Source of the DNA: Candidatus Melainabacteria bacterium
GTDB lineage: Bacteria; Cyanobacteriota; Vampirovibrionia; Obscuribacterales; Obscuribacteraceae
Direction of reading: 5' to 3'
DNA: 38,879 nt
NCBI GenBank assembly: GCA_023250095.1
Contig: JAHFBI010000008.1
Location: 1 to 38,879, forward strand
How positions within the stretch are numbered: position 1 is the stretch's first letter; each line of letters begins with the position of its first letter. Under the pieces are notes generated by a model. That model was given only the letters and a program-made list of their open reading frames with translations, had not been told where the DNA came from and ran no database searches. A program made the translations under genes and the position numbers. Of this stretch, positions 1 to 38,879 are shown in pieces.

Positions 1-1
1 T

Positions 2-988
2 GGTGATTATGCCCCCCGAGAGGTGGTTCATGGCGCTATTTTGGGTGCGAAGGAGTTCAACGTAGCCGTGCAACTGGTTGGCCAGCCCGAAGCCATCCAG
101 AACGAATTGAAGCGCCATGAAACTCAGGGGCTTAATATCAGCATCATACCGGCTTCCGAAATTGTCGGAATGGATGAAAAGCCAAGCCGCGCCATAGTCA
201 AGAAGAAAGACTCATCGATTGTCGTGGCGACAAGACAGGTAGCCGAAGGGCTAGCCGACGGAGTAGTGGCCGCCGGGTCCACGGGGGCAGCCGGGGTGGC
301 AGCACAGATCAATCTCGGGCGCATAGCCCATGTCGACCGAGCGGCAATAGCTGCCGTCATGCCCACTTGCTCGGCCAACCCAGTCTTTTTTATCGACGGC
401 GGCGCCAATGTGGAGTGCACTGCCCACAACCTCCTGCAGTTCGGCTTGATGGGCTCCATCCTCTCGGCTGGCATCTTCAAAGTGAAAGATCCCCGGGTTG
501 GACTTCTCAACATAGGCACCGAAGAAACCAAGGGCAACGAACTGGTACAGGCAGCTTACAAGCTATTTAAAGCCAACGATCAAATGAATTTCATCGGCTT
601 TGTCGAAGGGCGTGACTTCCCCATGGGCAAATGCGACGTCGTGGTTACTGACGGCTTCACGGGCAATATCGCCTTGAAAACAGCAGAAGGTATTGCCAAG
701 ATGATCAGCGTCATAATCAAGCAAGAGCTTCTTTCTTCCTGGCAAACTAAAATTGGCGGGAAGATGGCAGAGCCGGCGTTCCAGGCCTTGAAGCGGCGCA
801 TCGACTACAACGAGCTAGGCGGCGCTTTGCTGGCCGGCGTCAAAGGAGTTTATGTAATAGCGCACGGCGGCTCGAAACACACAGCCATCAAGAACGCGGT
901 GCGCGCGGCGCGCGACATGGTCGAAGCAAATATCATCAAACAAATCGAATGGACGCTGTCGTTGACTGCGGCAGGGAGCAACAAGTGA
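2..988 (+). CDS. plsX: Phosphate acyltransferase PlsX (5' end cut by window)
   Basis: PlsX makes acyl-phosphate from acyl-ACP for the PlsX/PlsY route to lysophosphatidic acid; it is a peripheral membrane enzyme. The reading frame is open from base 2 and already reads GDYAPREVVHGAI, the family's N-terminal motif, so only the first ten or so residues lie outside the window. Further PlsX signatures follow: AAGSTGAAG, FIDGGANVEC, LLNIGTEETKGNE, NFIGFVEGRD, VVTDGFTGNIALKTAEG and the C-terminal GALLAGVKGVYVIAHGGS. The GTG at 23 is internal and is not the start. Its TGA overlaps the GTG start of fabH (GTGA arrangement), so translation is probably coupled. Identification is secure. Confidence 0.96.
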   Translation, partial: GDYAPREVVHGAILGAKEFNVAVQLVGQPEAIQNELKRHETQGLNISIIPASEIVGMDEKPSRAIVKKKDSSIVVATRQVAEGLADGVVAAGSTGAAGVAAQINLGRIAHVDRAAIAAVMPTCSANPVFFIDGGANVECTAHNLLQFGLMGSILSAGIFKVKDPRVGLLNIGTEETKGNELVQAAYKLFKANDQMNFIGFVEGRDFPMGKCDVVVTDGFTGNIALKTAEGIAKMISVIIKQELLSSWQTKIGGKMAEPAFQALKRRIDYNELGGALLAGVKGVYVIAHGGSKHTAIKNAVRAARDMVEANIIKQIEWTLSLTAAGSNK

Positions 989-2076
989 AATTACCCGTTG
1001 GCGCAAAGCTCACGGGCGTGGGCGCAGCCGTGCCTCACCGCATAGTCACCAATGCCGATCTCGAGAATCTCGTCGATACATCCGACGAATGGATTACAAC
1101 CAGGACAGGCATACGTCAAAGACATGTCGTATCCGACAATGAGACAGCAACCGGGTTGGCTGTCGAAGCTGCCGGCGATGCTGTGGCTTTTTCGGGCATA
1201 GATCCCAGCATAATCGATCTGATAATTGTCGCGACATCAACTCCCGACAACCTGTATCCCTCGACGGCGTGCATGGTTCAAGCAGCCATCGGCGCAAGCG
1301 CCGCCGCCGCATTCGACATGGAAGCGGCTTGCTCGGGGATAATTTACGCCCTTGCCGTCGGACAGCAGTTCATCGGCTCCGGCACATACAAGACAGTTCT
1401 TGTCATCGGCGTAGACATACACTCGCGCTTCCTCAACTGGGAGGACCGCAACACATGCATCCTCTTCGGAGATGGAGCTGGCGCTTTCGTGCTGCAAGCC
1501 TCTGAAAGCGAGAACAACATCCTGGCGACTTATTTGCGTGCTGACGGTAAAGGCGGGCACCTGCTCAGCATCCCCAACCCGGGCACAGCGTATCCCCATG
1601 CGGGCACCACCCCACCCAAAGCTGCACACCGTTTCTTGCAGATGAACGGCAGGGCCATTTACGAATTTGCCGTCAATGCCATCCCGGAAGCCGTGCGCGC
1701 TGCCTGCGCCAGGGCCTCGATACGCCCGGAAGAGCTAGACTTTCTCGTACCACACCAGGCTAACCAGCGCATCATCAAGGCTGCCGCCGAGAGACTGGGC
1801 ATGCGCAAAGAGCAGATTGTCAGCAATCTCGATCAATACGGCAATACCTCGGCAGCCTCAATACCGCTCGCGTTCGCTGACGCGATAAGACGGGGGCAAG
1901 TGACACCACCATCCACTTGCGCTCTTGTAGGCTTCGGCGGCGGACTTACCTGGGGAGCGGCAATCGTGCGTTGGACAGCTGTCGACAGCCGAAAGCTCAG
2001 CACCGTAACCGAACAAAGAGAAAAGCAGCAGCTGCAAGAAACCAATTACCAAGGCGAAGGAGCATCCCATGAATAA
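985..2076 (+). CDS. fabH: 3-oxoacyl-ACP synthase III (KASIII, FabH)
   Basis: FabH condenses acetyl-CoA (or another acyl-CoA) with malonyl-ACP to begin fatty acid synthesis. I chose the GTG at 985 because GGGAG lies about 7 nt upstream, it overlaps the plsX stop, and the protein then begins KLPVGAKLTGVGAAVP as expected; the longer frame from 949 runs inside plsX. The catalytic triad is visible: Cys116 (DMEAACSG), His257 (LVPHQANQRI) and Asn287 (YGNTSAAS). TRTGIRQRH and GFGGGLTWGA are further family motifs. At 363 residues it is longer than the usual 320-330 because of a roughly 30-residue charged, Gln-rich tail after the last conserved strand. The gene overlaps fabD by 8 nt. Confidence 0.96.
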   Translation: MKLPVGAKLTGVGAAVPHRIVTNADLENLVDTSDEWITTRTGIRQRHVVSDNETATGLAVEAAGDAVAFSGIDPSIIDLIIVATSTPDNLYPSTACMVQAAIGASAAAAFDMEAACSGIIYALAVGQQFIGSGTYKTVLVIGVDIHSRFLNWEDRNTCILFGDGAGAFVLQASESENNILATYLRADGKGGHLLSIPNPGTAYPHAGTTPPKAAHRFLQMNGRAIYEFAVNAIPEAVRAACARASIRPEELDFLVPHQANQRIIKAAAERLGMRKEQIVSNLDQYGNTSAASIPLAFADAIRRGQVTPPSTCALVGFGGGLTWGAAIVRWTAVDSRKLSTVTEQREKQQLQETNYQGEGASHE

Positions 2077-3028
2077 AATTGCATGCCTGTTTCCCGGGCA
2101 GGGTTCTCAGAGCGTCGGCATGGGCAAGGACCTTTTTGAAAGTAATGTTCTGGCAAAGCAGTGCTTCGAAGAGATAGACGCAATCGCCGGACGCAGCTTG
2201 AGCGGGCTTTGCTTTGCCGGTCCCGAAGAAGAGCTGAAGAGGACAATCAACACGCAGCCGACAATTCTGGCCATGTCGCTGGCTGTCTGGAGATGTTATG
2301 AAGCAGGCGGCGGACCTCAACCTTCCTTCGTTGCCGGTCACAGCCTCGGCGAGTTTACCGCCCTGGTTGCCGCCGGCGCTCTGCCGCTGGAAGGCGCCGT
2401 GCGCCTGGTCGAAAAACGGGCCAGGCTGATGGAGGAGTGTCCGCCAGGCGCCATGTCGGCGGTAATCGGACTGACAGCAGCCGATCTGGAAGCTATCTGC
2501 CGTGAAGCGACAGCAGAACTGCCGCCTGAGCTGAAGCAGGTGGCTGTCGTCGCCAATTTCAACACGCGCGAGCAGCTAGTTGTCTCCGGCAGCCCGGAGG
2601 CCGTGCAAAAGGCCTGCGCTAGGGCCACAGTCAAAGGCGCCAGAGTGATATCTCTTCCAGTAGGCGGCGCTTTCCACTCACCGCTGATGTCCGGGGCAGC
2701 CGATCAGTTTGCGCAGGAACTAGACAAGTGGACACTTGCTGCGGCGCGTTTCCCTGTAGTACAGAATGTGGACGCCCGTCCGGCAACCGAAGCTGCCTCC
2801 CTCAAAGCCAAGCTAGCCTCCCAGATGCCCAGCTCAGTTCGCTGGTGCGACACTATCGAATACATACTCTTGCAAGGCGTCAATACATTCATCGAAATCG
2901 GCCCGGGCAAAGCGCTGTCCGGCATGATCAAAAAAATCGACAAATCCGCAACCACTTTCAACATTTACGACCAGTCTACGCTTGTCCAGACTCTGTCAGC
3001 CCTTCGACAGACAATCACCGTCTCGTGA
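2069..3028 (+). CDS. fabD: Malonyl-CoA:ACP transacylase (FabD)
   Basis: FabD loads malonyl groups onto ACP for the elongation steps that FabH starts. The ATG at 2069 is preceded by GAAGGAG (2056-2062) and lies inside the end of fabH. Motifs: FPGQGSQSVGMGKD at residues 8-21, nucleophile Ser92 in GHSLGEF, Arg117 in VEKRARLMEE, His203 in GGAFHSPLM, and IEIGPGKALSGM near the C-terminus. At 319 residues it has the normal family length. The usual next genes fabG and acpP are not downstream in this window; a small membrane protein follows instead. Confidence 0.96.
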   Translation: MNKIACLFPGQGSQSVGMGKDLFESNVLAKQCFEEIDAIAGRSLSGLCFAGPEEELKRTINTQPTILAMSLAVWRCYEAGGGPQPSFVAGHSLGEFTALVAAGALPLEGAVRLVEKRARLMEECPPGAMSAVIGLTAADLEAICREATAELPPELKQVAVVANFNTREQLVVSGSPEAVQKACARATVKGARVISLPVGGAFHSPLMSGAADQFAQELDKWTLAAARFPVVQNVDARPATEAASLKAKLASQMPSSVRWCDTIEYILLQGVNTFIEIGPGKALSGMIKKIDKSATTFNIYDQSTLVQTLSALRQTITVS

Positions 3029-3031
3029 GCC

Positions 3032-3056
3032 CTTGAGCCTCTGTTGTTAGCTCAAG
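3032..3056 (+). terminator. Possible hairpin after fabD
   Basis: CTTGAGC (3032-3038) and GCTCAAG (3050-3056) form a perfect 7-bp stem with an 11-nt loop just after the fabD stop. No U-tract follows, so this could be a weak or Rho-assisted end, or simply an RNA structure between fabD and the next small gene. Confidence 0.3.
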
Positions 3057-3115
3057 AGTTCCCTGGCTCTGGATCTTTTTCCGTGAGTCCTGGCTCAGGG
3101 GAGTATGATCATGAT

Positions 3116-3331
3116 ATGAACGTGGCCACGAAATTCTTTTCCAGAAAAGTACCTCTGACAAACTGGCAGCTGAGCGTACTCAAACTGGCTTCGTTTTGCA
3201 TCGGTTGTGCGGTGGGTTGTTTCTTTGCAGATTTCTTCAAACCATTTGTTTTGCCGCTCGTCGTAGCCGCCGTTGTGGCAGGGGTCTGGTTCACCGGCAT
3301 CTGGTTGAAAGCAATGAAAGAGAACTCCTAG
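3116..3331 (+). CDS. Small two-helix membrane protein of unknown function
   Basis: This 71-residue protein has a short basic N-terminus and two hydrophobic segments, about residues 20-42 (LSVLKLASFCIGCAVGCFF) and 47-68 (PFVLPLVVAAVVAGVWFTGI), ending in a charged tail. I chose the ATG at 3116, with GGGGAG about 12 nt upstream, over the TTG at 3044 that would add a composition-poor leader. It sits 87 nt after fabD on the same strand and may be co-transcribed. No family is recognised; a hairpin-type inner-membrane protein is the only structural statement possible. Confidence 0.65.
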   Translation: MNVATKFFSRKVPLTNWQLSVLKLASFCIGCAVGCFFADFFKPFVLPLVVAAVVAGVWFTGIWLKAMKENS

Positions 3332-3353
3332 TGGACTGGATGCGCTTGACGCG

Positions 3354-3373
3354 GACCTTGTCCGAGCAAGGTC
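3354..3373 (+). terminator. Hairpin, possible end of the fab operon
   Basis: GACCTTG (3354-3360) and CAAGGTC (3367-3373) form a perfect 7-bp stem with loop TCCGAG, 23 nt after the stop of the small membrane protein. No poly-U run follows, so termination by this hairpin alone is uncertain. Confidence 0.35.
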
Positions 3374-3585
3374 TGACTTGGTCAATTACGGCGACTGCCA
3401 GCGCTCCATCCACATAGATTTAGTATGGTTCCTCTTCGCCTGCTGCCTGGCATGGCAGGGACGGACAACAACCGGCTGGCTCGATCTTTATCCAGCCCTT
3501 TCAGAAGGAGGCACCTTTGCCGCCCGGGTTTTGGCCGGCGCTCCCCGGGGGTACAAGGGTGGAGGTCCCACCCGAAGAGCAAGCC

Positions 3586-4218
3586 ATGTGGTTCTATGTC
3601 AACAGTAAAGATGAACTGAAGCGCGTACCCGATGGAGCGCGCATTGAGCTCACTTGCGGGAGTTGTAAGAAGAAGGCCACTTTTTACGAGGCAGGGATCT
3701 CTCAGAAGTTTTCTCTCTACGTCGTGCTGCCTATCTGGAAGAAAGAGAGACACGTCATGCAATGCGGTGAATGCCTGGCGGTTTGCGATTATACCGATGT
3801 CTTTCCGGCAGATGAAGCCAGGAAAGCACAAGCGCCGGAGCCGGAGCCCGAAAAAACCCGCCTTGATTTTGCCGGGCAGTTTCAGGGTATGAGCGACTTC
3901 CTCGGGAACACAGCCAAGAACGTATTCAACAAATTCGACCAACTCACCTTCAAGATGCTGGTGGACAATCTCAAATCCAGCGACACCGATGCCGTTTTCG
4001 AAGCTATCGAGCAGATTGCCCGGGAAAAGAAGCCGCTGGGTGTCCCGCCGCTCTATTTCGTCTCACGCGCACATTCCCACGAAATAGTACGCGCTAGAGC
4101 CGCAAAAGCACTGGACCAGATGGGATATGCCACCGAGATTGAAAAGCTGACTGCAGGCAAAAGCATAGAAGAATCGACAAGGTTACTCATCACCCATTAC
4201 GGACATTACCGCGCTTAG
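3586..4218 (+). CDS. Zinc-ribbon domain protein with helical C-terminus
   Basis: Two Cys-x2-Cys knuckles, LTCGSCKK (Cys24, Cys27) and MQCGECLA (Cys60, Cys63), frame a hydrophobic stretch (residues 40-52) and suggest one structural zinc ribbon. A Pro/Glu-rich linker (about 77-92) leads to a helical C-terminal half in which VFEAIEQIAREKKPLGVPPL and HEIVRARAAKALDQMGYA resemble HEAT-type helix pairs. The ATG at 3586 is the likeliest start although its ribosome binding site is weak; the frame is open from 3517. The protein lies downstream of the fab genes but 254 bp away, so it probably has its own promoter. Function is unknown; a regulatory or scaffold role would be a guess. Confidence 0.7.
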   Translation: MWFYVNSKDELKRVPDGARIELTCGSCKKKATFYEAGISQKFSLYVVLPIWKKERHVMQCGECLAVCDYTDVFPADEARKAQAPEPEPEKTRLDFAGQFQGMSDFLGNTAKNVFNKFDQLTFKMLVDNLKSSDTDAVFEAIEQIAREKKPLGVPPLYFVSRAHSHEIVRARAAKALDQMGYATEIEKLTAGKSIEESTRLLITHYGHYRA

Positions 4219-4293
4219 ATACTACTGCCATTTCCCACTTATGCATATGCGCGTGTGGCCCATGAGCTTCAAGAACAAAGTCAAAGCAAGAAC

Positions 4294-7200
4294 CTATTTG
4301 CTCTGCCCCAGCAACCGCTCGACCCGTGCGGCGGCAAAGGATTCGCCTGCCGTGTAAGCAGCAATGAGCTGACGGAATTCGCTCTGTTCCCCGGCAGTCC
4401 ACTTGCTGCCTCTATCAGCCAGTGTCAATTGCAGAGCAGCAATTACTTCCGCCTTGCTTGTCGGTTTCATGCCGAGTTCTTGCAAAACATCGCCAGTGTC
4501 TTGAAACATCGAGACAAGAGAATCGGCCTTGGGAAGCGCCTTTGCCTCTGGAGCCGCCTTAGTAGCCGGCGGTTCCTTACCGAGCAAAACATGATCGCCT
4601 CTTGCCGAAAGCGATTGCACAAGCTTCCTGGTAATCACAGCTTCTCCTGAGCCCAGTTTGCCACCATTGCGAATCTCGCCTTGCAGCCTGATCAAAGCCT
4701 CCTGCACTTTCTCCGGTTTGATCCCCAGCTTCTCAAGCCTCTTCAACACTTTTGCCTCGGAGCGCGCGCGATCGAGATCGATTCTGGCCTGTTGCCGGGC
4801 TCTATCAGATGTTGCCTGGTCATACGCTTTCTGAGCCCTTTCCGGGCTAATTGATCCAAGACGCAACAAATCAGATCGCGCCGCCTCGAAAATCTGGGAG
4901 ATGTTTCCGCCGTCTATGTGCTCACCATCGGCAGTGGTCAATTTCAAGCGGTCATTTGACGCGTCGAGCTTGTCGCGCCGGACATAGACCTGGCTCACAG
5001 TCTCTGGCGGCTTGCCACCGGAGGCTGCAGGATCTACTCGGGTCAGCCTGCCGATAATGTAATCGAGCACGGCGGCCCTGGCAGCTTCTTTCGCTTTGAC
5101 TTCGAAAATGGGATCGCGCCGCTCCACCTGGCTGACTTCCAGAAAACGGCTGGCGCCTTTCTCCAGACTGGCAGCATAGCCTGACAGATCGTCCCGGCTG
5201 CCAGGGTCCCCCTGACGAGCTTTCTCTTTCAGCCAGGACACAAAAGTATCCACCTGGACCTTCGCCTCATCCGGAGTCAAACGGCGGAAATCCGGAAAGG
5301 GGCACTCGCCTAACTTGAAAGGCGAGCTTGTCCGTGTGAGACCTTCAAGCTGCTGGCGCAGACGGCCCGGAAAATCCTGGGCTTCGGGAAATTCTTCGAC
5401 TCTCAGCGCGCCAAGTATATCGAACCACCTGGGCTCAAACTGGATGACTCCAGCAGCTCTTATCGCAGGCGGCATTTTATCCGGATTGGAAGTAGCATCA
5501 AGCAGATGAAACTCTCCTGTCTTCTTGTTCACAAGCAAATAATCCGCGCCCACGGCATCGGCTGGTGATTTGATCGCTGTAGGATAAACCTCCCAGCCCT
5601 TGCTCTCCAGCCCGGAGTCGTGCAACTGCTCCTGAATAACTTTGTACACATTCGACTGGCGACTATCTGTTCGATTAAGTTCGGAAATTATCGCCGGTCG
5701 CGCTGCATCCATCTCGCTCAGGTTCTGGGAGAGGCTCCGTACAGCACCCACTTCGCCTGCGCCAGCCACGTCCGCCTTCTGCCTGGTCGCAGCAAACAAT
5801 TCAGCTGCCGGCACTGCCTTTGCTCCTATCCTGTCGAAGTCTCTTCCGAAGCTATCTGAAATTTGCACAAGCGCGCTGCCGGAAGCCTTGTCCCGGACAG
5901 GTTCACCGGAGACGGGATCGCGCAGCACATCGACAATCACCATATGCCGCTTCAAGGTCTGACCGAAAGGAGCTGCCATCTGGTTGCCGCCGCCAAACAA
6001 AGGATGCTCAGGGTCGACCTCCAGAACAAACGGACCCTTGCCCTGGCTGATCAATTGTTCAAGCTGGCGCGCAGACTGAAACGCAACACCTTGATTGGCG
6101 GCAAGCGGCTGCCCCGAATTCACAAGCACAAAACCGCCCTTGCTGCTGTCGCTGCCGCTCAGGCGATCGAACACAGCCTGTAGATCAAGAGACTTGAGTC
6201 CAGGGCTTGTCTTAAGAACACCACTTTCCATCACCGGCTCGAATGCGCCATCTGAGCCCCTGCGGAAAAGCCGTTCGCCCGTGTCGCCAGCAAGAGCGGG
6301 ATCCGGTCGCCCTTTTACATAGAGAGTCTGCCCTTCCGGCAAACCTTGAGTGTGCATGTTCACTGCCAGCAGCTGCAGCAACTGACTGACATAGGTCCGC
6401 TCCCCGTCAACTTTCGGCAGCATGTCTCCTGCCGGCCGCGACAGAGAGCGCCGGGCTTCGAAATCCGGGCGCAGAGCATTTTGATAAGGCTCAGGCAGCT
6501 CCCAAAGCGTAGCAGGTGAGAGATCTACTTCGACGGGCGGTTGACCGAAAGACCGGTACTTGCCGGTTGTGAGCAGGCTGACCACTGCCTCGGCCGCTTT
6601 GCCTGGATGACGCCCGAGAAGCATTTCTTGAACGACTGTCGCGCCACAAGTATTGTTCGGTCCCTGGTCAGCATGCAAAGGATTGGCTGCTTCGAAGAGG
6701 AGCTGCTTCGCCAGTCCGAGCCTTTGCTCAGAAGTGAGATCCACAAGAAGCTTTTCTGCCTTCAGAAGCCGGCTGACTGCCTCAAACGTCCGGGACACTT
6801 CGCCTGGCTCCACCCCTGTATGTTCGCGCGCTGCCACATCCTGCGCCAGGCGCGCGATCTCCTGCTTCTGTTTGCCGGCAGTGGCTTCGGCAAACGGAGC
6901 GTCTGCCTGGACTTGCCGACTTAATCTCTGCTCTACGGCAACCGACAATCTCTCACCGGCAGCAATGACTTCGGCAGAGTTGCCGTGCCCGGGATTTGCA
7001 CCGCCGACGGTATCAGCAGGCGCCGCCTTATCGACAAGTAAAGACTTGGAGCCGCCAGGCAGGACGTCCTTGGACAGCCCCTGTCCGGAGCCAGGCGATT
7101 CAGGTGCCGTCTGACTACCTTTGGGGGAGCTGCTTCCTGGCAGCCTGTCCGGGGAGCCAGTTGCGGTAGCTTCCCTGAGGGAACCGGCTTGCAAGCCTCC

Positions 7201-8154
7201 CTGGCGCCCATCTAAAGAGATGCCAGCGGACCCTGGACTGAACACCCTGCCGGCGGCAATATGCGCCAGATCAAGTGCGCCGCCAGTCACAGTAAATGTT
7301 GCCACCGACTTGATAATATCCTGCCCTGTCGCCCACTGCCCTTTTGTCAAAAGGGAGCCGGCTTCAGCGTTGACCACACCGGCAAAAGATCCGCCCAGCA
7401 TATTTGCGCCGATGCGGGTAGCTGCCCCGGAAAGTGAATTCTTGAAAGCAGCCTCGGCCAGGGGGACGCCGAGGGCGGACAGCCCTCTGTTGACCAGCAT
7501 CGTCGCCCCGTGCTGAGCGCCGAAAGTGAGCCCGCCGACTGCAGCATTCACACCGCGCTGGGCAAGAAAATTGCCTTTTTCGTCGACCGGTGTGAAAAGA
7601 AAGCTGTACGTAGCGCCGGCGACGACCGGTCGGGCCAGCGGTGCCACTGTGCTTGCCAGAGGAATTTTTTCAAGGATGCTCAGATAGCCAGACACCCGCG
7701 TATTCTTGGCAACAGCCCCGATCGCTCCATCGGTGAGAAGAAAAGGCAGAACCATACCTGCTCCTGCCCCAACAGTCTGAGCGACCCAGTCCTTGCTACC
7801 GAATTCAGCCGGTTTGGGCGGATCGATAAGGTGCACTTCCGGCAAGACACTGCCCAGTCCGGCAGCCTTCGTGCCGTGATTGACCAGCTGCGTGATGCCC
7901 GCCAGGGGCTCCTGTATGGCAGCATGCGCTGCCGAGAGTCCGGCTACTCCCGCCAGGTGCACTCCCTCGCCAATAAGACCGACCGGCTTGTCATCTCCAT
8001 CCTGAGAGAGCCTGGACTTGGCAACGGTATCGGCAAGGGAATCCCTGATTCCGCCTTTACCTTCGCTACTGGATGGGGGTACCATAGCTGAATTCCGCCA
8101 GACCTTTGCCCACAATACGTTTATGCCCAGTTTGCCCGGTCCTTGCTCTGCCAA
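4294..8154 (-). CDS. Giant 1286-aa protein with candidate papain/C39-like cysteine peptidase domain
   Basis: The start is either the TTG at 8154 (GAGG 5 nt upstream) or the ATG at 8085, which has a weaker site. Residues about 55-300 are Gly/Ala-rich with several hydrophobic segments (AGAGMVLPFLLTDGAIGAVA, AAVGGLTFGAQHGATMLV), so membrane association is possible. A low-complexity Ser/Gly/Pro linker (310-420) follows. The central region carries NNTCGATVVQEML (Cys503), LKRHMVIVDVL (His737) and QISDSFGRDF (Asp767), an order typical of papain-fold peptidases, with a Gln upstream of the Cys for the oxyanion hole; the Cys-His gap is unusually long. A later segment (about 845-900, GADYLLVNKKTGEFHLLDAT) looks like an alpha/beta nuclease- or toxin-type fold but lacks an obvious catalytic Lys. 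The C-terminus is charged and helical. Convergent with the zinc-ribbon gene. No named family is recognised. Confidence 0.85.
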   Translation of the reverse strand: MAEQGPGKLGINVLWAKVWRNSAMVPPSSSEGKGGIRDSLADTVAKSRLSQDGDDKPVGLIGEGVHLAGVAGLSAAHAAIQEPLAGITQLVNHGTKAAGLGSVLPEVHLIDPPKPAEFGSKDWVAQTVGAGAGMVLPFLLTDGAIGAVAKNTRVSGYLSILEKIPLASTVAPLARPVVAGATYSFLFTPVDEKGNFLAQRGVNAAVGGLTFGAQHGATMLVNRGLSALGVPLAEAAFKNSLSGAATRIGANMLGGSFAGVVNAEAGSLLTKGQWATGQDIIKSVATFTVTGGALDLAHIAAGRVFSPGSAGISLDGRQGGLQAGSLREATATGSPDRLPGSSSPKGSQTAPESPGSGQGLSKDVLPGGSKSLLVDKAAPADTVGGANPGHGNSAEVIAAGERLSVAVEQRLSRQVQADAPFAEATAGKQKQEIARLAQDVAAREHTGVEPGEVSRTFEAVSRLLKAEKLLVDLTSEQRLGLAKQLLFEAANPLHADQGPNNTCGATVVQEMLLGRHPGKAAEAVVSLLTTGKYRSFGQPPVEVDLSPATLWELPEPYQNALRPDFEARRSLSRPAGDMLPKVDGERTYVSQLLQLLAVNMHTQGLPEGQTLYVKGRPDPALAGDTGERLFRRGSDGAFEPVMESGVLKTSPGLKSLDLQAVFDRLSGSDSSKGGFVLVNSGQPLAANQGVAFQSARQLEQLISQGKGPFVLEVDPEHPLFGGGNQMAAPFGQTLKRHMVIVDVLRDPVSGEPVRDKASGSALVQISDSFGRDFDRIGAKAVPAAELFAATRQKADVAGAGEVGAVRSLSQNLSEMDAARPAIISELNRTDSRQSNVYKVIQEQLHDSGLESKGWEVYPTAIKSPADAVGADYLLVNKKTGEFHLLDATSNPDKMPPAIRAAGVIQFEPRWFDILGALRVEEFPEAQDFPGRLRQQLEGLTRTSSPFKLGECPFPDFRRLTPDEAKVQVDTFVSWLKEKARQGDPGSRDDLSGYAASLEKGASRFLEVSQVERRDPIFEVKAKEAARAAVLDYIIGRLTRVDPAASGGKPPETVSQVYVRRDKLDASNDRLKLTTADGEHIDGGNISQIFEAARSDLLRLGSISPERAQKAYDQATSDRARQQARIDLDRARSEAKVLKRLEKLGIKPEKVQEALIRLQGEIRNGGKLGSGEAVITRKLVQSLSARGDHVLLGKEPPATKAAPEAKALPKADSLVSMFQDTGDVLQELGMKPTSKAEVIAALQLTLADRGSKWTAGEQSEFRQLIAAYTAGESFAAARVERLLGQSK

Positions 8155-8293
8155 TGCGCCTCAATCAAGGCAGCATCCTTCTTGACAAGAGCGGTTTGCT
8201 CAAGTCTATACGCTATGAGCGTCTTTTCGGACCAGCTACGCCAGATTTAAGCTGCCAGGCAAAACAAAAGAAATCAGCCAGATAAGCTTCCAC

Positions 8294-8824
8294 ATGGACA
8301 TTTGTCATCACGGACAGATAAAAAAACTGAGCCTCCCTGACCACTGGCTGGCAAAGACGCAGTCCGGCTCCGCCGATACGTTGAGATCCGTGTCGATCGC
8401 TTATCCTGCCGACAGACCCGGCGTCCAGCTTCGTTTCATCTGGCGGGGGAGCCGCCTGCCTTCTGGCGCCGGCGAGCGTTTTCACGCTCTTCTTAGCCAG
8501 CCGCCCAAAGAACTTGATTCTGAGGAAATCCAGTCACTGGCGCCCGTGATCGTCGACCTGGCCGATGAGGAGGTTTTTTGCCTGGAGAAGGCGCTGACTC
8601 TTGATCTCTCCCTGCGAAGGGTTCTGCAAATAGAAGGGATCTGGAAACACGATCCCTTTGTCAGCCGCTCATACTTCATCGACGCAGACGGCACAGGATG
8701 CCTTGTCCAGGAGATCGCCTTCTTTGCTCCCCAGGACGAATATGCCCGTTATGTCGGCACGGTTCAAGAAGCCCTTGAGGCTATGGAATGGTCGGAGCAA
8801 GCGGCCGCCGCCGGCCCTGCCTGA
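8294..8824 (+). CDS. Hypothetical 176-aa protein
   Basis: A compact acidic protein with mixed alpha/beta composition and no signal peptide, membrane segment or Cys cluster. Its codon use resembles the neighbouring genes, with third-position G/C preference. Residues about 25-55 (VSIAYPADRPGVQLRFIWRG) and 120-150 (SRSYFIDADGTGCLVQEIAF) look like beta-rich elements. It is divergent from the giant protein gene (139 bp apart) and convergent with glyQ (42 bp between stops). No strong ribosome binding site precedes the ATG at 8294. I do not recognise a family. Confidence 0.65.
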   Translation: MDICHHGQIKKLSLPDHWLAKTQSGSADTLRSVSIAYPADRPGVQLRFIWRGSRLPSGAGERFHALLSQPPKELDSEEIQSLAPVIVDLADEEVFCLEKALTLDLSLRRVLQIEGIWKHDPFVSRSYFIDADGTGCLVQEIAFFAPQDEYARYVGTVQEALEAMEWSEQAAAAGPA

Positions 8825-8866
8825 TCGGAAGCTCGCTTAAAATGATGTGGCGCTATTGCCTGTGCT

Positions 8867-9799
8867 TCAATTTTTCGGGGCGAGGAAGCGTTCGCGATAA
8901 GACTCAACTGTTTTGCCCCTGCCTTCGGCAGGCAGAAGCGGGAAGCCCATTTCGATACGCTGCTCGAGATAAGCCCTGGCCACACGCTCCGACAGGCGTC
9001 GAATTTTCAAAATATTGGCCATGCGCTCGTCGCGCCCGAGAACCCCGCGCGCGTCCATCAAGTTGAAATTGTGCGAACACTTCAGCACATGCTCGTATGC
9101 CGGCATGACCAGTTTGAGATCCATCAAACGCGCTGCTTCCCTTTCGTAAAGATTGAAGAGAGTAGACAGCATCTCAGGATCGCTTTGCTGGAAATTGTAT
9201 GTAGATTGCTCGACTTCGTTTGTATGATAAATCTCGCCATAGCTGACCTTATCGCTCCATTTAAGGTCATAAACGCTTTCTACATCCTGCAGATACATAG
9301 AAATGCGCTCCAGCCCGTAAGTTATTTCAGCTGAAACAGGACGGAGATCTAGCCCGCCGGCCTGCTGAAAGTAAGTGAATTGCGTGATTTCCAGTCCATC
9401 CAGCCAGACTTCCCAGCCCACCCCCCAGGCACCCAGCGTCGGCGACTCCCAGTTATCTTCGACGAAACGAATGTCGTGGTCGCAAGCATTGATTCCGAGA
9501 GCCTTCAGGCTCTCGAGATAGACTTCTTGCACGTTATCGGGAGAAGGCTTGAGGATGACTTGATACTGGAAATAATGCTGGAGTCGGTTGGGATTGTCGC
9601 CATAGCGCCCGTCTGTCGGGCGACGGCAGGGATCAGCGGCAGCCATGTTCCAGGGCTCCGGTCCGAGCACTCGCAAGAAAGTGCCGGGGCTCATCGTCGA
9701 GGCACCTTTCTCCTGGTCGTAAGGCTGCAAAACGGTACAGCCCTGGCGATCCCAGAACTCGTTCAGAGATTGGATTACTTGCTGAAATGTCAAAGCCAT
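8867..9799 (-). CDS. glyQ: Glycine-tRNA ligase alpha subunit
   Basis: GlyQ is the catalytic subunit of the bacterial alpha2beta2 glycyl-tRNA synthetase, which charges tRNA-Gly in the cytoplasm. The family sequence is unmistakable: [59 protein letters not shown] and the C-terminal [12 protein letters not shown]. The ATG at 9799 is the proper start because GGGAGG lies 7 nt upstream; the GTG at 9805 would be only 1 nt from that site. At 310 residues it has normal length. The beta subunit gene glyS, often adjacent, is absent here: the gene downstream is convergent and unrelated, so glyS must lie elsewhere. Confidence 0.97.
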
Positions 9800-10000
9800 G
9801 CGCACGCCTCCCGAAGCAGGTTCAGTTTAACATGCTGGCGCAGCTGGCGTTTTTGCCGGCTGCACCTGTAACGGTCACGTTTACAGCCCTTTTCTGTCAT
9901 AAAAAACCCCACCTGGAAACAATCGGATAGGAAGCGCGCGCCACCGGGCATATCAGGACAGGCAAGCGCTCTTAGGTTCTCAGCAAGGCAAAGGACAGGC

Positions 10001-10960
10001 GTGACTAATTCGGTGGATTTGCTCAAGTCCAAGGGGGAAGGACTGAAAGACAGGCTATCTGTTCTTCTCGACAATATGAACAGCGTACTCATCGGGCAGT
10101 CACGCTCGGTGAGACTGGCAGCCACAGCCTTCTTTGCTGGCGGGCATGTCCTGCTCGAAGATGTGCCAGGTGTCGGCAAGACACTTCTGGCCAAAACTCT
10201 GGCACATTCCGTCTGCGCCGGATTCAAGCGGGTGCAGTGCACTCCGGACCTCCTGCCTTCGGACATCTCCGGAGTAAATATTTTCGACCAGAAAGAGTCC
10301 TGCTTTTCTTTCGTTCCCGGTCCAATCTTTACCAATATCCTCCTGGCCGACGAGATAAACCGGGCGACGCCGCGCACGCAATCCAGCTTGCTCGAGGCCA
10401 TGGAAGAAGGACAGGTGACAAGCGATGGCGAGACACGGCAGCTGCCGGAGCTTTTCTTCGTCATCGCCACACAAAATCCCGTGGAGTACCACGGCACTTT
10501 CCCCCTGCCCGAAGCTCAGCTTGACCGCTTCATGCTTTCTCTTTCGCTAGGCTACCCATCTGCCGAACAAGAAGTGGACATGCTGGAGAGAACTCTTGCC
10601 GAAGGAGCTTTTGCGGTTAAACCCGTCCTCAGTGTCGCCGATGTGCTGGAAGTAAGAGCCAGAGTACGCCAGGTCTTTGTCGAAAAATCCATTCAACAGT
10701 ACATAGTCGCTATCGTCAACGCCACACGCGCTAGCGACCAGGTAATTCTGGGAGTCAGCCCGCGCGGCAGCCAGCTTCTGATGAAAGCGTCCCAGGCGCA
10801 TGCTCTCATTGCCGGGCGTGATTTCGTGCAACCGGAGGATGTGAAATTACTGGCGCCGTCTGTTTTCGGTCACAGGATCATTCCTAAACAGCGAGGGAAC
10901 AAAGTGAGCCATGGCGAGATCATCGAGGAGATTGCCGCCGGGGTCAAAGTCCCCATCTAA
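10001..10960 (+). CDS. MoxR-family AAA+ ATPase
   Basis: MoxR ATPases are chaperone-like AAA+ proteins that mature or regulate partner proteins, usually encoded beside DUF58 and transglutaminase or von Willebrand genes as here. Walker A is DVPGVGKT (residues 54-61) and Walker B is LLADEIN (114-120); TPDLLPSDISG, TQSSLLEAMEEGQVT, ATQNPVEYHGTFPLPEAQLD and GVSPRG are MoxR signatures. The start is the GTG at 10001, with AAGGA 5 nt upstream. The gene overlaps the DUF58 gene by 50 nt. Length of 319 is typical. The specific client protein cannot be told from sequence. Confidence 0.95.
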   Translation: MTNSVDLLKSKGEGLKDRLSVLLDNMNSVLIGQSRSVRLAATAFFAGGHVLLEDVPGVGKTLLAKTLAHSVCAGFKRVQCTPDLLPSDISGVNIFDQKESCFSFVPGPIFTNILLADEINRATPRTQSSLLEAMEEGQVTSDGETRQLPELFFVIATQNPVEYHGTFPLPEAQLDRFMLSLSLGYPSAEQEVDMLERTLAEGAFAVKPVLSVADVLEVRARVRQVFVEKSIQQYIVAIVNATRASDQVILGVSPRGSQLLMKASQAHALIAGRDFVQPEDVKLLAPSVFGHRIIPKQRGNKVSHGEIIEEIAAGVKVPI

Positions 10961-12251
10961 CATTCCGCCAGGAAGCACATACAAGCTGGAGCCCGAGACA
11001 CGCTTCTTTATCTGCTTGTTGCTTGCCTTTTCCCTCTATTTCATTGCCGCCAGCATCGGCAGCGGCTGGATTTTCCTAATGGCGGCCGGACTTCTGGCTG
11101 CCCTGGCAGCCGGGCTTGCCTTGCCAGCGGACATGGTGGCAGGCGTCTCTGTTGAGGCAAGCTGCCCGGCTCAAGCAACCGCGGGCGAATCGCTAAAGGT
11201 GAATCTTACTTTCAAACACCCGCAAGGGTCCCTCTGGCATGCACCGGTACACTGGTTGCTCGTCAGCTATCTTCCTTTGAATCTAAGAGAAAGGACAAGC
11301 GCCCACCCTTCCCGGAACACTAGCAACAAAGATTCGTTGCCGCTGCCGCAGCAGGCACCGCTATTAATAGAATCTCTAACTAACGAAGAAACAATTGTCT
11401 GGCACACAGCTCCGCTTGAGCGGGGTGTTTACTTAGCGGCAGAAATCTGCCTTGAATCTGCCTATCCGCTGGGCATAGCCTGGTCGAAAAGAAAGGTGTG
11501 CACGGAGGCTCGCATCACCGTCTATCCGAAAGTCGTACCCATTGCCGGACAGTTTCTCTACAAGCTGAGCGCTGCCGGCGCGGGTACAACAGGTGTGCCG
11601 CGCGGAGGTTCGGCGCACCAATCCACTTATACGCGCGGCGTCAGGGCCTATGCCCGCGGCGACAGCCCGCGCACCATACACTGGGTCTCCAGCGCACGCC
11701 AGGCGAAGCTTATGGTTCGCGAATTCGACGCCGAAGGTCTGCCACTTTTCGACATTTTTATCGATCTCTGCGCCCCCTGGCGAAGCTATCGGCAGTTTGA
11801 GCTGGCGGTGACGACAGTGGCTTCCTTACTCTATCTGGGGCAACGCAACGCCATTCACCCTGAGCTTTATATCAGCGGGCAAGCAAATCTGCTCGACCTA
11901 GATTTGCCTGCCTCCTTGCCGGGCATCGAGATGGACATGGAGATTCTGGCACGTCTTTCCCCGGCGAAGAACAAGGACCCGAAGCTGCCTTTTGCTCACC
12001 CGCGCGCCCGGCAAAGAACCCTTGTTACCGTCTGCCCGGATCAAAGCGCCTGCCCCCCCTGCCTGAACTCTTACTATATCGAAGTTGCAGACAGTCCAGC
12101 CAGCAGAACCTCGATGCAAAATCAGCCAGGCAGTTCCCGCCTCCCCGCAGCAGATTCCAGCGTCAGGACAAACGCTCCTTCTTTGTACAGCCGCAACAAT
12201 TCGGCCACTTCAAGCCTGGTTGCCGGCGAAGAAGACATCTCTCTTTTGTGA
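10911..12251 (+). CDS. DUF58-domain membrane protein
   Basis: DUF58 proteins accompany MoxR ATPases and transglutaminases; their biochemical role is not settled. Two hydrophobic helices lie near residues 30-65 (FFICLLLAFSLYFIAASIG, GWIFLMAAGLLAALAAGLAL). A beta-rich region follows, then the DUF58 core at about 243-272 with VRAYARGDSPRTIHWVSSAR and KLMVREFDAEG. The ATG at 10911 lies inside moxR; GAGGGA is somewhat distant (about 13 nt), but no better start occurs before the first helix. The C-terminal 60 residues are Ser/Pro-rich and poorly ordered. The transglutaminase gene starts 7 nt after its stop, consistent with one transcript. Confidence 0.92.
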   Translation: MARSSRRLPPGSKSPSNIPPGSTYKLEPETRFFICLLLAFSLYFIAASIGSGWIFLMAAGLLAALAAGLALPADMVAGVSVEASCPAQATAGESLKVNLTFKHPQGSLWHAPVHWLLVSYLPLNLRERTSAHPSRNTSNKDSLPLPQQAPLLIESLTNEETIVWHTAPLERGVYLAAEICLESAYPLGIAWSKRKVCTEARITVYPKVVPIAGQFLYKLSAAGAGTTGVPRGGSAHQSTYTRGVRAYARGDSPRTIHWVSSARQAKLMVREFDAEGLPLFDIFIDLCAPWRSYRQFELAVTTVASLLYLGQRNAIHPELYISGQANLLDLDLPASLPGIEMDMEILARLSPAKNKDPKLPFAHPRARQRTLVTVCPDQSACPPCLNSYYIEVADSPASRTSMQNQPGSSRLPAADSSVRTNAPSLYSRNNSATSSLVAGEEDISLL

Positions 12252-12258
12252 GGCAAAA

Positions 12259-14619
12259 GTGCAAAGCCGAAAGTTGACAACTACGGGACATGGGGGCGAG
12301 GTCGAAGACTCGCTCAGCATGCGCATCGTCACCAGCGCCATGGCAATCACAGGCATCCTGGCTGCCAGCCCCCTGGCCGAAACGCCATCCATTCTGGTGG
12401 CAGGCGGAATTGCCGGCATCATAGCCGGAAGCGCCGTCAGCTATATCCGGCGCCGCTCGAACAACTTCTGGCTAAAATGGGGCATTTCGCTGGGAATCCT
12501 CATCGTGGCTGGCGTCTTCTTCCAGGAATTGCTGGAGCGTATACGCACAAGCGTCGCCGATGCGCGCATGCCTCTAACAAACATGCTCATTGCCCTGCAG
12601 TCCTTGCACTGCTTCGACATGCCCAGACGCCGCGATCTTAACCTTTCTGCTCTGGTGGGCTTGACACTCATGTCCTCTGCTGCCACGTTGAGTCGCGATA
12701 CCGGCTTTGGTATCTACCTCCTGAGCTTTCTCATTCTATCCTCGTACATGCTCCATCTCGATTGCATCTCCCGAACCCGTTCCAGGGCACGCGTCGGGAA
12801 CCTTCGCTATGACGAGCCCTCCGAGGCAGCTGTCACCCCTGAGGAAGCGCGTCCAGCACTGGGGCCCGGCAGAGGCACAAGCAGAGCTTATCTCATTCCC
12901 TCAGTAATTCTGCTGCCTCTGTGCGGCTTTCTCCTCTTTCTGTCCCTGCCGAGAGCTGAAATTACTTTTTTGCGACACATCAGCGTCTCAGCCAGGCTCA
13001 ATCTGCCCTGGCTCAAAGGCGACTCCATAGTCAACCGGGACCTCTTGCACGACTTGCGCCCTGACGGGAGCATTGCCGTCAATCCGCGTGCTTATTTCGG
13101 TTTTGCCGAAGATCTTAACCTCAACTACCGCGGTCAGCTCGACAACGAAATAATGATGAGGGTGTCCAGCCTGCGCGGAGTATTCTGGCGCGCCATGGCT
13201 TTCGATACTTACGATGGGCACCACTGGACCATGAGCGAACCGCACAAGGTAGAAGAACGCCTGGCATACTGCGGCAGCGAAATCCCGCTTTCGCCCATGC
13301 CTTCATGCATCACCTTGCCCTCCACCAAAACATTCGAGTTGAACCAGGTCTTCTATATCGAAGCCGACATGCCCAATGTCGTTCCGGTAGCGTCGGTTCC
13401 CTTCCTGTTGCAGTTTCCGGCTCAAATGGTGAAAGTCGACCATTACGGGGGCATAAGGTGTGCATCGACCCTCGAAAAAGATACTGTCTACACAGCTCTT
13501 TCCAGAGTCCCGCAATTCGACCTGCCGAAGCTGCGGCAGATGCCGCCTGAAAAGACGGCATATCTTGAGAGAGTGCAGGACGGGTTGGCCAACTATCTTC
13601 AGTTGCCAGCCAGCCTGCCTGCATCAGTGCGGCAGTTGTCCGGGAGAATCACCGCTGGCGATGGCAACTGGTATTGCCAAGCCGAGCGCATCAACAACTT
13701 CCTCCAGAGCCATTATGTCTATGACCTGAATGTTCCGGCCACGCCGGCCAATGCCGACGTCGTAGCTGATTTCCTCGAGCGCCAGAAACGCGGCTACTGC
13801 GAACACTTTGCCTCTGCCTTCGTCGTGCTGTGCCGTTGCCGTGGCATCCCTGCCAGACTGGTGACTGGTTTTACCGAAGGAGAATACAATCCACTTACCG
13901 GGCTCTGGGAAGTGCGCCTGAGCCAGGCGCACGCCTGGGCCGAGGTTTTCATTCCACACTCAGGCTGGATCAGCTTCGATCCGACAGCACAAGGCGTGGA
14001 ACCAGGATATTGCGGGAGCGAAAGGCAATCGCCCATCGACTACATCGTCGAGCACTTGCGCCCGATTCTGGCAACAGTTTTGGCTCACCCCTCCTGCAAG
14101 GCAACGTGCCATGCTTTCGAGCAGCTTTTTTTCCAGATAGCCAGTCGAGTTGCACCCTGCGTGCCTTTCCTTTCTGCGCTCTGGCGTCCTCTGGCAGCCG
14201 TCCTCTCCCTTGTCATCATTGTCTCCGCCTTGCTGGCTCTCCGGCAACGGTGGCGCTCAACCATCGCCAGAAAACTGCTCTGCCTGACAGAGGCAAAATC
14301 AGATGTTGAAAGCAACGAGAAACAACGCTTACGGAAACAGGCTACGCAGTGTTATCAAAATGTGCTGAAAGAGCTCCTTCCGCTGAAAATCTGCCGGCAG
14401 GAAAATGACACGTCCTCAGACTTGATTGCCAGCATCTGCGCCAGGCTGGAGTCGCCGCCGGCCTCGGCAGACCAGGACAAACTACTCAAAGAGCTTTTAC
14501 CAGACCTGACATGTTTCATGGAACAATATGAAAAAACAAGGTTTGGACGCAGCCCCGCTGGTGAGGAATTGACAGAGACAACCAGACAGATCCATGACAA
14601 GCTTGAACGAATGTCCTGA
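12259..14619 (+). CDS. Membrane-anchored transglutaminase-like protein (DUF3488/TgpA type)
   Basis: The N-terminal third holds several transmembrane helices (TSAMAITGILAASPLAETP, GISLGILIVAGVFFQELL, YLIPSVILLPLCGFLLFLSL), then an extracytoplasmic region and a transglutaminase core: Cys514 in RGYCEHFASAFV, His558 in SQAHAWAEVF, Asp574 in WISFDPTAQG. A last membrane helix (PLAAVLSLVIIVSALLALRQ) precedes a cytoplasmic helical tail resembling DUF4129. All triad residues are present, so it is probably active as a protease- or transferase-like enzyme. I chose the GTG at 12259, with GAGG 5 nt upstream and 8 nt after the DUF58 stop; the frame is open back to 12085. Third gene of the MoxR-DUF58-transglutaminase module. 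Confidence 0.92.
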   Translation: MQSRKLTTTGHGGEVEDSLSMRIVTSAMAITGILAASPLAETPSILVAGGIAGIIAGSAVSYIRRRSNNFWLKWGISLGILIVAGVFFQELLERIRTSVADARMPLTNMLIALQSLHCFDMPRRRDLNLSALVGLTLMSSAATLSRDTGFGIYLLSFLILSSYMLHLDCISRTRSRARVGNLRYDEPSEAAVTPEEARPALGPGRGTSRAYLIPSVILLPLCGFLLFLSLPRAEITFLRHISVSARLNLPWLKGDSIVNRDLLHDLRPDGSIAVNPRAYFGFAEDLNLNYRGQLDNEIMMRVSSLRGVFWRAMAFDTYDGHHWTMSEPHKVEERLAYCGSEIPLSPMPSCITLPSTKTFELNQVFYIEADMPNVVPVASVPFLLQFPAQMVKVDHYGGIRCASTLEKDTVYTALSRVPQFDLPKLRQMPPEKTAYLERVQDGLANYLQLPASLPASVRQLSGRITAGDGNWYCQAERINNFLQSHYVYDLNVPATPANADVVADFLERQKRGYCEHFASAFVVLCRCRGIPARLVTGFTEGEYNPLTGLWEVRLSQAHAWAEVFIPHSGWISFDPTAQGVEPGYCGSERQSPIDYIVEHLRPILATVLAHPSCKATCHAFEQLFFQIASRVAPCVPFLSALWRPLAAVLSLVIIVSALLALRQRWRSTIARKLLCLTEAKSDVESNEKQRLRKQATQCYQNVLKELLPLKICRQENDTSSDLIASICARLESPPASADQDKLLKELLPDLTCFMEQYEKTRFGRSPAGEELTETTRQIHDKLERMS

Positions 14620-14752
14620 CGGATGGCACTTGCCGGAATCAGAAGTCAAGGTTCGGATATCGTTTGAACATCCCCCAATCTGGCCGCTCGCCGCGCCAGT
14701 CCTGAATAATCACAAAGGAAAAGGGGCACAAATGGTTAATTTTCGTCATCTT

Positions 14753-14769
14753 TTGGCACAATAGGAGCA
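14753..14769 (+). promoter_or_regulatory. Sigma-54-like -24/-12 element (tentative)
   Basis: TTGGCACAATAGGAGCA has the GG and GC dinucleotides at exact sigma-54 spacing and a full TTGGCAC -24 box, but only GAGCA instead of TTGCA at -12. It lies about 70 nt before the AAA+ ATPase start in a 218-bp intergenic region. A chance match is possible. Confidence 0.3.
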
Positions 14770-14837
14770 TAAGTTACTCTGAGAGGAAGCCTTAGGGCAG
14801 TTACTATTCGACTTCGAGAGCACGCAGGGAAAAAGCA

Positions 14838-16118
14838 ATGGTTCAACAATTACGGACAGGGCAGCAACAAGATTTCGTCCCCCCATATCCCAACACCATC
14901 GAGGAGACAGGTCTTAAAGAAGGCTTTCTCGAAGAACTCATCATGAAGGACATCTTCCTGGTGAACTTCGCTCTAGGCCGCGAGATCGCCTCGCGCACCA
15001 ATCTGCCGTTCAAGATAGTGGAAGGGGTGCTTGAATCCTTGAAGCGTCAGATGCTTGTCGAGGTCAGAGCCGCAGGCGGCATCGCCGACTATGAATACAC
15101 ACCGACTGATAAAGGTCGCGACCGGGCAAGAGCCTTCTTCGATCACAATACTTACGTCGGTGTCTGTCCGGTTCCCTGGTCAATTTATGTAGAATCGCTC
15201 AAGTACCAAACCATACGTCGCGAATCCGTAACTCCCCGCGATCTGGAAGTGGCATTTTCGGACATCATGGTCAATCGTAAGACCATCAATACTGTTGGAC
15301 CAGCAATCAACTCCGGACGTGGGATGTTCCTCTTCGGTGAAGCAGGTAACGGCAAGACCTCAATTGCCGAGCGTATCGTTCGCAGCTTCCGCGGACATAT
15401 CTTCATTCCCTACGCCGTGGAAATCGACGGACAAATAATCCGGCTCTATGATCAGCACAACCACCAGCAAGTATCCGCCTCCAATTATCCGCGCGACTAT
15501 GATCACCGCTGGATCCGCATCAATCGTCCCTGCGTCGTAGTCGGCGGCGAACTGACCATAGATATGCTGGAGCTACAATACGACTACTCCGCCAAACTCT
15601 ACGAAGCCCCACTGCAGCTCAAGTCCAATTGCGGGCTTCTGCTCATCGACGACTTTGGCAGACAGCGCATCGACCACAAATCACTGCTTAACCGCTGGAT
15701 CGTCCCACTGGAGAAGCGCGTCGACTACCTGACACTGCACACAGGCAAGAAATTGGAAGTGCCTTTCGAGCAGCTAATCGTCTTTTCCACCAACCTCAAC
15801 CCAGGCGACCTGGTGGACGAGGCTTTCCTGAGGCGGATCCCCTACAAAATCAACATCACAACGCCGACAGAGGAAGAATTCAAGTGGATCTTTTTGCAAT
15901 ACTGCCAGCGCGCAGGGGTGCCATACAACGAAGAGGCGGTCAACTATCTCATTGAAACCCAGTATCGCAGCGGCCGCCGCATGATGCGTTGCTGTCATCC
16001 CCGTGACGTCATCGATCAGGTGACTAACCTGTGCAAATTCCTGCAGTCCGAGCCGAGACTGACAAGGGAGTACTTGGACCATGCTTGCTCCGTGTACTTC
16101 GCAGCTATGGGCAAGTAA
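14838..16118 (+). CDS. AAA+ ATPase with N-terminal winged helix
   Basis: A 426-residue ATPase. Residues about 46-100 look like a winged helix (IASRTNLPFKIVEGVLESLK followed by the wing YEYTPTDKGRDRARAFF). Walker A is GEAGNGKT (167-174), Walker B LLLIDD (267-272), sensor-1 Asn at FSTNLNP (about 319) and a candidate arginine finger in FLRRIPYK (332-333). The insert between Walker A and B (about 190-262) is long and rich in His, Asp and Tyr. The ATG at 14838 follows AGGGA by 8-9 nt. It is not a MoxR, DnaA or sigma-54 activator by its motifs. It stands between the transglutaminase and the TonB-like gene; the function is unknown, and a DNA-binding or remodelling ATPase is an inference. Confidence 0.88.
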   Translation: MVQQLRTGQQQDFVPPYPNTIEETGLKEGFLEELIMKDIFLVNFALGREIASRTNLPFKIVEGVLESLKRQMLVEVRAAGGIADYEYTPTDKGRDRARAFFDHNTYVGVCPVPWSIYVESLKYQTIRRESVTPRDLEVAFSDIMVNRKTINTVGPAINSGRGMFLFGEAGNGKTSIAERIVRSFRGHIFIPYAVEIDGQIIRLYDQHNHQQVSASNYPRDYDHRWIRINRPCVVVGGELTIDMLELQYDYSAKLYEAPLQLKSNCGLLLIDDFGRQRIDHKSLLNRWIVPLEKRVDYLTLHTGKKLEVPFEQLIVFSTNLNPGDLVDEAFLRRIPYKINITTPTEEEFKWIFLQYCQRAGVPYNEEAVNYLIETQYRSGRRMMRCCHPRDVIDQVTNLCKFLQSEPRLTREYLDHACSVYFAAMGK

Positions 16119-16170
16119 GAGGGCCGCGCACGCCTCTTGCCTTAAGTGAAACGCCGGTAAGTTTTACTTG

Positions 16171-16200
16171 CTGACAGCCCGTGTTAACATGGGCTGTCAG
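16171..16200. repeat. 30-bp near-perfect palindrome over a start codon
   Basis: CTGACAGCCC (16171-16180) and GGGCTGTCAG (16191-16200) are exact inverted repeats, and the centre contains the palindrome TGTTAACA, so 28 of 30 bases are symmetric. It lies 53 nt after the AAA+ ATPase stop and contains the only upstream ATG (16189) of the TonB-like gene. It may be a terminator hairpin, an operator or a translation-controlling structure; no T-run follows. Confidence 0.85.
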
Positions 16201-17505
16201 TCATTTTCAGCCACAGAAGAGCCCGGACCGGTCCACTTGTCAGGCGTTTCACCTCAAGTAGAACAGCAAGAGAACCCAGCACCTGTAGCTCAAGACTCCG
16301 TGCTTGCGCTCAGACGAATATCCCTGGAAAAGCGCCAAGCTCTAAGCACCTTTTGCATCTGCTTTTCCTCCATTATCTGGTGCGCAGGGCTGTCCCGGCT
16401 AGGCATCGCCAGCGAAGGACTGCCCTGGTATATCACAATTGCCGCCGTGGCTGCCTTCTCGACTCGCTACCTCACACGCCGGGCGCCAAGAATCTACCCG
16501 GCAGTCAAAGCTCTCTGGGGCAGCGAGTCCCTTCATTTCCTCGAATCCTGGGCAATCACTTATCTGGCAGCAGCCGTCATGCTCTATTTGTTGATTGCCG
16601 GACAATCCCTTGCCCCTGCGCCTGAGCCTGCCCATGTGACTCATTTCGTGGACATCGAACTGACCTCGTTGCAAGATGCCCAGGACAGACATTCTCCTAT
16701 GCCTGCAACAAAGGAAGCTGTAGATCTGCGCAAACGCACTGGTGATCAAATCAACTCTCAAGGCTCGCTCACGCCAACCACGAAGAAAGCATCGGCACAA
16801 GCCACTGCAAGGCCGCTCCCGCCACACTCACAAAAAGAAGAAGCAACTGACAGGAAGGAAGAGCCGCAGGTCAAATCGACCGTCGACAGCCGCGCGACCA
16901 AAATGTCAGCGGACAGATCAAAGACGTCCATGAACCTATCCTCGCTCGAGATTCCCACACCCTGGAAAACAGTGTCTGCGCATCCCAGGGTAGATTCCAC
17001 AGCCCATGACCTCTCTGAGCCGCCGGCGCGTCAGCAACCCCAACCCACGGGGCAGGAGCAGCAAAACGACGAGCGTCCTTATCTGGAAGAAGTGGCTCCG
17101 CCCGAGCTTGTGGAGATGGTCGATAATGACGGCGACAAAAACAGCCTCGACGTTTTTCAGACGGGAGGCAATTCAGCTGGTGGGAAAGGCGCCAAATCCG
17201 ACCTGTCTTCCTACCTGAAAGAGCTCCACAAACGCATCAAGAACGCCTGGTCACCGCCGCGCGGGCAATCCCGCAGGGCTGAAATTCTCTTTCGCCTGCG
17301 CCAGGACGGACGACTCTCCTTCCTCAAAATAGCCAGATCATCCGGAGACACAGCCACAGATGAAGCAGCCATGCAAGCCGTATCCAGGGCAGCTGCCTTC
17401 CGGCAGCTGCCCGAGTCCTGCCATCTCGGCTATCTGGACGTGCTCTACACCTTCAACTACACTGCCGATGAACTGAAAGAGATCTCGCCCCTTCTTCAGA
17501 ATTAG
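16189..17505 (+). CDS. TonB/TolA-like energy-transducer protein
   Basis: The C-terminal 95 residues fit the TonB C-terminal fold: SSYLKELHKRIKNAWSPPRG, ILFRLRQDGRLSFLKIARSS, then AMQAVSRAAAFRQLPESC. Before it lies a long Pro/Ser/Lys/Gln-rich linker (about 150-330) able to span the periplasm, and three N-terminal hydrophobic segments (STFCICFSSIIWCAG, WYITIAAVAAFSTRYL, TYLAAAVMLYLLIAG) instead of the usual one. The start is unsure: the ATG at 16189 sits in a palindrome with no ribosome binding site, a TTG at 16168 is possible, and an internal GTG near 16300 cannot be excluded. No ExbB/ExbD or TonB-dependent receptor gene is nearby. Classification as TonB-like is good; partners are unknown. Confidence 0.8.
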   Translation: MGCQSFSATEEPGPVHLSGVSPQVEQQENPAPVAQDSVLALRRISLEKRQALSTFCICFSSIIWCAGLSRLGIASEGLPWYITIAAVAAFSTRYLTRRAPRIYPAVKALWGSESLHFLESWAITYLAAAVMLYLLIAGQSLAPAPEPAHVTHFVDIELTSLQDAQDRHSPMPATKEAVDLRKRTGDQINSQGSLTPTTKKASAQATARPLPPHSQKEEATDRKEEPQVKSTVDSRATKMSADRSKTSMNLSSLEIPTPWKTVSAHPRVDSTAHDLSEPPARQQPQPTGQEQQNDERPYLEEVAPPELVEMVDNDGDKNSLDVFQTGGNSAGGKGAKSDLSSYLKELHKRIKNAWSPPRGQSRRAEILFRLRQDGRLSFLKIARSSGDTATDEAAMQAVSRAAAFRQLPESCHLGYLDVLYTFNYTADELKEISPLLQN

Positions 17506-17590
17506 GACTGCACCAGAAGATGCGCAGGCTTGTCGGCCCCAAAAATGACTCAAACCATAGCTTTTGATTCTGGCAGATGAAGGGAATCAA

Positions 17591-18214
17591 TCACAGCAAC
17601 AGTCTCTTGCGCTCATCTTTGCCTGTCCAGGGCTTGAACGAGTTTATCAAAAGCTGAACTGTCATCCAGCCGGGCATCAGTCCTGCATGCCTGGTAACTT
17701 CCAGACGTTCGTTGCGCCCGAACGCGGAGGTTGCCTTCCGTGTCGTGACCTGATCGCATTGGTCCTTGCCGAAATACCAGAGGGCTCTGATGACCAGCCC
17801 GACCTGTCCGTCACCCATTGCAGTCTTGCGCGGCGCCAGGCGTCTAAGGTGAATAACAATTCCACCATAGACAAACGAGCTTGTAGCACCGTTTGTAGCA
17901 TATACAACCTCCCCACCTGCTGCCTGATGAAAGCCCAGAGATCGTGCAGCATCGCGTCCGTAGCAAAATACTTCCTTGGCAAACGCCCTTGCCTTGGCTG
18001 ATGCAACTTGAAAAGGAGTTGGCAGGGCGCCGAGAGCATGGGATGCAATAAAGACACCACGCGCCAGTCGCTTAATTGAACCAGATTTGACCAACCTGTA
18101 TAGCGTTTGATCGACGGCTGCACGATAGCCATAACATAAGAGTTCTCGAGTCGTAAAAATCTGCCCGCTCGGAAGCCGTGCGATGTGCCGTTTGATCTGA
18201 GCCGCGGTCCACAT
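17591..18214 (-). CDS. AbiEi/DUF6088-like antitoxin-type transcriptional regulator
   Basis: The N-terminal winged helix reads WTAAQIKRHIARLPSGQIFT, then AAVDQTLYRLVKSGSIKRLA and RGVFIASHALGALPTPFQVA, the pattern of DUF6088 / type IV AbiEi antitoxins that repress their own promoter. The second half is beta-rich, with YATNGATSSFVYGGIVIHLR and APRKTAMGDGQVGLVIRAL. The ATG at 18214 has GGAGGG 4-5 nt upstream, better than the longer frame to 18268. No AbiEii nucleotidyltransferase toxin gene adjoins: the downstream gene is the convergent TonB-like gene. Its base composition is a little lower in GC than the neighbours, consistent with but not proof of transfer. Confidence 0.8.
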   Translation of the reverse strand: MWTAAQIKRHIARLPSGQIFTTRELLCYGYRAAVDQTLYRLVKSGSIKRLARGVFIASHALGALPTPFQVASAKARAFAKEVFCYGRDAARSLGFHQAAGGEVVYATNGATSSFVYGGIVIHLRRLAPRKTAMGDGQVGLVIRALWYFGKDQCDQVTTRKATSAFGRNERLEVTRHAGLMPGWMTVQLLINSFKPWTGKDERKRLLL

Positions 18215-18236
18215 GGGTCCCTCCAAAAACTTTTTC

Positions 18237-18270
18237 GGTTGTAAGAAATTCGGCCGTTTTTCTAACAAAC
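18237..18270 (-). promoter_or_regulatory. Imperfect dyad, candidate operator of the AbiEi-like gene
   Basis: Around the central CGGCCG (18251-18256), arms GTTGTAAGAAATT and TTTTTCTAACAAAC are inverted repeats with about 11 of 14 positions matching if one gap is allowed. The dyad lies about 23-56 nt upstream of the start codon, where AbiEi-type antitoxins are known to bind inverted repeats for autorepression. Confidence 0.4.
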
Positions 18271-18383
18271 GATAGAAGTCGCCAAAAGTTCACCACGCGA
18301 TCAAATTTTCATCGAAAAGTTGCACTGAGATTCAACAAGAAATCGGGTCCGTTGCAAGCCTCACAAAGCTCCCGCAGCCCCGT

Positions 18384-19325
18384 TCACTCTCGCAACGGCG
18401 ACGACCGGATAAGGAAAGCACCAGACCGCCGGCGCAACCAGCAATCAAGGGATTGATTCACCAGGCATGGTGTCCGCATGAAGGTGCCGTGCTTTCCCTC
18501 TGCAAGAACAAAAAATTCGTCATAAACGCCACCGTGTTCCTCAATCATCTCCTTGATGAGTCTTCCATGAGTAGCAGGCCTATCACCCCACTCCTCATCC
18601 TGCTTGCCGTAATAGGCGATGAAGTGTTGCCCGGCAAATGCTTGCCGGTCGCGCGGATCAAAAAGTTCAAGCATGTAGGGCGGTGGATTGTTTGGCGGCC
18701 ATGCTCCGGAATTCAAAACGAAAGTACAAAACCAGTGCCGGCCTTCTTGTCTGTCGAGCAAAGCAAGGGCGGGAATATATGTTGCGCCACGACTGAAGCC
18801 ATGTATCATGTTCCCGCCGGGCATGATTGAGGGATGGAGTCGCATAAGCTCGCTCAGCCGATTGTCAATCAATGCGAACACTTCCCGCACAGACAGATAA
18901 CTCTCACCCCCCAGCCACCATTGCAGAGCAACAAGAGCCGAGCCCCGTTGACGGGCGTACTGATACCAGTCGCGCAGTTCAGCCAGTGCCTTGCCGTGCG
19001 ACCCGGGTAATGTCACGAGCACCGGCGTCCCTCCATTCCGCCGTTCATCGATGTCCGATGGGAGCCACTGGACAAAATAAGCACCAGCAGTACGGCACTG
19101 CCGAATGCTCACACCCGGATAGCGCAGCATCTCCTGCCCGGAGTTATCCTGGGCTGGAGCGGGAACAGACATCTGCAACAGAACCTGCCAGCAAAGCATC
19201 GCCCACAGCAACAAGCTCCTGCCCTGGAATCCCAGTCTAAACCTATCACCGGAGGACTCCCCCCACCACTCCCGACGGCACCGCCAGAGTCGGAGCACCG
19301 GAGCAAAACGGCTTAGCGCCACCAT
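18384..19325 (-). CDS. Secreted alpha/beta hydrolase (esterase-like)
   Basis: An alpha/beta hydrolase of the PHB-depolymerase/feruloyl-esterase-like group. Nucleophile Ser178 sits in GFSRGATY, a candidate acid is Asp243 in YYGKQDEEWGDR, and His279 is in EGKHGTF; VLVTLPGSHGKALAEL is the oxyanion-side strand. A hydrophobic stretch at residues 37-58 (SLLLWAMLCWQVLLQMSVPA) with a following AQ suggests a signal peptide or anchor after an unusually long basic N-region; the ATG at 19325 is supported by GAGG 7 nt upstream. It lies 136 bp downstream of comEC on the same strand. Substrate is unknown; no lipobox Cys follows the hydrophobic stretch. Confidence 0.85.
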   Translation of the reverse strand: MVALSRFAPVLRLWRCRREWWGESSGDRFRLGFQGRSLLLWAMLCWQVLLQMSVPAPAQDNSGQEMLRYPGVSIRQCRTAGAYFVQWLPSDIDERRNGGTPVLVTLPGSHGKALAELRDWYQYARQRGSALVALQWWLGGESYLSVREVFALIDNRLSELMRLHPSIMPGGNMIHGFSRGATYIPALALLDRQEGRHWFCTFVLNSGAWPPNNPPPYMLELFDPRDRQAFAGQHFIAYYGKQDEEWGDRPATHGRLIKEMIEEHGGVYDEFFVLAEGKHGTFMRTPCLVNQSLDCWLRRRSGAFLIRSSPLRE

Positions 19326-19461
19326 ATCGGAACCTCTTTGCCAGTCCTCCGTTCCCCTACCGGAGAAAACATCAGACGTAGCTTACACCAATTGTTTCAG
19401 CCTGAACATATTGCTACCTGACTTGATCAGACAAAGAATCCGCAAGCCGATGCTGTCTCCT

Positions 19462-22002
19462 TCATGGACGGAGTGCGCCGCAGCCACCTGGACGGAAAAT
19501 TAGGCAGTGACGTCCGTCAGGATGCAAAACTGAAAGTCCAGCCAGCTTAGCCAGTTCATGCTCGAGATCGGGCTTGTGCGAAATAACACCATGATTGAGA
19601 ATTACAGTGCGCGCACCCGACTTCCTCAGCAAGATATGGAAGGGCTCGCTGTCGCCAGAGGACTCACTATCGCAAAAGCGCTTGCTGCTGCCAGAGGTTT
19701 CGTTGTTCGGGACTAAAGCACTGGCACTGGCAGAAACGGTATCCAATCTATTCTCCGATACAAAACAGACCGCGTCGCACGAAGGGATCCCTGACGCCGT
19801 GCAGGGCATCTTTGCCCAATCATCAGACAAGACCAACAATCTGAACCCCGTCAGCTTGTGGGCAACCAGCCAGGCACTGCCGAAAGGTTCACTTACAAAA
19901 TCTCCTTCGTCTACCCCCTTTACCTCAGGTACACTGTCACAAGCAACCAGACGGCAACCGAAATAAAGCAGCGGACGAGCGACATGGCAGCTCTTCTCGT
20001 CGCCCAGACATAATGCCTGATGCCGACTATCAAGCAAAAGGACGCTGGCGTTTGAACAAACAAGCGTCAGGTCCGGCAGACGCGCTGGACAGAGCATACA
20101 GACAAGCGCGAGAAGAAAGCACGCAAGACTTTCCTTGACCAGATGTCTGCAACTCAGCCCGCGGAATAAGGCAAGCAAACAACAGTAATAGCAAACTATG
20201 GAAAAAGCGCATGGCGGTCCGACATTTATTCTGGCCCAAGCGCACGAAGATAAACAATCGACTGTCCAGATCATGAGCTTCAATGGTAAATCGGCAACTC
20301 GATCGAGGACCATCGCGACAGGAAGAGACCAGGGAACAATCGTACCAGCAATGGCAAGCAAGCTAGAGGCAAAGCCAAAAATAGTGGCAAGAGGCACCAC
20401 CGGTGCCACCAGCATGTTTGAAAGCACGAAGAACAAGCCCACCTGCCAGAAATAAAGCACTTGCAATGGCAATACGCTGGACTGAGCCACAAGAACTACG
20501 GACAGAGCTTCTACCAGCTTGTCATTCAACGATGGGAAGAGCTTTACCAGGCAGCGGCTCAGAGGAGTGACACCGATGATGATACCGGCAGTGGCGCAAT
20601 AGGACAGTTGCATGCCGACATCAGCCAGGCAAAGAGGATCGACAATCAAAGTAAGAACGAGTGCTGCAGCCAGGGCAGCTGGCGGGTGCAGGGTACGGAA
20701 GAAACAACGCGAAAGCAGGACCAGCCCGCACATGATAGCTGCCCTCTCAACAGACGGTGAGAGACCGGCCAGCCCTACGAAGAAAGACATACCCAGGAAA
20801 GCTGCAATATTGACCGCCAGTGCAGACCTGGTAACCAGGCGCACAAGCCACCAGACGATAGCAGTGACCATCGTGAGATTGAAGCCTGAGGCCGCCAGAA
20901 TGTGAGACAAGCCAACAAGGCGAAACTTGCTGGAAAGAGTCTCTGGCAAGTTCACCGCCCTGTCGCCAATCACCATTGAGGCAAGCAAATCCCCGTCCAG
21001 ACATCCAATAGCCTTCCTGTGCAGATCAAGCATCTTCATGCGCAGGCAAGAAAAGCACCCTTCCACTTTCCCCGACAGGGCATCAACTCCGCTTTCGGCG
21101 AAGGGCTTCGAATCATCACCGGTAGCTTTTCCCAACTGGCAGACGGATCTGCCAGTTGCCGACATTACCGAGAAGATACCGCGTCGAGCCAAACGCACTT
21201 TCTGATCCACTTCGAAGGGATAGGCAGCACCCTCAGGCAATGCAATTCGCCCGCGCACCCGCACAAGATCGCCTTCGGCAAGAACAAACGGCAGCGGTAG
21301 GGAACGCTTGCCAGAGCTCTTGCCCGGCGACTGCCCGAATAAGGTCAGGAGGATTTTGCCGCCCACCTGTCCTTGAGGTGGAAACAGCATGCGCTGGACT
21401 GAGACTACGGCGCGCGTGACATTTCCTTCACCCGGGGACAGGATCTGCACAACTTCGCCTTGCAGTACTTTCTGCTTGCCGCCTGCAAAATGGCTGACGT
21501 CGTTGTCCAGGCAAGAAGGCATGCGCCAGCACGTATACTGCCACATCAAAACCGGCAGCATCGCTAGAATTACTGCCTGCTTGAGCCGACTCAGCAGGCA
21601 GCCGACACAAATTCCAAGAAACACAAACAAAAGCAGGACACAGGCAGGAAAGCCAAAAACACCGACTGCACAGCCCCCTGTAAGAAGTAAAGCCCCGGTG
21701 ACAAAGAGACGCGGCCCTACTTGCAGCCATTCCGGATTGACCAGCTGCGTCAGCAGCCTCAGGCAGCCATCTGTCAGGAATGAGACAACCCTCATCCACA
21801 GCCGCCCGATTCTCCCTGGCACAAGATCGCTTTTCACGGTAGCCCCTGAAAGCACTGTTGCAGCTGCCGGATGGCGCACAGCCCGAATAGAGCTGCTGAA
21901 CATCTGGCACCAGGCAGTAAGACGAGTGCGCAAGCAAATTGGTTCAAAAAATCGCCGACAGAACTTCGTGCCTTTTCCATCTTTGGGCACAGCAGAAAGC
22001 AC
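19462..22002 (-). CDS. comEC: ComEC/Rec2-family DNA uptake channel
   Basis: ComEC forms the inner-membrane channel for single-stranded DNA in natural transformation. N-terminal helices (residues about 60-150) lead into a DUF4131-like beta-rich domain (about 155-310), then the Competence domain with LSHILAASGFNLTMV (near residue 364), LAGLSPSVERAAIMCGLVLL, DVGMQLSYCATAGIIIG and multiple helices to about 630. The C-terminal 210 residues sit where many ComEC proteins have a metallo-beta-lactamase-like domain, but I see no HxHxDH motif, so that domain is degenerate or replaced. The proposed start is the GTG at 22002; ATGs about 34 residues further in are alternatives. No other com genes lie in the window. 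Confidence 0.93.
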   Translation of the reverse strand: MLSAVPKDGKGTKFCRRFFEPICLRTRLTAWCQMFSSSIRAVRHPAAATVLSGATVKSDLVPGRIGRLWMRVVSFLTDGCLRLLTQLVNPEWLQVGPRLFVTGALLLTGGCAVGVFGFPACVLLLFVFLGICVGCLLSRLKQAVILAMLPVLMWQYTCWRMPSCLDNDVSHFAGGKQKVLQGEVVQILSPGEGNVTRAVVSVQRMLFPPQGQVGGKILLTLFGQSPGKSSGKRSLPLPFVLAEGDLVRVRGRIALPEGAAYPFEVDQKVRLARRGIFSVMSATGRSVCQLGKATGDDSKPFAESGVDALSGKVEGCFSCLRMKMLDLHRKAIGCLDGDLLASMVIGDRAVNLPETLSSKFRLVGLSHILAASGFNLTMVTAIVWWLVRLVTRSALAVNIAAFLGMSFFVGLAGLSPSVERAAIMCGLVLLSRCFFRTLHPPAALAAALVLTLIVDPLCLADVGMQLSYCATAGIIIGVTPLSRCLVKLFPSLNDKLVEALSVVLVAQSSVLPLQVLYFWQVGLFFVLSNMLVAPVVPLATIFGFASSLLAIAGTIVPWSLPVAMVLDRVADLPLKLMIWTVDCLSSCAWARINVGPPCAFSIVCYYCCLLALFRGLSCRHLVKESLACFLLALVCMLCPARLPDLTLVCSNASVLLLDSRHQALCLGDEKSCHVARPLLYFGCRLVACDSVPEVKGVDEGDFVSEPFGSAWLVAHKLTGFRLLVLSDDWAKMPCTASGIPSCDAVCFVSENRLDTVSASASALVPNNETSGSSKRFCDSESSGDSEPFHILLRKSGARTVILNHGVISHKPDLEHELAKLAGLSVLHPDGRHCLIFRPGGCGALRP

Positions 22003-22057
22003 CTAGTTTGCCTGGGCAGTCTTATCTTAAGTTGGAGCTCTCAGCGTCAGGAGCCAA

Positions 22058-24619
22058 TCAGCGCCTTGTGTTTGGATTGACATTATACGGGCGGCTGTAG
22101 CCTGTGTTGTTAGGTATGAAACCAGGTTGGCTCAGGGGATTATTTCCATTGTCCGTATTAGGGACAGAAAAGGGATTGTCGAAATGGTTGTTGTACTGGT
22201 TTTGCACAGCTTGTGGAACCTTGCTGCGCATCCTGTCGGCAATCATGAGCAACTTTCTTTGATCCGGAGCATTGCCGTCGAGTTGTCCGGCTTGCGTCAG
22301 ATAGCGCTGGGCATCGCTGTAGAGTATCGCCGCATCCCCACCGTTGTTCTTGTCGGCTTTATAGTCGGCAATGGACATGAAGAGCAAAGCCACATCGCGG
22401 CACATCTTCGCCTTATATTGCGGATCGTTGGTTCTCAGACCATCCACCTGGGCTTTGAGATTGACGCCGAAATGGTTGAGCGCGTCCTCATTGGCTCTGT
22501 AGTTGTCCTTGAGCGTCTTGAAGATGCCGTCAATATCGTGCTCGCCATAGACAGCCTTGAGCTTGTCCTCAACAGATTTGAGGGACTTCTGCAGATCCTG
22601 CACCTCGCGGTCGTCAATCTGCTTGCCGTTGACTTCTTCGCCCTTGTGCTGCATGGCATAATTTTGAGCCTCGACCAGGGAACCGGCAGAAAGGCGCAAG
22701 AAAGATGTAGCTTGACCACCAAGATCGAGATTGGAACCTTCGAGCAAACGCCCTTCTTTGTTGTGTTTGGTGAGATCGGTCTTTGTGCCATAATCGAGCC
22801 ACATATTGCCGACAGCGGCAGCGAGTCCAGCGGTGCCTCTCAGACGGTTGAGCGGATGATCGTTTGCATGGTTCTGCTGGAAATCAGCCATTTGCAACTC
22901 AAGGGCAGCTTCGTTCTCCTTGCCGAGCTTCGTGCCCTTCTTGACGATACTTTCGAATGTAGAGTCTGTGCGCCTGCCAACATCAGCTTTCACAGCTTCG
23001 GTAGTATCCGAATTGAGCTGTTGCCCATTGTTGCCGTCAATACCAGTGCCGGCGGCAAAGAGATTCCAGAGCCGTCCAGCTCCCCAGCTGGCGCCCACAC
23101 CAATCCACTTCCACTTGGCGTCAACTGGCGCCAGAGCTGCGGCAGTTATGCCCAGTGTTTCAATAGAGTTCGGGCGCATCAAAGTCGAATAGTCAGTGCT
23201 GGGGGCCGGAAGCACTTTATCCAGAAGCTTCGAGCCAAGGATCACAGTACCTGCCAGAGGGATCTTCCATTTCAGAGGAATGTCGGCCATCAAAGTCAGG
23301 GGCAGAGCAATACCTTCGGCGTACCAGCTCGGCTTGCCTGGCACGGACAGTCCTTTGTCGAGCAGATGATCGAAAGCCGTCAGTCCAGCACCAATCAAAA
23401 GACCTTTAGCCAGACCGGTCGAAGCAGCCTTACCGAGTCCCGGACCTTCGGCGCGCTCTGCCTTGAGCACAGCCTCGGTTGCCGAAGCAACTTTCGCCTG
23501 GGCAGCCTCCTGAGCCTTGGTGAGATCGGCCAGCTTACCCAGAGCCTGAGCGCGTGGTGCCAGCTGTGCGGCTTCGCTGGCTGTGAACAATTTCTGCCCC
23601 AGCGCCACTTCACTGGCCGTGCCTGTCTGAGCCTCCAGTCCGGACATAGTGTGCGCTTCTTTGGACGTAATGAACGCTTGTTGTGCTCTGGCAATTCTAA
23701 TTTCTACAGGCACTGCCGAATCGGCCTGCCCAATGAAAGGCGCGACCTTGGCCGAAAGCGCATCATTGAAAGCGGATACCGCCGGCATGGCCGCATGTAC
23801 TTCCGCCTGAACCGGGGCAACTTTCGCCAGGATATCGACATGAGCGGCTTCAGCTGCTTTTAAGGCAGTCTTTTGCTCGGCAACGAGCGCTCGCATCGGG
23901 CTGTAATTTTCGCGCCAGGTCTTCGCCCAGCCTGTACGCTCTTCCGGAGCTATCTTGCCCGAATAATGATCGAGAGCCCAGATTGCCGAATTCATGCCGG
24001 CGCCAACGATACCAGCTTCAATAACGTAATGATTGAGATCTGTCTGGCGATTAAGCGACTGGGCAATAATGCCCCGCTGCTGATCGTTAACTACCGAACG
24101 ACTGCCCTGACTGCCAGGCATGCCGGGCTGTGCTTGTGTATTCTGCCTTTGAGAAGCATAGTCCTTCCAGTCAGGAACTGCTTGCTGCCCGCCGGAGTTG
24201 TAACCACGGTTATCGCCATACTGGGGATTTTGAGGCGGCCACTGCGGTACTGACTCCTGTCCATTCATGCCGCGTGTCGTCGTGCCGACGTCGCCGCCAT
24301 ATGTAGCTCGACCGCCAATTATGACCGGACCGCCATTGTTGTTGAAATTAGGATTCTGCGGCGGGGACCAGTTGCCGTCAGATTGCTGCATACCGCTGGT
24401 TGTCGTGCCGACGTCGCCGCCATATGTAGCTCGACCGCCAATTATGACCGGACCGCCATTGTTGGGTCCGCCAGTGCGCTGCACTTCAGGGTTGGAAGAC
24501 TGCGGATTGGCATTTGCACCATCGTTCCAGACAGTACCCCAGGGAGAGTTGCTATCGCCGGAACCCTGCTTGCCGTTCATCACGTCGTCAAAGCCACGAC
24601 CGTTGCGATCACCGCCCAT
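22058..24619 (-). CDS. Giant paralog 1: Gly/Asn/Pro-rich N-terminus, hydrophobic middle, helical C-terminus
   Basis: An 853-residue protein of a family I do not recognise, clearly homologous to the upstream gene. The start at 24619 (MGGDRNGRG) is set by GGAGGG 8-9 nt upstream and by the matching MGGD start of the paralog. Residues 1-150 are Gly/Asn/Pro-rich and contain two copies of GGPVIIGGRATYGGDVGTTT. The shared core begins at about 190 (GWAKTWRENYSPM), continues with a charged helical region, then hydrophobic segments at about 370-510 (LAKGLLIGAGLTAFDHLLDK, TLGITAAALAPV). The C-terminal half is helical with NLDLGGQATSFLRL, VYGEHDIDGIF and GLRTNDPQYKAKMCRDVALL. The tail is Asn/Pro-rich. 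No catalytic motif or signal peptide is visible. Confidence 0.85.
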   Translation of the reverse strand: MGGDRNGRGFDDVMNGKQGSGDSNSPWGTVWNDGANANPQSSNPEVQRTGGPNNGGPVIIGGRATYGGDVGTTTSGMQQSDGNWSPPQNPNFNNNGGPVIIGGRATYGGDVGTTTRGMNGQESVPQWPPQNPQYGDNRGYNSGGQQAVPDWKDYASQRQNTQAQPGMPGSQGSRSVVNDQQRGIIAQSLNRQTDLNHYVIEAGIVGAGMNSAIWALDHYSGKIAPEERTGWAKTWRENYSPMRALVAEQKTALKAAEAAHVDILAKVAPVQAEVHAAMPAVSAFNDALSAKVAPFIGQADSAVPVEIRIARAQQAFITSKEAHTMSGLEAQTGTASEVALGQKLFTASEAAQLAPRAQALGKLADLTKAQEAAQAKVASATEAVLKAERAEGPGLGKAASTGLAKGLLIGAGLTAFDHLLDKGLSVPGKPSWYAEGIALPLTLMADIPLKWKIPLAGTVILGSKLLDKVLPAPSTDYSTLMRPNSIETLGITAAALAPVDAKWKWIGVGASWGAGRLWNLFAAGTGIDGNNGQQLNSDTTEAVKADVGRRTDSTFESIVKKGTKLGKENEAALELQMADFQQNHANDHPLNRLRGTAGLAAAVGNMWLDYGTKTDLTKHNKEGRLLEGSNLDLGGQATSFLRLSAGSLVEAQNYAMQHKGEEVNGKQIDDREVQDLQKSLKSVEDKLKAVYGEHDIDGIFKTLKDNYRANEDALNHFGVNLKAQVDGLRTNDPQYKAKMCRDVALLFMSIADYKADKNNGGDAAILYSDAQRYLTQAGQLDGNAPDQRKLLMIADRMRSKVPQAVQNQYNNHFDNPFSVPNTDNGNNPLSQPGFIPNNTGYSRPYNVNPNTRR
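24279..24464 (-). repeat. Two identical 63-bp repeats inside paralog 1
   Basis: Bases 24279-24341 and 24402-24464 are identical, with a period of 123 bp (41 codons). They encode the duplicated GGPVIIGGRATYGGDVGTTT motif in the low-complexity N-terminus. Complete nucleotide identity, including third positions, points to recent duplication or gene conversion. Confidence 0.93.
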
Positions 24620-25013
24620 ACTTACTACCCTCCGAAACCCTGAAGAATCACCGCTTTCTGCGGTCAAAAAATTCAGTAAAGTGACATCCTGCCCTGCAGG
24701 TTAATATTAAGGACTGCTCAGGTTCGGGTAAATGCGTGTAATCCCCCCTTTAGGGGGAAGATTCCCATTTAAGTCGCTCCGTCGCCTTCGTCACTTGCCT
24801 CCTCCGCTGTGAAGCCGCTTGGCGGCCGACGGCTCCCCGCCGTCGTTGCCGCGCTGGTTTCGTTTGCTTGCCGGGCGCTCCGTCGCCTTCGTCACTTGCC
24901 TCCTCCGCTGTGAAGCCGCTTGGCGGCCGACGGCTCCCTGCCGTCGTTGCCGCGCTGGTTGCGTTTGCTTGCCGGGCGCTCCGTCGCCTTCGTCACTTGG
25001 CGCCGGCAGGCAG
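24620..25013. other. 394-bp gap between the two giant paralogs
   Basis: No credible gene is seen. The right two thirds (24775-24999) is a 101-bp tandem repeat. The left part has a C-rich/G-rich short inverted repeat near 24743-24757 (CCCCC, TTTA, GGGGG) that might form a terminator-like stem upstream of paralog 1, and that gene's ribosome binding site. A minus-strand frame running through the repeats shifts phase with each unit (101 is not a multiple of 3), which argues against coding. Confidence 0.7.
24775..24999. repeat. 101-bp tandem repeat, 2.2 copies
   Basis: Copies start at 24775, 24876 and 24977 (the third stops after 23 bases). The two full copies differ at only about two positions. 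Each full unit contains the perfect inverted repeat CGACGGC / GCCGTCG with a 5-nt loop (24827-24845 and 24928-24946), extendable by GGC/GCC with a bulge. It behaves like an intergenic minisatellite with a REP-like hairpin in each unit. Confidence 0.93.
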
Positions 25014-28007
25014 CTAGCGACGGGTTTTGCGTTCCAAGGGGGACTGGGAATTGTATGGGGGTCCGAGCAATCCGCTGCCGGAAGGAACATAGGGAGCAGG
25101 GCCGGGTGAATCTGGCTTGGGGCTCGCCGGTTGTAGGGTAAACGGTGCAGCAGGAGTGCCAAGCGGAGGCACCCGGGGAGACTCGTACTGCGGGGTGACA
25201 CCAAAGGGATTGTTGACGCCACTCTGATATTGTCCCTGCATCTTGCCCAGCAGGACTGGCGAAAGCTGAGAAGCGATGTTGCGCATCTGCTGGATGTCGG
25301 TGTGTCCGGCTTCCAACTGATCGGCAGTTTGCAAGTATTGCATGGCTTCGTCGAAATGTGCTTTGGCACCGGCTCCGTCCGATCCGTCGGCTTTAGCTCC
25401 GGCAAAAGCAAGTTTGATCAAAGCTACGTCTCGATGAAGTTTGGCGGCAAACCTGGTTTCATCCGTGCGCAGCCCTGCCACTTGCTGTTTCAAATCCATG
25501 ACAAAACGAGCCAGCTCGTCCTGGTGAATACGGGCGTAAGCTTTGAGATCATCATAGCAGCCCGGTCTGTACTCGCCCGATTGCTCCAGGTAGCCTTCAA
25601 TATTATGTGCTCCATAGATAGTATCGAGCTTGCCGTCTATGTACTTGCGCAAAGACTTAAGATCTCCGATTTCTTTGTCTGTCACTTCCTTGCCGCGTAC
25701 CGGCTTGCCCTGGTTCGCCTCCGCCTCTCTTTGAGCCTCCGCCATTTCAAAGCGCGCCTGGCGCAGGAAAGCCAGAGCCTTGCCACCGAGATCGAGGTTG
25801 CGCCCGGAAAGGAGCCTGGTGGCATCCTCACGCTGGTTGAGGTCGAGATTTATCCTGCTGCCTTTCTCAAGCCACAACTCCCCGGCAGCCTGGCTGATGA
25901 GAGCTGTCTGGCGGTGAGCAAGTAAAGCAGGCTCCGACTGTGGGTCTGTCCTGACCTTCTTCTGCCAGTTGCCCAGCTGTTCCAGCAGAGCCGCTATATT
26001 CTCCTGCCCGAGCGCCTTGCCCTTCGCCACGCCAGACAGGAAACTTGCCTCAGTGCGTTCGCTATAGTCTGCCTGATAACTGCGCACTGCATCGCGCTGC
26101 AACTTTACCGGCGGCTCCATTGCCGTGAAGTGATTGTAGAGCATACCGCCGGTGAAGCCGACAGCAGCAGCGCCAGCCTTCACACGCCAGTCGCCGGGCA
26201 TCATCGCACCGATACCAGCTGCCCCCAGCGGCAAAGCAACATGACCGGGTATATCGAGCCCGGGGATTGGCAATCTATCTAGATTGTTCAGGTGACTCGA
26301 GATATAGCCAAGACCAATCATGCCCCCTTTAACCCAGGGGTTCTTGATCGGCGCGAGCACCGCTGCCGTAGTCAGAACAGCCTCGGCAGTGTTGGGACGG
26401 AAGAAATCGCTGTAGCGCCCTTCCGAATAGCCCTTGAACGCCCAGCAATCCACAGCACGCCCGACGGCAAGCGATCCTGCCAGGCCGAGAACCTTAGCCT
26501 TGTTAGACCATGGACCGACCAGGAGCAAGGGTATCCCGACACCATCAATTAGAGAACGTATCGGACCGGGTGTTTCTGGGGGCTTGTATCCGAACAATTT
26601 GCTTCCTGCATAATCCGCCAAAGAATCTCCGAACAAGAGTCCAGCGGCAATCAATCCACCATATCCAGCCCCTTTCAGCACCGGATGTTTTGCTGCGGAC
26701 TCACCTTTGAGCAGAGCCTCCTTAGCTATCTCCAGACTTTTGACCGTGCTGGTCTCCAGCGCCGCAACTTCCCTGATTCTGGCGTCTTTGCTCACAAGCC
26801 GCTTGAGCATGTTCGCCTCTTCCTGTGTGAAGAGTTTCCCGGCAGAGAGGACTGCCGAATCACTGGTTACGGCATCGATGGCTTCCTTCGTCCAGTTCTG
26901 CCGATTGACAACAAAACTATCTCTCAGCTCGACAATCGCCTTATCGGCACCGGTCTTGGTTGCCTCCTGAGCCAGCCGCTCGAACAATGTGCCGCGCACG
27001 GCAGCGAACTCAGCTTCGGAGGAGGCTTTGTCCAGTCTGATTGTGCTCAAGGAGCTTTCAAGACCGCTGACCCCGGCACGCAAATTCAGGATCACTTCCG
27101 CCGGGCTCAGATTGTCGCGCCAGGCCTTGACCCAACCGCTGCGCTGAGCCAGGGGGATGCCGGAGGTGTAATAATCGAGCCCCTGCTCGGCCGCCTTGAT
27201 GGCGGCTCCTGTCAGAGCGCCAGTCATCAAGAAACCAGTCGTGTTGGATTTGAGATAAAGAGAATTGTCTACAATGCCTGCCACCTTCTGCGCATCGTAT
27301 GTCAATCCGGCGTTGTCGGTTGCCGCCCCTGGCTTACGAGAATTATCCGCTACCCCAGAAGGCGCAATCCCGGCACGGCGTTGCTGCTCCTGGAACGCCT
27401 GTCCGTCCCTTCTGTCGCGCTCGGCGGCGCCGGCGCCTGGCGTCCACTGCCCTGTCGGGAAAAGACCTGGACTGGTCGCTTGGCTCCCGGGTGGCACGAC
27501 GCGCCCCGGTTGTACAGGCTGATAAGGTTGTGCAGGCTCACCGCCCCTCCCACCATGACCAGGTGTCAGGGGATTTCCAGGCGGCGCGAAGGATCCCGGG
27601 CCCGACGGCTGCTGGGACACTGGCGCAAACGGGCTCTGCCGCGGCGCTTCCCAGGGACTACCCGGACGCATCGGTTGCACTGTTGGCGGTGGCACATACT
27701 GCCCGCCTGGTGGGATCAAGTGAGCCGGAGTGTTGGTCGCAGGCGGCTCGGGCCTGGGTTTGGTCGCCTCGATAGCCCCGGGGGCCAGCTGTCCGCCATA
27801 CACTGGGCGCCACTGCCTGCTTGGATCATTTATGGGCGTGCGATTCTGTGTACGCTCTATCTCTACCTTTAAAGCTGTCTTGCTGTCTTGCTCGCTTGCA
27901 AGCTTTCCGAAGAAATTCCCGCTGCCGACAAGCTCTTCCCAGCTCCGCCCAACATCTTTGCTTGAAACTTCACTTCCGCCGCTGAACTGGCTCTTGTCGC
28001 CACCCAT
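25014..28007 (-). CDS. Giant paralog 2: Pro/Gly-rich ends, hydrophobic middle, helical C-terminus
   Basis: A 997-residue protein homologous to the next gene downstream. It starts MGGDKSQFSGG at 28007 behind GGAGG. Residues about 60-220 are Pro/Gly/Gln-rich. The shared core reads GWVKAWRDNLSPAE, KLFTQEEANML, FFRPNTAEAVLTTAAVLAPI, RTEASFLSGVAKGKALGQEN, NLDLGGKALAFLRQA, IYGAHNIEGYL and GLRTDETRFAAKLHRDVALI, each with a counterpart in paralog 1. Hydrophobic segments lie around residues 430-650 (GYGGLIAAGLLFGDSLADYA, VALPLGAAGIGAMMPG), so membrane association is plausible. The C-terminus ends in a Pro-rich tail (PASPKPDSPGPAPYVPSGSG). No enzymatic motif is recognised; a structural or scaffold role is speculation. 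Confidence 0.86.
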   Translation of the reverse strand: MGGDKSQFSGGSEVSSKDVGRSWEELVGSGNFFGKLASEQDSKTALKVEIERTQNRTPINDPSRQWRPVYGGQLAPGAIEATKPRPEPPATNTPAHLIPPGGQYVPPPTVQPMRPGSPWEAPRQSPFAPVSQQPSGPGSFAPPGNPLTPGHGGRGGEPAQPYQPVQPGRVVPPGSQATSPGLFPTGQWTPGAGAAERDRRDGQAFQEQQRRAGIAPSGVADNSRKPGAATDNAGLTYDAQKVAGIVDNSLYLKSNTTGFLMTGALTGAAIKAAEQGLDYYTSGIPLAQRSGWVKAWRDNLSPAEVILNLRAGVSGLESSLSTIRLDKASSEAEFAAVRGTLFERLAQEATKTGADKAIVELRDSFVVNRQNWTKEAIDAVTSDSAVLSAGKLFTQEEANMLKRLVSKDARIREVAALETSTVKSLEIAKEALLKGESAAKHPVLKGAGYGGLIAAGLLFGDSLADYAGSKLFGYKPPETPGPIRSLIDGVGIPLLLVGPWSNKAKVLGLAGSLAVGRAVDCWAFKGYSEGRYSDFFRPNTAEAVLTTAAVLAPIKNPWVKGGMIGLGYISSHLNNLDRLPIPGLDIPGHVALPLGAAGIGAMMPGDWRVKAGAAAVGFTGGMLYNHFTAMEPPVKLQRDAVRSYQADYSERTEASFLSGVAKGKALGQENIAALLEQLGNWQKKVRTDPQSEPALLAHRQTALISQAAGELWLEKGSRINLDLNQREDATRLLSGRNLDLGGKALAFLRQARFEMAEAQREAEANQGKPVRGKEVTDKEIGDLKSLRKYIDGKLDTIYGAHNIEGYLEQSGEYRPGCYDDLKAYARIHQDELARFVMDLKQQVAGLRTDETRFAAKLHRDVALIKLAFAGAKADGSDGAGAKAHFDEAMQYLQTADQLEAGHTDIQQMRNIASQLSPVLLGKMQGQYQSGVNNPFGVTPQYESPRVPPLGTPAAPFTLQPASPKPDSPGPAPYVPSGSGLLGPPYNSQSPLERKTRR

Positions 28008-28127
28008 AATCCGTCGACCTCCGTCTTACCTCGAGACGTCAGGTCCACGCTTTCAAAACCGACAACTAGTTCAGCTTGCCAATGCCATATTAGATGAGAC
28101 TCAGCCAGCGACACATACGTATATTTC

Positions 28128-28159
28128 CCCTGTGCATGGGACTTTTCCCATGCACCAGG
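28128..28159 (-). terminator. Strong hairpin downstream of dcd
   Basis: GTGCATGGG (28132-28140) and CCCATGCAC (28147-28155) form a perfect 9-bp stem with a 6-nt loop; allowing one bulge, flanking CCTG/CAGG extends it to 12 bp. It lies 17 nt past the dcd stop on the minus strand. There is no U-run after it, so it may be a Rho-independent terminator of poor type or an RNA-stabilising stem in the leader of paralog 2. Confidence 0.5.
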
Positions 28160-28171
28160 CCGGCTCATCAA

Positions 28172-28735
28172 CTAGACGTTATTCAAATAATAACGGCTGT
28201 GTGCGGCTGCCGGCTGACCATTGTACTTGGCGCCAGGTTTTTCATTGTATGCCATCTGACAGGGGGCGGTTCTGGTGAAGACCATCTGTCCGATCGGCAT
28301 GCCGGCGTGCAAGCGCACTGGACGATTGCCGACATTGACTATTTCGAGCGTTATCTGAGCAGGAGGATGACTGAATCCAGCGTCGATAAAGCCGGCCGTC
28401 ACGTGCACCATGACTCCGAGCCTGGCCAGGCTGGACTTGCCAGTTAGCTGACCGACAATGTCCCGCGGCAAGCAAACCTTCTCCAGAGTCGCACCAAGGA
28501 TAAATTCCCCAGGCTTGAGAACGATGCTTTCCTGACTGACATGCACCAGACTGGAAAGAACCGTTTCCGACTGATAGGGGTCTATGACCTCCTCAGACCT
28601 CTCGTGCCAGGAGAAGCGCTCGGACAACCTGACATCGTAGGAGTTGGGCTGAATGAGGCTGGCTTCGAAGGGATCGAGAATGAGCTTGCCGGAGGCAACC
28701 TCGTCCCTGATTTCGTGATCGACAAGAATAGACAC
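28172..28735 (-). CDS. dcd: dCTP deaminase
   Basis: Dcd deaminates dCTP to dUTP for thymidylate synthesis; some members also hydrolyse dUTP to dUMP. Motifs: IQPNSYDVRLSE, LKPGEFILGATLE, GKSSLARLGVMVHVTAGFID, the TLEIVN strand with the expected catalytic Glu, and the C-terminal KYNGQ. I chose the GTG at 28735 (VSILVDHEI) because GGAGG lies 9 nt upstream; the TTG at 28741 would leave only 3 nt. At 187 residues it has normal length. Sequence alone does not decide between mono- and bifunctional types. It follows the ferredoxin-NADP reductase gene by 77 nt on the same strand. Confidence 0.94.
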   Translation of the reverse strand: MSILVDHEIRDEVASGKLILDPFEASLIQPNSYDVRLSERFSWHERSEEVIDPYQSETVLSSLVHVSQESIVLKPGEFILGATLEKVCLPRDIVGQLTGKSSLARLGVMVHVTAGFIDAGFSHPPAQITLEIVNVGNRPVRLHAGMPIGQMVFTRTAPCQMAYNEKPGAKYNGQPAAAHSRYYLNNV

Positions 28736-28812
28736 TATCAACGTCCTCCGTTGCCTGCTAGTCCCAGTTCGACACAGAATAGATTCCGGTCGGACAACTT
28801 CTGCCCGACTTG

Positions 28813-29799
28813 CTACAAGCTGAGATTCAAGTTGGAGCTGTGTCCGGGGAAAGCCTTGGCCGACTGATTGATATACGTCACAGCGAAATTGACCGCCGTG
28901 GCAGCCTCAGCAGCGCCAGTGGCAATCAATTTGAGCTTGGCCGGGTGCGACGCGATATCGCCGGCTGCATATACGCCAGGCAAGTTCGTCTCCATCTTCT
29001 CGTTGACAGCAATCGAGTTGGCTTCCATCTTCAGTCCCCAAGACTTGAGGAAATCCAGGTTGATGACAAAGCCGATATTGATCAAGATCGAATCGACTTC
29101 CAGTGTTTCTTCCTTGCCGCTGCGATTATCGAATATCGTCACGCCTTCCACGTTCCCGTTGCCAATCACTTGTTTGAGCTCGTAAAAGGTCTTGACGTCC
29201 ACTTTGTTCCTGGCCATCTCCTCGACCGAAGTAGGCACAGCGCGGAAGCCATCACGACGGTGAATGAGAGTGACGTTCTTGGCCATGTGCGAAAACTCGT
29301 TGGCCCAGTCCACAGCCGAATCGCCACCGCCGACAATAAGCACATTCTGCCCGCGGAATCTTTCTTTGTTCTTGACTGCGTAAAAGATGCTCTGCCCTTC
29401 AAGCGAATGGTCGTACTCGATATCGAGCTTCTTCGGCACACAGGCCCCAGCCCCCAGAGCCAGAAGAACAGCCTTGCTGTAATGCTCGCCGGGCCCATCG
29501 GTAACGACCTTCCAGTTATCGTCCTGACGCTCCATGCTGAGCACTTTCTCGCCCAGAACCATCGCCGCCTTGAAAAGCTGGGCTTGTGTGCCAAGGTTCT
29601 TTGCCAGGTCCTTGGCAAGAATCTTGGGATGTCCAGCTACGTCATAGACGTATTTCTCCGGATACAGGGCGGTCAGCTGTCCGCCCAGTTCAGGTAGAAC
29701 ATCAATCACTTTTGTCTTCAGCCCTCTCAGCCCTGCATAGAAGCTGCCAAATAATCCGGTCGGACCGCCACCGATAATAGTTATGTCGTAAACATCCAT
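28813..29799 (-). CDS. Ferredoxin-NADP reductase, thioredoxin-reductase-like type
   Basis: A flavoprotein moving electrons between NADPH and ferredoxin or flavodoxin. The FAD motif GGGPTG is at residues 10-15, the NADPH motif VLIVGGGDSAVDWA near 155-170, RRDGFRAVP is the NADP phosphate-binding segment, and YAAGDIASHPAKLKL is the C-terminal FAD-binding part. No CxxC redox pair is present, so it is not thioredoxin reductase; LPELGGQLTALYPEKYVYDV is characteristic of the TrxR-like FNR group (YumC type). The ATG at 29799 follows GGAAG by about 7 nt; the longer frame to 29832 adds an unlikely leader. Length of 328 is normal. Confidence 0.93.
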   Translation of the reverse strand: MDVYDITIIGGGPTGLFGSFYAGLRGLKTKVIDVLPELGGQLTALYPEKYVYDVAGHPKILAKDLAKNLGTQAQLFKAAMVLGEKVLSMERQDDNWKVVTDGPGEHYSKAVLLALGAGACVPKKLDIEYDHSLEGQSIFYAVKNKERFRGQNVLIVGGGDSAVDWANEFSHMAKNVTLIHRRDGFRAVPTSVEEMARNKVDVKTFYELKQVIGNGNVEGVTIFDNRSGKEETLEVDSILINIGFVINLDFLKSWGLKMEANSIAVNEKMETNLPGVYAAGDIASHPAKLKLIATGAAEAATAVNFAVTYINQSAKAFPGHSSNLNLSL

Positions 29800-29945
29800 T
29801 TCTTTTCTTCCGAGTCTCCGGCTCTGTGCCAACCGGCTATTGTATTACACTGGCCTGCTTCCTTTCCCCAGAGCAGCCTAATGAAACCTGAACAGCTTCA
29901 CGTTTCCCTGTCCAGATTTGCCTTTTCCCGCTCCCACACGACTGC

Positions 29946-30719
29946 TTACCGATTAACAATCGTCTTCACACGCGCGGCACCGGCATTGCCGTTCGGAACA
30001 ACATATGCTCCCTGTCCCTGGAAACTGCCGGCGCAACCAGCGCTTGCCGGCGCCGCAACAGGAGATGGATAACCGCTCGCCTGTCCCTGGTAGCTCGGGC
30101 AAACTGGCGCAGGCGAACCGGCAAAGGTTGAAAACTGCAAGGCAGGCTGCAAGACTGGTTGCGCCTCTGACGAGGGCCCGGCATAGACCAGTCCGGAAGG
30201 ACCAGGAACAGGTGCAGTCGGCTTATTAGGCACGTAAACCTCGCCAAAGTCCGCCCGCGTGTGCATGGGCATGGCATTCTTGATGCCTTCAACCAGCTGA
30301 CGGTCAGCTGAAGCTGTCGCCGACTGTGCCGCTCCCGAGCCAATAACATGGTTCGCCAGCGGCTCGTGGTGCCGGATAAAATAAATAACAAAGAGCCAGG
30401 CAAAAAATCCTATGAACAAAAGCAGAAAGAGAAAGTTCGCAGAAACATTGATGCCCTGCAAAGCATTGGTAATGTTGAGAGCTTTCAGGGCGCTGTTCCA
30501 GGTCACCCCGTGTGACGGTCCATGCTGTACTCCGTGCTGAACATGCCCGTGCGCGACGTGGTGCCCGTGATCGTGATCGAGACCGAGCAGGTGCGAAATG
30601 AAATTGTGCCCGTGTCCGTGCTGCTCCAGCCCGAGGATTTGCGACAGGCTCTGAGAATCCCCGCCACTGCCCGCCTGGACCGAATGTCCGCCGTGGTTCT
30701 GATGTCCGTGCTCACTCAC
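29946..30719 (-). CDS. Single-pass membrane protein with His-rich N-terminus
   Basis: Residues 1-75 hold more than 20 His with Gly and Asp (GHGHNFISHLLGLDHDHGHH), a likely metal-binding segment. One transmembrane helix follows at about 97-119 (FLFLLLFIGFFAWLFVIYFI), flanked by RHH. The C-terminal 130 residues are Pro/Ala/Gly/Gln-rich with little order; two Cys (PVCPSYQG, AGCAGSF) are present. The start is the GTG at 30719 with GAGG 8 nt upstream. It resembles no named transporter: His-rich loops occur in zinc/nickel carriers, but these have several helices. Function is unknown; metal binding is an inference from composition. Confidence 0.75.
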   Translation of the reverse strand: MSEHGHQNHGGHSVQAGSGGDSQSLSQILGLEQHGHGHNFISHLLGLDHDHGHHVAHGHVQHGVQHGPSHGVTWNSALKALNITNALQGINVSANFLFLLLFIGFFAWLFVIYFIRHHEPLANHVIGSGAAQSATASADRQLVEGIKNAMPMHTRADFGEVYVPNKPTAPVPGPSGLVYAGPSSEAQPVLQPALQFSTFAGSPAPVCPSYQGQASGYPSPVAAPASAGCAGSFQGQGAYVVPNGNAGAARVKTIVNR

Positions 30720-30754
30720 GAAATCGACCTCGTCGACAACCTCATGACAACCAA

Positions 30755-30784
30755 GATATATAAGAATCTATGAAACCAGCTCAA
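30755..30784 (-). promoter_or_regulatory. Possible sigma70-type promoter of the His-rich protein gene
   Basis: On the minus strand TTGAGC (30784-30779) and TATATC (30760-30755) are separated by 18 nt, about 35 nt before the GTG start. The match is moderate, in an AT-rich patch of a GC-rich region. Confidence 0.35.
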
Positions 30785-30887
30785 GTGTAAATACAGAAGT
30801 CTGCTTTCAGGGGGAATTGCCCCACAGAATTTATCTTCCGCAACAATACTGGGGCAGTCATGCCTCAGGTCTGTCTACTGGCAGCTG

Positions 30888-31298
30888 TTAGTCCAGCTCG
30901 ATTCCTTCCAGTTGAGCAACCCGGATTCTGAGATTTTCTACAAGGGCAGGCAGCTCGAAGACAGCAGGCAGCTTCTCTTCGATTGCCGTGATATGACGCG
31001 TGAGTTCAATTGATCTTTCCATCAGCCTGATGAGAATTTGCTGGGTAGCAACCAGCTGTCGCTGGTTTTCGATTAGTTGATTGGCTACCTTGGCCGTCTC
31101 GACGCGCTGATCGACACTGAGAGTAATGAGTTCGCTAAGCCGTCCGACCAACTTCTCCACCTGAATCTGAAGGTGCGGGTCACCGGCGATGGTTGCATCG
31201 GAAGATCGGACGGATTCACCATCAAAGAACTTCTCGAAACCATCCAGGCCGAGGTTTGATTCCTGCTTCTGCACGATTTTACGCTGAGCTTCAGGCAT
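30888..31298 (-). CDS. Hypothetical coiled-coil protein
   Basis: A 136-residue, charged, almost wholly helical protein. Heptad-like spacing of Leu, Ile and Val from residue 45 to the end (LQIQVEKLVGRLSELITLSV, QQILIRLMERSIELTRHI) predicts a coiled coil. No membrane segment or Cys. The ATG at 31298 has GAGGAA 8 nt upstream. It stands alone on the minus strand, 168 bp upstream of the His-rich gene and after a 530-bp gap. The family is not recognised. Confidence 0.72.
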   Translation of the reverse strand: MPEAQRKIVQKQESNLGLDGFEKFFDGESVRSSDATIAGDPHLQIQVEKLVGRLSELITLSVDQRVETAKVANQLIENQRQLVATQQILIRLMERSIELTRHITAIEEKLPAVFELPALVENLRIRVAQLEGIELD

Positions 31299-31828
31299 TA
31301 AAAATGTTCCTCATAAGTCGAAGACGAATGCGGGGCCGTCTTATAAACCCGGTAAAGCCCCCGCCTGTGGTGGCGCACCTAAAGATTATAACTAATGTGA
31401 TCAATTACGCAACAGCTGCCAGGAAGTTTTTTTGTTGCCACCACCGGAGGTGGAATTCTATCTGCCACCGATAAACCGATGGGCTAAACAGGGCGAATAG
31501 AAGCCCCCGGAAATATCCAGGCGATAGCCATAGATTATGCCGGCACCTGTCCGCCTCCGAAAAAATTCTCCAACTCATGCTGTTCGGCGGACGACTTGAC
31601 CGCCTGCTTGAACGTCATTACCTCAAGAGAAGTACCTGGCAGGAGAACCGCGGCACTATCCAGTCCCGCCGACCGATTTGATCAACGAGCAGATCCGCTG
31701 CCTAGCCGGCCTCACGAGCAGGCTTTCCTGGATCCTTGCTCGATGAAAGCGGCCGGGTCAAAGCCCCGGCCGCTCGGATATCTTGTTGTTCCTTGCACCA
31801 GTCCTATTTTGCCAGGCAAAAGCCAGTG
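31299..31828. other. 530-bp gap without a convincing gene
   Basis: Open frames here are short and of random composition. The gap holds several GC-rich inverted repeats: GCGGGG/CCCCGC (31330-31364), CCACC/GGTGG (31438-31453) beside a run of seven T, and the strong GCGGCCGGG hairpin (31749-31773). No tRNA, tmRNA or 4.5S RNA signature was found. An uncharacterised small RNA cannot be excluded. Confidence 0.6.
31749..31773 (-). terminator. GC-rich hairpin after the ferritin-like gene
   Basis: GCGGCCGGG (31749-31757) and CCCGGCCGC (31765-31773) form a perfect 9-bp stem with a 7-nt loop, 56 nt past the ferritin-like stop on the minus strand and followed there by TTTC. It is the likeliest terminator for that gene. 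Confidence 0.6.
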
Positions 31829-32266
31829 CTACTTGGCCGTCACCGGCACCCTGTGTCGAACATACATCTCCAGCTCCTCATAGTGCTCGGTCTCCTCCAG
31901 AAGAATCTGTTCGAGCATGAGTCTTAAGGGAGTGCTGTCGCGAACAAGATCAAGTTGCCTCTCATAGAGATCCAAGTGGTCTTTTTCCATCGAGAGATCC
32001 TCCTGGAGAATCTCTTCGATAGTCTGTTCACCCGGCTCATAAATCTCCTGTACTTTCATGGAAGGATGCCCCCCCAGGGCGCAGATTTTCTCCCCTAGCT
32101 TGATGGCATGTCTCATCGAATCAGTCGCATGTCTCCTGAACATTTCCACAAGGGGACCCCGGATCGATCCAGTAACGATGAAGGAGTGGTGCAAATAGCG
32201 CACCATGGCTGCCATCTCGTGCTCGAGATCCAGGTTCAGAGCCTCCAGAACCTTCTTCTTATCCAT
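31829..32266 (-). CDS. Ferritin-like (bacterioferritin-fold) protein
   Basis: A 145-residue four-helix protein with bacterioferritin-like spacing of metal ligands: Glu17 (LEHEM), His53 (DSMRHAIKLGE), Glu94 (MEKDH), Glu125 and His128 (EETEHYEE). The position of the bridging Glu, three before His53, is Ser50 with Asp49 next to it, so the di-iron site may be altered. No haem-ligand Met is evident. The start is the ATG at 32266 with GGAGGG 8 nt upstream; the frame to 32344 has no better site. It could store iron, detoxify peroxide, or act as a smaller DUF-type ferritin-like protein; the exact subgroup is unsure. Confidence 0.85.
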   Translation of the reverse strand: MDKKKVLEALNLDLEHEMAAMVRYLHHSFIVTGSIRGPLVEMFRRHATDSMRHAIKLGEKICALGGHPSMKVQEIYEPGEQTIEEILQEDLSMEKDHLDLYERQLDLVRDSTPLRLMLEQILLEETEHYEELEMYVRHRVPVTAK

Positions 32267-32303
32267 AATAAGGACCCTCCATACTGGCCTTCGGTGGAGG
32301 CAC

Positions 32304-32309
32304 ATTATA
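32304..32309 (-). promoter_or_regulatory. -10 box of the ferritin-like gene
   Basis: A perfect TATAAT on the minus strand, 38 nt before the ATG at 32266, in a short AT-rich patch. No good -35 hexamer is found at 16-18 nt, so activator dependence or an upstream TG-type contact is possible. Confidence 0.45.
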
Positions 32310-32408
32310 TACACTTGGATGTCTTCTGCGCCGACGGCAGTCAAGATGGCGCAGAAATTTGCACCGAAGACAGTGTCACCATGCTCAGGTGTTCAACTAC
32401 TCATATGC

Positions 32409-33224
32409 TCATGCGCTCCGGCAGACTGCGTTGCCAGACGTGTCGCCCGGCTTGGCCTGCCCGAGAGAAAGACACTCAGACAAAAACTGGCAGCGCTTGC
32501 AGAGGGCGTTGCGCTGGGGAGCATAGTCACCTGGATCTTTCATTTCCTCCACAGTCGACAAAAGCTCCGGCCAGTGCAACCTGTATGCGGACTCATCAAG
32601 CTCTATGCCGGTGGTAACAAAAGAGTCCGGCTTGACCTGGCAGTATGTGACCATCAACTTGTCGAACTGCCACCGGCTGCGCAAGCGCTCTGCCAGGAAC
32701 TGTTTGACCAGAAGAGCCGGCGACGGCCAGGCAGGATCGAAAGGGCGAAGCGCGTGCATGTGGTAATCCACGAACTCCAACATTTTCTTTTCCGGATGCC
32801 AGTAGATGAGATCGAAAGTGTCTTCGAGATAGACGCGAGATTGCGGAATACGCGCCCGCACTTTCAAATTCACAGCGGCTATCTGCACCTTCTCCGGACA
32901 GTAAGGCTTGAGAATGTAATTGGTCAGTACTCTGTAGACAAAGCGAAAAGCCTGAATATTTTCCTCCTGGGCGCTGGAATGGGCATCAAGACTGAGCCTG
33001 TCGGAAGGCCAGTGAGCGCCAAGAAATTTCTGAACTTGCTGAATATTGCCAATGCGTCCACGGTTGATTTCTGCCAGTGCCCTCAAGATAAATCGCTTAG
33101 TGACAACCGAGGTCTTGCCCCTTACCGGAGGCGACTGTCCAGGGCTGACAAAAGCCATTTCGTAAGCTCGCCGGCATACCCGGAAGGTCTCGATCATGGG
33201 GGGAGTGAACAAGGTGCGGTCCAT
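32409..33224 (-). CDS. PD-(D/E)XK superfamily protein with Cys4 Fe-S motif (RecB/Cas4/AddB-like)
   Basis: Four Cys match the Fe-S cluster pattern of AddB/Cas4-type nucleases: Cys17 (TFRVCRRAYE) near the N-terminus and CxxCx5C at Cys242, Cys245, Cys251 (LCKRCQFLSEC). The nuclease core shows Asp138 (DTFDLIYW) and Asp153 in EFVDYHMHA, but the Lys expected two residues after the second Asp is His155. So the fold is supported while activity is doubtful. The ATG at 33224 follows AGGGGG by about 10 nt. No cas genes or CRISPR repeats are in the window, so it is not a CRISPR Cas4 by context. It is the first gene of the long minus-strand block. Confidence 0.78.
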   Translation of the reverse strand: MDRTLFTPPMIETFRVCRRAYEMAFVSPGQSPPVRGKTSVVTKRFILRALAEINRGRIGNIQQVQKFLGAHWPSDRLSLDAHSSAQEENIQAFRFVYRVLTNYILKPYCPEKVQIAAVNLKVRARIPQSRVYLEDTFDLIYWHPEKKMLEFVDYHMHALRPFDPAWPSPALLVKQFLAERLRSRWQFDKLMVTYCQVKPDSFVTTGIELDESAYRLHWPELLSTVEEMKDPGDYAPQRNALCKRCQFLSECLSLGQAKPGDTSGNAVCRSA

Positions 33225-33617
33225 AGGCGTAACCCCCTTACTGAAATACCCATACTTTTGTATGTCATACTAATATATAGCATGACAACCGGCCCAGTCA
33301 ATTTAAATGTCTGGCAAAAGCAGAAAATAATCCGCCCTCAATTAAATTATTCCCGCGCCCGATCTTTCGAAACCGGCTTGACATCAAGCTTTCAGCGATA
33401 CGTCCCGCATACGCTATCGATGCGACCCGCATATCCAGTAGGCTTTAGCCGGTCTTCCTGCCTGACCCCAACGACGAGCCTGCCAAAACCAGGCGCACGG
33501 AGATAAGTCGGCTAGCATATATAAGGATGCCGACCCAGTTTTGCAGGATAATGGACGGGCGCGGCAGACCACGGGGCTCCGCTTTCTATCTCAATCAATG
33601 TCTTGTTCTGACTTAGA
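33225..33617. other. 393-bp divergent intergenic region
   Basis: It separates the nuclease-like gene (minus) from xseA (plus). An AT-rich patch at 33258-33290 has the inverted repeat TGTCAT (33263-33268) / ATGACA (33282-33287), a likely promoter or operator for the minus-strand gene. A perfect TTGACA (33378-33383) lies on the plus strand but has no good -10 at 16-18 nt; TATATA at 33518 is another plus-strand AT-rich site. No gene is seen. Confidence 0.55.
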
Positions 33618-34871
33618 GTGCATACGCTAAAAACCAGCCGTCCATATGCCGTACAAACAATATCCGAACTGACAGCCCGGATACGTCTTCTTCTTGAAGA
33701 CAGCTTCGATCAGATTGCCGTCATCGGCGAGATCAGCAATGCCAAAATCTACAATTCGGGACACTGGTATTTTTCGCTCAAAGACGAGGACGCAACCCTG
33801 CCCTGTGTTTGCTTCAAGAACGCCAATGCCTCCATCAAATTCGACTTGCAGGACGGACTTATGGTCGTGGCTCGCGGCAAACTCTCCGTCTACCCTCCCC
33901 GCGGCGGATACCAGATGGTTGTCACTTCCCTGGAACCTGTCGGGATAGGCGACTGGCAACTGGCTTTCGAACAACTGAAAGAGAAACTGGGAAAAGAAGG
34001 TCTGCTCGATGTCGCACGAAAAAGACCGATTCCCCTCATGCCCAGAAAAATCGGCGTAGTAACCAGCGCATCCGCAGCAGCTCTGGCTGATATCCTCACT
34101 GCCTTGAAGCGCCGCAACCGCAACGTGCAAGTAGTGATCGCGCCAACGAAAGTACAAGGAGAAGGCAGTGCCGAAGAAATTGCCGGGGCAATTAACGACA
34201 TTCAAAAGCTGGAGGACATCGACGTCATCATAGTCGCACGCGGCGGGGGCTCCATCGAGGACCTCTGGTCTTTTAACACAGAAGTCGTTGCCAGAGCGGT
34301 CGCTGCCGCCAAAGTTCCTGTCATTTCCGGCGTCGGGCACGAAACAGACGTCACTATCTGCGATCTTGTCGCCGACCTCCGCGCTCCAACCCCCACGGCG
34401 GCTGCGGAGCTGGTGGCACGCGGCAGTGTCGAGCTTGTCGAGCGCTGGTCCAATCTCAACCGGCTTCTTCTTTTAACTATCGAGCAGCGACTGTCAGCAG
34501 CCAGGCATATTCTCGAGCGTTTGAACCCGCGTCGGACTCTGGCGCGGCAGGAAGAAAAACTGAGCCGCTTGGCTCTTTTAGCTGCTGGACGGAAAGAAAG
34601 ATTGCTGGCAGCTGTCTTGCGGCTGCTCGCTGCAACCAGCCACCGATGGCAGCAGAATCGAGAGAAGCTCTTGACTCTAGGGCCGCAACAAACACTCAAT
34701 CGAGGCTTTGCCATCGTCCGCCGCCTTGACGGCACAATCATCTATGAAGGATCTCAAGTAAGCCCCGGAGACACACTCGAGATCCTCCTCAGGCACGGCA
34801 AACTGACCGTCACAGTCGACAGTTGCCAGGGAGACTGGCTCGAGGCTCTCCGGGAGCAGAGAAATAACTGA
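33618..34871 (+). CDS. xseA: Exodeoxyribonuclease VII large subunit
   Basis: XseA with XseB degrades single-stranded DNA from both ends in repair and recombination. The N-terminal OB fold (about residues 14-110) has AVIGEISNAKIYNSGHWYFS and VVARGKLSVYPPRGGYQ. The catalytic domain shows PRKIGVVTSASAAALADIL, IIVARGGGSIEDLWSFN and ISGVGHETDVTICDLVADLR; the coiled coil and C-terminal segment (GFAIVRRLDGTIIYEG) are complete. The GTG at 33618 is the first start after an in-frame stop and is needed for the OB fold, though no clear ribosome binding site precedes it. Length of 417 is normal. Followed by xseB after 32 nt. Confidence 0.96.
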   Translation: MHTLKTSRPYAVQTISELTARIRLLLEDSFDQIAVIGEISNAKIYNSGHWYFSLKDEDATLPCVCFKNANASIKFDLQDGLMVVARGKLSVYPPRGGYQMVVTSLEPVGIGDWQLAFEQLKEKLGKEGLLDVARKRPIPLMPRKIGVVTSASAAALADILTALKRRNRNVQVVIAPTKVQGEGSAEEIAGAINDIQKLEDIDVIIVARGGGSIEDLWSFNTEVVARAVAAAKVPVISGVGHETDVTICDLVADLRAPTPTAAAELVARGSVELVERWSNLNRLLLLTIEQRLSAARHILERLNPRRTLARQEEKLSRLALLAAGRKERLLAAVLRLLAATSHRWQQNREKLLTLGPQQTLNRGFAIVRRLDGTIIYEGSQVSPGDTLEILLRHGKLTVTVDSCQGDWLEALREQRNN

Positions 34872-34903
34872 CAAATTTATTCATGCAGGAAGGAATGAGA
34901 ACA

Positions 34904-35146
34904 ATGGCAGACACACCCCGGACACAAGATTTTGAGACGACTCTTTCGGAGCTGGAGAAAGTCGTCACCGACCTGGAAGGCGAGCTGAAATTGGAGCAGG
35001 CGCTTCAGCTTTTCGAGCGTGGCATGACCCTCTCGCAAGAGTGCGAGAAATTCCTGAAATCAGCCCAGCAAAAAATTGAAATCCTGAAGAAGCTGGGCAA
35101 TGGTTCTGTTGATACAGAACCATTCTCAGAAACAAGTGATCTTTGA
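34904..35146 (+). CDS. xseB: Exodeoxyribonuclease VII small subunit
   Basis: XseB subunits bind the XseA coiled coil and complete exonuclease VII. The 80-residue protein has the family pattern FETTLSELEKVVTDLEGEL, LEQALQLFERGMTL and CEKFLKSAQQKIEIL. Three ATGs are in frame (34883, 34895, 34904); the last is preferred because GGAAGGA ends 9 nt before it. The last codons include a perfect 10-bp hairpin (35099-35124). Co-transcription with xseA is likely from spacing. Confidence 0.95.
   Translation: MADTPRTQDFETTLSELEKVVTDLEGELKLEQALQLFERGMTLSQECEKFLKSAQQKIEILKKLGNGSVDTEPFSETSDL
35099..35124 (+). terminator. 10-bp hairpin inside the end of xseB
   Basis: AATGGTTCTG (35099-35108) and CAGAACCATT (35115-35124) are exact complements around the loop TTGATA, ending 22 nt before the last base of xseB. 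No U-run follows. It may mark the 3' end of the xse mRNA or protect it from decay. Confidence 0.5.
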
Positions 35147-35214
35147 GCGTAGCTTCCGGGCTACACAGCTTATCTGGCCTGCGTTTCAAGACTTGCAGTC
35201 TCCAGTGAGCTACC

Positions 35215-35243
35215 TTGACATATCCGCCACCTTAACTTAAACT
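35215..35243 (+). promoter_or_regulatory. Sigma70-type promoter of the TadG-like gene
   Basis: TTGACA (35215-35220) matches the -35 consensus exactly and is followed after 17 nt by TAAACT (35238-35243), 4 of 6 to the -10 consensus. Predicted start near 35250 gives a leader of about 165 nt that contains the perfect small hairpin ATGAGA/TCTCAT (35264-35279). Confidence 0.6.
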
Positions 35244-35414
35244 AATTTAATAGACGCCTTACCATGAGATTGCTCTCATACAAACAGCTGGTTCCTTCTT
35301 TCCGCAGAGAAGATGACCACTGCCCAAGTAAGGCAGGATTCACGTTTGAGCGTCCTGACAAGGCTTTGGCAATTATAAGCAGCGGTTAATCGAGCGGACA
35401 GAGGATAACCAGTT

Positions 35415-38198
35415 ATGTTTTCAAAATCAGGGGTGGACAGGGTATCTCGAATGGGTTCAAGGCTGCAGCGGCGGCCAGGAAAAAGTGCAAGAGGAGTCAA
35501 GGGCAATACGCTTGTCCTCGTATCGGCCATCACGATAGGACTGTTGATTGCCATCGTGCTTTTTGCGCTCAACTACGGGCGCCTGTTAGGGGGAAGCACA
35601 GAGCACCTTACAGCTATCGAAGCTGCCAGCCTGGCTGCAGCTCAAGATCTCTCCCGCGTAGTCATAAACGACGACTATTACGGCTATATCAGCCTGAGCG
35701 ACTATCCGCCCATCGGGCTGGGGACAAAGGCTGCTGACAAAGAGCCGCTTCCTGTGCTCAGCATAAACACTGTACTGGCCACAGCGCGCCTGGACATGAT
35801 TATTGCCCAGAATGTCAAAGACCAGACCGGCGACTCCACAGTCTTCACCCTGGCAAAAGCAGATGTCGCCAAAGCCCGGGCTGCAGCAAATAGCCTCAAT
35901 GCCACGCTCGCCTCCGTCCTCAACGGCGGCACAGCCAAAGATCTCGACGGCAATACGGTCGACCCGCTTGCGCACGCGCAAAAGGTCTATCAGTCCAACC
36001 TGACCAAGTTGACCGGCGGAGACGTGGTAGTAAATTCATTCAAACTCAGCCTAGGATATCTGGAGAATGGCAGCACCACTTTGACCGACCTGCCGAAACC
36101 GGACAACCAGGCACAGGTAAGCCCGGACCAGCAGCTAGATGGACACTATAAAGCTTTTGTCAGCGTCCCAGCTTGCGGTGAAGACTTTTATTTTGCCGGC
36201 ATTGCCAGGCAACCTTCTCTGGTCGATGCCAGGCAGTTTCGCGATCCAGACAGCAAACGCGCTTGCTCCATAGTGAAAGCAGAAGCCGACCACACAATCA
36301 CCGCCTCGCTCAGCCAGGGGGATAACGGAGAGCAAGTATCGCATCCTGTGCATTCAATCGCATGTGCTCAACCTTCGGGCAATACGGATATGAGCCCGCC
36401 TGGCGTCCTGACACTAGGCTTCCCGAACGGGCTGGTTCCTGGAATTAACTCCATCAAAGACATATTCTCAAACGGCGACCTGAACACCAACACAAGCAAA
36501 GTTTTCACAGCTCAAGGCGGCGACTGGCCCTCGACTTTCCCGGGCGATCCCAGCACTTCTTTGCTCGCCCCTGGCAATATCCCCGGTATCTCCAATCCGC
36601 CTTCCGTCACGCAAACTTTTGGTACAGGTTTCTTCCACTGGTTGCGTGCTGCCCGCACTCGCCCGAAAATCTCGGCCATAGACTCAATGCTCACTCAAAA
36701 CTTTTCGGCAATTCCTGATGACGGCTCCCAGGTTTATTGCGCCCAGGTTTTCCCCTTCTGCCCGCCGGCTTTTGCCAAGAAACCGGATAATCAGGGCAAC
36801 ACAGCGGGCGGCAACGACTTTGCCGTGATGGCTCCAACCTCGCAAGCGGACAGAGATGCCGCCTGGCTGGCCGGAGGCGCCGATGCGAAGTCTTCGTACT
36901 GGAGTGTAGCAGCCAACCTGGATGTCTCGCACGTAGCACCCCCGAATTCACCGGCCCTCGAGCTGGCAGATGACGGGAGCCTGCGCTCCGGCGGCAAAGA
37001 TATAACGCTTGCCGATGTGCAAGCTTTCCAGAACGCGCTCAGCGCAAGCAATACTGCTGCCCTGGCTACGCTTGCCGCAGCCAACAAAGCAGCCTCGGTC
37101 GCCACTACACTTACCGAAACAACAAATGCCACCAACGCCATCACCAACGCTGCTCTTGTAGCAAGCCGCTCGCACGACATGGTCAACAACGAGCAATGGT
37201 TGACAGGCAAAGGGATTCAGGTGCTGCCAGACGGACGATTCAAAGTAAACGGCGACATCGTTACTTCCCACCCGATGCCCTCTGACGTAGCATCCATCCT
37301 GGGAGGAACAGCCAACAGCGGGGACATCAACAACACAAGCTGGACAGCAGACCCTGCCTCGTTCGACTTCTACAAGGGGAAAACAGCTCCCAACGACAAA
37401 GACAAGCAGGACGAACAAATCACAGCTGAAGCCGGCAAATATCTCTTCCTCTACGAATTTGACGCGACCGGCCAGGTTGTAAGTACCAACCTTTGCACAC
37501 TGCCTTTCCAGTACGTTCCTGTTTCTCATAACCAGATCTACACAGTATCTTATGATGCCATCAAGACACAGTCAGGCAAAGCGCCATTGCCTCTTACATG
37601 GGCAGCCACGATGCGTGATGAAACAGCCACAATCGGACTCAACCATGGAGGCATCCACGCCGGACAACCTATGCTCGGCGATCCGGCAGACTGGTGCCGC
37701 GTAGATACTTTCTTCAATACAGTCAACGGCAAAGGCTCCAAAAAGAGCTTCAAGAAGGACGACAATAAAGCCCGCAGCAAAGCCAAAGGCGACTATCTCG
37801 GCATCGATTCTCCAGTGAAAGGCTGGAGCGGACACGGCAACGGCTGGGCATACGGGAAGTGGAAGAGCAAAAAAGGCGGCGCTCTCACTCAGCAACCGCG
37901 CGCAGCATTCTTCTGCGGTGGTCTTTCTTGCGACTTCCAGATCCGCTCGCCCATGGCCATTCTGCCTGCGCCGTCTGGAGCGGCGGTGGTGCCGCCGGGC
38001 GGACTCGTAGGCGGACCGTCTCTGGGTCCTGCTTTCGCCAATATCGGCGGCGTCAATCTGCGCATCCCCAATACGTTCAACTACACAATCGGACCGGGAG
38101 CGAAGAGTTCTGACGATACAGGCGCTGCTCAGAGCCCCGGACCGGATACTCAAACTTCCACAAAGGTCCAGGCCCCGGTTCCCAACTCCTTGATCTGA
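35415..38198 (+). CDS. Large TadG-like secreted/pilus-associated protein
   Basis: A 927-residue protein. After a basic N-terminus (RRPGKSARGVKGN) comes one hydrophobic helix, residues about 31-52 (TLVLVSAITIGLLIAIVLFA), then LTAIEAASLAAAQDLSRVV, the pattern of TadE/TadG-like N-termini, where a helix is followed by an Ala-rich segment. The remaining 850 residues are Asn/Thr/Ser/Gly-rich and soluble, with few Cys, probably exported and beta-rich. The ATG at 35415 follows AGAGGA by 9 nt. No TadA/B/C, prepilin peptidase or other tad genes are near, so it may be an orphan minor component or an adhesin. The C-terminal Pro/Gly segment has no LPXTG or other anchor. Confidence 0.8.
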   Translation: MFSKSGVDRVSRMGSRLQRRPGKSARGVKGNTLVLVSAITIGLLIAIVLFALNYGRLLGGSTEHLTAIEAASLAAAQDLSRVVINDDYYGYISLSDYPPIGLGTKAADKEPLPVLSINTVLATARLDMIIAQNVKDQTGDSTVFTLAKADVAKARAAANSLNATLASVLNGGTAKDLDGNTVDPLAHAQKVYQSNLTKLTGGDVVVNSFKLSLGYLENGSTTLTDLPKPDNQAQVSPDQQLDGHYKAFVSVPACGEDFYFAGIARQPSLVDARQFRDPDSKRACSIVKAEADHTITASLSQGDNGEQVSHPVHSIACAQPSGNTDMSPPGVLTLGFPNGLVPGINSIKDIFSNGDLNTNTSKVFTAQGGDWPSTFPGDPSTSLLAPGNIPGISNPPSVTQTFGTGFFHWLRAARTRPKISAIDSMLTQNFSAIPDDGSQVYCAQVFPFCPPAFAKKPDNQGNTAGGNDFAVMAPTSQADRDAAWLAGGADAKSSYWSVAANLDVSHVAPPNSPALELADDGSLRSGGKDITLADVQAFQNALSASNTAALATLAAANKAASVATTLTETTNATNAITNAALVASRSHDMVNNEQWLTGKGIQVLPDGRFKVNGDIVTSHPMPSDVASILGGTANSGDINNTSWTADPASFDFYKGKTAPNDKDKQDEQITAEAGKYLFLYEFDATGQVVSTNLCTLPFQYVPVSHNQIYTVSYDAIKTQSGKAPLPLTWAATMRDETATIGLNHGGIHAGQPMLGDPADWCRVDTFFNTVNGKGSKKSFKKDDNKARSKAKGDYLGIDSPVKGWSGHGNGWAYGKWKSKKGGALTQQPRAAFFCGGLSCDFQIRSPMAILPAPSGAAVVPPGGLVGGPSLGPAFANIGGVNLRIPNTFNYTIGPGAKSSDDTGAAQSPGPDTQTSTKVQAPVPNSLI

Positions 38199-38201
38199 TT
38201 A

Positions 38202-38879
38202 TCAGCTCAAGCTTTGATTAACCCCTGCAGAGCCCTCGTCAATCGATGGGGGCTCTGCTTGTTCTGGCACCATGCCGGCATCTGCCACTGAAACTCGGAC
38301 ATGATCGAAGACGAAGCCAGCAAAAGACAATATCAGAAGACTTGTTCCTACATTCTCCAGCGTTTCCTCAAGAGTCATCGTGGCCTCGACCAGCCCCTCA
38401 GAATTGATCACACCGAGGACCTCAGCCCAGTGCCTCTGTACAGCCTCAGAACAACCTTGAAACCAGTCGAGACCGATGGAGGCAGCATACAATTCGGCAG
38501 CGACAATGCAATAAATGATGAGAGGCGGCCTGTAGTTGAGACGCTTAAAGAGAAAAGTTATGGAAGCCAGCCCCAGCCCGGCAAGCGGAAGGGCATAAAA
38601 AATAATCCAGGGCGAATCTTTCGGGCCCTGAGGAACCAGATGGGACAGTGTGTCCGACGCGTCCACCTGAGAGCGCAGATAGCTGCCCACAGTCTCATGG
38701 ATCTGCGCTACTTCATCGGCAGACGCGATAAAAAAGGCCAGGGCTATGATGAGCCACATAAAGGCAAAACGCCGCCAGCGCGGGATTCTCCTGTCGATAA
38801 AAAAAGCAGCTCCGGCAAAGCCAGCCACAAGAAACCACTCAAGGGAAGCCCACCAGGTAGGAACATTTCCTTCTGCCGC
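38202..38879 (-). CDS. Multi-pass membrane protein (start beyond window edge)
   Basis: The frame is open to the right edge (AAEGNVPTWWASLEWFL precedes the GTG at 38828), so the gene is 5'-truncated by the window. At least four hydrophobic segments are seen: EWFLVAGFAGAAFFI, FAFMWLIIALAFFIASA, IIFYALPLAGLGLASITFLF and PLIIYCIVAAELYAASIGLD, with another near TSLLILSFAGFVF. Conserved-looking polar residues occur after the second helix in ADEVAQIHETVG (Asp, Glu, His, Glu), which could line a site in the membrane. It is convergent with the TadG-like gene, only 3 bp between stops. The family is unknown to me. Confidence 0.72.
   Translation of the reverse strand, partial: AAEGNVPTWWASLEWFLVAGFAGAAFFIDRRIPRWRRFAFMWLIIALAFFIASADEVAQIHETVGSYLRSQVDASDTLSHLVPQGPKDSPWIIFYALPLAGLGLASITFLFKRLNYRPPLIIYCIVAAELYAASIGLDWFQGCSEAVQRHWAEVLGVINSEGLVEATMTLEETLENVGTSLLILSFAGFVFDHVRVSVADAGMVPEQAEPPSIDEGSAGVNQSLS
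38227..38258 (+). terminator. Hairpin after the TadG-like gene
   Basis: GCAGAGCCC (38227-38235) and GGGCTCTGC (38250-38258) form a perfect 9-bp stem with a 14-nt loop, 28 nt past the TadG-like stop and followed by TTGTTCT. It lies inside the 3' end of the convergent membrane protein gene. Confidence 0.45.

Follow-up and report, generated by a model that had tools for sequence, protein, structure and literature searches.

Among described proteins, those closest to the C-terminal domain of the family reported here are TPR and TPR-like proteins (4i17, BamD 3qky and the Bro1 domains of HD-PTP and ALIX), with which it shares an antiparallel helix array, and designed TPRs, which its last hairpin (LDPxNPDLxxL) resembles by profile. 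The domain departs from TPR proteins in its loops YDLGGxA and IYGxHDI and in invariant R/D/K/R/D residues that are not TPR features, in having coiled-coil and hairpin modules N-terminal to it, and in staying below the Pfam TPR cut-offs, with Foldseek E values above 0.001 and TM scores no higher than 0.35. With their tandem Gly/Ala-rich hairpins and short polar turns, the proteins presumably also resemble glycine-zipper or small-residue helical hairpin proteins, although the family has no Pfam match and a lower hydropathy. The likeness to ComEC-associated competence factors (ComEA, ComF, DprA) is confined to genomic adjacency to comEC; the family is order-restricted, and neither Pfam nor NCBIfam links its sequence to them.

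The DNA comes from Ca. Obscuribacterales (Vampirovibrionia), a non-photosynthetic cyanobacterial order whose founding genome is described in PMC4040986. Biology peculiar to an order is to be expected in core genes confined to that lineage. The cell biology of Obscuribacterales is, to our knowledge, little known.

The gene pair and its place between dcd and comEC

The window, i.e., the whole 38,879-nt stretch of DNA that was analysed, contains two adjacent minus-strand genes of the lengths and with the MGGD starts given in a preliminary description, flanked by two conserved neighbours:

28172..28741, minus strand: dcd (dCTP deaminase), conserved upstream neighbour (Pfam DCD 2.7e-45; synteny)
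25014..28007, minus strand: P0002, upstream paralog, 997 aa (ORF; Shine-Dalgarno-like GGAGG; 30% identity with its neighbour)
22058..24619, minus strand: P0001, downstream paralog, 853 aa (ORF; Shine-Dalgarno-like GGAGGG; family profile E = 1.5e-253)
19462..22002, minus strand: comEC (DNA-uptake channel), conserved downstream neighbour (Pfam Competence 1.4e-47; synteny)

On sequence inspection P0001 starts at ATG 24619 and P0002 at ATG 28007, with GGAGGG and GGAGG upstream, respectively. The mechanical ORF call for P0002 gave 869 aa from a TTG; the MGGD start, which has a Shine-Dalgarno-like sequence, is favoured here instead. BLASTP aligned the two proteins with 213/710 identities (30%, E = 1e-74), a similarity far above chance that identifies them as true paralogs. 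The conserved part spans P0001 residues ~183 to 820, while the low-complexity N-tails have no global alignment; every previously quoted motif pair was found in the shared order, both in this alignment and by inspection. The description of the proteins as giant is relative, as full-length relatives span ~730 to 1,340 aa. No further family copies were found in the source genome (5.0 Mb, 468 contigs, 96% complete). Between the two genes, at window 24775-24999, lies a GC-rich 101-bp tandem repeat (2.2 copies, 98%), one of 18 matches in total, often tandem and mostly on other contigs of the source genome.

One or two family genes stand between dcd and comEC in 23 of the 26 loci for which both flanks were read, and the genes of the window combine this position with a match to the family profile. 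The wider gene order is trxB, often ribonucleotide reductase (Pfam Ribonuc_red_lgC), dcd, the family gene(s) and comEC. In 21 of the 23 loci comEC is on the same strand as the family gene, often 54-150 bp away, and at two it is inverted. Such closeness suggests co-expression. The products of these genes could perhaps assist ComEC in natural transformation or in handling incoming DNA, as an accessory peculiar to this lineage, and the dNTP-synthesis genes upstream (trxB, ribonucleotide reductase, dcd) are in line with this. Against it, comEC occurs without a family gene in genus g3 and in G019, dispersed copies lie far from comEC among unrelated neighbours, and neighbour inertia accounts equally well for the fixed position. 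An accessory role in DNA uptake seems improbable, and any link to that process is loose because of the two inverted comEC genes and the lack of a family gene beside comEC in genus g3. In this small-genome genus (G002, 96% complete, and G024), dcd and comEC abut at a distance of 81-86 bp with no gene between them, reflecting either loss or a pre-insertion state.

Beyond comEC, on the other strand, follow tonB-like, AAA-like ATPase, transglutaminase, DUF58 and MoxR-position genes, the MoxR label being given by position alone. In the window, the MoxR-position, DUF58, transglutaminase (TgpA) and TonB-like cluster (10076-18000, plus strand) is kept beside the locus across the order. The AAA-like ATPase (426 aa; 14838-16118, plus strand) is an extremely conserved neighbour, with 84-89% identity across the order, and its best Pfam match (AAA_16, E 0.02) stays below cut-off. 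A 1286-aa ORF at 4294-8154 (minus strand), which has no Pfam match, has two related ORFs between the family genes of locus L059 (9187-11529 and 11771-13513; ~30% identity over 224 aa). Furthermore, a 927-aa ORF at 35415-38198 (plus strand) gives weak matches of SbsC_C-like (S-layer; E 1e-4) and Tad-like (E 0.01) type, neither of which reaches its cut-off, and has a homolog near comEC in L055.

A family restricted to Obscuribacterales

The view that no named family has this architecture agrees with the library searches. P0001 and P0002 had no Pfam match at E <= 1, 30 family members gave nothing reproducible against Pfam, NCBIfam returned no match at E <= 0.1, and no PHROGs family matched more than one member; explanations by a known family were rejected on these results. 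P0002 alone matched no PDB sequence, and the family profile matched only designed TPR proteins (at one C-terminal hairpin) and, weakly, coiled-coil-type proteins over the middle. No description of such a family turned up in a short literature search. Structural searches, which had been proposed as a check on novelty, bore it out. Neither the P0001 core model (in PDB) nor its C-domain model (pLDDT 92; in PDB or BFVD) had a Foldseek match at E <= 0.001; the closest structural neighbours, at TM ~0.3, are helical-repeat/TPR-like proteins. The absence of a known fold thus holds for the specific arrangement of the C domain and not for its fold class, which is the broad helical-repeat/TPR-like one. 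Judged against the libraries searched, an undescribed family is supported.

A coiled coil together with hydrophobic helices might also recall a domesticated phage structural protein of the tape-measure type. This superficial composition and one weak Pfam TMP_4 match (E 0.066, in 1 of 30 members) are set against the PHROGs result, the absence of relatives in viral contigs, the lack of any viral Foldseek match at E <= 0.001 and a non-phage neighbourhood. With neither a reproducible PHROGs or Pfam match nor a phage gene context, this origin is largely refuted and very improbable. Plasmids likewise contained no relatives, and a plasmid or viral origin was rejected.

The other proposed check, a profile search, confined the family to one order. 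A 12-row family profile matched 44 of 53 Obscuribacterales genomes, including 19 of the 22 high-quality ones, and none of the 291 genomes from elsewhere in the phylum. Of the nine genomes of the order without a match, three (G005, G009, G014) were false negatives of the narrow profile, since a divergent member sits at the expected place, which raises the total to 47 of 53; G003 gave only a weak match to the C-domain profile. In 289 genomes of the class, the C-domain profile found the family only in Obscuribacterales, save for one short weak match outside the order, in G244 (E 5e-5), that is confined to 79 columns of the TPR end; it was taken as generic TPR-like and rejected as a member. Two peptide patterns run against 84,980 species genomes returned 12 loci, mostly labelled Ca. 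Obscuribacterales, Melainabacteria or Cyanobacteria. The public record 'Proteobacteria bacterium Centralia_MAG_505' (L082/G007) appears, from its relationships and its genes, to be an Obscuribacterales genome, grouped into the family of the window genome, and is likely mislabelled.

The family is therefore a near-universal core of Obscuribacterales and specific to that order. Order-restricted orphan families are not rare, but this one goes beyond an ordinary orphan in its near-universal presence, fixed locus, separable modules and almost exclusive tail motif. As a signature gene of an entire non-photosynthetic cyanobacterial order, it keeps its chromosomal position, is constrained by purifying selection and escapes the family libraries now in use; the dcd-comEC locus is a marker for that order.

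Nei-Gojobori dN/dS was 0.055-0.074 between close orthologs and 0.146 for one recent tandem pair, with synonymous sites near saturation in several pairs. These values (dN/dS 0.05-0.15) show strong purifying selection on the family, and its genes are therefore functional. The idea of a fast-evolving gene was rejected, as at short range the family retains 83-90% identity vs 55-64% for the adjacent comEC. Two family genes at the dcd-comEC locus are also seen in L059, L066, L070 and L071. In a C-domain tree of 52 sequences, P0001 and the one copy that another genus has between dcd and comEC group together (bootstrap 97), and P0002 falls outside that clade (weak branch support, 77). Based on this grouping, the pair in the window probably stems from an old rather than a recent duplication; a recent tandem duplication as sole origin was rejected, given also the 30% identity.

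Copy number rises to 15 profile matches in one 9.2 Mb genome, and hairpin-only and C-only stand-alone paralogs exist, chiefly in large genomes, so that the modules are separable. Perhaps this multicopy, variable nature in large genomes, together with the low-complexity tails, reflects proteins exported by a non-classical route without a signal peptide, either to the surface or as effectors. The diverse neighbours of dispersed copies, which include predicted protease and alpha-2-macroglobulin genes, would suit such a role. Strong purifying selection and a single fixed core locus are unlike typical effectors, however, and no secretion-system gene is consistently adjacent to family loci, which makes export quite unlikely. 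A consistent partner gene at dispersed copies was rejected, as none was found in their neighbourhoods.

Helical modules and their possible assembly

The preliminary description had the C-terminus right as helical: the C domain is predicted to be all-helical, with 11 helices of 14-24 residues each.

22145..23041, minus strand: P0001 C-terminal helical-repeat domain, with 11 helices, a TPR-like last hairpin and an NPF tail (AF2 pLDDT 92, pTM 0.87; TPR profile matches)
25188..26117, minus strand: P0002 C-terminal helical-repeat domain (family alignment A5)

By profile comparison, designed TPRs match the last hairpin at E 3e-7, and the other hairpins have long conserved loops. Residues R68, G85, D106, G109, G166, K212, R215, D216, A218 and L254 (domain numbering) are invariant. 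An NP[FLWY] tail ends the domain in 36 of 55 members vs 3.4 in shuffles. Scores stayed short of the Pfam TPR gathering threshold (only TPR_11 at E 0.13 and TPR_12 at E 0.25, in one member each of 15), and superposition on solved TPR structures reached a best TM of ~0.35 (E > 0.001), below 0.5.

N-terminal to the C domain, a domain A helix carrying GWxKxWRxNxSP is followed by a coiled coil and then by Gly/Ala helical hairpin units of ~40 aa, two in tandem in P0001 and three in P0002:

26118..27296, minus strand: P0002 middle region, with domain A, coiled coil and hairpin domain B (family alignment)
26436..26546, minus strand: P0002 hairpin unit 1, residues 488-524 (hairpin HMM iE 1.9e-11 or 2e-5)
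26280..26405, minus strand: P0002 hairpin unit 2, residues 535-576 (hairpin HMM iE 4.8e-15)
26127..26249, minus strand: P0002 extra hairpin unit 3, residues 587-627 (hairpin HMM iE 2.2e-8)
23042..24088, minus strand: P0001 middle region, with domain A helix, coiled coil and hairpin domain B (family alignment; AF2 model, lower confidence in B)
23210..23317, minus strand: P0001 hairpin unit 1, residues 435-470 (repeat of unit 2, hhalign probability 95.6, E 1.2e-8)
23057..23182, minus strand: P0001 hairpin unit 2, residues 480-521 (hhalign with unit 1; hairpin HMM)

Calling this middle hydrophobic went too far. In the pair, Kyte-Doolittle hydropathy over 19-aa windows peaks at 1.25 and 1.35, against 2.45-2.8 for the neighbouring TgpA and ComEC, and family maxima of 1.0-1.7 lie below those of TgpA and ComEC (2.0-2.8) and overlap those of soluble neighbours (0.5-1.7); on this simple scale, segments of transmembrane-level hydrophobicity are lacking. 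The hairpins might still insert into the inner membrane, making the family membrane-anchored or membrane-shaping with its coiled-coil and TPR-like parts in the cytoplasm. Their Gly/Ala/Leu/Ile-rich composition, GxxxG-like spacing, short polar turns and two to three tandem copies speak for this, as does the drop in AF2 confidence in exactly the hairpin part (~45-70, with pLDDT 78 for the P0001 core model). Low confidence of this kind is often seen for membrane or oligomer-dependent segments. Considering the hydropathy and the mostly short hairpin helices, insertion appears rather unlikely.

A cytoplasmic, self-associating scaffold or adaptor is the explanation we tentatively favour, short of regarding it as probable, because sequence and hydropathy reveal neither a signal-peptide-like start nor a strongly hydrophobic segment in the family proteins, and because of the tandem hairpins, coiled coil, TPR-like C domain and repeated tail motifs. 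The flexible N-tail would present one to three copies of a putative docking motif, R-x-x-[YW]-[GN]-x-V-A-P, and the coiled coil and Gly/Ala hairpin repeats would build an oligomer, possibly one lying against the inner membrane. A peptide from a partner, or from the tail of a neighbouring subunit, would be bound by the TPR-like C domain. The closeness to comEC may, beyond co-expression, point to a function in DNA uptake or at the cell envelope; the scaffold, membrane, DNA-uptake and export readings are not all mutually exclusive. Counting against a scaffold are the lack of a significant Foldseek TPR match, the low confidence of the modelled hairpins and the absence of the motif, as defined, from about half of the members. 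A more specific and speculative version, which we consider a long shot, is an order-specific, self-assembling cytoplasmic scaffold of hairpin repeats in which RxxYGxVAP N-tails (and NPF C-tails) dock into the TPR-like domains of neighbours to form an order-defining cell structure encoded at the dcd-comEC locus. Through the domain map, family profile and putative docking motif, 'hypothetical proteins' become modules that are open to testing.

The N-terminal tails and their motif

Family N-tails are of low complexity and 180-240 aa long.

27297..28007, minus strand: P0002 Pro/Gly/Gln-rich low-complexity N-tail (sequence; outside the BLASTP-aligned region)
27771..27812, minus strand: P0002 N-tail motif WRPVYGGQLAPGAI, residues 66-79, single copy (family motif)
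24089..24619, minus strand: P0001 Gly/Asn/Gln-rich low-complexity N-tail (sequence)
24398..24463, minus strand: P0001 22-aa repeat copy 1 (NNGGPVIIGGRATYGGDVGTTT, residues 53-74), holding RATYGGDVGTT (exact amino-acid repeat)
24275..24340, minus strand: P0001 22-aa repeat copy 2, residues 94-115 (exact amino-acid repeat)

The motif (PWRxx[YW][GN]x[VI]AP) occurs in up to three copies, 29-38 aa apart, and is retained while the remaining tail diverges. The strict expression finds 31 sites, distributed over 22 of the 62 proteins, vs 0.7 sites in shuffles, and a more permissive one finds 54 sites, spread over 28 of the 50 full-length-like members, vs 0.5 members in shuffles; both expressions were written post hoc from the sequences, and the enrichment is descriptive. 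As an independent check, a DNA pattern of the motif gave 34 matches in 53 genomes vs 2 for a reversed control. Most matches returned as loci lie in family ORFs, including hairpin-only paralogs, and the others are mostly in spurious frames of very short length, making the motif near family-exclusive. The variant RATYGGDVGTT, found twice in P0001 within the exact repeat, recurs in a distant relative (L077). One non-family ORF (L138; G013:C6:258636) carries the motif as WRPPYNGVAP as well as a Gly-rich hydrophobic stretch and is possibly an interaction partner or a remote relative.
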